Part shown: one piece after another, positions 1 through 64,000 of the stretch
Layout of the letters: every line of letters begins with the position of its first letter
Position numbering within the stretch: position 1 is the first letter of the stretch
NCBI GenBank assembly: GCA_012845835.1
Contig: JABAKD010000005.1
Location: 5,394,155 to 5,458,154, forward strand
DNA length: 64,000 nt
Source of the DNA: Undaria pinnatifida
Lineage: Eukaryota > Sar > Phaeophyceae > Laminariales > Alariaceae
Reading direction: 5' to 3'
Position numbers and translations under genes: made by a program
Notes under the pieces: model-generated
Database searches by the model: none
The model's input: only the letters and a program-made list of their open reading frames with translations
Told to the model about the DNA's origin: nothing

Positions 1-1500
1 TTCGCATGGCGGTTTTGGACAAGAGAAAGCGGGCGAGCGGTGCTGCGTGATGATTTTGGCTGCGAGGTAGAGGTCCAGCGGCAGGAGCGTGAGCTAGCCC
101 TTAACACCCCTTTAGAGCCCCCAAAGTCCCTCCCTATACTATCTTTAAGTAAGTTTGTCCCCCCAAAAGAGTGTCCAGTAGTTAAGGCGTTAAGGCTGTA
201 GTACTTGTTGTCGAGCTCCTGTTTACTGTCTACGCGGTAGTACGGCATGCGGTAAACGTGCATGGTTGGAAGTTAACGGTAGTGCTGGTAGCCCTATATG
301 CAGTGGTACGCAGTGCGCGGGGAAAGCCTGTGACGTCAACCAACCTAAGATGGGAAATCGGGGCTAAAAAACCCACTGCTTAAGCAGCAGCAAGGGGAAG
401 TGCGACATCTCAGTACCCTCTGGACCGAATCAACCGAGATATCGTTGGTGGCGGTGAGCGAATGCGGCGGTGTACGGTTGTAGGTTACACTTCGTATTTA
501 GTTATAATAGTTTCATATTTTAACCGTGAAGCGGTGTTACTTTTCCGGCGCTGACGTACGGTGAAACGTACTAGGTATGTTTTGAGGGACGAAGGCGGTG
601 GTGGGTTGACGGACAGCCTTCGAGTGTCTCCCGACGCTAGCTGGCACTACAGTAATGTACGTTGTCTGAAAAGGCCTTGATAGGACAAGAGACTGTCAAT
701 CGTATTCGTTGTTCAAATATGGCAGTTTTCCTATGGAGAAAAACGTCCGTATTAACTGGCAGTGCCGATTAACCGTGGCGTGGTACTTTTTTTTTTTTAA
801 AACCACGATATCGCGGCGCCGATTCGATGGAAACGCGATTTTCGATTTTGCACGTTGTTCGTGCTGATTGTGTATGATACTCGTCGTGCAAGCCTTGCCT
901 TTTACATCTGGTTAAGGTATGCCATTATTATAGAATACATGCCAGTATTATAGTGTCAAGTATGTGCTTGTGTTTACCTAGTATTATACCGGTATATAAC
1001 AGCGCGATATATGATGATGAGCTAGCTGCACCGGGGGGGTGAAGGGTGGGCAGCTACGAAGAGGGTCGACAGCTACCTGTGACCATGCATGGCTAGTCGA
1101 GAAGGCTGCTGAGGGTAGACTCCCGCGAAGTTGTGGGCTGGAAATAAGAGCGACGACAGGAAAGATAAAACAGTGTTGAAAAGTGGCAACTTGAAAGAGA
1201 TACAGCAAAGTGACAACCAAAAAGAGAAAAGCAAAGAAAGTGACGGCCAAAAAAAGGGAAGAAAATAAACGAAAACAAGTTCAACAGACAGGCAGCAAAC
1301 GCACATGGAGGAGAAACCGCGGCATCGTCTTGAGAGTGTGAGATATTGAACTCCTCGCGTGTTAGGATCTCGCAGCAGGAACTTTTCTGCTACACCCCTG
1401 CTATCGTGTGGGATGGCTCGGGGTATACTATTATACTATTAATAGTATAGACCTTCCTCAAGCGAAGAACCTCAGAAAAAAATCGGTGCTGGTGCACACC
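1..1500. other. No gene recognised; AT/GC-mixed repeat-like DNA
   Basis: I see no open frame with recognisable protein character or a credible splice-site chain. The stretch around 1,022-1,170 resembles 10,370-10,470: in the same order both have a G-run, 'acctgtg', 'ccatg', 'gctgagggta' and 'gctggaaa'. It is therefore probably a dispersed repeat. A short perfect palindrome made of 'actattaatagt' lies near 1,435. The C-rich phrase near 110-170 resembles phrases near 62,790-62,960. Confidence 0.5.
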
Positions 1501-1586
1501 TCTTCTGCCGTCGTAAAATGTGTCTGTTTCAAACAACCACACAGACCGATTCTATTACGGTAGAGCCCCCCCCAAAAAAAAAAACA

Positions 1587-1812
1587 GCGTTCTAATCTTT
1601 AACGAACGCTTCGTGGCTTCTCGACACTCGAGGTACAAAAGGATTCTAGATGTTGAGAAAAAAGCACGTCTTTTTCATGTGTTTTCTGTCTTGTTTTTCA
1701 AAAAGACCTTTCGGAGTTATGATGTCGGGGGGGTAAGGGGGGCACGGTGCTTCAGGAGATGCGGCCGGTGGAGCTGGTTTTCGAAACCGGCGGTTTTGGT
1801 AAAGATTAGCTG
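1587..1812 (+). repeat. Dispersed repeat family R1, copy 1
   Basis: Two blocks of this stretch recur in the same order and orientation at 60,106-60,330. Block 1 (about 1,590-1,620) carries the core 'tttaacgaacg' followed by 'tggct'. Block 2 (about 1,761-1,805) carries 'cggccgg', 'gagctggttt' and 'ccggcg' and folds into a GCCGG/CCGGC hairpin. A piece of block 1 ('cttctcg', 'cactcgagg') also occurs near 7,335. The spacing within the two full copies is similar, so they look like copies of one non-autonomous element rather than chance similarity. No terminal repeats or target duplication could be fixed by eye. Confidence 0.45.
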
Positions 1813-2207
1813 GGGGGGGGCTACCGGTAGAAATAACTCCATAGACCCTTGCATCCCTAGACCATGGTCGAGGTGTACACGCAAACATACATCATGTCGC
1901 AAAAGAATGGCGCTATTCCGACGGTTTGGGGTTAACGCCTCTTCAACTGGAAACCCATTTTTTTACATATTTACTTGAAGTTAGTATAGGGAGGGATCTT
2001 GTTGTTCTAAACGGGTTAAGAAGCCCCGCTACTCAGGCGAAAACAAAGGTGAAACAAGGGCTACACCCCTACCCTATAGCACGGCGCTTGGGGTTTTACC
2101 CCTTTTAGAACGCGGTTACTACTTTTTTTGGGGGGGGTGTTCAAACTACTTGCAATTTGTGTGTGAAAAGGATTCGTTGTGTGGTAGTAATCCTTATGGA
2201 AACGAAT

Positions 2208-4150
2208 AAAAACACACTCCAGCTGTGAGATCGCCGAAGTTTTCGTCGAAACTCATCCTTGCAAGCTGTGTGTGATGCTTCCCGATCGCGCGTACATGGT
2301 ACTGGGGGTGTGTGTCCTCGTCAAGGATATAGGTCGGCGACTCCCCTTGGAACTACGGTGTAGCTTGTACTAGAGGGTCAACAGCCTGGGGTGATTTTGA
2401 CCAATATTATTATGATATAAATACGCTAACGTCGTGGTAGTAGTATAAAAGGGCGGCCCATCTTATAACCATCCTTTTTCGCATTAATACTTGTATCGAA
2501 AATGTTTAAGACAGCACTGTTAGCCTGTGACAGCAAGGAACAGGGAGGTCACTCGCGCGAGTAACACCGACCCACTGAAAAAAAAGTGCCCAAAAGGGGG
2601 TAAAGCAACATACCCCCCCCTACTATTATAAAAATTCAAATACACTCCAGCTGTGAGATCGAATATTTTGTCGAAACTCATCTTTGCAAGCTGTGTGTGA
2701 TACTCCGATCGCGCGTATTACGGGTTGTGTGCCGTCATTTAAAGATATAGGTCGGCGACTCCCCTTTCAACGACAGTGTAGCTATCAGGGTCAACAGGGT
2801 GATGTTAGGCAGTCTGTGCGCGGAAACTATAAAACCCGTTTCTGAGGGGGGCAAAATCTGACAGCTGTGGAAGGAAATGCATCAGTTTATCAAGTGAATC
2901 CTGTAAGTCGAATATCCGGTGAGGGGAGGGCGGAGTTTTTAAGGACGTGGGGGCCTGATTTTGATCAAAAGGGGGGCGGGAGGGGGGGAGGGTGGGGAGG
3001 GGACGGGTGGGGTAGGTCAATTTGTGCGTGGAAAACTATAAATATTTCTTGTGGGGGAGGGGGGGGAATGCGGCGGGGGGGGCGGGGGGCGAGGGGGGAG
3101 GGCTTTGGGTTGCATATATGTAGGGGTTTGCTATACGCGTGGTGCTAGGTCTAGGCGATGGTGCGGGTGGTGGGGAAGGAGGGGGTGTTGGGGGCGGGGG
3201 GGTGGGTGGCAATTGCAGCAGCGGCATGGACGGCTCTAAAACGATAACGAGGTGATATCCAGGGCGTGGAAGTGTTTATTACTCTGGCGGGTTTCGATAG
3301 TAGGTAGGGCGTTTAAGCAAGAGGAAGCGAGGGGAAAGGAAAAAAACGAAAGGCCGCGGGGGGGGGGGGGGGGGGGGGGGGTTCCAATAGGTCACATATA
3401 ATATTAAAATACACTCCAGCTATGAGATCAAGGATTTGGTCGTCACTGATGTTCGCAACATTGTGTGTGGTCTTCCGATCGCGCGTATTAATCATAATGT
3501 AGGGGCTTGCTATACGCGCGGTGCTGGATCTAGGCGATCGCGCGGATGGTGGGAAAGGAGGGGGCGTTGAACGGGGGAGGGGGGATGAATGAAAGCTACG
3601 TCATGGATGGCTAGAAAGATAATGGCGTGATATCAATTGGCTTAGAAGTGTTTATTACTCTGGCCGATTTCGATTGTAAGTGGGGCGTTTGAACGAACTG
3701 GGCGGGGAGCAAAAGGGGGGGAGGGGGGGGGGCGGAGATAAGTTGGAGCTACGGCATGGATGGCTAGATGGATGATGAGATGCTATCAGCTGGCTGGTAG
3801 TGTTTACTACTCTGGCAGATTTTGATTTTAGGTGGGGCGTTTGAACAAGAGGGATCGGGGGGGGGGGGGGGGGGCGGGGAGGCGAGCATTTCAATATGTG
3901 CGCGGAAACTATAAATCCTTGAAGGGGACGAATCTGACGGTTGCAGCAAGAAGACACCCCTTTAATATATAGCATTGGCCATAGGGGGAGAAAGTTGAGG
4001 GGAAAAAACTATTTCACAGCCATGCGAAAGTCCCTTTACAACGGCGGGCACCTACTTTTTTTTGGGTTCGAACCACTTGGAGCTATAGCGTAGGATGGTT
4101 CGTTGCAGCAGTACTAAAAGGGTGAAGAGGAGGGGGGGGGGGGGGGGGGG
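2208..4150 (+). repeat. G-rich dispersed repeat cluster (several units)
   Basis: Three recurring blocks are interleaved here. Block a is built on 'acactccagctgtgagatc' followed by 'gatcgcgcgta' (about 2,213, 2,640 and 3,411, with a further copy at 12,130). Block b carries 'ttgctatacgcg', 'ggtgctag' and 'taggcgat' (about 3,125 and 3,505). Block c runs from 'catggatggctaga' through 'actctgg' to 'ggggcgtttgaa' (about 3,229, 3,603 and 3,755). Between blocks are G runs of 8 to more than 20, the longest near 3,358-3,380. The same blocks appear as reverse complements at 63.3-63.9 kb. Nothing here looks coding; glycine- or proline-rich frames are by-products of the G runs. Confidence 0.65.
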
Positions 4151-4607
4151 ATGTATACGATTTCCCGCCCCAACGAAGCAGCCCGGCTTGCCGGGGTAGG
4201 AGGGGTGCCCGGAGCTCAATGCTTGGGTCTTCCGTCTCTCATGTCGCTAAAAGCACGAGGGCGTAAGATAGAACACACTTTGATGAAATCGACGAGCGGT
4301 GGGCATTTTGAACCTTGCGTGCGACGTAAATCAAGACAAAACTTATACAGGGGTGAGAAAAAGGGAAAGGCGCAAGTGACAAGATACGTATATGACCTCG
4401 GCTTGTCCAGAAAAGGCCACTGACGGCAAGACCCCCCCGAGTTGGAGAGCTGGAAAGCAAAAAAGCGACTGCTACGAACGTATTCCGTAGCATATCGGCA
4501 CCTTAGTCTATGCGTTTAACCCGTTTTTACGCCGAGACTTCAGCGCCAGATGGCAATCTCCAGCACACTGCATTTTGGACTCTCCGTTCTATGGTAAATT
4601 TCAATAC

Positions 4608-7545
4608 CACAACAGTGGGGGTCTCCCACTAAGGCGGTCTGAATAAGGGCTAGTAAGGCGGTATCCCGATATAAGGCGGTCAAAATTGGCACGACTAGGG
4701 GATTGCACTCATAACCTAGAACGAAATAAGGCGGGTTTTCCCTAAAAGGCCGTTATACTGCTCTCGCACACCACCACCTAAATGGGGGGCCCGGTAGGGT
4801 GCTGTACTGCACCGCAGTCTCCGTTTTACACAATAATGCCCGTTTGAGACGATTTTTTTTGTGATGGCAGGCTCGATGTACGACAACCTCGGGGTTTATG
4901 ACGATCTGTGTGTTGTGACCAAAAATCACAAAAAACAAAACGTGTTGCGTGGTATTCTCCAATTTTAAGCAATCCCCGCTTTATGGCAGAAGCCTCCGTT
5001 TTACGGCAATCTTCATACTATGCACGGTCCCACTCACCAAGCACCCCGGAAAAACCGCGACCTCTGTTTCTACAAAACTCATCGTTAACACGAAAGCGTT
5101 AAAACGGGCATATATGATATGACGCATTCCACGGTATAGAGGTGTTAAGACCATCCTTTTTCTCCGAGGCTCCTCAAATAAGCCAACTAGAAAAAACACA
5201 CAAAAAAAGTGCGACGCGATGCACAATCCCATGGTCTACAGCAGGTATGTATAGTCTATATACCACGCGGATAAAATATAGTGCAAAACATGGAGCTGTA
5301 TATACGAGCTGTATATATGAATCGGCAAGATTTGACCACTAATAACTAATCGGTAGGCACTGTATGTAGGTATCTCTTAGCCTACTAGCTGACTTTAGTC
5401 GGCAAGTCGACTGCCGAAGCCAACTGATGGCCTGCCAACTTTCTGATTCAAGTCAGGCGAGCGAAGCAAGCCAATTTAGCACCCCCGGGGGGCGCCTAAA
5501 CAGAAACACATGGATAGCGCATTGAACAACCGCCCACCTACAAGTATGGAAACCCAACAAGTCAGATAGTCGGCACCTTCAGAAAACGACTATTAGTCCG
5601 ACGAAATAGTAACTAGTTGGTAAGTTAAGGCGTGCCGACTCACAGCTCTAGCAAAACAAGAATGACATGACCCACGGTTTTGGGTTAGCAAGTCCCCGTC
5701 AAATCCAGACAACAGTGTATTTACGGAGATCCACTGTCAACAGGATAAAACCACACACCAACACTAAAACAGGGAAATCATCGCCACCGTTCAGGAGAGC
5801 TCTCCTACGCTAAGACTGCGTTCGATTGAGGCTCTGTATTGAGGCTCTGTATGCCTGGAGTGAGACCGACCAACAAAATTAACTTAAGAGCCAAACGCTA
5901 CCAAGCATACGCGGGGGGTACTTATGCCCCCTTTTTTTTGTTCGACAATTATTCCTGCTATTAATAACAGTGGATCCCCGTACCAGCCAAACGTGCTATT
6001 AACATGTACCCATCTGTCGTAGCGCGCGTCATCATCTAGCATAAACCCTGCAGGACTAAAAAGCGACGAGCACAAATCTTACCAAGCGTCTAGGACAAAG
6101 CTTGAGGCGACAGTCCGAGTAAGTTCATGCTTTTTCACGCGTGCCTCTCACAGCTTCCTGCGTTGCAGCTCGAACATCTTATCTCCTACACCACCACCAA
6201 CTCTCCGATTTCTTATGTCGCCGATGCTGCACGAAAGTCGTCAGTTTTTTTCGTCAGTTTATTGCATCTTAAGTGCCGACGGGGTTTACCTGGGCACTCG
6301 GAACGTGCAAGCAACCAGCAACAACGCTATGATACCACCACCGACATTACGACAGGCACAAGAGACGAAAAGAAAAACAGCTTGCAGCAAGCAGCGGGCG
6401 TTACGCGTACCCCCACGTATACCTAGTTCCAGTTCCTAGGTATACTTGTTTATCTACGACCTATATCCATCATATGCCACAATACCTCCAGGAAAACCCA
6501 GTTCCAGTTACTACCAGGTACACTTGTTTACCTACGACCTATACATGCCGCAAGCGAAACGTGAGACACGTAAAAACAAAAGATGACTTCGCAACAGCGG
6601 ACGGCAGGCCAAAACACTTCCAGCACCTAGACTTGTGTACTATATGACTTACGACCTATAGACTATATGCCGGATGGCAAATGTGACATCATACACTCGC
6701 AAAAAAAAAAGCGGCTCGCAAAAGCGGACGACAAGCGCACGACAGCCTGCTGTGCCTACTATTGATACGACTTTTACCTGGTTGGCGTGCCTGATTCAGA
6801 AATCTCACCCCAAGGTACACGCCCGATTCTTTCCAAAAAAAAAAAAAAAAAAAAAACACTCCCTTTTTCCGTACGCTTGACAACCTACCACGGCCTCCAA
6901 TCGCGGAAACCAAAAAATTCAAAATTTATTCCGACGAAAGCTTGTCCGGAAACTCACTACACTAATAGGGATAATCGCCACCAAAACTATGTTCCAATGG
7001 AAAATAAGCACTGGGCCAAGAGGGTTAAGACACATGCCATGGTGCAGGTGCACTACACCGTTCTTTTTTTCTGGAACTCCTTACTTCAGAAGCTCTATTT
7101 CGATGATCAAATATCGCACGCGTCCTAGGCACAACCACGAAACAAGAAACAAAAAAATAACGGAAAACGACAAGGACCAAAAGAAGAAAAAAAACGACTT
7201 TCAACCAGCGAGATATTGTGTTGAGAAATCCCCAAATTCAGAAATCAAAAATCGAAAAAGAAGGGGCAAGAAGACCTCTACCGTAGCCGGCGTCGAATGG
7301 CACGGTAGAGGTGTTGCCATTTTTTCTTTTGCTGAAGCTTCTCGTCACTCGAGGAGCTCTGCACCTTAACCCTAAGACAAAAACGACCAGAGCAATATGA
7401 TCGCCTTATCTGGGGAAGCTGTATTATTCAATCCGGGCTATGCCTTCAATTTCTCAGTCGCGCCAAGCGGTTTTGACCGCCTTATATCGGGATACCGCCT
7501 TTACTCAGTCCGCTCTATTGGGGGACCCCCACCGCAACGCAATTA
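4608..7545. mobile_element. Terminal-inverted-repeat DNA element, about 2.9 kb
   Basis: The left end (about 4,608-4,740) and right end (about 7,400-7,545) are inverted copies of each other. An identical 31-nt core lies at 4,655-4,685 and 7,471-7,501. Flanking similarity includes 'gtgggggtc' on the outside and 'ggc(a/g)cgact' on the inside. The repeats themselves contain several 'taaggcggt' motifs. The interior has no recognisable transposase, so this is probably non-autonomous or long decayed. It also contains three imperfect copies of a tandem unit near 6.42-6.68 kb. I could not identify a target-site duplication, so the superfamily is unassigned. Confidence 0.6.
6420..6680 (+). repeat. Imperfect tandem repeat inside the TIR element
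   Basis: Three related segments start near 6,424, 6,498 and 6,617. Each contains a variant of 'cagttccag' or 'ccagcacc', then 'acttgt' and then 'tacgacctata' followed by a 'catatgcc' or 'catgccg' phrase. The first two are about 75 bp apart and the third about 120 bp further on. Subterminal repeats of this kind are common in DNA transposons; here their role is only inferred from position. Confidence 0.5.
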
Positions 7546-10160
7546 AGCACACCACCAAAGCCCCACAAAACGTATGCACATGCCAATAATCATTCAACCT
7601 ACGATACTACTGCTGTACAACAAAAAAAATGACCCAACTATGATACTTCGAATAACTCCAATTTTTACGATCAATGACAACCACCTTCCGTGGATTAGTA
7701 TACCTGGAATACACCAAGTATGCGGCAAAAACGACCATAGTGAGAACTCGCGCGTCAGCCTGCCGCCGGCCCACGAAGGGGTTGTACAGCAGCAAGCGTC
7801 ATTAAGCGTAGCCTCTCACTTTTTCACAGCGCATACAAAGGACACGGCGCCAGGAAACAAAGCGCGCGGTGGGGTTCCCAACGAGAAGACACTCTTAGTC
7901 TACCGCCGCCTTCCCCTACTGGGCAGCTACTGCTGGTCATACACCAACAGGCAAGCAATCAATCGAGCCAGCGGACGAGCAAGCTACAAAAGCAAGCCAG
8001 CGAGCAAGCCAGGGAGCGAGCGAGTGAGCGAGCACGCAAGCTAACAAGCCAAGCAGTGTCCGAGCACGCCAAAAAGCAAGCAAGCCAACCCCATGTAGCA
8101 AAGCAAGCAGCAGCGGGTATCGTCTATTCCCGTGCTAACAAAAGGGACCGGGCGGGGAGGAAATGCACCGCCGTGTCATAGCATTAATAGTAGCATACAG
8201 CAGTAGGTGTCTTGCTGCCACCCCCGACCCAAATTGTCCCGTCTTGATAGACCACCAATCCACCCAGGCAAGCTCCATGCAATACCAACAAAATTTATCC
8301 GACGCGCGGTAAGCTCTTAAAGCTTTACACACGGCGGACAGATCACTGATCCCCACCTAATGATCTAGACACTTCAGGGAAGATCTGCAAGGTCTATAGA
8401 TAGCCCATGTCGCCGAGTGGGAGCTGTGCGATCTGTTGCCGGGTGGGAGCTGTGCGCTCTGCACGACCTAGAAAATTCTTCTAGGATCGGCGCTGTGCTC
8501 CACCTGATACAGATCCTGCACAAATTATCATAACGGCAGATACAGGAGCTACTGTAGATGATCTATATGATCTATAGGGGCTAGATCGAGATCTGCCTGT
8601 CCGAGGCGTGAAGGCTTATTAACAGAAGCATGCGCTAAAAGCGGCACAGATTATCGGACGCGCGGTAAGCTCTTACAGCTTAGCACGCGCCCGGCCCTCG
8701 TCAGCTGCTCGGCGGTGGCTTGGGAATGTCGTCCATACCCCTAACGTTTCGCCCTGTTGGGGTAGCGGAGCGCGCCCGGGGGGGGGCGGGGGGGGGGGGG
8801 GTACTCGTCGTTATGCATTTGCTATACCATGGCGTGGGGGTCAGGGGGTGTTTTATTAACACCTACTTTTCAACTGCACCCACACTTGTGGGGACAACGT
8901 ACTTGGAATCAGTGTGGGATGATGTTACTTTTGGCAGTTAGTAAACTTTTCACCTGCTTTTATTAACAGCCCCTCGCCCACATTTTGGAGTACAAACTAC
9001 TTGGAGGTAGTGTGGGAAAAAATCCGCTTTGCACTACGAGTATTACTAGTTTAAGGGGGCCGTGTAATAGAGCACACATCCAACACTGCAAACATACATA
9101 TCCAAAAACCTGGAAACGTTTGCGAGAGCATGCGGATCGCACGGCTCCCACCCAGGAACATGAGCTACACCATATCAGGTACAGATCTTCCCAGAAATAT
9201 CTACATCGTCACGTGAGGATTTGTCATCTGTCCGACAGATGAAAATACTCAAGAATACCAGTAGCGCCGGGGGGCAATAAAACGAGAACGCGGTTCCGGA
9301 TAAAGCGTTGCTCTTGTCGCGGGTTCTGATGGTGGCGCGATTTCAGACGCATATTTTTCCGGCGCCTGTGTTAAACTGGCATGTAAATGGGGTTTCGAGC
9401 CTTGCGGCGAAACGGCGCACACAAATAAATTATCGCAGGCGATACCCAGCGACTCGATCACAGACAGCGATGCGACGTACGGCAATCTCAATATTTTGAG
9501 GTAGCATTATCAACCGTACGAAATCAGCCACAAGCGAGCGGGAGAGAGGGAGAGACAGACACACAGAGATACATGTGTAGATACATAGGTAGGGATGTAG
9601 GTACAGACTTATAGAGACACAACTATAGATACATACTTCGAAGTAGATATATAGGGATGGGCATGAAGACAGAGATGGAGGTAGTGTAAGACATGAAATA
9701 GAGAGGGCCGGAGAAAAACAATAGATATGTACTTCGAAAAACATATAGAGAGAGAACGGACAAAAGAGAGATGGAGAGAGGGAAAGAGTGAATGAGAGGC
9801 CATGCAAGCAGATAAGCAGCACTAACCTAGTCCTTCGCGTCGACTACGACCGCCACTGCTGCCACCACCGCTGCCGCCAGATCCACCATCGTTAAACGCG
9901 AAGTAGCTCACGGCTATCATACAGGTGGTTGGCACAGAGCACCAGCGGCACGCATCAATCGGGCCAAAGCAGAGCATGCATAAAAGAGAGCAAAGGAGGA
10001 GGGATGGGGTGCAAAAGTCAGTCACAGGAAAGGCAAACGAAAAAAAAAGGGCGGCGCAAAGGCAGGGGGGAGAACGCTACACTTGTCCCAGTCTGGTACC
10101 ACGTTTAAGTTGTCTCCGACACATGGGTGCTGTGCTAAAGAGCAAAAACAATACCAGATG
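7546..10160. other. No gene recognised; low-complexity patches
   Basis: No supported gene. Three patches stand out. At 7,960-8,110 a degenerate 'gcaagccagcgag' composition repeats. At 8,860-9,020 two related segments share 'ttattaaca', 'acttgga' and 'agtgtggga', and a relative occurs near 4,040-4,090. At 9,530-9,800 a purine-rich 'gagagaga/gatacata' tract contains 'tacttcgaa' twice. A G run of 12 lies near 8,790-8,801. Confidence 0.5.
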
Positions 10161-10162
10161 TC

Positions 10163-10234
10163 GTCCCCGGTGGTTCAATAGCAAGCCGCGTAACTATTGA
10201 GATCGATGTCATAGGTTCGAACCCCGCAAGGGAC
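10163..10234 (+). pseudogene. tRNA-like relic or SINE head
   Basis: This 72-nt stretch has the layout of a tRNA. The outer acceptor arms pair for five bases (GTCCC with GGGAC) and the two inner pairs fail. A D-arm GGTT/AGCC closes with an A-box-like 'tggttcaatag'. A perfect B box 'ggttcgaaccc' sits at the right distance. The anticodon stem pairs only in its outer two bases and the T stem is poor, so it cannot be a working tRNA as written. A tRNA pseudogene or the pol III promoter of a tRNA-derived SINE are both possible. I saw no second full copy in the window. Confidence 0.45.
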
Positions 10235-12120
10235 CCTTTCTTACAAAATTGACAGGCAGATCGTTCGAAAACGTGAGTGGGTGAGATTCGATGAAAATCG
10301 ACGATCACAAAAAGCTGGTAAAACGGTGGGGGTGATTATTCCGATGCGCGATAAAAAACAAGTGTCACGCGTCGGGGGGGGGGAGGAAGGGAAGACACCT
10401 GTGGCCATGGATTGTTCAGACGGTCGCTGAGGGTAAAACCTTTTACGAGCCGAGCTGGAAAGAAAAAGGTGACGAGAGAAAAAGACAATAAAAATATTAT
10501 AAGGCCCGGCTTGTTCGCAGGCACACGATAACCCTGACATTGCTCGAAAAAACACCCTACCCAAATTACAACCAATTTATCCCCGAAACCGCCGATGCAG
10601 TACGTACTGGACAAAAAACACCCCATACAAATTTTACGTTTTGGTTGTCCCCGAAATACGTGTGTGTAGGTACGGCAGCAGCGAGACAGACGCATCTAGC
10701 TGGCCCAATCCCATGGCGTGTTTTGACCTCCGGCAGCGGTGCTCTGGAGGCTATTTGCTGTTGCTCCGTAGGGCGCATGCATGATATGCGTGTGAACTTT
10801 TTCTCGTTGGCTCTGACGTTGACGGGTTTGTGACTTTGCCGGGTGGGATGGGCGTATCGGCCGGGCTTTTGCACGCCACAAAGCGGCGAACTCCGCGCCA
10901 AAAACTGGTGAGAGACAACCGGAGAGGCTACAAGCTGGTTTACCTAGGCGTTTGTGGTCATATCTCGGTACATAACTGCTTGGACCAATGAGCGCAGCCG
11001 ACATAAGGTGCTCCTTGTAACGGATTTCCCCTGCACCGTAAAATGGCACATAGCAACGACGCACAGTAGTTTTGCGGATAAACCGCGGGGAGGAACCGCA
11101 GCCAGCCGTGAAGTGAGCACGTGCCGCCTGCTGTATTGTGTCAGGCACATCCCGAAGGGAAGAAAAACACAAGCCGTCACTCAGCAGTACGAGCGTACCA
11201 TCACATATGTCTTATGAAACTAGGCAACTATTTTTTTTGGGGCATGCTGCTGTTCGGCGGCCGAGGCTTTTTTCTCGTGCTTTCGGCTGCGGGGCAAGGA
11301 AGGGGGCGATGGGTACGTTACGACGCATGCCTGATCCCGGCCTAGCTACGTGGCGCGTGCTCTGAGCATTCAAAGTCGCTGAGCTGGCCCTTTTGGCAAG
11401 GGGTTGCGTTCCGCCCCACCGAGGTGAGTAGGTGACTTGGGAAACCTCATCTTTTCCGTGGTGAGATTGGGTTTCAGCATAATTGCGAGGTAGTTCGAAG
11501 TTCGAGACCAGGGGGTGAGTCAGTCTCCAGTAAGCAGACCAGGGCCACCGGGTTGCACCTAGCCCTTTGGCATCTAGCTGAGTTCTTGTGCTCGCACGTG
11601 AGAGATAGTCGCACCGGCCAAGAGCAACAGAGCAACGACCATATTTCCGCCCTCTCCCGTCCGCTGTACATAATCATCTGTTGAACGGTTTTTATACCCT
11701 TTCTGCTGTCTCCCCCCCCCTCCCCACTCCAGTACGTGCCTTCATTTTGGTCGCGAAAATACTTCAGCCCTTTCTTCCCCGCGGGTCAACTCGCATCGAA
11801 ATGCGCGCCAATTTCAAGGTGTATGTCAACTCGCATCGAAATTCGCGCCAATTTCAAGGTGTATGCGTGTGGCTGGTGCACAGCAGCAGCAGGAGGTCGA
11901 AGCACGACGCCCAATGCAACAGTCAAACACGCATCGTCGGACCTCATACTATTAATAAGTATACGAAAGAATACAGCAGCAGCAAAAGCAGCACTGCCGT
12001 AGCTAATGCCGGTACATCATCGGAACGCCTGCGTTCTCCCTTTTCGACGCGACGCACCCGGGATATCAAGGAAACCCCAACCCAAAGGGGAGCCTTGTAC
12101 CAGCAATGATATCACAAAAA
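10235..12120. other. No gene recognised
   Basis: Several frames of 75 to 158 codons are open on both strands, but none shows protein-family features or a splice chain. The block near 10,370-10,470 is related to 1,022-1,170. A 40-bp tandem duplication lies at 11,785-11,864. The rest shows no structure I can name. Confidence 0.45.
11785..11864 (+). repeat. 40-bp unit repeated twice in tandem
   Basis: The unit begins 'gtcaactcgcatcgaaat' and ends 'ttcaaggtgtat'. It is present twice head to tail, and I see one clear difference (a g/t change). Confidence 0.85.
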
Positions 12121-12127
12121 AACATCA

Positions 12128-12330
12128 AACATTAAAACACACTACAGCTATCATATGAAATCTAAGATTTCGCCGAAATTTATCTTTGCGAGCTGTGTGT
12201 GGTTCTCCGATCGCGCGTGTTACTGGATGTGTGTCCTCATTATTAAGGACATGGGTCGGCGACTCGCCTCGGTCAAGAAGGGTGACGTTAATCAGTGCAT
12301 GGAAAACTATAAAACACGCTTTCGAGGGGG
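12128..12330 (+). repeat. Copy of repeat block a (as at 2.2 and 2.6 kb)
   Basis: The order of shared phrases matches the copies at 2,213 and 2,640: 'acacacta' and 'cagct', then 'gcgagctgtgtgtgg', 'ccgatcgcgcgt', 'gggtcggcgactc' and 'aactataaaa'. It lies 8 kb from the main cluster, so this block is dispersed rather than only clustered. Confidence 0.65.
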
Positions 12331-12833
12331 GGAAAAACTGATGGCTGTGGAACGCACCAGCTAATGACGTATATAGTCGTATGAAGATGGCGATGAGGGG
12401 AGGGCGGGGGGTTTCAGGGGGGGGGTTAACGGGAGATTTTTGAACAGTTTTAGGTCGCATAAACTGTACATGATTAGATACTTACTGCACGCGTGGTGCT
12501 ACAAGCAGCAGTAGGGTTTAAGGTGATATCACGACAGCAGTTGGTTGGATGCCCTCGAAATGACGTATGCCGGGCGGAATATTACAAAATTGTTACAAGT
12601 ACATACGTCAGCTGCGAGTTTGATCAATTTGACCTTTTTGGGGCCCATGTACAATTTTGTCGAACTAACGGCTGACGTCCTTGAAATATTTTTTATAAAA
12701 TACATCTCTAAAATACATCTCACGTATAGCGACGAAATAAACTACAAGCGCGTTCTTGTCGTGGCGCGAGCATGCAGCACACGCACAGCAGTACAAGCTA
12801 TGCATGCGCCTTACCGGTGCTTAGTTGCTTGGG

Positions 12834-13668
12834 GTCATTTCTAACGACACTTTATGGCAAGTTTCTTGCCAATTTGGCAAGGTTTTGGGAGTTTGGACGT
12901 GCCAAAATAGCACAAAACTTGCCAAAGTTTGTTCTGGATATTTCCGTTCCGCTTCGTTGGCAAGTTTTTGGAAAGTGAGATTTGCCATTTCATTTGCCAC
13001 TTTAGCCAATAACGCCAACGCAAGGTTGTACAAACCAGACCACCCCACGACGCCCGATGCTAGACTTGCTCCAAGTTCCGTTCCGCTTCGTTGGCAAGTT
13101 TTTGGAAAGTGAGATTTGCCATATTTCATTTGCCATTTTAGCCAATAACGCCAACGCAAGGTTGTACAAACCAGACCACCCCACGACGCCCGATGCTGGA
13201 CTTGTTCTAACTTCTGTAATAGCGGGAGGTACGGAGGATACACGGTGTCATTGGCAGCAGCTATGATAGGGCTGGCGGCACTGGCCGTGAGGCCCGCGTG
13301 GATGCCACATGGACATCGTTTTGAGCGGGTGCTGAAGCATCATCACAAACAGCGGCCGCCCCAGCTTTTCGCAGGCGAATTTAACCGGGCTGGAAGGACG
13401 GCCAACCTCTGAGGTACATGGGCTGTGCCTCGAGTCCTTTCTGCGCCAGCGTTTACTCCATAGAGAGCGTCGGCGTGCCGTTGGCTCCCTGCTGCTGCTG
13501 TGAGGGGTTTGAATAATAATATCTGAGGGCGCTACGAATGATGACAAAACTTGCCAAATGCGCAGTGTTTCGCGTTATAATCTGTTGTCGTCTCTTTGGA
13601 AAGTGTTGCTAATTTTTTCTCGCTAAATAGCAAGTTTTTGGAAATTTCGTTTGGTCGTTAGAAACGAC
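12834..13668. mobile_element. MITE-like element with 15-bp inverted ends
   Basis: The outer 15 bp match as an inverted repeat at 14 of 15 positions: 'gtcatttctaacgac' at 12,834-12,848 and, reverse-complemented, 'gtcgtttctaacgac' at 13,654-13,668. The 835-bp interior is rich in 'ggcaagttt' and its reverse complement and holds a 134-bp tandem duplication. No transposase frame is visible. I could not confirm a target-site duplication, so the element boundaries rest on the inverted ends alone. Confidence 0.45.
12945..13206 (+). repeat. About 134-bp tandem duplication
   Basis: A unit starting 'ccgttccgcttcgttggcaa' and running through 'gccaataacgccaacg' to 'cccgatgct' occurs twice head to tail, at about 12,945 and 13,079. 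The copies are nearly identical; 'tatt' extra bases near 13,122 are one visible difference. The resulting open frames on either strand repeat the same peptide and are by-products. Confidence 0.85.
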
Positions 13669-14290
13669 TTAGAGTTTTGGCAGTAAAATGGTCGTCAGTG
13701 AATCTAGCAGCCCACCGGGTTGCTTTGTGTGAAGGATGCTGAGCTGCAATGGTCGGTTTTGTTCGTCAAGTTTTCCCTCTGAAGACACAAAAGGGATAAG
13801 GGTTTAGGGTGGATACTCAACTTTGGCAGGCTACGTGATAAACCGGACGCGCGTTGTTAACAGCAGCAGTAATAATCGTACAGGCCACCAGCTTTCGTGA
13901 GTTCGTGCTGCTTGCTGGGTCGGTTGATCGCACCAATACGTGAGTGTAATACTGCGAATCTACACTCTGGCAGAGCGGCCTAATGTATTTCTACAATTTA
14001 CGGGTACAACGTTTTGCCCGTAGAAAAGCTTGAAGCATTCAAGTACCTAACGTCGACGTCCGCACCTAGAAGCCACAAGTTCGCGTCTTTCTGGCGCCCC
14101 GCGTCCGACTGCTGCCGTGCTATATACGAGCAAGCAGACGCAAGAGACGCACGGCAGACAACAAGCTGTTTTCCTCGACAATTACCCCGCGCCGTCTACC
14201 CAGGTGCCCGATACGATCGATAGCTCATGAAAAAAAATCTGGATGACATCTCGCCGGACAGCTCTAGCACATATTATCGCAGCACCCCCT
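13669..14290. other. No gene recognised
   Basis: Only chance frames are visible on both strands. This stretch lies between the MITE-like element and the minus-strand exon-like stretch at 14.3 kb, and could be intron or 3' flank of that exon. Confidence 0.4.
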
Positions 14291-14293
14291 TAC

Positions 14294-14570
14294 CTGCAAC
14301 CATCACCACAAAGCCAAGACCAGGTAGGCCGAAGCGCAACAGTGCGAACGCCGCAATCGCGCACGCCACACCCAAAGGGACACGGAACCCGAACAGGTTT
14401 ATCCGCGTGCTCATTGCGCAGTTTAACACCCCCTCAGAGCCGGCGGCTTCATCGTCCGAGACGATTCGCCCCTCGACTAAGCGCACCATGTTGCCTTGGT
14501 CCACAGACAGCCAGGCGTATGTGGCATGCAGTGTTGTTCGAGGTTGCAGCGATGCAGCTTGCTGCGAGCT
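14294..14570 (-). CDS. Exon of unknown membrane-protein gene, inverted paralogue
   Basis: On the minus strand this stretch is open and ends at a good donor (GCAG then GTAAGG). It encodes a segment with NMVRLVEGRIVSDDE, then NCAMSTRINLFGF, followed by a hydrophobic stretch (GVACAIAAFALLRFGL, then GFVVMVAG) that would span a membrane. The first part resembles the plus-strand stretch at 27,649-27,775 and its copy at 48,445-48,569 (VMVRLIEGETVG, then NCEMNTRANLYSYGF). The upstream acceptor is uncertain; two CAG sites lie near 14,570. It sits just outside the left edge of tandem unit A, pointing away from it. Function is unknown; I infer a gene fragment or a partly visible gene. Confidence 0.5.
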
Positions 14571-15394
14571 GCGAGAGAGCGGTGCGGCGGAAAAAAAAAA
14601 GTCTTTGGCCCTAATGACACACGCCATCAAACATGTTGTGAAACCTATACTTTCGATCCTTGAGGAAGTCCTCATTTCCTCAGTGAGGAAGGAGAAAGTA
14701 AACCTCTTTGCGTGATGTGCTAGCCGTGGCTATCTGCAAGCAACAACCATCATGTTCGCACTTAGGATCGCCGTGGGCCATGCGGTTGTATACTCCTCAC
14801 TGGCACAGACCGCAGACCAGCTATCGAACGTCCTCCTGCTTTTTTAGGCATATGCTGGATGCTGGATGAAAGGATGGAGGCAATCACACCCCAACGCGAC
14901 GATACAGGTCAGCCAACAAGCAGTGCAACCGCGCAGACAGCGACTTCCCCAGCAAACGGTAGATATATCAAGTTGATTGAAGCAAGCAGTATTCCTGCCG
15001 GCCTCGAGGTTGCAACCCTGTATAGACCACGCTGCTCGGCGCCAGGGCCCCAGGTACAAGCTACCAGCATGATCCGTCGAAAAAGTTCAAATCCTTTGGC
15101 TGGGTTTTAGTGGCAATGGTCAGGCGTTTGTAATATTTCAATCCGGGGACGCATAAAATCAGGAAAAATCAAAATATCAAAATCATGTCGTTCGTGATTT
15201 TTGGCTTTCTGTCATCCGGCTGATACAAGACATCGGATCTGCTTGGAGCGACCGATACAACAAGGAGGCCCGATTGGGCGACCTCAGAAGCACATACCAC
15301 TCTGTGCCACTGCGCCAGGGAGATTCGTCTTTGAGGCGTCTACGTGTACAGCAGTAGTCGAGATTGCATCTGCGCACGTGTGAGACGCTTCGCG

Positions 15395-15574
15395 ATGGCA
15401 AGCATGCGGCGATTCGCCTTGATGTTTTCCGCGGCGACGGTCAGTTTGCTCTCCAACCTGAGCAACTTCGCTCTCCGACAAGTCGTTGTGTACGAGGTCG
15501 GAAAAACGGTGTACGAAGGCGCTACGTACGTGCACCAAGGCGCTGGGTATGTGCGGAGCCGAGTGGTGCCCATG
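15395..15574 (+). CDS. Candidate first exon, unit A (60 codons)
   Basis: An ATG opens a 180-nt frame ending exactly at a strong donor (CCCATG then GTAAGC). The peptide starts MASMRRFALMFSAATVSLLS, a basic N-terminus followed by a hydrophobic run that could be a signal or targeting sequence, then QVVVYEVGKTVYEG. The copy in unit B has the same start, donor and length. It lies upstream of the other exons on the same strand, so I place it in the same gene. However, its phase (0) does not meet the next credible exon (17,050) without an intervening exon. It could also be the first exon of a separate small gene. Confidence 0.5.
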
Positions 15575-15831
15575 GTAAGCACCTCTCGCTGCTGTTTGTT
15601 GTTGATTAGGATCACCACCATGTTAAACCAAAACGCGCAGCGTCAACGATGCCATGCCGGTGCTGTTGTAATTGTAATCATGAAGACACATACCACACAT
15701 ACGTTGTCGGTACGAGTACGTTTGATATCTCCGTTGCATACAGCGGCGCTGGCGATCAGTTCTGCAGGTATCGTCGCAACTATGATCAGTTTCGATAACT
15801 GGTGATGTGGTATGAAGCGCTGACCGTGAAG

Positions 15832-16043
15832 GCGCGACAAGTGCTCGCTTTTCACTCCCGCGTACCAAATACGACCTCGAAAAACAACACATACCGTACA
15901 ACTCATATACGTTCGGTGTTGCCGTCTTCGAGCTTGGGCACCCGCGATCGAACGAAAACAACGTGTTTCATTTCACCACTCGGCCTGCGCATCAAATGTC
16001 ACCTCGACGCGGACACATGCACGAACCCACGGATGACCGAAGT
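15832..16043 (+). CDS. Exon-like stretch, unit A (tentative)
   Basis: After a possible acceptor (GTGAAG) the frame is open for about 70 codons and reads like a real protein segment: FSLPRTKYDLEKQ, then YNSYTFGVAVFELGHP and NNVFHFTTRPAHQM. A second frame is also open here, so the choice rests on composition and on the mostly conservative differences from unit B (for example L to I, synonymous CAC to CAT). The donor is not clear and no domain is recognised. Confidence 0.35.
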
Positions 16044-16136
16044 TGACCCCGACCTCATGGCGCATCTGAACAGATAACGCCCTCTCCGCATTGTGGTGTG
16101 TTCTTTCGATTCGTGACAGCTTGCGTCATACAGCAG

Positions 16137-16195
16137 CGGGCATGATTTCGACGTGGACAACATCCCTTGCCTGCCTGGGCCGATGTCCGACGAAG
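16137..16195 (+). CDS. Small candidate exon, unit A
   Basis: This short stretch lies between CAG acceptors (about 16,133-16,136) and a GAAG-GTGATG donor. It encodes HDFDVDNIPCLPGPMSDE. The copy in unit B at 34,489-34,547 keeps the splice signals and differs by one conservative replacement (N to S) and one silent change I can see. It is too short to assign a function. It does not by itself fix the reading phase between exon 1 and the exon at 17,050. Confidence 0.35.
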
Positions 16196-17049
16196 GTGAT
16201 GCGTATTATTTTCACTTCTCCCTTTGCGTTTTTCGTGCGAGCCGATACTTTTTAGCTTTACTTGTGAGCCGATGCAAGTCTGGTTGCGTTGAGTGCGTGC
16301 GCTGTCCTGGTAGACTTTCTTGGTCGGGTTTCCTGGCTCCCTGCAAGCGAGGCTTGCATAATTACCTGAGGACCCCTTAACAGCAAACACATGGAATGTA
16401 TCGCACTATTTGTCGATCCAATAGCAGGGAGATAGCAGCTTCCATACCTCGACCTATCCCATTCAACCACGAAACAATAAATTAATATTAGGCGTATGTA
16501 TGCTGCCCCGCACCCTCGGATGCACTCTTTTCAAAGGAAGCTCATCTTGAAGCCCCCACGAAAACCTCAACGATGCGAACTAACAGCAGTCAAGCTCTCG
16601 ATAAGGCAACACGTGTGCAAGCCAGCCCGGGAGTGGTTCGTTCCGAACCGTCCGCTTGTCGTTCTCGAAACTGCCATGCAGCACATACATGGAGATCGTT
16701 GAATTTGATTAGTGGCGGTCGCACAGGCTGTACGATGTCCACGTAGTTTGTGAGTCGAAATCGGCTCTAAATACTTTTTACCTGTACCAAGTATGCGTCG
16801 GAACGATGGCCAAAAATAACGATCTCCACCAAAATATTTATACAACAAGCGAAGTCCCCCGGTGCAGTCCCAGTGTTGCAGTAGTGGTGTGGGCAAATAT
16901 TTACCCGTAGAGAGTACCTTTGATGAATTCGTACCGAAAACCTCGACTTGCTTCGTATGATTTTCGCACCAACGTATACCAGCATTACACATAGGCATAG
17001 TCTATAGACTACATGGATACTTCTGCAGTATGTTGAGGGTTTCTTGTAG

Positions 17050-19464
17050 GCGACATGCTAGTGCTAATGCTACGGTTGCAAGTTCATTAACCCCCGCCAC
17101 CGCCAACACCGCTGCGTTCCCGACTTGGCCCTTGTTAGAAGACGATGGCGTAGAAAGCGGAGAGGAGGTGGACATCATCCCCTCGAACGACCCCTGCCGC
17201 GTCTCCTTTCCGACAACTGAAAATGAACTGTCTGGCACTCCGGCTACCCTGGGAGAAGGCTGTAAAGGTGCCTTCCCGCGGAAGGTGGACCGGTCTGGTG
17301 TTCAGATCGGAAAGGTCAGTGGATACTACTGCTGCTGTACCTACCGCAACAATTGGGGCCCCGGTATGCCACTAGTGATTGGTGGTACTGAGGCGCGGCC
17401 TCAATACCTGCAGTAGTCGTATCTGCGATGCATCGTATGTGGAGTTCCTTGTAATGTATTGGCAGCTTCTGCTGTTCTCGACGAGTTCGTGGGCTTGTGT
17501 TTGCTTGTGGGTATATCGTGCGGCGGAACTAAGGTATTGTGGGCGTGCTTGTGGGTATATCATGCGGCGGAACTTCAACTCTACTCTTCTTTTTTGTGGG
17601 TACATCGTTCGGCCGAACTAACTCTAACGATGACCGCGAGCTTCTGTTGTTGTTCTCGACGAGCTTGTGGGCTTGTGGGTATATCATGCGGCGGAACTAA
17701 CTCTACTCCTATTGTGGGTACATCGTAGACCAGAGCCGGATCAGTGTCGCTGTGCGTGTGTCTCGTCGATCAACCTCCGGAAAATAAGTACTCGTACAGC
17801 TGCGGCATAGATAATTCTCCCGTTTTTTTCAGTGGAACTCTTGAAGGGATAGTCTACATCTTCGATCACCAAAACACAAGCAACATCGGAGAAACCCATA
17901 CTGAACTCGTATATTACGTAGCCCAGCAATGCCTGTGAAATCACACCTTGCTTGCACTCCACCCAGTGTTGGCGCCTGCGAAATCACACGTTGCCGCACC
18001 CTGTCTCGACGAACTCTCAACTACTTACAGCGAAAACAGCACAAGAAGAGTTGTCTGTTTTTTGTGCGTGCACAGGACCCGTCGCAACCGGCCTTGGTGC
18101 CGTGTATGTTGAGTACGGTGGACAAACGCGGCTGAACGGAATGTCGACTCAAACAAACACACATACACATACACACAGATACACTAATTCAACATACCCT
18201 ACCCTGGTATGCGATCCGACATGAAGAGGCTTTTTTCCCTTGGAAAGCCAAGAAAAGAAGGCTCGCGCTGCGCGTATCGCGCGCCTCATTATTAGCAACG
18301 GAAATATATTCAATGGTATCAGGTACGATCTTATTCGCCGTCCACTTTTTGTGTGAGCACGCAATTAATAGTACAATGCCGTGCGCATGCCGTCGGAGAC
18401 CTACTTGCAGTGTGTTAATAGCTCCCGAGGGTACATCCTCTACCTCAACAGCTTGACTTGCTTGGTGTGGCCGATGCTGTAACGGGCGTACGTTATATCA
18501 TCATTTCGATAATTGTTCCCCTTGAAGTTCTTGCCCTCCACGTGTTTTTCAATGAATTGTTTTCGATGTCGTCGTCAATGTGCTCACACCGCATTTTCGG
18601 GCGGTTGAAGGAACCACGGTTACGTGAAGGGATCACTAACCGAATTTGAGAGTATTCATTGCCGAGGCTAACGCACATACGGGCGAAAAATGGCGTCTGG
18701 ACAGCCACCGGTTAAAAAATCTCCTGTGATCTGCGTCCCACACCATTTTGTGATCCTACAAATGTAAACTAAGAATGTATCGCGAGCTTATCGTAGCGCC
18801 ATACTACGTGAACACTACGCTCCCGTTTTTTCGAGCAGACCCTTCCGCGTGTTGTCCTGGGACGCGACCTACCCGGCAAGCGTCATTTTGAGCGTGCGGC
18901 ATCTACAGAGCAAATCTCGTCCACTAGCGGCGGAGCACGGAACGGCATGGTCGATGTACCAGACGCTCGGGAGGTGGGTCGTGCTCTGCAAGCGCTATCG
19001 TAGCAATGTATCGTCTGCTGCGCGGTTTTGGCGTGGGAAAAATATTGCCGGATAATGTGCCGTGATTGGTTCCATCATGAAAACCTTGGCAGCGGGGTTG
19101 CCAAACGCGCGGATATCCTACTGTAACACGAAGAAACCCCACGACGACATGGGAGGAAACTACACTACGTACGTGTCGTAAGAAATATACCAGATATGCT
19201 CTGTAGGAAATGGGCGGAAACGAGAATGATCAACGCGCTGGGAGACTAAGTGGACGTCGAGGGGAAAGGAAAGCTGAAGATGGACCAGAGATTGCGTTAC
19301 ACTCGCAAAACACATCCTCTACACGATGTCTACGACGTAGTGTATGTGCATGCTCGCATTCGTCGTCAATTTTGTCACTTAGAACGTTCTCGAGATTTGT
19401 GGCCGATCCAGTACGTGGCAAACACTAAGGCGTGTACAACGTTCACAGCCCCGCCCCGCCCCTC

Positions 19465-19497
<33 letters not shown>

Positions 19498-22400
19498 CGG
19501 TGTTGTCGGAAATACCACCCTGCAGGGAAAAACTCTTATTGATCGCCCCGGCCACGGAGATTCTTCCATTCAAGGTGAATTCAACTCTAAAAGAGTTGTC
19601 GGAATGGAGGTTTGGCTTACCGGTACAAAGCCGTCTGTGTAGGGACTTGCGTATACTTCGAAGTACTGCACTCGTTATTGTTTTTTCCACCAGTTTGACT
19701 CGTCCTCACGTCACCCCTGCTTCTCGAACCTCGTCTTTTCGTTTTGATGGTACCGCGCTGAGCTTTGAATTAAGCTACCCCTCCCAACCCCCCTCCAACG
19801 AGCGCTTTCGTACAGACAGGCGGTGGTTCCTCGCAATAGAAAAACGTGTCGTTCGTGTGTTTGGTTTTCGTTCCTGTCATGTCTATATTCAGACGACGAC
19901 TCGTTGTTCACGGAGATGTGCCGGCTGGAAGCCAAGGAGGCCCCTCCTTGGGAGTCAGGCGGTGACAACGTGTCGACGTGCTGGCTGACCAACATTACTG
20001 CCCTGCCCGAGGAGGGGGCCTCCCGCCCCATCGACGGTCAACACGTCGAGCGTTACGCCGGTGGCTCCGCGGCTGCCAGCAGCAGGAACGACCAGGTGAA
20101 CAGCAACGCCCCGTCCGGCTAATCGTGTTGCCTTGAAAACATAAACGGCCGAAACATTCGAGCCGTGGTTATGACTTGGCCCAGCGCAGCTTGGACAAAG
20201 TTGTTGAATCGTGCCTGACTCTAAACCCTAACCCTAACCCTTTGCTCCTAACCCCGACCGCCTGGGATAATTATCGGAATAATCTGGCTAGTGACGATTC
20301 CGTTGCGTTAAGATGTCAACCGTTTTGTCGGAGCTGGGCCTAGAAAGTTATGTACTAGAACACTGCACCGAAAACTTCGAGTACTAATCTGTACAGTATC
20401 GTATATCGCCCTTCTCGATCATTGTAGTATACTCGTAGTATAAGTGAATCGCAGTCGTTTCGATGGCGGGGGTTCGGTTGCTGGCTTGTCATTGGGTCTT
20501 GTGACAGTAAAAGTTTGATGCACATTCGTGCTGTCGTACATACGTTTTATCCGACCAAGAAAACGTTGCTCATGCTCACCCCCGGTTTATTGGCGGCCAT
20601 CCTTGGTAATCAAACGTATGATATAATGATATTTCTTCCGTGTCATTGTGTCTCTTTTTCTTTTTCTTTTTTTCTTTCTTCCGTTCCTTCGTATATTTTC
20701 TTCGTTTGCTTTCTTTGGGTTCCTTATTTTTCCCTTTTTTCGTTGTTTCCTTTTTTGTCTTCATTTCTTCTCTTTTCCTTTGTTCATTTACTTTATAACG
20801 TGTCGCCACACTCTTCATGTTTCCGTAGAGGATCGACGAACACGCGCTCATGTGTCCGTGTTTAGCTGAGACGTACGGTGCTTGGTATATACCGTACTCT
20901 CGCGTTCAAATCGGTATATCATTAGAAGTATACTGTAGTAGCTTACTCAAATTCCAGATGGAGGAGGCATGTGGTTGCTCATCCTCTTTGTACACGCGGA
21001 AGACGCGTTCCACCGTCGCGTGTTTCAACTTTGTCTGTTGCTTGGATGACAGCGATGTATGAACCATGCATGTTCCAAATCTTCAGCGCCGGCCGTGGAA
21101 GAAACGAATCCCGAGGTGACTAGAAAGTATTTTCCTCTGTCCAGCGGGCGCTGTCCGTGCCAGCAGCAGCCACGGAACAACTGCTAAGCGATCGTGACAA
21201 AGCAATCATCGACATGATACACGCTTCTTACGGTCCTTGCGACCTTGCTGCTTTTGCGCCTCCTATGTGTGTACTCCACAGGCTCTTGTCCCTCGCGCTG
21301 AGCCTGGCCCCCTGGTGGTTTGGTTCTCGCCTACAAACATGTGTGCCGCGACCACGCCTGTCCCTCGCGCCGAGCCCGGGGCCATGGTGCTATGGACCCC
21401 CTCTGCCGAGGCATCTTTTCCGTCGTACGATAAGATTGTGGCAGCTCGTTGGTGCTGCTACAGGATGATCAGCGTTCCGACACTAGAGAGCCATGCAGGA
21501 CAAAGGTGAGCGGTGTTGCGAAATGCGTGCTGGGCCCTAAACGTCGTTGTTGTTCGTTTCCAAGGTTCTTCTCGATACGCTTTGTCTCAAGGTTTGATCG
21601 CCCGCCTACTCCAGCTGGTAGCCAGGAAGATCGAAACGTAACAGAGTACCATATGTATATATGATACTACAGAGTATAGTTTAATGAGTAAAGGCGACCT
21701 TTTGCATTTCTCCTTACAGCTTTCGTCGGTGGCGTTGGATATTGCAAGACAAACACCGCTACTCGGAGTCATGGTGCCACTGTTTCGTTTTGTGGACTGC
21801 CAACAAAGCCGCCGTTTTTACAGGCACCTAATGTCATTTCACCCGTCTGAACCCCCGCACCTCATGTGCTCTTCATATGCTCGGGCAGCAATCCGGCTGG
21901 AATTTTATTGACATGCTCCCCATTACAGTGTTGACATCAAAGGCCCACGTGTGGCATGGTATGATATGTATCATGCGAGCTACCATAAGAGCACCTCAAG
22001 CCATTTGGCAAACCTGGATAGGCAAAATATTGTTGGGCACGAAGGTCAAGGTTCCCTCTTGACTGTAGCATGGCTCATAGCTAATCATCTCCCACGCTAG
22101 CACTTCGAAGAACTTCCGTAGTATGATACGTGCAGTATTTACTGTACCTGGTTTGTAAGCCGCCCCGCATGTTGCGTTTTGCCCCTGGTAACGTACTGCA
22201 GGCACCTTTTTGACGTCATTCTGGTGACGCGGCACGCCCGCCGGATGTTCAGCGCGTTCGCCTCTTCCCCCACGCTAGAGGCCACCGGCGAATCAACGCC
22301 AAGCGTGAGCGGCGACACGTCGGTGAGCATTTTGGTGTTCCAGCAGCTCGCTCTAGCAAAAGCAGTTGGACTTACTTTATGTTTTGTGCAGGTTTCGTTC

Positions 22401-25400
22401 TTGGGTCTCCATTGTTTTTTTTCCCCATTGTGTTTTATGAGTGATCGCAGTTGAAGCTAATGCTGCAGTTTGTCGGATGGAGAACATAGCAAGAGAAGCA
22501 CACACTACACGCGCGAGTGCTGCGCTGGCACGCTGGTTAAGCGTCGGACTGACACATTTTTAGGTGCCGTGTTCGTGGTTCAGGTACCACTACGGTATGT
22601 GTGTACACCCCTCAGTTCCGCGGCTGTCAGATGCTGCCCCCCTCAACGCGGGTGATATATTCTCTGTGCGCGAGATTATTGGTCTACTGGGTCACCTATT
22701 TTTTTCGTCGTCCTGTTAACCCTGGTGGCGCTCGTAGCACTTAGGGAAGTCACCGATTTATATCCGTCATGGGACCATATCATATACACCCCGTAGCAGC
22801 CGCGGTCGAAGTCTCACGCACAGCTACAGCTGCGGTGTTCTATTTTCATTTTTCAACTAATATTCGACCGATATTCCAATATTCCCGAAGGTTGCAGTTC
22901 TTTGAAGACAAACCATATTCCACGGCAAATCTGGGCATCTTTTGGTGTTGTATTAAGTTTTTTTTGTTTTTTTTTGTCATGTATAGACTACTCACTTCTT
23001 GGGAACAAGAGGAAAACAGCGGATCTAAAATGTCATGTCGTTCTCTTTGGTTCTCTGTGGGCGAATCAACCGTATGGCTTGTTGTGTACAAGGGCAACTT
23101 TCTGGTGGATACGACTAAACGATTTGTTCGTGTTCTCAAAATGATATAGACGTCGGCTAGTATATTCACAAATTTTCTCCAAAGTAGTTTTTTTTGGCCG
23201 ATTTGGGGGGCACGGAGAGTTTTGCATGAGTTCTTGGGGTGGCTTGTCCTAGGTTGTCATCGTTTTGTAAGTGTTGAACTCTGGATTTTGTCTTCGTCTC
23301 AGCATCAATCCTCTTGTCTCGGCGGTCATTTGTTGGTTCATCTAGCAACATGGCTATTCTCGTTGCTGTAGTTTTGACCGTAATACACACCATTGGAAAA
23401 ATTGTGCGGGATGGATCATATGTCGGCGCCAGTTATTGTCCCCGATTCGACCTCAGTGCCTTGCCCCGCCTTGTACCGCCTTCCGCGATGCCGAGTTTGG
23501 AAAGTGCGTCGTTGACCATGCCACGAGCCTTCGAAGCCGACGAACGCATTGATGGCAAATCTCTGTTGCCAACCAACCCTGCTCTCTGTCTGTCTCTCCC
23601 TCTTGGCCATCCCTACATCGTTCGGCGCAAAGGTGATTGCTGTGGAAACTGATTCCTGGTGGGAGCCGGGACTGTTTACCATCGAGGTCGCGAGGACACC
23701 TTGCACCGTGGAACACCGGCCTGGCCCCGGTGAAGAATCGACGCATCCCATCGGCCATACGTCGGTGAGCAAATTCCCCTGACTCCCTGTCTCGGTGCCA
23801 GGAGGTATATTATACCCATACCCACTATACACATTCCAGGGTGTTTCGCTTCGGTATTAGGCATCGGCGCAGGTCAAACTGTGTCCTATTTCGTCTCAAT
23901 AGCTCCTCCCCTGCGTCTTGTATCTCCTTCCCCGCTGCCGTGGTCAGTAATCACATGGTTGATTACTTCGTGAGCCTTGAAGCTCACTACCGTACCAATG
24001 GCCTTTTTTTCTCTCTCCCTCATGCTGACATCGCGCGTATTCTCTCCCTCTCTCTCTTGCCCATCCCCTCATCGCCTGACGGTAACCCAACTCAGCAGGA
24101 GACTCTACCACAAGGTCCGACGGTTGTGTGGTTGGAACCGGAATTGGCCGGCATAGACATTGCGAGAACACTGCAGCACGGAATCAGCCAATACGTACGT
24201 CGAATGCAAGTTTCTTTCGTGATGCCGGAGCCGGAGCCGACCGCTGCTGACGGCGCCGCCGGGTCCGATGTCCGCGATATTTACGATGGGGGGGCTACGG
24301 GCATGACCTCGACCACCACGGAGCACCCATTTTTGGGAGACCATGTCGTCAGGTCTACGAGTAAAGGCCACCGGGTAAAGGAAGCTTATCCCAGCAATGG
24401 CGTCCTCACGATGCCTGACATATCTGCCGTGGCTGACGCCCTCGGACCTTGGATGTTGGCCGCAGGAAGGGGGCTTACAACCTATGCGTGGATGTCTCGT
24501 TACTGGGCACCTACTCGTAAGGGGAAGACCGGTACGGCCGGGTGGACGGGTTGCTGGGTCCTCTTGTGTCTCTTCGGGACTTTGTCGCCGGTTCTGGATA
24601 GCCTCTTCGCGAAGGAGACATTGCTTCCCGTGTTCTTTCTGGGGTGGCTATTGGCGGCAAGCACATGGTTTACGCTACTCTTTCTGGTCAATCTGGCGGG
24701 GAGTGTGGTGCTGGCCCTTGTGAACCCGACTGTTGTGACGTGGAACATGGTGTGGGATGTCGGGTTATCTCTCGTGAGCTCGACCGTTGTGGCTGCCAGC
24801 GTCTTCATCCTGGCTGCCATTGCATCGATATGGATCGTGGTCGTCGATGAGCTCTGGCTCGAGCGGAAGCAGCAGGTACGTTGCACTCTCGAGCGACGTC
24901 AATTTGTGCCGCAGCCCTAGGTTACAGCGATAAAAACAAACGGTATCCGCAGCAGCGCTTGGATGGTTGATGCTGTTTGCGTGGTGTGATTCATTGGTCG
25001 GTCGCGCGAGGGGAGCGGTCATAGCATCAGTTCTCGTTGGGTACACCGGCATTGCAGCTACGGTGAGGGTTTCAAGCGTCAGGCGGCAGTGTTATGACGA
25101 TACGGTCCGTGCCGCAGCCTTGTCTGGGCGACGATAAAGTTGGCCTCTAGATTTGTCGACGTGGAGGATCGAGAGAAACGCATGCTTGAGCTACGCCACA
25201 GTAGGGGGTAGGACCACTTTGGGCCTAATTTGTTTCTGACTGGCCGGGGTTCTCAGCTGAGGAACGAACATCCAATTCCTTGTTTGCGACTCTGATTGTG
25301 TCGTGCAATTGGTTTCGTTACATACGTAGCCGAGGGGATTGATTGGTTATTCATTGGGTTACGCGCACAAGGCATCTCAAAGTCGTTTTTGTTGTGAGGT

Positions 25401-26696
25401 GTACAGCTCCTCATGTTAAGAACCTAACGACAAAACAGGTACCACCCGCTATCGTAGCGTGTGCCTCGCTTGACGGAGCATCGTGTCACCTACAACTTAA
25501 CAAACAGTTTTTTCGTCCCCAATCAAGTTCGCCCATTGTGCAACCGTCCAGCGTCATTTTTACCGAAATGGATTATCTTCATGGGGAGAGAAGAAAAGCT
25601 GCATGTCTAACCATGATCACTTTTCCGCCCCTCTCGTGAACCCTGGCTTGTGTGATTGTTCCTTTTTTCGTTATACAGATACCTTCGACGGTGACGCTCT
25701 CCCCTGCGGAGTCCACCCCTTCACCAGCACAGCCAGAGGCCTCGCTATCGTCATCATCGACCGCGGTTGAGTCAGTTCCCGTCCGCCACGCGGTCCCTGT
25801 CACCGAGACGAGGGCGGAGAGGAAAGCCCGCCGAAAGGCTTGGCTGATTGAGCGCCGGGTGCGTGGCGTCGGCGTCCATGAATCCGCCAAACGGGTCCGG
25901 ATGCCCCCTAAGGATGAACCCCTTAAGGATGGGGGGAAGGGGGGAGGGGGGGAGGGAGAAAGTATGGAGGGTAGGGGGAAAGTTTTCAAGGAAAGGAAGA
26001 AGGGCGGGAGGTGGAGAGAGGGAGGGAGAGCGGAAGGCATACATAATTGGAGGGAATGAGTAAGGGCAGGAAGAAGCGGAGGGATAGTATATATATCTAG
26101 GGAGGGGAGGGGAGGGGGGGGGAGGGGAGGGAGATACTACGGGAGGGAGAGAGGGAAGGAAGGAAGGAAGGAAGGAAGAAAGATGCCAGGTATGATATAT
26201 GGAGGAATGCATGAAGGGAGTAACTACTATAGGTGTAGCACGTTTCGGCCTAAACGTTTCTGCTGACCACCGGGGTCGTCAACTAATGACTACACTACCC
26301 AAACACATGGCAACCCCTTCTTCTGTGGTTTGTATAGATGTTGGTCGTATTGGCATGCCTAGTCAATGTGGGTGTTTGTACAACTTTCATCAAGGTCAGT
26401 TTACGGGGCGGGTGAAGCGCTGAGTTCATCGAGTGAGGAGCCTCAGACTAATTAGGTGTTGCCCAAGGCGTGGCTCGCGTCTGAAGGGTGGGAGAGGGGA
26501 AGGGAGGGAAGGGGGGGGTAGGCAGGAACAAGGGAGGGGGTTCGGGGGGGAGGGTTTAAGGAAGGGGAAGAGGGAGGTGATCGCACGGCTTGCGCGTTCT
26601 CTTTTCTCATGCCCCTCTCCCCAACAGGGCACTATACGCACCCGAGAGGATGCGGGCGGCAGAGGCCCTATGCCGTTCGTAGGTACCAGGCGATAG
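17050..26696 (+). CDS. Multi-exon gene, unknown multi-pass membrane protein, unit A
   Basis: Proposed exons are 17,050-17,314; 18,774-18,999; 19,893-20,095; 21,282-21,505; 22,202-22,322; 23,633-23,764; 23,948-24,875; 25,679-25,858; and 26,628-26,696 (stop). Most have AG acceptors and GTGAGC, GTCAGT, GTACGT or GTGCGT donors. Phase fits at every junction except the one between 23,764 and 23,948, so one boundary there is wrong. The donor after 18,999 (GTAGCA) is weak. The seventh exon is the largest and holds the membrane segments. Early exons encode acidic, Ser/Thr-rich soluble segments (for example LLEDDGVESGEEVDIIP). An AATAAA follows 68 bp after the stop. I recognise no family. The start may be the exon at 15,395 or lie in unseen exons. 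Confidence 0.6.
19465..19497 (+). repeat. (TCG)n microsatellite, unit A
   Basis: About eleven TCG triplets. The unit B copy (37,805-37,837) has the same overall length but is interrupted ('cctcgttg'). It lies in an open frame that would read poly-serine, but I found no splice chain using it. Confidence 0.9.
20221..20240 (+). repeat. Interstitial telomere-type island, unit A
   Basis: Three CCCTAA-type hexamers in a row ('aaaccctaaccctaaccc'), inside the proposed intron between 20,095 and 21,282. It matches the TTAGGG telomere type seen in many stramenopiles and animals. Confidence 0.75.
23948..24875 (+). CDS. Large exon with membrane segments, unit A
   Basis: The acceptor follows a long pyrimidine tract (CGTGGTCAG) and the donor is CAGCAG-GTACGT. 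About 309 codons. The first two thirds are soluble: HMVDYFVSLEAHY, then a Pro/Thr-rich stretch with MPEPEPTAADGAAGSDVRDI. The last third is strongly hydrophobic, with likely spans at GCWVLLCLFGTLSPVLDSL, LLPVFFLGWLLAASTWFTLL continuing into FLVNLAGSVVLALV, and SSTVVAASVFILAAIASIWI. It then turns acidic and basic (VVDELWLERKQQ) before the donor. This predicts three or four transmembrane helices with a basic C-terminal tail encoded by the next exon (ERKARRKAWLIERR). I recognise no channel, transporter or enzyme signature. Confidence 0.65.
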
Positions 26697-26764
26697 CTGT
26701 ATATTTAGTAGGATGATAAGGACAACCAAAGCACCGCAGTGGGCAAACGCTGCCTATATTGTGC

Positions 26765-26770
26765 AATAAA
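26765..26770 (+). terminator. Poly(A) signal, unit A gene
   Basis: AATAAA, 68 bp after the proposed stop codon at 26,694-26,696. Identity between units A and B falls sharply about 20 bp further on, so this is close to the end of both the transcript and the homogenised block. Confidence 0.55.
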
Positions 26771-27578
26771 CAATGCATATATCTCGAAGTGTTAACCTTG
26801 GCCTTGTTTTCATTCTCGTTTTCTTGCCAAGTACCAGGTGCCAGGTAGTATACAACAGCAGTTGTCCTGCCCTGAACCGCACCTTGTAGTTCCAACAAAT
26901 GGCACGCACCGCAGCAGTACACGAGTATCACCTCGTACCCGGCACAATTTCGTAGCTGAACCACGCATGCAAGCCTCGCCCCTTCTTACGATAGATGCTA
27001 AGACCGCAACGCAACTTGAGTTGGAGTGGTTCAAGAAATGGTTCATACGAAACGCTGGTAAAACAATGATGTTCACCGTCGGTCTACAGAATTAAAGCAA
27101 TGGAATTTCTAAGATTTAGCATCACCGACCCTGAACCTGATGCCCAGCCCTTCACTCAACGACAAGCGCAATCTCTAGTCAAGCTGTGATACGTGTGTGG
27201 TAGAGCTTGGCTCAGACATATACGATTGTACTATCTGTGTCAGCATTACAACCAACCTCGTTAATAGAGACAACCTACTCGGAAGTTGGGTAGGATTGAG
27301 GCTAATGCAACCCATGTGGGACTCGAGAGGGGAAACCCGACAAATGGAATTCACGACTCCAGCATCAGCCACACGAACCAGCACGAGCCCTTATCATGCC
27401 ATATCCACTATGCTGCACGCTCACGCTATCGTAATGCGCTTGCTTCTCATTTGTGTTATCGCTGTACATGGGCCCTATGGCCCTATAGGGTACAAATGTA
27501 AAATTCAAAACAAGGGGTTTCATAACATGTTTGGTGGCATGTTCCGGTGGATGGAGGTTCATTTTATTTCCGCTGCGT

Positions 27579-27822
27579 CGCAGGTGCTGCACACACGCCA
27601 CAGCGGACCCAGCCGCTACCTGCCTGTCTGCCTGTGCCCCACGGCGTCATGGTGCGCTTAATCGAGGGGGAAACCGTTGGGGGCGCTGATGTCGCTAGCA
27701 TGAAAGGAAGTTTGCAAAACTGCGAAATGAACACCAGAGCAAACTTGTACTCGTACGGGTTCCTTGTTTCTTGCGAGACCCTTGGGGGGATCTGGACGCG
27801 TTGTTGGCTTTCCAAGCACTGA
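27579..27822 (+). CDS. Exon-like stretch downstream of the gene, unit A
   Basis: After a possible acceptor (TGCGTCGCAG) the frame reads HGVMVRLIEGETVGGADVAS, then NCEMNTRANLYSYGFLVS. It resembles the minus-strand exon-like stretch at 14,294-14,570. It lies about 0.9 kb beyond the poly(A) signal of the preceding gene, in the part of the unit that differs by about 10% between copies. It could be the start of a second gene related to the 14.3-kb one, or a relic. No donor with good phase could be fixed. Confidence 0.4.
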
Positions 27823-28691
27823 GAAGGACTACGAAGGGGGTTCAGCTCCGCGCTTGCCAAGAGTAAGGAGTGGCCCGGTCCGCTTCAGCTTGGCCGATAA
27901 TTCTGCGATCATCAATTTGACTCAGACATTTTCCGACACTGAAGTCCCGGGTAGGTTCGAGTAGAGGCCACTACTACCTTCTTCCCCCGTGCATGAGACC
28001 AAGCTGCGTCCCCTGGTGTAAATCCCGTGTTCCGTCCTGTGACTAACATGGCGGGAGGTATACAGCCATCTGCTACTGTTCTCAATGTAGAAAAAAAGCG
28101 AACACTAAAGAAAGCCAGGCTGCTAAATTCGTTTTGACAAAACGTCCGGTGGCCGCGGACCTCAAAACAGCAACAACGATACTACAGGAGCAGCGCAATT
28201 GTGTCAGGGGCACAGCAAGAGTCGCAGAGAAGGACGGGAATCGAATTTTGAATTTTGAAAGATGAGTTCTTAGCTGTGGAGGTGCCTCGCGAGGTTTATC
28301 GACGGTTTTGTTGAGAGCAGCAAGAATAAGCGATGTCAGTTTTTTCATGGTATGTGATTGCTGGCAGCAGGGATTTGAAGAGGTTGTTCCCTGATGGTCT
28401 GAGCAGGTGTTGGTTGAATCCCTTGGCGGATCTGGACTTGGCATCATACAGCACATACAGCACATACAGCACATACATGCAGACGGTGCGGAATCCACTC
28501 TGACACGACATATTTGTTGAGCTCGGGTATATGTGATAGGTGAACTGGCTGCGTTGTGTACCGGTCGCCATCTGCAAATAAATCACGAGTGGCGGTCGCT
28601 CCGTCTAGACGAAAAAAAATCATCTAAAAACGCTACACCGACGTGGCCAGACCTCGTGATCGTGCCAGCATTAGAGTAAAATGCCCTATTA

Positions 28692-30050
28692 AGCACACCA
28701 TAAACCACCCCTGGCGCCATCCTCTGGTCTGCTGTCAATAAGTTGGTTTCATCATAAAACTTAGTATCAGACGATAGCTAAGATCGCCCTTTCGTCTTCC
28801 GAGAGGAAAAAAAAAGAGATATTTATATAGGAGTTAGAGGCTGTGCGGCATGTTACTCCTCGCCGGGAAAAACAGGTGAAAATGTGGGTGCTTGCCTAAT
28901 AGGCACACTTTTATGTATTTGCTGATTGCGCACGTTCTGGAGCGTTCCAGAAGCCCAAGCTTGGTATGCATATCATGGGCATCAGTGGCAACGATGTCAA
29001 AAAAAAAAATCACACCTGGACACATAACCGGGGATGTTAACGGCGTATCCCCGGTTTTTCGGGGCCGCAACTTTGGGGCCAATTTACCTGTTCTCGGCCA
29101 GTTTGCGTGCCCCCTGCACATGGAGCGACGAAGAACAAAAAAAAGGCATGCATGTGACCAGCTCATGACATTTGAAGACTACTGCAAACAAAAAAAACAT
29201 TTCGGAGCCAATTTGACGATTTCACAGTCGTTCAAACAGAGGCATGTTTTTGCTGATTTACCTGCCTCTACGGTAAGAACTAGCCCCGAAATGCCCCAAG
29301 CTATTCCCTACACGAGACGAGCCTATCCCAATCCCAAACCATGCCACTCAGTGAACACGTCCACCCTGTTGTCAAAGACAACAGAAACAAATGACAGTAC
29401 ACTCCGTAGTAGTGCTCTATAGTGTGTATCACCCAACAGGGGACAAAAGAACCCTATCCCCGGCTTTAGCGCCCAGCCCTGGTGTACCACGCTGCCATTC
29501 GAATGGGGGCGGTAGAACTCCCCCGCTTCATCCTCTACTCACCCGCAAACCTTCAATACTGCTGCTACCGCAAACACTCATGTAGTTTGGAGCTGTTTTG
29601 ACTCTTCTCTAGCGCCCTGCAAGGGAGGATAAATTCCCCCTAGCTACCCGTATCACATCGCCACGGCAGTAGTTCACTCCAGAAAACACCTATCCGGAGC
29701 TGTTACAATTCCGACGGATGCATTGTATCCCGTCTGCACCACTTGGAGACAACACAGAAAAAAAGAGAAGGAACGCATAGATCAGGGGACAACAATGAGG
29801 CATCCCCTTTTTCGAACCAAACCTCCTAAACCCCGGCCTGCTTCGCATGACTTCCATGTGCTTCGCGTACCAAACGCATTTTCGTCTCAAAACAAGCACA
29901 CGTCTCGGTGGCTGGGGCTACCGGTGCCAAGACAAAAAAAAATGTGCGGAAGAGCAAAACGTTTCGACTACACGTCAACAATCTGCCGGGGCGTTCGTTG
30001 CCTTCCCGCCCTTGACATGGCGGGCGTCATCTGACGTGCGGCAGGCCCCG
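28692..30050. other. No gene recognised within the insertion
   Basis: One plus-strand frame (28,892-29,422) ends near a GTAAGA donor at about 29,273 and contains a repeated FGANL phrase, but it shows no family features. I treat it as unassigned. The rest is non-coding as far as I can tell. Confidence 0.4.
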
Positions 30051-30053
30051 CTC

Positions 30054-30475
30054 CTACCACCACCCCACGGCCACGACCATCTCCGCGCCCCCCGACAACT
30101 CCCACACGCCCGGCACCCCCCCTCCCACGGCCACGACCATCTCCGCGCCCCCCGACAACTTCCACACGCCCGGGACACCCCTCCCCTCCCGGAGACGATG
30201 ATCTCCGCGCCCCCCCCCGCGCCCCTCCCGGCCACTTACAGTTGCGCGCCCCCGACCACCTGCCTGCTCGTCCCGTTGATTTCCCCTTCCAGCACCGCCA
30301 CCACGCCCCTCTATCCCTCGCCCCCTTCCACGTACGTCCCCGGAACCTCTCCCCCCCCCACGTTCCCGCCCCGCTACGTTTGCCTCGCTCTCAGCCCTCC
30401 TCATCATGCGGAGTCTGGCTCTCTCAGCTCTCTCCGCTTCGGCCTCCTTCTTTCGGCGATCGTCTTCCTCGTATG
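30054..30475 (-). CDS. C-terminal tail exon of the transposase
   Basis: After an acceptor (GTTGGCAG) the minus-strand frame reads YEEDDRRKKEAEAERAERAR, a charged probable coiled coil, and then becomes Gly/Arg-rich with two near-identical repeats containing LSGGAEMVVAV. Charged or basic tails like this commonly follow the catalytic domain of DDE_1 transposases. The donor linking it to the catalytic exon is not obvious near 30,510-30,530, so the join is an inference. The Gly-rich end partly reflects the 60-bp DNA repeat. Confidence 0.45.
30064..30200 (+). repeat. C-rich 60-bp tandem repeat
   Basis: A unit with 'ccacggccacgaccatctcc' followed by 'gcgccccccgacaact' and 'cacacgcccgg' occurs at 30,066 and 30,126. 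A partial third copy ('atgatctccgcgcccccc') starts near 30,197. Repeat length is a multiple of three, so it preserves the minus-strand frame. Confidence 0.8.
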
Positions 30476-30509
30476 CTGCCAACACAGCGTTGCAAGTAAG
30501 AAGCCCGCT

Positions 30510-31419
30510 ATCCGGGACCTATCCGGGACTCCTCCGGAACTTCGAGATATTGCCCGTTTCTTGTTGTATCTCCTTGTCTTGACGACCCCGCCAAGCATCA
30601 CCGTGCCGACACGAAGGCCGGTGATGGTGTATCCCTGCTGCTGCAGTTTTCGGACGGCGCGTTCGCCGAGACTGTCCTGCAGCTCCTTCTCTGTTATCGC
30701 GACCGGAATGTCCGAAAGGGCCTCGCGGTCGGTCGGGCGTTCCTTCCGCTTTCCACAGCCTTGCAGCCGGCCCATCGCTTTCTCCATGTTCACAGGCCAC
30801 AAACCAGCGGCCGCAAAAGATGCGATGTTCTGCTCTTTGGAGAAGCTGGATCGGAAAGCCTCGCCGATGATGCCGACCATGTCACTCTTCAAGGGCGTTC
30901 TCCCCCCGTGCTCTCTCGGGAAGCGTGTGAGCACCTTCGTCATCTGCTGCTTGAACGACCCGAAAGCTGCAACGTCCAAGGGCTGGGTGATGTGCGACGT
31001 GTGGGACGGTAGCAGGAAGAGGACGGTGCTCAGTGTTTTCGCCAACTTGATGACGTCGAAGTTGACGTGTGAGGCGTGGCCATCAAGCACGAGCACGTGC
31101 GGCTTGCCGTCGAGCAAGCCGCGTTCTTCCAGCTGATTGTGGAAGTCCTTGAGGTACTCGACGAACACGGAGCCCTGCATGGAGGACGATTCTGTGGCGG
31201 CGTATCTCGCGTTCTCTGGCTCCTTGGTTTCGTCCATCCACGCCGCTTGCACGCGCTGCCCTTTGAAAATTATGAGCGCAAACAGAACGTCGCCCGCCGC
31301 ATTGATCGTCGTCACCATCGTCATGTTTTCCCGTGAATTGGAGCGCACTACTGTCGAGACCACCTTCTGCCCACACTCCGCAATCAACTTGAGCGTCTTC
31401 GTGTCTTGTGGCGTGGCAC
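30510..31419 (-). CDS. DDE_1 (pogo/Tc1-mariner type) transposase, catalytic exon
   Basis: A minus-strand exon begins at an acceptor (GGATTACAG) and stays open for about 300 codons. It shows TTINAAGDVLFALIIFKG, then the second catalytic Asp in VLVLDGHASH and the third in SHITQPLDVAAFGSFK, 35 residues apart. This is the DDE_1 fold of pogo-, Jerky- and tigger-like transposases, and the frame after the third Asp (FSKEQNIASFAAAGLWPVN) is also typical. The first catalytic Asp (usually DETG) and the helix-turn-helix/CENP-B DNA-binding domain are not in this exon, and I did not find them upstream. The gene is therefore 5' incomplete or has an unseen exon. The enzyme family cuts and pastes DNA elements in the nucleus. 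Confidence 0.75.
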
Positions 31420-31693
31420 CTGTAATCCAAAATATATTGGAGCGGGGAGTGAAACGACCATCCCCGGAGGGGCAGGTTGGACAGAGCGGTGGTGTAAGCC
31501 GTTGTTTCTTGCGCACAACAAAACGAGCCGATCGTCGTGTGGTATGGCCCACCATACAGCAAACATTCTGCATGCGACATGGCGAGTTGAAGGAAAGGAG
31601 CGGAGGGTGTATGCTGGCTCGATGGGGGCTATCGCGACAGAGATGAAAGTGATCGCAACAGCAGTGCATTTCTCCTCCAACTACTCGTACCAT

Positions 31694-32150
31694 TTTAGAC
31701 TATTAATAGACTAGACTAGACCACGAGTACCTTAACCCTAACCCTAACTCTAGACTAGGCTAGATTTCTCCGGAGTAGTCTAGTCTAGTCTAGTCTAGAC
31801 TATACTAATACAAGCGATGGCGATTCTCGCACAGAACAAGGTTCACAAGAGTCTATTAATAGACTAGATTAGACTAGACTAGACTGCACAGGCAACAGCA
31901 GGAGCAGCAGCAGCAGTCTGTGTCATGGCGCACATGAACTTCAACGTGAGAAAGAGAAACACAGAGATTTTTTTCACCCAGCAGGAGTGAACGGCGCTGT
32001 TCGTCCCGTCTGCTCGATACCAGTCTGAAGTCAAAAGGACAGCATCTAGATCTAATCTAAAGTAGCTACTCGTGAGAGTTCTCTCCTGCGGGGGAACAAG
32101 AAAAAAAACCAGGATCGGCAAGAATCTAGTCTAGACTAGACTAGACTAAC
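31694..32150. repeat. CTAGT/AGACT pentamer patches with telomere-type island
   Basis: Pure runs of the pentamer 'agact' or its complement 'tagtc' occur at 31,694-31,718, 31,774-31,804, 31,852-31,887 and 32,124-32,149. Because 'ctag' is self-complementary, these can fold into hairpins. A CCCTAA island ('ttaaccctaaccctaact') lies at 31,730-31,747. Short relatives ('tagtctatagacta') occur at 16,998, 33,174, 35,338 and 48,254. Confidence 0.8.
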
Positions 32151-33709
32151 GGCTGCGGTATGTAGATCACCGCTGTACAGCGCAGCCGTGGGGGCGCAGG
32201 GTCTCCTCGAGCGACGGGATTTTTTTGGCGCGAAAATTCAGCAAGCTGCCAGATCGTGGTCGGTGGCGTTTGTCAACGAGCAACTGCTGTCAACGCCAGC
32301 GAGTGCGGCTGCCGATACTTTGGGCTAGAGCTTCGAAGCACTGGTAGACTACGTGTGTAGACTACAATAGTAGGAACTTGGGCTCATCAATCGGCGCTCC
32401 TCCCGTATTATACCCGGCGAGCCTACATATGGTCTAGATACCCCACTCTCGCGTATCTAGCATAACAAGACAAACAAACACCAGTCAAGCACACGTCAGG
32501 CATAACGGGCAGGACACTTCCATACTGTACCACCACCACCACAGCAGTGCACGGTTGGACCGGCAGAAGATTGCACATCATCAGAAGAATTGGAAGATTG
32601 AATGTGAAAAAAAAAAGTGCAAGTAAGTTTGTAAGTTTCTGGAGAGCGTATACTAAAAATAAAGATCCGGGCACATATTAGCACGATATTGCGGATTTCT
32701 GTACTACTACCTCATAAATCGATCGGTGTCCAGTTCGACTTTCGACTTTCGACTGCGGAGATGCCGAGATTCCCACGCATGAATTATCCTGGCGAGGTCA
32801 TGATCCCGGATCGTGGGTGAAGCTGCACCGACCGTTGGTTGATGTGTAAACAATACTTGTACCGAAGGCTTTTTTCTAGCTACCTTTTTCTCTAACAGCA
32901 GCGGTATAGACTAAAGGTCATCTCGAATCTCGACTCTTTCGACTCGACCACTCTTTGTGCAAACATTGCTGCTCACTGCTGCTGTTCAGTTTGCCCAATC
33001 TCAGGAGTTCCTCCTCGCTCTAGCGCCCTCTTCGCGTGACATGCCATGACTATCTGCAAAGCAACAACCACCATGTCCGCAGTCAGGATCGCTGTGGGTC
33101 ATGCGGTGGTACACTCACTGGCACAGACCGCAGGACCTAGTAGAGGTATTGAACGTCTGTTTTCTCGGCATAGTCTAGTCTATAGACTACCTGGAATGCT
33201 GGATGCTGGATGATATGGTGATCACATCCCAACGCGACGATACAGGCCAGCCAACAAGCAGTGCAACCGCGCAGACAGCGACCTCCCCAGCAAACGCTAC
33301 ACATTTCAAGTTGATTGCAGCAAGCAGTATTGTTGCCTGCCTCGAGGTTGCAACCCTGTCTAGACCACGCTGCTCGGCGCCAGGTACAAAGCATGATCCC
33401 TAATTGAAAAAGTTCGAACCCTTTGGCTGGCGTTCCAGTGGCAATGGTCAGGCGTTTGTGATATTTCAATCCGGGGACGCATAAAATCAGGAAAAATCAT
33501 GTCGTTCGGGATTTTTGGTTTTCTGCCATCTGGCTGATCACAAGACATCGGATCTGCTTGGAGCGACCGATACAACAAGGAGGCCCGATTGGGCGACCTC
33601 AGAAGCACAGACCACTCTGTGCCACTGTGCCAGCGAGATTCGTCTTTGAGGCGTCCACGAGTACAGCAGTAGTCGAGATTGCATCTGCGCACGTGTGAGA
33701 CTCTTCGCG

Positions 33710-33889
33710 ATGGCAAGCATGCGGCGATTCGCCTTGATGTTTTCCGCGGCGACGGTCAGTTTGCTCTCCAACCTGAGCAACTTCGCTCTCCGACAAGTCG
33801 TTGTGTACGAGGTCGGAAAAACGGTGTACGAAGGCGCTACGTACGTGCACCAAGGCGCTGGGTATGTGCGGAGCCGAGTGGTGCCCATG
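33710..33889 (+). CDS. Candidate first exon, unit B (60 codons)
   Basis: Same structure as the unit A copy at 15,395: ATG, 60 codons, GTAAGC donor. I see no amino-acid difference between the two exons, although the introns on either side have diverged. That pattern is what selection on a protein would leave, but local gene conversion would give the same result. Confidence 0.5.
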
Positions 33890-34146
33890 GTAAGCACCTC
33901 TCGCTGCTGTTTGTTGCTGATTTGGATCACCATGTAGGACCAAAACGCGGAAGCGTCAACGATGCCATGCCGGTGTTGTAATTGTAATCATGAAGACACA
34001 TACATACCACACATACGTGGTCGGTTCGAGTACATTTGATAGCTCCGTTGCATACAGCGGCGCTGGCGATCAGTTCTGCAGGTATCGTCGCAACTATAAT
34101 CAGTTTCGATCACTGGTGCTGTGGTATGAAGGCGCCGACCGTGTAG

Positions 34147-34365
34147 GCGCGACAAGTGCTCGCTTTTCACTCCCGCGTACCAAATACGATCTCGAAAAAA
34201 AACGCACATACAAGTACCGTACAACTCATATACGTTCGGTGTTGCCGTTTTCGAGATTGGGCATCCGCGATCGAACGAAAACAACGTGTTTCGTTTCACC
34301 ACTCGGCTTGCGCATCCAATGTCACCTCGCTGCGGACATATGCACGAACCCACGGATGACCGAAA
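34147..34365 (+). pseudogene. Exon-like stretch, unit B (frame disrupted)
   Basis: This is the unit B counterpart of the exon-like stretch at 15,832, with a better acceptor (CCGTGTAG then GCGCGAC). It keeps FSLPRTKYDLEK. Near 34,196-34,215 it is 8 bases longer than unit A, which shifts the frame before the conserved YNSYTFGVAVFE segment. If this exon is real, the unit B gene copy is damaged here. If it is intron, the change is neutral. Confidence 0.35.
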
Positions 34366-34488
34366 TTGGCCCCGATCTCGTGGCGCATCCGAACAAATCG
34401 ACGCGTTCAGACAATGTTTTTCAAAATAGCGCCCTCTCCGCGTGGTGGTGTGTTTTTTCGATTCGTGACAGCTTGCGGCATACAGCAG

Positions 34489-34547
34489 CGGGCATGATTT
34501 CGACGTGGACAGCATCCCTTGCCTGCCTGGACCGATGTCCGACGAAG
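34489..34547 (+). CDS. Small candidate exon, unit B
   Basis: Counterpart of the stretch at 16,137-16,195, with the same acceptor and donor; it reads HDFDVDSIPCLPGPMSDE. The surrounding intron sequence has several indels between the units, so the better conservation of this short stretch mildly supports coding. Confidence 0.35.
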
Positions 34548-35389
34548 GTGATGCATATCCTTTTTTCACTTCTTCTCCCTTTTCGTTTTCGTGTGAGCCG
34601 ACGATTTGGTTAGCCGATGCAAGTCTGGTGGCGTTGAGCGCGTGCGCTGTCCCGGTAGACTATATCTGGGTCGGGTTTTCTGGCTCCCTGCAAGCGAGGC
34701 TTGCGTAATTACCAGAGGATCCCTTAACAGCAAACACATGGAATGTATCGCACTACTTGTCGATCCAATAGGAGGGAGACAGCAGCTTCCATACCTCGAC
34801 CTATCCCATTCAACCACGAAACAACAGATGGATGTTTAGCGTATGCTGCCCCGCACCCTCGGATGCACTCTTATAAGAAGTTCATCTTGAAGCCCCCACG
34901 AAAACCTCAACGGTGCGCACCAACAGCAGTCAAGCTCTCGATAAGGCAACACGTGTGCAAGCCAGCCCGGGAGTGGTTCGTTCCGAACCGTCCGCTTGTC
35001 GTTCTCGAAACTGCCATGCAGCACATACATGGAGATCGTTGAATTTGATTAGTGGCGGTCGCACAGGCTGTACGATGTCCACGTAGTTTGTGAGTCGAAA
35101 TCGGCTCTAAATACTTTTTACCTGTACCAAGTATGCGTCGGAACGATGGCCAAAAATAACGATCTCCACCAAAATATTTATACAACAAGCGAAGTCCCCC
35201 GGTGCAGTCCCAGTGTTGCAGTAGTGGTGTGGGCAAATATTTATCCGTAGAGAGTACCTTTGATGATTTCGTACCGAAAACCTCGACTTGCTTCGTATGA
35301 TTTTCGCATCAACGTATACCAGCATTACACATAGGCATAGTCTATAGACTACATGGATACTTCTGCAGTATGTTGAGGGTTTCTTGTAG

Positions 35390-38300
35390 GCGACATGCTA
35401 GTGCTAATGCTACGGTTGCAAGTTCATTAACCCCCGCCACCGCCAACACCGCTGCGTTCCCGACTTGGCCCTTGTTAGAGGATGATGGCGTAGAAAGCGG
35501 AGAGGAGGTGGACATCATCCCCTCGAACGACCCCTGCCGCGTCTCCTTTCCGACAACTGAAAATGAACTGTCTGGCACTCCCGCTACCCTGGGAGAAGGC
35601 TGCAAAGGCGCCTTCCCGCGGAAGGTGGACCGGTCTGGTGTTCAGATCGGAAAGGTCAGTGGCTGCTACTGCTGCTGTACCTACCGCAACAATTGGGGCC
35701 CCGGTATACTGCTAGCGATTGGTGGTACTGAGGCGCGGCTTCAATACCTGCAGTAGTCGTATCTGCGATGGATCGTATGTGGAGTTCCTTGTAATGCATT
35801 GGCAGCTTCTGCTGTTCTCGACGAGTTCGTGGGCTTGTGTTTGCTTGTGGGTATATCGTGCGGCGGAACTAAGGTATTGTGGGCGTGCTTGTGGGTATAT
35901 CATGCGGCGGAACTTCAACTCTACTCTTCTTTTTTGTGGGTACATCGTTCGGCCGAACTAACTCTAACGATGACCGCGAGCTTCTGTTGTTGTTCTCGAC
36001 GAGCTTGTGGGCTTGTGGGTATATCATGCGGCGGAACTAACTCTACTCCTATTGTGGGTACATCGTAGACCAGAGCCGGATCAGTGTCGCTGTGCGTGTG
36101 TCTCGTCGATCAACCTCCGGAAAATAAGTACTCGTACAGCTGCGGCATAGATAATTCTCCCGTTTTTTTCAGTGGAACTCTTGAAGGGATAGTCTACATC
36201 TTCGATCACCAAAACACAAGCAACATCGGAGAAACCCATACTGAACTCGTATATTACGTAGCCCAGCAATGCCTGTGAAATCACACCTTGCTTGCACTCC
36301 ACCCAGTGTTGGCGCCTGCGAAATCACACGTTGCCGCACCCTGTCTCGACGAACTCTCAACTACTTACAGCGAAAACAGCACAAGAAGAGTTGTCTGTTT
36401 TTTGTGCGTGCACAGGACCCGTCGCAACCGGCCTTGGTGCCGTGTATGTTGAGTACGGTGGACAAACGCGGCTGAACGGAATGTCGACTCAAACAAACAC
36501 ACATACACATACACACAGATACACTAATTCAACATACCCTACCCTGGTATGCGATCCGATATGAAGAGGCTTTTTTCCCTTGGAAAGCCAAGAAAAGAAG
36601 GCTCGCGCTGCGCGTATCGCGCGCCTCATTATTAGCAACGGAAATATATTCAATGGTATCAGGTACGATCTTATTCGCCGTCCACTTTTTGTGTGAGCAC
36701 GCAATTAATAGTACAATGCCGTGCGCATGCCGTCGGAGACCTACTTGCAGTGTGTTAATAGCTCCCGAGGGTACATCCTCTACCTCAACAGCTTGACTTG
36801 CTTGGTGTGGCCGATGCTGTAACGGGCGTACGTTATATAATCATTTCGATAATTGTTCCCCTTGAAGTTCTTGCCCTCCACGTGTTTTTCAATGAATTGT
36901 TTTCGATGTCGTCGTCAATGTGCTCACACCGCATTTTCGGGCGGTTGAAGGAACCGCGGTTACGTGAAGGGATCACTAACCGAATTTGAGAGTATTCATT
37001 GCCGAGGCAGATGCACATACGGGCGAAAAATGGCGTCTGGACAGCCACCGGTTAAAAAATCTCCTGTGATCTGCGTCCCACACCATTTTGTGATCCTACA
37101 AATATAAACTAAGAATGTATCGCGAGCTTATCGTAGCGCCATACTACGTGAACACTACGCTCCCGCTTTTTCGAGCAGACCCTTCCGCGTGTTGTCCTGG
37201 GACGCGACCTACCCGGCAAGCGTCATTTTGAGCGTGCGGCATCTACAGAGCAAATCTCGTCCACTAGCAGCGGAGCACGGAACGGCATGGTCGATGTACC
37301 AGACGCTCGGGAGGTGGGTCGTGCTCTGCAAGCGCTATCGTAGCAATGTATCGTCTGCTGCGCGGTTTTGGCTTGAGAAAAATATTGCCGGATAATGTGC
37401 CGTGATTGGTTCCATCATGAAAACCTTGGCAGCGGGGTTGCCAAACGCGCGGATATCCTACTGTAACACGAAGAAACCCCACGACGACATGGGAGGAAAC
37501 TACGCTACGTGTGTATCGTAAGAAATATACCAGATGTGCTCTGTAGGAAATGGGCGGAAACGAGAATGATCAGCGCGCTGGGAGACTAAGTGGACATCGA
37601 GGGGAAAGGAAAGCTGAAGATGGACCAGAGATTGCGTTACACTCGCAAAACACATCCTCTACACGATGTCTACGACGTAGTGTATGTGCATGCTCGCATT
37701 CGTCGTCAATTTTGTCACTTAGAACGTTTTCGAGATTTGTGGCCGATCCAGTACGTGGCAAACACTAAGGCGTGTACAACGTTCACAGCCCCGCCCCGCC
37801 CCTCCTCCTCGTTGTCGTCGTCGTCGTCGTCGTCGTCCGGTGTTGTCGGAAATACCACCCTGCAGGGAAACACTCTTATTGATCACCCTGGCCACGGAGA
37901 TCCTTCCATTCAAGGTAAATTCAGCTCTAAAGGAGTGGTCGGAATGGAGGTCTGGCTTACCGGTACAAAGCCGTCTGTGTAGGGACTTGCGTATACTTCG
38001 AAGTACTGCACTCGTTATTGTTTTTTCCACCAGTTTGACTCGTCCTCACGTCACCCCTGCTTCTCGAACCTCGTCTTTTCGTTTTGATGGTACCGCGCTG
38101 AGCTTTGAATTAAGCTACCCCTCCCAACCCCCCTCCAACGAGCGCTTTCGTACAGACAGGCGGTGGTTCCTCGCAATAGAAAAACGTGTCGTTCGTGTGT
38201 TTGGTTTTCGTTCCTGTCATGTCTATATTCAGACGACGACTCGTTGTTCACGGAGATGTGCCGGCTGGAAGCCAAGGAGGCCCCTCCTTGGGAGTCAGGC

Positions 38301-41300
38301 GGTGACAACGTGTCGACGTGCTGGCTGACCAACATTACTGCCCTGCCCGAGGAGGGGGCCTCCCGCCCCATCGACGGTCAACACGTCGAGCGTTACGCCG
38401 GTGGCTCCGCGGCTGCCAGCAGCAGGAACGACCAGGTGAACAGCAACGCCCCGTCCGGCTAATCGTGTTGCCTTGAAAACATAAACGGCCGAAACATTCG
38501 AGCCGTGGTTATGACTTGGCCCAGCGCAGCTTGGACAAAGTTGTTGAATCGTGCCTGACTCTAAACCCTAACCCTAACCCTATGCTCCTAACCCCGACCG
38601 CCTGGGATAATTATCGGAATAGTCTGGGTAGTGACGATCCTGTTGCGTTAAGATGTCAACCGTTTTGTCGGAGCTGGGCCTAGAAAGTTATGAACTAGAA
38701 CACTGCACCGAAAACTTCGAATACTAATCTGTACAGTATCGTATATCGCCCTTCTCGATCATTGTAGTATACTCGTAGTATAAGTGAATCGCAGTCGTTT
38801 CGATGGCGGGGGTTCGGTTGCTGGCTTGTCATTGGGTCTTGTGACAGTAAAAGTTTGATGCACATTCGTGCTGTCGTACATACGTTTTATCCGACCAAGA
38901 AAACGTTGCTCATGCTCACCCCCGGTTTATTGGCGGCCATCCTTGGTAATCAAACGTATGATATAATGATATTTCTTCCGCGTCATTGTGTCTCTTTTTC
39001 TTTTTCTTTTTTTCTTTCTTCCGTTCCTTCGTATGTTTTCTTCGTTTGCTTTCTTTGGGTTCCTTATTTTTCCCTTTTTTCGTTGTTTCCTTTTTTGTCT
39101 TCATTTCTTCTCTTTTCCTTTGTTCATTTACTTTATAACGTGTCGCCACACTCTTCATGTTTCCGTAGAGGATCGACGAACTTGCGCTCATGTGTCCGTT
39201 TTTAGCTGAGACGTACGGTGCTTGGTATATACCGTACTCTCGCGTTCAAATCGGTATATCATTAGAAGTCTACTGTAATAGCTTACTCAAATTCCAGATG
39301 GAGGAGGCATGTGGTTGCTCATCCTCTTTGTACACGCGGAAGACGCGTTCCACCGTCGCGTGTTTCAACTTTGTCTGTTGCTTGGATGACAGCGATGTAT
39401 GAACCATGCATGTTCCAAATCTTCAGCGCCGGCCGTGGAAGAAACGAATCCCGAGGTGACTAGAAAGTATTTTCCTCTGTCCAGCGGGCGCTGTCCGTGC
39501 CAGCAGCAGCCACGGAACAACTGCTAAGCGATCGTGACAAAGCAATCATCGACATGATACACGCTTCTTACGGTCCTTGCGACCTTGCTGCTTTTGCGCC
39601 TCCTATGTGTGTACTCCACAGGCTCTTGTTCCTCGCGCTGAGCCTGGCCCCCTGGTGGTTTGGTTCTCGCCTACAAACATGTGTGCCGCGACCACGCCTG
39701 TCCCTCGCGCCGAGCCCGGGGCCATGGTGCTATGGACCCCCTCTGCCGAGGCATCTTTTCCGTCGTACGATAAGATTGTGGCAGCTCGTTGGTGCTGCTA
39801 CAGGATGATCAGCGTTCCGACACTAGAGAGCCATGCAGGACAAAGGTGAGCGGTGTTGCGAAATGCGTGCTGGACCCTAAACGACGTTGTTGTTCGTTTC
39901 CAAGGTTCTTCTCGATACGCTTTATCTCAAGGTTTGATCGCCCGCCTACTCCAGCTGGTAGCCAGGAAGATCGAAACGTAACAGAGTACCATATGTATAT
40001 ATGATACTACAGAGTATAGTTTAATGAGTAAAGGCGACCTTTTGCATTTCTCCTTACAGCTTTCGTCGGTGGCGTTGGATATTGCAAGACAAACACCGCT
40101 ACTCGGAGTCATCTCCGGATGGTGCCACTGTTTCGTTTTGTGGACTGCCAACAAAGCCGCCGTTTTTACAGGCACCTAATGTCATTTCACCCGTCTGAAC
40201 CCCCGCACCTCATGTGCTCTTCATATGCTCGGGCAGCCATCCGGCTGGAATTTTATTGACATGCTCCCCATTACAGTGCTGACATCAAAGGCCCACGTGT
40301 GGCATGGTATGATATGTATCATGCGAGCTACCATAAGAGCACCTCAAGCCATTTGGCAAACCTGGATAGGCAGAAAATTGTTGGGCACGAAGGTCACGGT
40401 TCCCTCTTGACTGTAGCATGGCTCATAGCTAATCATCTCCCACGATAGCACTTCGAAGAACTTCCGTAGTATGATACGTGAAGCATGTACCTCATATGTA
40501 AGCCGCCCCGCATGTTGCGTTTTGCCCCTGGTAACGTACTGCAGGCACCTTTTTGACGTCATTCTGGTGACGCGGCACGCCCGCCGGATGTTCAGCGCGG
40601 TCGCCTCTTCCCCCACGCTAGAGGCCACCGGCGAATCAACGCCAAGCGTGAGCGGCGACACGTCGGTGAGCACTTTGGTGTTCCAGCAGCTCGCTCTAGC
40701 AAAAGCAGTTGGACTTACTTTATGTTTTGTGCAGGTTTCGTTCTTGGGTCTCCATTGTTTTTTTTCCCCATTGTGTTTTATGAGTGATCGCAGTTAAAGC
40801 TAATGCTGCAGCTTGTCGGATGGAGAACATAGCAAGAGAAGCACACACTACACGCGCGAGTGCTGCGCTGGCACGCTGGTTAAGCGTAGGACTGACACAT
40901 TTTTAGGTGCCGTGTTCGTGGTTCAGGTACCACTACGGTATGTATGTACACCCGTCAGTTCCGCGGCTGTCAGATGCTGCCCCCCTCAACGCGGGTTACA
41001 TATTCTCTGTGCGCGAGATTATTGGTCTACTGGGTCACCTATTTTTTTCGTCGTCCTGTTAACCCTGGTGGCGCTCGTAGCACTTAGGGAAGTCACCGAT
41101 TTATATCCGTCATGGGATCATATCATATACACCCCGTAGCAGCCGCGGTCGAAGTCTCACGCACAGCTACAGCTGAGGTGTTCCTTTTTTATTTCCACTA
41201 ATATTCGACCGATATTCCAATATTCCCGAAGGGTGCAGTTCTTTGAAGACAAACCATATTCCACGGCGAATTTGGGCAGCTTTTGGTGTTGTGTTCAATT

Positions 41301-44300
41301 TTTTTGTTTATTTTTGTCATGTATACTCACTTGACGAGTACACGGGGAAAACAGCGGATCTAAAATGTCATGTCGTTCTCTTCGGTTTTTTGTGGGCGAA
41401 TCAACCGTATGGCTTGTTGTGTACAAGGGTAACTTTCTGGTGGATACGACTAGACGATTTGTTGGTGTTCTCAAAATGATAGATACGTCGGCTAATATAT
41501 TCACGGTTTTCTCCAAAGTGGTTTATTTTGGCCGATTTGGGGGGTACGGAGAGTATTGCATGAGTTCTTGGGGTGGCTTGTCCTAGGTTGTCATCGTTTT
41601 GTCAGTGTTGAACTCTGGATTTTGTCTTCGTCTCAGCATCAATCCTCTTGTCTCGGCGGTCATTTGTTGGTTCATCTAGTAACATGGCTATTCTCGTCGC
41701 TGTAGTTTTGACCGTAATACACACCATTGGAAAAATTGTGCGGGATGGATCATATGTCGGCGCCAGTTATTGTCCCCGATTCGACCTCAGTGCCTTGCCC
41801 CGCCTTGTACCGCCTTCCCAGATGCCGAGTTTGGAAAGTGCGTCGTTGACCATGCCACGAGCCTTCGAAGCTGACGAACGCATTGATGGCAAATCTCTGT
41901 TGCCAACCAACCCTGCTCTCTGTCTGCCTCTCCCTCTTGGCCATCCCTACATCGTTCGGCGCAAAGGTGATTGCTGTGGAAACTGATTCCTGGTGGGAGC
42001 CGGGACTGTTTACCATCGAGGTCTCGAGGACACCTTGCACCGTGGAGTACCGGTCTGGCCTCGGTGAAGAATCGACGCATCCCATCGGCCATACGTCGGT
42101 GAGCAAATTCCCCTGACTCCCTGTCTCGGTGCCAGGAGGTATATTATACCCATACCCACTATACACATTCCAGTGTGTTGCGCTTCGGTATTAGGCATCG
42201 GCGCAGGTCCAACTGTGTCCTATTTCGTCTCAATAGCTCCTCCCCTTCGTCGTGTATCTCCTTACCCGCTGCCGTGGTCAGCAAGCACATGGTTGATTAC
42301 TTCGTGAGCCTTGAAGCTCACTACCGTACCAATGGCCTTTTTTTTTATCTCCCTCATGCTGATATCGCGCGTAATCTCTCCCTCTCTCTCTTGCCCATCC
42401 CCTCATCGCCTGACGGTAACCCAACTCAGCAGGAGACTCTACCACAAGGTCCGACGGTTGCGTGGTTGGAACCGGAATTGGCCGGCATAGGCATTGCGAG
42501 AACACTGCAGCACGGAATCAGCCAATACGTACGTCGAATGCAAGTTTCTTTCGTGATGCCGGAGCCGGAGCCGACCGCTGCTGACGGCGCCGCCGGGTCC
42601 GATGTCCGCGATATTTACGATGGGGGGGCTACGGGCATGACCTCGACCACCACGGAGCACCCATTTTTGGGAGACCATGTCGTCAGGTCTACGATTAAAG
42701 GCCACCGGGTAAAGGAAGCTTATCCCAGCGATGGCGTCCTCACGATCCCTGACATATCTGCCGTGGCTGACGCCCTCGGACCTTGGATGTTGGCCGCAGG
42801 AAGGGGGCTTACAACCTATGCGTGGATGTCTCGTTACTGGGCACCTACTCGTAAGGGGAAGACCGGTACGGCCGGGTGGACGGGTTGCTGGGTCCTCTTG
42901 TGTCTCTTCGGGACTTTGTCGCCGGTTCTGGATGGCCTCTTCGCGAAGGAGACATTGCTTCCCGTGTTCTTTCTGGGGTGGCTATTGGCGGCAAGCACAT
43001 GGTTTACGCTGCTCTTCCTGGTCAATCTGGCGGGGAGTGTGGTACTGGCCCTTGTGAACCCGACTGTTGTGACGTGGAACATGGTGTGGGATGTCGGGTT
43101 ATCTCTCGTGAGCTCGACCGTTGTGGCTGCCAGCGTCTTCATCCTGGCTGCAATTGCATCGATATGGATCGTGGTCGTCGATGAGCTCTGGCTCGAGCGG
43201 AAGCAGCAGGTACGTTGCACTCTCGAGCGACGTCAATTTGTGCCGCAGCCCTAGGTTACAGCGATAAAAACAAACGGTATCCGCAGCAGCGCTTGGATGG
43301 TTGATGCTGTATGCGTGGTGTGATTTGTTGTTCGGTCCCGCTAGGGGAGCGGTCATAGCATCAGTTCTCGTTGGGTACACCGGTATTGTAGCTACGGTGA
43401 GGGTTTTAAGCGTCAGACGGCAGTGTTATGACGATACGGTCCGTGCCGCAGCCTTGTCTGGGCGACGATAAAGTTGGCCTCTAGATTTGTCGACGTGGAG
43501 GATCGAGAGAAACGCATGCTTGAGCCACGCCACAGTAGGGGGTAGGACCACTTTTGGGCCCAACTTGTTTCTGACTGGCCGGGGTTCTCAGCTGAGGAAC
43601 TACCATCCAATGCCTTGTTTGCGACTCTGATTGTGTCGTGCAATTGGTTTCGTTACATACGTAGCCGAGGGGATTGACTGGTTATTCATCGGGTTACGCG
43701 CACAAGGCATCTCAAAGTCGGTTTTGTTGTGAGATGTACAGCTCCTCATGTTCAGGACCTGACGACAAAACAGGTACCAGCCGCTATCGTAGCGTGTGCC
43801 TCGCTTGACAGAGCATCGTGTCACCTACAACTGAACAAACAGTTTTTTCGTCCCCAATCAAGTTCGCCCATTGTGCAACCGTCCAGCGTCATTTTTACCA
43901 AAATTGATTATCTTCATGGGGAGAGAAGAAAAGCTGCATGTCTAACCATGATCACTTTTCCGCCCCTCTCGTGAACTCTGGCTTGTGTGATTGTTCCTTT
44001 TTTCGTTATACAGATACCTTCGACGGTGACGCTCTCCCCTGCGGAGTCCACCCCTTCACCAGCACAGCCAGAGGCCTCGCTATCGTCATCATCGACCGCG
44101 GTTGAGTCGGTTCCCGTCCGCCACGCGGTCCCTGTCACCGAGACGAGGGCGGAGAGGAAAGCCCGCCGAAAGGCTTGGCTGATTGAGCGCCGGGTGCGTG
44201 GCGTCGGCGTCCATGAATCCGCCAAACGGGTCCGGATGCCCCCTAAGGATGAACCCCTTAAGGATGGGGGGAAGGGGGGAGGGGGGGAGGGAGAAAGTAT

Positions 44301-45031
44301 GGAGGGTAGGGGGAAAGTTTTCAAGGAAAGGAAGAAGGGCGGGAGGTGGAGAGAGGGAGGGAGAGCGGAAGGCATACATAATTGGAGGGAATGAGTAAGG
44401 GCAGGAAGAAGCGGAGGGATAGTATATATATCTAGGGAGGGGAGGGGAGGGGGGGGGAGGGGAGGGAGATACTACGGGAGGGAGAGAGGGAAGGAAGGAA
44501 GGAAGGAAGGAAGAAAGATGCCAGGTATGATATATGGAGGAATGCATGAAGGGAGTAACTACTATAGGTGTAGCACGTTTCGGCCTAAACGTTTCTGCTG
44601 ACCACCGGGGTCGTCAACTAATGACTACACTACCCAAAAACATGGCAACCCCTTCTTCTGTGGTTTGTATAGATGTTGGTCGTATTGGCATGTCTAGTCA
44701 ATGTGGGTGTTTGTACAACTTTCATCAAGGTCAGTTTACGGGGCGGGTGAAGCGCTGAGCTCATCGAGTGAGGAGCCTCAGACTAATTAGGTGTTGCCCA
44801 AGGCGTGGCTCGCGTCTGAAGGGTGGGAGAGGGGAAGGGAGGGAAGGGGGGGGTAGGCAGGAACAAGGGAGGGGGTTCGGGAGGGAGGGTTTAAGGAAGG
44901 GGAAGAGGGAGGTGATCGCACGGCTTGCGCGTTCTCTTTTCTCATGCCCCTCTCCCCAACAGGGCACTATACGCACCCGAGAGGATGCGGGCGGCAGAGG
45001 CCCTATGCCGTTCGTAGGTACCAGGCGATAG
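35390..45031 (+). CDS. Multi-exon gene, unknown multi-pass membrane protein, unit B
   Basis: This is the second copy of the gene in unit A. Equivalent exons are 35,390-35,654; 37,114-37,339; 38,233-38,435; 39,622-39,845; 40,545-40,665; 41,967-42,098; 42,282-43,209; 44,014-44,193; and 44,963-45,031. All splice dinucleotides and the stop are conserved. Differences from unit A inside exons are few and mostly conservative or silent (for example A to V at the sixth residue of the 22,202 exon, SNH to SKH at the start of the large exon). The introns are equally similar, so conservation here does not by itself prove coding. The poly(A) signal is intact, but a retroelement fossil begins only about 10 bp beyond it, so the 3' end may be altered. 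Confidence 0.6.
37805..37837 (+). repeat. (TCG)n microsatellite, unit B
   Basis: Unit B counterpart of 19,465-19,497, with interruptions at its left end that break the pure repeat. Confidence 0.85.
38561..38580 (+). repeat. Interstitial telomere-type island, unit B
   Basis: Same CCCTAA island as at 20,221, in the matching intron. The copies differ just beyond it (ccctTtgc against ccctAtgc). Confidence 0.75.
42282..43209 (+). CDS. Large exon with membrane segments, unit B
   Basis: Counterpart of 23,948-24,875, with the same length, acceptor and donor. Differences I can see include SLPH to YLPH, RILS to RNLS, VVWLEP to VAWLEP, GID to GIG, STSK to STIK and DSL to DGL. They lie mostly in the soluble part; the hydrophobic spans are unchanged apart from that last one. 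The frame is intact throughout, so this copy could still be functional at this exon. Confidence 0.65.
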
Positions 45032-45099
45032 CTGTATATTTAGTAGGATGATAAGGACAACCAAAGCACCGCAGTGGGCAAACGCTGCCTATATTGTGC

Positions 45100-45105
45100 A
45101 ATAAA
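45100..45105 (+). terminator. Poly(A) signal, unit B gene
   Basis: AATAAA (in context 'gcaataaaac', one A longer than unit A). The inserted retroelement fossil starts about 10 bp downstream, so the downstream part of the processing site is no longer the original sequence. Confidence 0.5.
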
Positions 45106-47127
45106 ACAATGCATATAGCTCGACGTCTTACGCCGGAAGCCTTTCGAGCCCTCTGGGATGACTTAGGTCCGTTTAATATGGACTTGATGGCTTCCACAGC
45201 GTCCGCACAACGCGTCCCCGGTAACGTGGGGACATTACCGTTTTTCTCGCAATTCCATTGCGAAGGCTCGTCCGGGGCGGACGTTTTGTCCCAAGATGTC
45301 TCCAGAATTCCAGGCACGGGAGAATTTGCCTTTGGGCATTGCTTCCCACCACCGGGGATGGCCGGGGATATATTGCAGCATATGGCAGAGTGCAACGCGC
45401 ACGCGGTGATTCTCCTCCCGGATACAAAAGCGTATTGGTTTCCGCAGGTGAAACAGGCCTCGGTGCAATCTAGGGTTATAGCCAGGAGGGATCAAAAGGG
45501 TGTTTTCCAGTGGCCTAGTCAGGACGGCACCCTCAAACAGTGGCGGTACCCTAGGTGACCCATGGTAGCATACGAGGTGGATTTCCGCTGTGGCTGAATG
45601 TTATTTTCCCTTTCTGCGTTTTCGTTGTCTGTTGGGTGTCGGCACTGGTTTGTGCAGAGTGCCCCACGACATCTCGGGGGGGGGGGGGCGTTATCACGCG
45701 AGTCGGGAGCTTCATGCGGCAAGAACTCTGCACCAAGTGTTACTCGTCGAACGTGCTGCAGTTTAACTTTTGTTGGACTTGCAGCACACCTCCGTACCGT
45801 GGACCACCGGTCCCGCGGGATTCGAGGGCACCACCGGTTCAGATTGATCTGGCTAAACTGCGGGCCCGTCGCGACGCGGTGCTAGCAGGTATGGCGGAAC
45901 AGCCCGGGCAACAACGGAAGTGCAAGGTAGCCAATGATTTCGATGCAATCCTCCGCACCTATTCGGCTGGGCTTCGCGGATAGGAAGCTGGGACTGATTA
46001 CGATGTGTTCGCTTGGTGTTGCTACCTCGATTCACACGGGAAGGGTACCACTTGGGTGCACTATGTGTCATGCTCCAACGTTGGTTCCAACACCGCCGAC
46101 GACTGCCCGGCTGCTACGAACTGCGCACAACGATATGCGGCCAATTCCCTCGACAAAGTCAAAGTATCTAAGTTGAAAAAGACTTACCGGGAGCAGCTCG
46201 GTAGGGGGGATGATTGGGACCCGGTTGGGAAGCTCGGTAACCCTTGCTCGAGTCAGCTGGTGGACGCCTACCTCTCGTACGTTAGTGTAGAGCAGAAGCG
46301 GGTAGGAGTCCCGCTTAACCAAGCGAACCCCATGTTAGCGCACGTGTTGGCCGAGTTACTGGAAGACATGCGATCACGGGCGCAGCTCGTGGAGTCTTTG
46401 ACTCAGCGAACTGTTATCACTCGGGACATCGCCTTGTATTCTCTAGCATTTGCTTCTATGAGGCGGGGGCACGACCTGTCCTTCACTAAAGGATCACAGG
46501 TCCTGCGCCCTCCTCAGTCTAGGGGGCTGATCTTTAATTTTCAATTTGGAAAGACGTTGAGAAAGTCTAGCGAGACAGTCGTGTTGTTGGCGGACAACGA
46601 ATGCCCTTAAATTTGTGCGTTCCGGGTCACGGAATACATTTCGGCAGCGTATCATGTCGGGTGGGACCTCGCCAAAGGACATTTGTTTCCGGTAGTTTTG
46701 CCAGGTGGGGGGTCGGGGAGACGTCGCGCTGACTGCGCCGCGCATGGTCACAGCGCTAGGGGCACTTGCGAGCGGCCTGGCTGCCCAGCAAGTTTACAAT
46801 GCATTCGTTTCGCTCAGGCGGTTCCCTGAGTAAGTCGCTAGCAGGAACCCCAATGGACGAGATCATGCACATGGGCGGCTGGAAGACGGAGAGCATGGCA
46901 CGATACTATATTGGGTCTACAACTAGTACGAGAGTAGCAGGGGCTATGCGGCAACGGGAGCAGGCTTGTGCTGATGCCTCCGACTTACCACTGTCTCCGG
47001 CCTTCGCGGAAGATTTTGCTGCATGTTCGCCGAAGTTCCATTATAAGTAATGTAAGTTTGGGTGGGTTGAGGTAACATGGCTCCAGGCTAGTGGTCAGAA
47101 AAGAGAGAAGTTCGGGTGGGACCACCG

Positions 47128-47205
47128 GCGGGAGCAGGAAGCCTCATCCAACCAAATACTTGAATGAAATGATCGGTAACAGAGTACAAGAATACCGCCG
47201 TAATA
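47128..47205 (+). repeat. Internal direct repeat of the DIRS-like fossil (B1-like)
   Basis: Begins 'gcgggagcagga', runs through 'tgaaatgatcggtaacagag' and ends 'aagaataccgc'. It repeats at 47,489-47,560, an offset of 361 bp, at roughly 90% identity. Its position fits the B1 repeat of the A1-B1-A2-B2 split-repeat layout known for Ngaro/PAT elements. Confidence 0.75.
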
Positions 47206-47488
47206 TCGTCAACCAACTTCAGGTTCCCACGGTTGGCACAAAAGTTGGAACCATCGTCTATGTTTGCTACCAATTACTAGGACTGTCTATGAAGCGAGCT
47301 CACTCGTGTTATAGTCCCCGAAATCCTCGACGAGATACCAGCGAGGAGCGGAAAAAGTTAAGATCATCCCACCCAGGTATTCTTTTAACAGTTGTGTTCA
47401 TTTCCCTTAGGAAATACTGCTCCGCTGAGGGCACTTCGATCGAAGGTACCCTCAGCGCGGGTGGTGTATCCACAGGTGAGGACCTGCT

Positions 47489-47560
47489 GCGGGAGCAGGA
47501 GGCCTCATCCAATCCAATACTTAAATGAAATGATCGGTAACAGAGTTAAAGAATACCGCA
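47489..47560 (+). repeat. Terminal direct repeat of the DIRS-like fossil (B2-like)
   Basis: Second copy of the 47,128 repeat, lying exactly at the right edge of the insertion: sequence shared with unit A resumes at about 47,558. This is what the B2 repeat of a split-repeat element should do. Confidence 0.75.
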
Positions 47561-48374
47561 GTATCAACGTTAGCCTTGCTTTCATTCTCGTTTTCTTGCC
47601 AAGTACCAGGTACCAGGTAGTATACAACAGCAGTTGTCCTGCCCTGAACGGTACTTTGTAGCTCCAACAAATGAGACGCACTGCAGCAGTACACGAGTAT
47701 CTTCTCGTATCCTGTACAATTTAGTAGCTGAACCACGCATGCAAGCCTCGCCCCTTCTTATGATAGGTGCTACGACCGCAACGCAACTTGAGTGGGAGTG
47801 GTGCAAGAAATGGTTCATACGAAACGCTGGTGAAACGATGATGTTCATCGTCGGTCTACAGAGTTAAAGCAATGGAATTTCAATGATTTAGCAATACCAA
47901 CCCTGAGCCTAATGGCCAGCGCTTCACTCGATGACAAGCGCAATATCTAGTCAAGCCGTGATACGTGTGTGGTAGAGCTGGGCTCAGCCATATACGAGTG
48001 TACTATCTGTGTCAGCATTACAACCAACCTCGTTTATAGAGACAACCTACTCGGAATTTGTGTAGGATTAGACTAATGTAACCCATGTGGGACTCGAGAG
48101 GGGAATCCCGACGAGTGTAATTCACGACTTCAGCATCGGCCACACGGAGCAGGACGAGCCCTTAGCATGCCCTGTCTACTATGCTGCACGCTCACGCTAT
48201 CGTAATGCGCTTGCTTCTCATTTGTGTTATCGCTGTACATGGGCCCTATGGCCCTAGTCTAAGACTAGTCTATAGGGTAACAATTCAAAATTCAAAATTC
48301 AAAAATAAGGGGTTTCATAACATGTTTGATGGCATGTTTCAGTAGATGGGGGTTCCTTTTATTTCCGCCGCGTC

Positions 48375-48569
48375 GCAGGTGCTGCACGCGCGCCATAGCG
48401 CACCCAGCCTCTACATGCTTGTCTGCCTGTGCCCCAAGGCGTCATGGTGCGTTTAGTCAAGGGGAGAACCGTTGGGGCCGATGATGTCGCTAGCATGAAA
48501 GGAAGTTTGCAAAACTGCGAAATGAACACCAGAGCAAACTTGTACTCGTACGGGTTCCTTGTTCCTTGC
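48375..48569 (+). pseudogene. Exon-like stretch, unit B
   Basis: Counterpart of 27,579-27,822. The segment VRLVKGRTVGADDVASMKG and the following NCEMNTRANLYSYGFLV are kept. The frame then ends at once (TGCTAG) where unit A continues. The replacements around the motif are closer to the 14.3-kb relative in places (VRLV rather than VRLI; ADD). Confidence 0.35.
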
Positions 48570-49962
48570 TAGACCCTTGGGGGGATCTTGACGCGTTGTT
48601 GGCTTTCCAAGCACCGAGAAGGACTACGAAGGGGTCTCAGCCCTGCGCTTGCCCAAGAGTAAGGAGTGGCCCGGTCCGCTTCAGTTTGGCCGATTATTCT
48701 GGAATCGTCAGTTTTTGTTATAGTCTAGACATTTTTCCCACTGAAGTCCCGGGTAGGTTCGAGTAGAGGCCACTACTACCCTCCCCGTGCATGAGACCAA
48801 GCTGCGTCCCCTGATGTAAATCCCGTGTTCCGTGTTGTGACTAACATGGTGGGAGGTATACAGCCATCTACTACTATACTGACTCTAGAAAAAAAGCGAG
48901 CGCTACGAAAGCAAGGCTGCTAAAAACGTTTTGATAATGTCCGGTGGCCGCAGACATCAACAGCAACAACGAAACAGCAGCCGCGCAAATATGCCAGGGA
49001 CACAGCAAGAGTTGCAGAAGGACGGGTATCGGATTTTGAATTTCGAAAGATAAGTTCTGAGCTGTGGAGGTAGGTCCCTCGCGAGGTTTATCGACGGTTT
49101 TGTTGAGAGCAGCAAGAATAAGCGATGTCAGTTTTTCATGGTCCGTGATTGCTGGCAGCAGGGATTTGAAGAGGTTGTCCCCAGATGGTCTGAGCAGGTG
49201 TTGGTTGAATCCCTTGACGGGTCCGGACTTGGCAGCATACAGCACATACAGCACATACATGCAGACAGTGCGGAATCCACTCTGACACGACAGATTTGTT
49301 GAGTTCGGGTATATGTGATTGGTGCACTGGCTGCGTTTTGTACCGGGTTCATACCGACCGCAAAGTTGCTTTCTGCAAATAAATCACGGGCGGGACCGGT
49401 CGCTCCATCTAGAAGAAAAATACCTCTAAAAGCGCTACACCGACGTGGCCAGACCTCGTGATCGTGACACCATTACAATCGTAGGAACTTGGGCTCATCA
49501 ATCGGCGCTCGTCCCGTATTGTACCCGGCGAGCCTTAATGTAGATACCCCACTCTCGCGTATCTAGCACAACAAGACCAACAAACACCCAGACAAGCACA
49601 CATTCAGGCATAACGGGCAGGATACTTCCATATTGTACCACCACCACCGCAGCAGGGGACGGTTGGACCGGCAGCAGATGACACATCATCAGAAGAATTG
49701 GAGCATTGAATATGGAAAAGTGCGAGTTAGCAATTTCCAGGTGAGCGCTAACCAAAAAAAAAAGACCCGGGCACACAGCAGCACCATATGGCAGACTTTT
49801 TATACTACATCGATCGGTATCCAGTTCCTCTTTCGACTTTTGACTGCGGAGATGCGGAAATTCCCAAGCATGATCCTGGTGAGAGGTCATGATCTCGGAT
49901 CGTGGGTGAATCTGCACCGATCGTTGGTTGATGAGTAATAACCGAAGGTCTTTTTCTCTATC

Positions 49963-50875
49963 AAAACCGATCGTAAGTATGCATTTATATGAGCCTTGGG
50001 AGGTTTGGGCATTCTCCGCGCCAGCTGATGTACGGGTTAGAAGATGTCATACCGGGAAACCTGTGCGTGGTACGTGTGGCACCTACGATTGACTGGTACC
50101 GCCGCTTGCCTTCCTCGTGCAGCAGATTCTTCTCCGGTCAGTTGAGCTAAAGGTCCGGTCGTGCTCTTTGTGTGAAGGCGGGGTTACAGTACTTCGTGCC
50201 AAAGCGCTCGACGATGCCCTCCGTGTATTATTTCTGGTCTATGGTGATCGTTCCTTTTTCGGGGCCACGAGGTACATTCATGCCGGTCACTTTCGACGCG
50301 TCACACATGTTTGTCATCTCGAAACAGTCCATAAGGTTTTTCTTGAGCTTGTTCAGCAGCAGCTTGTTCTCACCTAAGAGAAGAACGCCGCCCAAGTACA
50401 GCGTAAGAATGACAAAAGCCACCTCGAATACGTAAATGTATGGGTTCCACTTGAAAAGGCGGAACCCGATTTTTGCAAGGTGATGGTCCATCGTCCCGAA
50501 AACAATCTTCGGGAGTCTGCCGGTGTCATGGATAATGTGTGATACCCTGGCACGGTGGTTTGAGAGGCCGTGTCGTCGACGTTAGTCGCGGTGATGGCAC
50601 GGTGCAAGAGGATCGCTTGGAAGACGAAGTGCTTCTGAGATGTAGAGAAGATGTTGAATAGTACAACGGTGGCTCTTAATTTGGCCAATACACACAGATA
50701 TAAACCGCAGAGGTGTAGGAGCCCAGACGACGGCTGTGATCCGGAAGAATCTACAAGTGAGAGCCACACGACAGAGTGAGCTACCTGGATATCAAGCGGA
50801 GAATTCTGCGGAAGCAATTCCTCCGCACACATACGATCGTTACACTCGAACCGACACATATGAGATCTACGATAA
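49963..50875. other. Between tandem unit B and the Copia internal region; probably LTR and flank
   Basis: No host gene recognised. The right part probably belongs to the 3' LTR of the Copia fossil, whose inner edge is at 50,935. The outer edge of that LTR could not be fixed because it does not align with the other LTR beyond 60 bp. Open frames here on both strands have no recognisable domain. Confidence 0.4.
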
Positions 50876-50935
50876 ACAAGAGCAGTGCTACTGAAGATTG
50901 ACTCATAATGGCTAGGTGCTAACATTTCCATAACA
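50876..50935 (-). repeat. Copia 3' LTR, inner edge
   Basis: On the element strand it starts TGTTATGGAAATG directly after a polypurine tract (TTGAGGGGAAG, from 50,946). It matches 56,441-56,500 at 55 of 60 positions. The LTR continues to lower coordinates by an unknown length. Confidence 0.75.
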
Positions 50936-53900
50936 CTTCCCCTCAATGGAATTTGCTCTAACTCGTACCTAACTAATGATGATTAATTCAAGCAAGTATT
51001 TTCGGTTCATGCGTTTTAACCACTAAAGTACCACGTGATGGTTCAGTCCCATACGTGCAACAAAACATTCATGCGCTTGATAAAGAGTACCTGCTACTGT
51101 ACAAACCAGACTATCATGACTCCCAATCCTACATGGCTCGTTTAACCAGTGATGGTGCGAGGCCGAATGTTGATCACAGAAAGATCAAGTTGATTCGCAC
51201 AAAACAGAACGGATTCAAAACAAACGCACAAACATATAACACGACTAACTGAACTTGCTGTTGATGATGAACTGGCTGTTGATGAAGTCGTTCACGTTGA
51301 AGTTGCTGATGATGTCCAGCAGGTTCCTAAAGCGGTGCTTGTTCAGGTGCTTTGTGCCGATGTCGGCAGGGTTGATGTCGGTCGAGATATAGTGGATGGC
51401 GATCCTTACCTCCGACACGAGCGCTCGGATGAAGAAGAAGCGCAGCGCGATGCGCTTTGTGCTCGAGCTGAAGGAGCGGTTTCCCAGCGCGTGCAGCGTC
51501 GCTGTGTTGTCGCAGTACAACGGCACTTTCGCGAAGTCCTTGCCTAACTCTAGCTCAGTCAGCATGTTCGAGCAGAACACTGCTTCCTTCATCGCCAAAG
51601 CCGTCGCGACCAGCTCCACCTCCATGGTCGACATGGCAGTCAGACCTTGTAGCCCCGACTTGAAGCCAATCGGCGCATCGCACAGTATCAACAAATAGTA
51701 TGAGGTGGACTTTCCGTTGTTCGGGTTGTTGGCCCAGTTGGAATCCGAAAAGACTGCAAGCTTGAAGCCTCCCCTCTTGTACGTAATGCTGAAGTCGGTT
51801 GTCCCCGCGAGGTAGCGAAGAGTGTGCGTTGCCGCCACCATGTGGATCCTGCTGGGTTTCGCCATCGGGTGAGCCAGTTGACCAACGGCATACATGATGT
51901 CGTACCTTAACCCTCGGGAAACATACGTCAGGCACCCCACGATGCCCTGGTAGCGTTTCTTTCTTCCTCGTCTAGCAGAGTTTCGTCAGGCTGCAGGTTG
52001 AAGAGTTCGGGACCGTACCCCGGCGGGTTGGTAGGCTTGCAGTCTGACATTCCGAACCTCTCCAGGATAAACTTGGAGTAAGCCTTTTGAGAGATCGTGA
52101 GAGTGCCACGCTCAAGGTCTCTCTTTATCTCCATGCCCAAGACGAGCGACACCGCTCCCATGTCGGTCATCTTGAAACGCTGCCTCAACTTCTCTTTCAC
52201 CATCGCCATGGCGTCAGAGTTATTGCTGGCCAGAAGGAGATCGTCCACGTAGAGGGTCAAGTAGATCCAAACACCGTCGTGATCGTACAAGTAGACAACG
52301 TGTCGGACTGAAGCGGAACGAAGCCAATCTCGACAAGGGCGGGATCGATGGTGTTGAACCAGTTCCCGGGGCTTTGGGGCCAGCCCGTAAAGGCTCTTCT
52401 CTAGCTGCATCACTACCTCACCTCCATCCTTGTCCTTGACCTCGGAGTCATGCGGCTGCTCGACGAACACCAACTCCTGGATATCCGCGTACAGGAAGGA
52501 AGTTGAGACATCCATCTGGTGTAGAAGCAGGTCGAAGTGCACGGCTATGCAACATATGATCCGCATGCTCTGAATCATGCAAACCGGGGCGTAGATGCTG
52601 CCAGAGTCAAGGACAGGAACTTGGTTCCAACCTTGAGCCACTACACGAGCCTGGAAGGAGCCGTCCGCCTTGCGCCTGACCACCCCTTTCGAATTGATTC
52701 GCTTCCGTCCAGCAGGAACGGCAGAGCGCGGAACAAGCTTGTAAACTTGACGAACTTTAAGACTCGCGATCTCGCGTTCCGCCGCTGCGTTCCACTGGGC
52801 GGCTTCGGGCGTGGCCCGTGCTTCCTTGCTTGTCCGTGGAACATTCGGTTGCGTTGTTCCCACAGCGTACGCGTATTCCGTGAAGCCGAATGTGCCGTCC
52901 CCGTGGGCGACGTCGGGAAACTCCCGCTTCACGGTAAACGCGTAGGAGAGGCGACGAAGCTCGCTGATGGTCTTTGCAGTAGGTACGCTCGAAGCAGACC
53001 TGGTGGTTGCAGTCGTCGACGTAGAACCTCGTGTACCACTAGTACCACGTCCACGTGCAGACCCGCTGCCACGTCCACCGCGCTGCGTGATGCCTCCCCG
53101 CGCAGATCCACCACGCAAAGCAGACCTGGTGGCTGCAGGCATCGGCGCGGAACCTCGTCCATCACGAGACGAACCGCGTCCAGGCACAGAACCACTCTGC
53201 GGCGCAGTACCAGACGGAGCAGAACCAGCGGGCGATGAACCAAGCGGCGGCGCCGGACCAGGTGACGATCCAGGAGAAGACGCATCGTTGACCGGCACCG
53301 GGGGACTGACTCCCCCCGGCGGGGCAGGGCTATCTTCCTCAGGCGTACCACCAGAAGTCCTAGGCGCATTGTTGGCAGGAGTAGATCCAGCAGGTGCAAG
53401 TCCAAGATCACGGTTGGTTGTCTCACAAATTTGTTCGATAAGCTCAACCGCAGACGGATCCCCGACGGCATCCCCAACGGCACGTTTAGAAGAGAGCGAA
53501 TCAGCCGAGTGGTTGGAAGTGTAGTTTCGCACGTCTCTTAGCACGTTGTCGTGGTCGTCGTACGTTAACTCCCCGTCGTCAAAACCGCGCGCGTCCAACG
53601 AGGGCGCGACAGGAGGCGTCTCAATGGAGATAACATTTTGACTCACCCGCACACGTCGCGTCTCAGAGTTGTAGATCCGGTTGGACTTGCTTTCCTCACT
53701 GAATCCGACGAGCCGGCCTTCCCAAGCACGATGCTCCAGCTTGTTGGTGTGAACCTCTTCGTGCACGAACGCCGGGGACTCGATCACCCGGAGATGACCG
53801 AGATAGGCATCCTTGCCGTAGAGAACCTTATACGGCGTCCCGTTTTACAGAGCTGCGTGAGGAGTCAGGTAGACGGCCGTCTTCATCAGCTTCCCGCAAG

Positions 53901-56440
53901 GAAGTTAGGAAGTGTCGAGTCGGCGAGAAAACAGCGCACGATGTTCAAAATTGTCCGGGCCGCACGCTCATTCGCTCCGATCTGCTGAGGGGGCAAACTC
54001 CAGCTTGATGCCGACTTCTTGACAGTACTGACGGAACTCCGCGCTCGTGAATTCCGTGCCGCGGTTCCCGCGGAGGGTATGGACGCCCTCGCCGGTAGGA
54101 ATCACGGTCCCCTTGACGAACACCGCAAGGGCGTCCACAGAGCGCTTTTTTTTCCTCCATACAACCTCCTTCCACTTGGTTTGCTGGTCAACGAACTTGA
54201 CGGTATGTTTAAACCCGCATAGAGATTTGGGCATGAAGGGGCCGAGGTTGTCGACGCATACGAGCTGGAAAGGACGTAGAACATTGTAGGTGGCCTGCTT
54301 GGGGTGAGATTGTTGTGCGCTCGTCCCGAGTGGGCAGGTACTACAGTTCTTAAGGTCGCCGGTGTAGTCGACACCGCTAGCCGGCTCCTTCCTCAGGACG
54401 TCCAAGCTCTTGTGGTTGATGTGTCCGGTGCCACAGCTCAGCTGACTCCGACTTTAAGGCGAGGCCGTCAGCGGCTCGCCCGAGGACCATATGGCCCCCG
54501 GCGCCACCCCTTAGTATTACCTCGATGGAGCACATGGGTTTTTCGGTCGTGTCGTCCACCCCACAGGTTTGCATCGGGATAACCACGTTCCCCGACTCCA
54601 ATCCGGGGTTGGTTGGATGAAACAACGTCGTCACTCCCTTCTGCATCGCCGCGGTCACGGAGAAGAGGTTGGTGCCCAAATCCGGCACCAAAACGACGCG
54701 AAAGGAGACGAGCCGGTCATTTCCGTTGTCGTCGGTGACGGCGCCGAAGGTAGTCCCCGTTGTTACGCCCTTGAGGAGATCTCCTGGTGTAATCGCAGGG
54801 TCGAGGTAGTTGTTGGTCGTTCCGCTGTCCGCAACCATCCGGGTGCACGACCCGTTTGAGCCGAAAAAGAGCAAGCGAAATCTCCGCAGGAGTAGCCATG
54901 AACGCATCGAAAAACCCTGAAGGCAAGCGGTGGTTCTGTGCAGGCGACTCGGAGCAGACATACGAAGGTGCCACCGGAGTGGCGGCAGACGCCGCCCGAG
55001 GCGTCTGGGAAAAGGCAAAAGACGAAGTTGCCGCAGCCGGTGGAGCGCGTTGGGTGCTGGAGGAGAACCCGAACGAGGTCGGTTCAGCGGGAGCCTGCGG
55101 CGCCGTGGCAAGAGTCGATTTCGCCAAGTCAGCGCTCCCGATGTTGGGCAGGTTGACCTGACCGGCGGAATGCAGCAGCGCCAGGTTAGCAACCAAGCCT
55201 TGGAGCTCCTTCTGCTTGTTCACGCGAAGCTCCTGCTGTTTCTGACACTCAGCATCGCTGTGCGTGGTGGTGTTGTGGTAGGAGCACCATTTTGGCTGGG
55301 CACTCTCCCACCACCGCCGCGCTTGTTCTTCCACTTCTTCTCCGGCTTCGGATGGTTCTTATGCAGTTGTTGGGCGCAGTCACGCTGGAAATGCCCGTAC
55401 GCCTTGCATCGATGGCACTGATCGAATGAGGACGCCGCCATCGCTGCCCCCCGGCCCGAGACCACGGGCCCCGATGCGTTGCGCGACTGCTGGTCCACGT
55501 AGAATCGGTTGGCCGTCTCCTGGAGACGATCAACGGACGTGAATTCCCCACGGTAGTGCATCTCATGGATGAACTCAAACTCTGGGGCATTCGTCAGACC
55601 CGAGAGCATGATGTCTAGGTAGACCTCCTTGGAGGCCACCTCCCCCAGGCCCTGGAGGTGAATCTTGAGACCCATTCCTTTCGTGAAGAAATCGATGGGG
55701 TTCCCGCCCGCCACGTGCCGAAGGCCGAAACGCTCTCTGTGACACGCACACAGAGCTTCCTGAGTGTGAGCGTCGAAACACTTGTTGAGGGCTTTCCAGG
55801 CCGCCGTTCCATCCGCCGCCTCTTCGTGAGTAAGGACGGTGGCGTGCACGCACCCGGAGGTGACAAAGAATAGGAGGGAGAACAGGCGACTGTTAGCCTG
55901 GTCCCACTTGGCGCTATCTCCCTCGTCCGGCTCAGGTTCCACAGGGCTGTCGGCCCCGGCTAGGATGGGGTTAAGAGCCGGCGCGAAGAGGTTGACTACG
56001 TTCCGGAGTTTTGTCTTCCACACGCGAAACCCTGCTGCCCCGCGATGGCCCCAACGGCGTCCAACATGTGGTGGAGCCCGGAGATCGATGATTCCGCCAT
56101 CGCTGAAAGCCAGGGTCACACTCCCGGGCGCGGTCTGGTTTTCGGCACACGTACGGCACTCGAGAGCCTGAAAAGGGTCGGCGCGCCTAAGAAGGGTACG
56201 GTGCAATGCTACACAGGGGTAGGCTTGGTTCAGGTAGCAGCTCCGTAGCTCACGATCCACGTCCGGCGTTAGCTATCCAGCGTCCGCCCAGACCACTGCG
56301 CCCCGTCGACCATAGCTTATGACCAACCGAAGGTGGCGAAACTGCGGTGTTGAGACGACGGAGTAGCCAGCTCCGGCCTCGTCCTGCAGGTACACGGGTC
56401 ACATGCACTGCTGAGACTTACTACGCGTCTTGCAGGGTAC

Positions 56441-56500
56441 ACAAGAGCAGTGTTACTGAACATTGACTCATTATGGCTATGTGCTAGCATTTCCATAACA
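56441..56500 (-). repeat. Copia 5' LTR, outer edge
   Basis: On the element strand it starts TGTTATGGAAATGC, the same start as the 3' LTR. The bases just outside (56,501-56,505, 'actac') would be the target duplication, but I could not confirm a matching copy at the other end. Confidence 0.7.
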
Positions 56501-57980
56501 ACTACCTGTGCCATCGATGCTGCTGTTGGTGCAGGCTGAACTGAACATCTCGAATCCTTTCTCCGCCCGTGTTTGAATGACTGCCGTGCACTACCTATGC
56601 CGTCGATGCTGCAACTGGTGCACGCTCAAGCGGAAGTAATGTAATATGTGACGCCTCCAGCAGTACGGTAATCATGGCATACGCTTCTCAGCCCGTGCGA
56701 GAAGAGCAAACGAAAAGTACAATGCCCCCATAGCGATGTCGATGCGTAGATACAATGCTGTCCTGACCGCAGTACACGCCGATCTCGGCCACCAGTGCAA
56801 ATTATCTTGAATCCAGATCATCAATCCAAATCCAAGCTGCTGTCGAAAATCTTGACTCGACTCAAATTTTCAAACTCCTACCGTTAGCAGTCCCGTGGTT
56901 GATGAGTCCAGTGTTGCTGCTCTAGACTGCAGATTCCGTCGAAGACCTCCCCTCGAAGACTTTTGATGTGCGCGCCGCGCAGTAGACGACGGCTATTAAC
57001 CTATTGGCGTGCGTGACGATACAATCTGGCGAGGTCGCAGGGGCTCCCGCCGGCAGCAACCAAGACGGCCGAAGGAGCGTGCAAGAAGCACGATGCAGGA
57101 AGGTATTGATGTTTTCAAGGGCGGTTTCAACCAGGAAAAGAAAAACTTGAGAACAATGGACTGCTGTGTCCAGAGTTCAGGGGTCATTGAAAATTTACGA
57201 GCAAGGGTAGAAGGATAAGAGGAGAGTAAACAGCGTAGGGCTGCGCTTGGTCTCTCGTTGCATAGGGTGCTCATGTTCTCGAAGGCTTGAATCACTGATA
57301 CGCTACTGTAATCTCGAAGCTGTTACTTTGATACTCGAAGGACTTCAAGTGCTCTCGAATCATCTCGAGTCAATTCAATGCTCTAGAAAATCTTACAGCG
57401 GTTCTGGAACCGTTGATAAAATTCCTTTTGCGCCGGAATTTTCTCGGACTGTCTATATTCGTGTGGATGTTCCTGGTTCTGGAATACCACACAAATTGTT
57501 CCATCGTAATTATAAGTGCAAACATATCATGTAGGCCCATTTTCCAAACTCATGGGGATAACTGTCTCATTGTGACGGAGAACAATAGTTGCTACGAGTA
57601 CGGCAATGAACCAATCAACGCTACGGAATATTTCCTTGTTAGGTGGTAGCCTGAACCCCTATCCTCAACACTTTCCAGCTGCGGCACTGTCATCCGCATC
57701 CATCCTTCGATTGTACGTCAATATCTATTACCGGCATACCCGACGAATAGGGCGTCTGCCGCCCGCACCTTCTCGACTGCGTATGCATGGTACCGCGGGG
57801 GCATGAAGCCCAAGGGCGTTCAAGCCACGTGCAAGCCCGCGCTTCTCCCTTCTTCCCTCCATTACTTGCTCCCTCTCTATCCTTCTGCAACTTAATGTCA
57901 TATGCTAGTCGCGCCTTATGGATCGAAATTTTCCAGTGTGCAGGTCTTTCACAACCCGGCCAATCATAAATTCAATCAGA
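56501..57980. other. No gene recognised; small repeats
   Basis: Two related segments at about 56,505 and 56,590 share 'acct(g/a)tgcc(a/g)tcgatgctgc' and 'tggtgca(g/c)gct', about 87 bp apart. At 57,270-57,390 the phrases 'ctcgaa' and 'cttgaat' recur many times. No coding signal is convincing. Confidence 0.45.
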
Positions 57981-57984
57981 CAGT

Positions 57985-58860
57985 GGGGCTGGGGTTTCCA
58001 CACCGTGCAGAGCGATGTCAACCCGAGGTATAACTACCTTAGTCCCCCGGTTGTTGGAGTTGTTGATGTATGGAGGAATTTTCCAATCCGGGGATAGGAC
58101 GCCATCCTCCCCGGTTACAGCGTGACCTTGACACTTCTACGAGGTGCAACTCCTGTCACGCGCTGGCTTCACGAATCCCAGCCGATCACCAATCCGCCAG
58201 TGAAGTCGCGGTTCCACACGAGCGGGGCAATGTCGACCAGGGGCATCGCCGTTTTCGTTCCTGGGGTGTTGAGGTTGTAGATTTATCGCAGGATCCTGAT
58301 CCTGGAACGGAGACTTATCCGCCTTGAATGCGACGGGACGTCGGCGTTGTCCCGGCGGGCAACTCTCGCCGTGCGCTTGCCCTACAGGCCCCAGCCGATC
58401 AGTAACTAGCTTGCATGAGTGTGTGGGCTTCCACACCTTGCGGAGCGATGTCGACCCAGAGCATCAACGTTTTTCCCGCCGGGTATTGAAGGGTTGTGGA
58501 TATAATATGGAATTATTTATGGCAAGGGGATATTAATCTATCATCCCCTGGTGAGGCGGGGGGCAACTCTCGTTTCGCGCTGGCTCCGTGAGCCCCAGCA
58601 TATCAGCAGATAGCCGATCGGGGCAGGATTTCCATGTAGTGCGAGGCGGTATCAACTCGATGCATCATCGGTTTTGTCCCCGGGGTGTTGGAGTTGACTT
58701 TTTGTGGAATAATTTATGATCCGGGGATGAGAAAATACCATCCCCGGGTGCGGCGGGACCTCGATGTTGTCCTGAGGGGAAACTCTCGCCGGTCGCTGGC
58801 TCCCTGAGCCCCACCCGATCCGCCATCGGCCGATGAGGGTGGTTTTCCACACCGTGCGGG
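57985..58860 (+). repeat. Satellite-like tandem array, unit about 200-220 bp, four copies
   Basis: The phrase 'tttccacaccgtgc' or a variant, followed by 'gcgatgtc' and 'accc', recurs at about 57,993, 58,209, 58,429, 58,628 and (partial) 58,841, spaced 216, 220, 199 and 213 bp. Each unit also has 'gttg(g)ag', 'atccggggat' or a variant, 'catccccg', 'aactctcg', 'gctggct' and 'cccagccgatcag'. The units have diverged clearly, so the array is old. The shared spacing marks it as a tandem array rather than chance. Confidence 0.8.
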
Positions 58861-59224
58861 GCGCGCAAACGACGTGTTAATTGCGCATGTGCGCAACACG
58901 CCCGAGGTGTGTGTTGCGGAAATCGGGATTGATAAAAGAGTGTGCGCTAGCGCAACACCGCAACACCCCAACACCTACTTTATTCCCTGATCTTAGTCTA
59001 CAGCAAGACAAATGCGTCCGAGGGTTCTCGAGACGCCCGCCACCAGGGATCCGATCGAAATCGAGTTGTGGCCACGACAAGATTTTAAAACTCGAACAAA
59101 AAAGTGAGTTAATTAGCGTCCAAACGAAAGGACAGTGGCTTGATCAAACAGTCCGAGACGCTACACAACTACGAACAAGGCATCAGGCAGCTGGTGCCCG
59201 CTCATCAGGACAACCGTGTATAGC

Positions 59225-59715
59225 GCGTCGATTCGTACTTTATCGGGGCGTGTGTGTAATTCGCTTGTTTGGGGAGGTAGAGGGTCTAGCGTTAACTTAT
59301 CTGGGAACACCAATCCACTCCAGGCGATAGTAATTGCACTTAAACAAAAACAAACCCACATCATACAGCTGCGGTAAAAGCAGGGTGGCAGTGCAGAGCG
59401 CGTAGGTTCATACTGTGGCGGGGCGTGTGTGTTATTGTGTTTGCGATTCAAGCGGCTCGAGTCCTAAATAAATGATATCAACATATCACTTAAGGCGATA
59501 GGAATTTGACTTTGTTCAAACAAACTCGCAGTATACTGCTGCGATAAACGCAGGGTAGCAGTGCGGAGCGCGTAGGTTCGTACTGTGGCGGGGCATGTGT
59601 GTAGATGTGTTTGCAATTCAAGCGTAAGTTATCTGGTAACAACAGTTCACTCATGGTGATAGAACATTCGTTGAATATAAAAAAACGCAGTATACTGCTC
59701 CTGCGGTAAAAGACA
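59225..59715 (+). repeat. Tandem array, unit about 173 bp, three copies
   Basis: The phrase 'tcggggcgtgtgtgt' or a variant recurs at about 59,243, 59,416 and 59,589. Each copy is preceded by 'gcgcgtaggttcgtactgtg' or a variant and followed by 'agcg...tatctggtaaca', a 'gcgatag' block and a 'cagtatactgctgcggtaaa' block. This array is unrelated to the 200-220-bp one next to it. Confidence 0.8.
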
Positions 59716-59817
59716 GACCAATTCCAGCACAAGAAATGACCTCGAGAATCTAAGGAAGAAACCAATTGAAGGTCAGTTGAAAACAAACTCGAAGTATGCT
59801 GCTGCTGTAAAAACAAA

Positions 59818-61923
59818 ATGAAATTGGAAGGCACCAACGAAGCAACGACAATTCCCACGTCTCGACGGGAGGGACGAGCACGAGTTCATTGGATTCAAGG
59901 GAAAGCACAAAACCATCCTCAGCATGCCATCCCCTGGCATCTACAACATCTTGAGGGGGGAGGAGAAGCCGACCCCGACGAACGGAAGCAGTCTGGGAAG
60001 ATGGAAGCGCAGCAACACCAACAACCTCTACTCCATGCGCTTACTGGCTACGAGAGGGAGAGCCGCCATAGGTGGGCAAATACTACGTTTGGACATTTTT
60101 TTCTCAAAATACTACGATATAGCGCCCCAGCGATCTTTTTTAACGAACGTTTCATGGCTGCCCAATACGAGGAAGGATGCTATGAAAACAATATATCAAT
60201 ATACTTCTTGTTTGCGAAGGGCTATGGAACAATGAAGTCGGAGTGGCAAGGGCCAACGTATTACAGGCGATACGGCCGGGAGCTGGTTTCAAACCCGGCG
60301 ATTTCTTAACGTATATTGGGGGGAATGCCGTAGAACGACTCGGTGGTAAAGCGTTACGCTGGCAGAACAGCGGGGAAAGGGCTCGGGGACGGGCAGCTAG
60401 CTTGGAAGGCGCTGGAGAAAAAGTACAACAACACCTACCTCGAGCAGTGCTACTCGCCAGGAGCTTTACGACTGCCTAAACAGCTCAAAGCTCCGGCGGG
60501 GCCAGGACCCGGACGAATTCCTGTGTTACATGGAGACCGCCCGGGACCGGCTTCACGAGATGGAGGAGCACATCATTGACGGCTACTTCAGCGATATGAT
60601 CCTTACCGCTCTCCCCTCGGAATACGAGTTGGTGCGAAACACCAGCTTTGAGGCCGTAATTTTAGACTGGAAGACATCATCTCTACAAACGAGAAATACG
60701 TACGCGAACTTCCTCTCCCGTTCTCCGTCTGTTGCAGCCCATGGGGTCGCCATGCATGTTTAAGGAGACCTAAACAGTTTAAGTTGAACCACCTGCAAAG
60801 AAAAATAAAATATCACTAACGAAAGGACTACCCCCAAGTACTGCCCTAACTACAGGAAAACAACAGGAGGCAACCAGCAAAGAAGGAACAAGGTGGCAGC
60901 AGCGGAGGCGAAATCAATGGGTGCTCTCTGGCACAGTTTCATGACTCACGGTGACACCGAGTGCAAAGTGGAGCAGCAAGTCAATAACGGCAGCGCCAAC
61001 ATCGCAGTCTCCAGCACCCGTGCCAACACACCAACGTTGTCCGCATTCAACATCCGTGCCAGCAAGCCACCGTTGCGGAAGACACAACCACCGTGCCAGC
61101 ATACCAATGCTGTCAACGTTCAGCAGCAATGCCAGCACACCAACTTCGCCAAGGTGAGCCACCCGTGCCTGTTCAGCAACAACGACCGACAGCAATCCCA
61201 GTCTGTTTCATCGACAGCCGCGACTTGGGCAGCGAGGGGTTTGAAGAGAGAATTTTCCTACACTGCAACTACGACCGTTGCGGATGACATCGTGCCTACC
61301 ATTTATTCCAACGAGACATCCGACAAGGCGCGGGAAACCAAGTCGCTCGCAATGCTCGGGCGAGACCACCGACAGGGCTTCAACAGCACCGGTAGGATTG
61401 TTCGGAAAACCGATCGACTTCTAGGCCTCGACGGCCGTAACTCCATCATACAAAAACAGCAGGCCGGCCACCGCCAATGATATCCTGATATATGTGGACA
61501 GCAGGGAATCCTAACACTACTTCGACGATTACATTACCCCTGGACTCCGGGGGCGGCTGCCCCACTACAAGACTCTGTTGGCCCGGCGCAAGACCACCAT
61601 TTCAGGCAACCACGAGTTACACGGAGACAGCACCAGAATCATCAGTGGCACCGTCCTCGACGCGCATTGGTGAATTGGTGGAGGCAGAGCGTAGGGCTTT
61701 CAATAGTGGTAGTAAGTGGACTGGGAACAAAATTGTTCGCGGTGCCGGAAGCCGGATGGATGATTCGCGGCATCGAGACGAGCGGCTTCAAGTTCCCGTT
61801 GCCCACCACCAACGACTCCCTTGCTGTGCGGTAGTACACATGGTGGTATTGCTCTACCCCGAAAACCCACTCAATCGGCGCCGTCTAAGATACGCACGTT
61901 GGGCCATAACGCTCCTGGTGTAA
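59818..61923 (+). mobile_element. Second Copia fossil (gag to protease portion)
   Basis: Plus-strand gag-like segments are recognisable: DGQLAWKALEKKYNN (about 60,398), METARDRLHEMEEHIIDGYF (60,530) and LTALPSEYELV (60,602). A Gln/His-rich linker with WHSFMTHGDTECKVEQQ (60,932) follows; it matches the corresponding segment of the 50.9-56.5 kb element (WCSYHNTTTHSDAECQKQQ). A decayed protease region lies near 61,480-61,680. No integrase, reverse transcriptase or LTRs are visible. It is heavily broken (many interruptions) and is interrupted by repeat R1 near 60.1-60.3 kb, so it looks older than the first Copia copy. Confidence 0.7.
60106..60330 (+). repeat. Dispersed repeat family R1, copy 2, inside the Copia fossil
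   Basis: Shares with 1,587-1,812 the core 'tttaacgaacg' followed by 'tggct' (60,133), and later 'cggccgg', 'gagctggttt' and 'cccggcg' (60,273-60,300). It separates recognisable gag segments and so appears to have inserted into the fossil. Confidence 0.5.
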
Positions 61924-63290
61924 GGGCGGGACAGCAAGCACAGGCACCGCACGCACTGATTCGGCCGTAGGGCAGTAATTAGAAAGCCTGTTGAAATATT
62001 TGGTATGTATACTTTTTGGCGAAAGAAAGTAAAACTGACTAATTTTGACAAAAAAGCTACAGTTGTGAGGTCGATTTTGGGGAAAAGGTAGCTTGGTCGG
62101 GAGCCTGAATCATGATGTGGGCTTGGGTATTGTGCGTTGGGCAGTTTTTTTTTCTTCGGGTCTGCAGTGCATAGACTACTCTGGCAAGTTCTTATCTGCC
62201 CAACGCCTTGCGATTAAGACGCGTGCTACGATAGATAGAGGTGAACTGGCTCTTTTCTGAGATCCCTCACTTTCGGAGCTTAGGACGCCTCTCAAAGAAC
62301 TGATCTTGAAAAAATTAAACCGCTACCAGATGAAACACCCCATCCATGTCCTGGGTGTAGAACAAGAATCATGCAAAAAGAAAATGGCCTCATTCTTTTT
62401 TTCCCCGATGATTTTGGGTTAAGGAGCCCCGTCAACCACAAACCATTTCAGACGAAACGTGCCACCTCTACCTACCGTAGCACGAGTTTTACTGAAATTT
62501 AGTGAGCATTTCCTCCTTCACTTCCAGCACGATTTCTTAGCCTCAATTTCTCAACTTCTTTTCTTATTCTCAGCTTTTTTCTTTCTTACCTATCAATTTC
62601 TTAACGTGTTTCGCGTACGCCAACGACGGCTAATAACGCGGGTGGGGACAGCTCGCGCGTGATACAACGGGAACTGAATGAATGAAGAATACGCCAGCCA
62701 ACTATAACGCTGGATTGCGAATACAATGGATGGAGTTATGTTGACACACGACATGCATGCAAATACATGAAAGTGTGGTGAGCGTAACCCCTTCAGAGCC
62801 CCAAAAATTCTCCCCGGATTAACTCCAAGCTGCTGGCTCCCGAAAATCAATTTACATGCCGATTTGACCGCCCTTTGGCCCTCTTGAGATCCAAAAAACT
62901 CTCCCTGAACTAACTCGACGTCAATAGTCCCCGAAAATTGGTTTCCAAATCTTTTTTCGGGGGGGAACTTCTTGGACTTTGTGTATAATATAGGGAAATA
63001 TTTTGGGCCTCTAAAGAGGTTAAGCTTTATTTTTCTCATCTGTCTGCCGGAGGGTTAAAAAAATAAGAAATGAAGCCTATGATACGGCGAACGACCATTT
63101 TCGTTTCTTCTCCGTACAACGAATAAAAGGAACAACGCCTACCGTGAACTCTGGAAAATAAAAGGCTCAATGTTTTGTTCGCCCACAGTGACAATGCATA
63201 AGCCAACAAAAAATCGCTCGCGGCGGAAAATGTTGCGCGCTGAAAAACGCATGGTGCTGTTGTTCGGCGTGCGCTGTAAGGTTGATATAA
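61924..63290. other. No gene recognised; imperfect 93-bp repeat
   Basis: At 62,790-62,960 two units about 93 bp apart share 'gagccccaaaaa/gatccaaaaaa', 'ctctccc', 'taactc' and 'cccgaaaat'. A related C-rich phrase occurs at 110-170. A pyrimidine-rich tract lies at 62,505-62,600. No coding signal. Confidence 0.45.
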
Positions 63291-63299
63291 TACCCCTCG

Positions 63300-63960
63300 C
63301 TTTCCCGCCTAGTTTGTTCAAACGCCCCACTTACAATCGAAATCGGCCAGAATATTAAACACCTCTACGCAGTTGATATCACGTCATTATCTTGCATTGA
63401 CAATCCATGACGAAGTTTTCATTATTTCTCCCCACCCCTCTCAACCCCCCCTCCAACGCCCCCTCTTTTCCCACCACCCGCACGATCGCCTAGACCTAGC
63501 ACCACGCGTATAACAAGCCCCTACATATCTTTGATCTCACAGCCGGAGTGTGTTTGAATATTATTGTGACCTAAACCTCCTAAAAAACCCTCCCCCCCCC
63601 CCCCCCCCCTTCTCGCTCTCCCTCGCTCAAACGCCCCACCTAATATCGAAATCCGCCAGATTAATAAGCACTTCACGCACTGGATATCACCTCATTATCT
63701 TTCTAGAGCCATCCATGCCGCTGCTTCCCCCCCCCCCCCCCCCCCCCCCGCCCCGTCCCCCTCTCCGTTCCGAACGCCCCCTCCTTCCCCACCACCCGCA
63801 CCATCGCCTAGACCTAGCACCACACGTATAACAACCCCCTACATCTATGCCACCTAAAGCCCTTCCCTTCCCCCCCCCCCCCACCACCCCCCTACCCCCG
63901 CCCCCACCCCCCAACTCCCCACCCCCCCACCCCATCCCACCCCCACCCCCTCGAACACTC
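63300..63960 (-). repeat. C-rich cluster, inverted copies of the 2.2-4.15 kb repeats
   Basis: Reverse complements of block c ('ttcaaacgccccac' to 'ccatcc', about 63,316 and 63,626), block b ('ctagcaccacgcgtata', about 63,498 and 63,815) and a fragment of block a (near 63,535). They are separated by C runs of up to about 25 (63,590-63,610 and 63,727-63,750). Proline-rich or glycine-rich frames here are by-products. Confidence 0.65.
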
Positions 63961-64000
63961 CGCGCTCTACTCTCTGATAGTACGACTTACCCCAGGATAT

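Follow-up and report, generated by a model that had tools for sequence, protein, structure and literature searches.

A near-identical 10-kb core between diverged flanks in a tandem gene pair of Undaria pinnatifida, probably homogenised by interlocus gene conversion

Why should two tandem copies of a gene be nearly identical over a 10-kb block, introns included, between edges that are far more diverged? The question was raised by a stretch of 64,000 nucleotides of Undaria pinnatifida (the window; C52:5,394,155-5,458,154, in a genome that comprises 68 contigs and 511.1 Mb), in which self-comparison found one large direct repeat, formed by units A and B of a direct tandem pair. Gene conversion between paralogs is recognised by local near-identity of the copies, sharp edges, a patchwork, diverged flanks and discordance with a third copy. 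In our study, the homogenised core between diverged flanks was confirmed as real. Repeated interlocus gene conversion, which homogenised the A-B core and stopped at a retroelement insertion in B, was considered its explanation with a probability of roughly 0.87.

The gene model was guided by P0001 (Undaria pinnatifida HiC_scaffold_5.g01935); GT-AG intron borders were conserved in A and B, and every exon was open (Table 1). An initial gene model of 691 aa gave way to this 11-exon model, because B lacked the first donor site that it required. A third copy, C, was found in the 100 kb of sequence taken on each side of the window. Copy C contained all 818 residues of P0001, split into 11 pieces that were exact and collinear; C is therefore the gene of that protein, and the 11-exon structure was independently confirmed. 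The whole CDS of A and B gave a dN of 0.0093 and a dS of 0.0231 (dN/dS about 0.4). The protein of copy A contained four hydrophobic TM-like stretches between residues 584 and 680. No Pfam match (E up to 0.1) and no PDB match (E up to 1) was found for P0001, its AlphaFold model was discarded (mean pLDDT 32), and Rfam at gathering thresholds gave no match anywhere in the window. With P0001 as the genome query, at least 51 matches were obtained, all of them on C52 among the matches listed (55 of the 79 candidates scored). Among these, six sizeable gene copies were present on C52, namely A, B, C and copies at about 4.45 Mb, about 4.49 Mb and 5.84 Mb, together with fragments.

Table 1. Features of the tandem pair, the third copy and the inserted elements. 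Positions are those of the window unless a contig is named; ratio, A-B distance divided by the mean distance to C.
Feature	Position	Strand	Remarks
Unit A of tandem duplication	14,723-32,849	+	self-BLAST of window; broken by 3.7-kb insert at ~28,673-32,363
Unit B of tandem duplication	33,043-49,938	+	self-BLAST; broken by 2.4-kb insert at ~45,123-47,566
Left diverged flank of A	14,731-16,581		pairwise alignment with B: 125/1,784 differences (7.0%; 8.0% when exons are excluded) and 25 indel events
Homogenised core in A	16,582-26,781		190 of 10,186 sites differ from B; 8 indel events
Homogenised core in B	34,922-45,117
Right diverged flank of A	26,795-28,672		169/1,849 differences from B 47,567-49,474, 18 indel events
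Gene copy A	15,395-26,059	+	11 exons, 817 aa; modelled on P0001, with splice sites conserved in B
Copy A exons 1-4	15395-15574, 16120-16195, 17139-17314, 18839-18973	+
Copy A exons 5-8	19526-19574, 19893-20095, 21282-21505, 22202-22322	+
Copy A exons 9-11	23633-23764, 24099-24875, 25679-26059	+
Gene copy B	33,710-44,394	+	11 exons, all open; 817 aa, of which 17 differ from A
Island	22,833-23,221		A-B 9.2% (three-way), ratio 0.80; two-state HMM; read as unhomogenised
Island	17,242-17,457		A-B 5.6%, ratio 0.71; three-state HMM only, which BIC does not favour
Island	19,531-19,612		A-B 11.0%, ratio 0.86, 82 sites only; two-state HMM
Tyrosine-recombinase retroelement, B only	45,123-47,566	+	2.4 kb; RT-type ORF end, Cys-rich segment, recombinase, frames broken
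3.7-kb insert, A only	28,673-32,363	-	DDE_1 transposase ORF 30,404-31,699, minus strand
Dispersed repeat in intron 3	17,386-18,293; in B 35,726-36,633		short inverted ends (TAnTGAGGCGCG)
Copy C	C52 ~5,526,550-5,539,480	-	~68 kb past window, ~90 kb from gene B; inverted

In the pairwise alignment, whose colinearity was interrupted by two elements, one per unit, the A-B mismatches amounted to 7.0% in the left flank, 1.87% in the core and 9.1% in the right flank, and the indel events to 13.5, 0.78 and 9.65 per kb, respectively. Outside exons the divergence was 8.0% in the left flank and 2.0% in the core. The near-identical core between diverged edges described by a sequence-only reading of this DNA was thus recovered, and so were its counts: one difference over 17,461-18,240 (1 in 780), about 20 over 27,100-27,300 (19 mismatches and 1 gap), and similar divergence over 32,400-32,880 (57 mismatches and 28 gapped bases in the 450 of 32,400-32,849). 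The sliding-identity plateau with two steps that it had proposed was found, but with a mean of 98.1% instead of 99% and without uniformity; even divergence along the unit, named as the contrary case, was ruled out by sliding identity and the HMM. Its near-identical gene body held for exons 3-11, which lie in the core, but not for exons 1-2, which lie in the diverged left part. Its near-identical 780 bp of mostly intron lie inside intron 3 but consist mostly of a dispersed repeat (about 17,386-18,293).

The segment model preferred two HMM states, with a BIC of 3927 against 4226 for one state and 3959 for three states, and the only low-divergence segment outside the core was found at 15,346-15,601, around exon 1. 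The longest difference-free run between A and B was 762 bp, which none of 2,000 shuffles over 14,731-28,672 matched (longest shuffled run, 346), and the window dispersion of the mismatches reached 8.00, whereas the shuffles over the same span gave at most 1.76. Within the core alone, the 762-bp run was reached in 1 of 2,000 shuffles and the dispersion of 4.27 in none of 2,000. The right flank served as a control, and its mismatches, with a dispersion of 0.75, looked random; outside exons, the left flank was uneven too, with a dispersion of 2.87 that was matched by 9 of 2,000 shuffles. GC content in A hardly differed between the core (0.516) and the flanks (0.516 and 0.503). The proposed comparison of introns with exons gave a dS of 0.022 in exons 3-11, about equal to the non-exon core divergence of 2.0%; the introns were therefore without special preservation, which fits a young tract throughout.

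The edges of the core were placed by the HMM at 16,581/16,582 and 26,781/26,782, close to the 16,560 and 26,790 first proposed, which the HMM and the changepoint fit served to sharpen. A step described the change better than a logistic gradient at the left edge (AIC 1082.9 against 1118.7, 36 units) and at the right edge (1234.9 against 1286.2, 51 units), with two-unit support at 16,578-16,609 and 26,759-26,791, respectively; each edge was thus placed to within about 40 bp. A smooth gradient, which had been set against step edges in the earlier reading, was rejected by AIC on both sides. The left edge lies inside intron 2, 386 bp past exon 2, and no large heterology that could explain the stop was found there.

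The right edge coincides with the insert in B: in A, the final stretch free of mismatches runs from 26,548 to 26,781, the junction lies at about 26,787, and the left end of the retroelement stands at the right edge of the B core. The element was absent from A and C, and the insertion was therefore gained by B. Repair that depends on homology is expected to halt exchange where homology is broken. The homology break at the insert would be the simplest reason for the exchange ending there, at a single edge and in a single observation; the insertion presumably stopped the core and does not merely coincide with its end. Among known elements, the insert comes closest to DIRS-like/Ngaro-type tyrosine-recombinase retroelements. 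It resembles such elements in the recombinase, with its ALOG/phage-integrase profile match (in Pfam, ALOG_dom 29.2 bits against a cut-off of 26.6; Phage_integrase 16.9 bits, under the cut-off of 27.1), and may do so in the RT-protein relative at its left end, but differs in being apparently 5'-truncated and frame-broken, with the C-terminal RT part only. The recombinase matched P0004 at 81% identity, in an alignment covering 66% of the joined query. The match to P0015, an RT protein of 737 aa with RVT_1, covered the first 24% of the query only and lay at the P0015 C-terminus; since the insert starts inside an RT-type ORF, the copy is apparently 5'-truncated. A 96-nt direct repeat was present near its 3' end (47,119 and 47,480, 84%), and no clear terminal pairing was seen.

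The core was found to be uneven, and identical runs of up to 762 bases alternated with islands near the divergence of the flanks. The islands with flank-like ratios (Table 1) are read as sequence that was never homogenised, or as older tracts. Exon 3 lies partly within one of them, and its whole codons contained 4 synonymous and 0 nonsynonymous changes, as expected for old divergence under constraint. The segment at 23,840-24,040 (ratio 0.44) was ambiguous. A further segment, 24,977-25,498, was rejected as an unconverted island, being fast-evolving (A-C 15.9%, ratio 0.27). The patchiness may reflect several conversion tracts or one tract plus later events. The 762-bp identical run falls mostly within the repeat in intron 3. 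Both ends of this repeat were retained in copy C, which differed in the middle; a young insertion passed between A and B was therefore unsupported. Matches on C1 and C25 proved to be copies of this repeat and not of the gene.

Copy C serves as the outgroup in a three-way alignment, which was made separately from the pairwise one, so that the A-B values differ slightly. In the left flank the three copies were nearly equidistant (A-B 8.2%, A-C 9.5%, B-C 9.6%), whereas in the core the distances were 1.85%, 11.72% and 11.90%, respectively, and outside exons A-B was 2.0% and the distances to C were 13.5% and 13.7%. The site patterns AB|C, AC|B and BC|A numbered 90, 68 and 65 in the left flank (1,755 sites) and 1,062, 91 and 74 in the core (9,836 sites), a contrast with a chi-square of 244. 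For the left flank, the ratio of the A-B distance to the mean distance to C was 0.86 (0.63-1.17 by block bootstrap), against 0.16 (0.11-0.22) in the core, or 0.23 (0.18-0.28) in the core without the badly aligned repeat middle and the last 340 bp. The ratio was 0.85 (0.52-1.26) over the 350 bp that precede the left edge and fell to 0.12 (0-0.35) over the 350 bp that follow it. The AB|C pattern was slightly in excess in the left flank (90 of 223, p 0.028 against one third), and A and B may be a little closer to each other than to C along their whole length. Private changes in the core were nearly balanced, with 91 in B and 74 in A, and neither copy was clearly nearer to C, so that neither direction of transfer was favoured.

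At the right edge the three-copy discordance was only partial. Before the edge (26,524-26,697, 174 sites) the patterns numbered 42, 1 and 0 with a ratio of 0.02; after it (26,802-27,266, 454 sites) they numbered 57, 18 and 17 with a ratio of about 0.5. Over these 454 alignable sites C was farther from both copies (17%) than A was from B (8.6%), which counts somewhat against a perfect three-way star there. A global three-way alignment of the right flank (A-C and B-C 44-45%) was dropped, since most of C there was non-homologous, and only the locally matched stretch was used; beyond that stretch the right flank had no alignable C sequence.

The comparison with C bears most directly on the suggestion that the core simply evolves slowly, by selection or a low mutation rate that includes the introns, with no exchange at all. 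The exons are conserved, with a dN/dS of about 0.4 between A and B, and local constraint does exist, since exon 1 was identical in A and B (0 of 180 differences) although it lies outside the core, and 15,346-15,601 differed by only 1.6% from C. Because C is close there too (4 variable among 253 sites), a small conversion tract at exon 1 was unneeded. The core itself, however, is 11.7-11.9% from C, above the 9.5-9.6% of the left flank. A core far from C and yet so close between A and B is not slow-evolving, and A and B were homogenised after the divergence of the three copies. The earlier argument, that protein-level selection leaves the identity of introns unexplained, is borne out as well, since the non-exon core, at 13.5-13.7% from C, is unconstrained. 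C thus refutes the slow-core explanation save if C alone accelerated in the core, and we give it almost no credence. An artefact of assembly or polishing, by which reads of A and B became intermingled and their core consensus merged in part, is scarcely more credible. All comparisons were drawn from one assembly consensus, and the publication of the probable source assembly (PMC7058681) describes PacBio sequencing with a subread N50 of 11.5 kb, polishing with Arrow and short-read Pilon, and a k-mer survey with 0.48% 'heterozygosity'. A core diverged by 10% would nevertheless have been separable, as the flanks were, and merging would yield 100% identity and not 98% with clustered differences near the level of the flanks. 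The same publication names a gametophyte clone raised from one zoospore as the source material, in which two alleles are not expected.

Exchange can also be granted and its course read differently. A and B could be a recent duplicate (about 2% diverged), in which the flanks and islands were later replaced from diverged members of the family. It is plausible that conversion involves more than two members, as P0003 (see below) is a C-like/A-like mosaic; this course would however need replacements on both sides plus the islands, and no donor was found with the left flank of A as the query, which gave 9 matches in the assembly and was matched near full length only by B (86%) and C (88%). The three other sizeable copies (4.45, 4.49 and 5.84 Mb) matched P0001 at only 73-78% in exon 10. 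We regard such replacement as very unlikely, and judge no more favourably an unequal crossing-over by which the array expanded and contracted through a crossover in intron 2 and another near the insert, in place of conversion. Direct tandem repeats favour such events, and two crossovers would give the same end state as one conversion, but flanks that keep the old divergence and islands that survive would call for many paired crossovers. The exchange over the gene body that the sequence-only reading had advanced is supported by C as outgroup and by the step edges, with the reservation that paired crossovers end in the same state; the transfer was presumably non-reciprocal.

Under repeated interlocus conversion, A and B would have arisen by tandem duplication and diverged from each other for about as long as each did from C. 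Later conversion would have transferred sequence from one of the two to the other throughout exons 3-11 and the introns between them. It probably proceeded by several tracts of differing age, which left islands of the old divergence. The 2.4-kb retroelement in B would break the homology and halt the exchange, and the 3' flank beyond it would remain diverged. The 1.9-kb 3' flank that escaped homogenisation is bounded by the retroelement private to B and the DNA element private to A. We suggest, as a possibility that we hold somewhat doubtful, that element insertions act as fences which set the extent of concerted evolution in the tandem pair, and that exchange also reaches beyond the pair, to A and C. 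The unbroken 10-kb block upstream would then have been rewritten repeatedly. The wider exchange concerns P0003, an unnamed ENA protein on a 2.7-kb contig, which matched the C locus across all 452 aa (92.9%), where C has a reading frame open over 452 aa. A and P0001 differ at 39 residues at which P0003 agrees with one or the other; of these, the first 12 contained 11 P0001-like and 1 A-like residues and the last 27 contained 26 A-like and 1 P0001-like, and 0 of 10,000 permutations were as extreme. P0003 and A have two derived residues in common, N532 and S600. P0003, with a 5' part of the C locus and an A-like 3' part, would be either the product of an A-C transfer over about 110 kb in a different strain or the translation of a short contig that is itself chimeric.

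The locus shows the concerted evolution of two genes cleanly and in nature, together with an outgroup carried by the same chromosome. Phylogenies or age estimates for these kelp paralogs would be misleading if built on exons 3-11; the older history is retained in the 3' flank and, up to the left edge, in introns 1-2. If insertions do act as fences, transposon insertions would determine how far concerted evolution extends.

As a process, interlocus conversion between tandem paralogs is already well known, and what is new is this case. Examples include the tandem arrays of T. brucei (PMC1855330) and human segmental duplications (PMC3790853). In a literature search on kelp, brown algae and Ectocarpus with gene conversion, none of the titles listed dealt with conversion between nuclear paralogs of a brown alga; a text passage of PMC5463336 concerns GC-biased conversion, and a search on conversion tracts with heterology gave no match. 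The present pair is unlike the known cases in that it belongs to a nuclear gene family of a brown alga and in that one edge lies at a retroelement insertion private to B. It is like them in that the near-identity of A and B spans coding and non-coding sequence, with sharp edges, a patchwork interior, diverged flanks and discordance with copy C.

Intron 3 of the gene was found to contain a dispersed repeat with short inverted ends in both tandem units, A and B. The search of the Undaria pinnatifida genome with a 780-bp query from this repeat gave at least 110 matches, a lower bound as 40 of the 528 candidates were scored, and many of the matches listed were pieces of about 80% identity. Intron 6 contained a telomere-like repeat (CTAAACCCTAACCCTAACCC) at 20221–20241, which was common to both copies.

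The Copia-type retrotransposon was recognised from profile matches; RVT_2 and SH3_retrovirus scored above the cut-off and the integrase core below it. Outside the window, the retrieved sequence of the same contig (C52) contained two runs of 5,000 N bases, 150 kb apart (G000:C52:5327155–5332154 and 5477155–5482154).

Repeat features in the window
Feature	Position	Strand	Remarks
Dispersed repeat	A 17386–18293; B 35726–36633		within intron 3
Copia-type retrotransposon	51245–56272	minus	frames broken
Tandem repeat	12942–13204		136-bp unit × 1.9, 96% identity

The unnamed ENA protein P0003 was a mosaic, with its 5′ part matching the locus of the inverted third copy, C, and its 3′ part A-like, switching near A position 24,250. 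Two more gene copies were present on C52, at G000:C52:4451801–4459778 and 4492745–4500895, in the same orientation and about 41 kb apart, with exon 10 identities of 78 and 77%, respectively, to P0001, the protein encoded by C. These copies possibly represent a second duplicated pair, and if so, they could serve for the same core-to-flank test.
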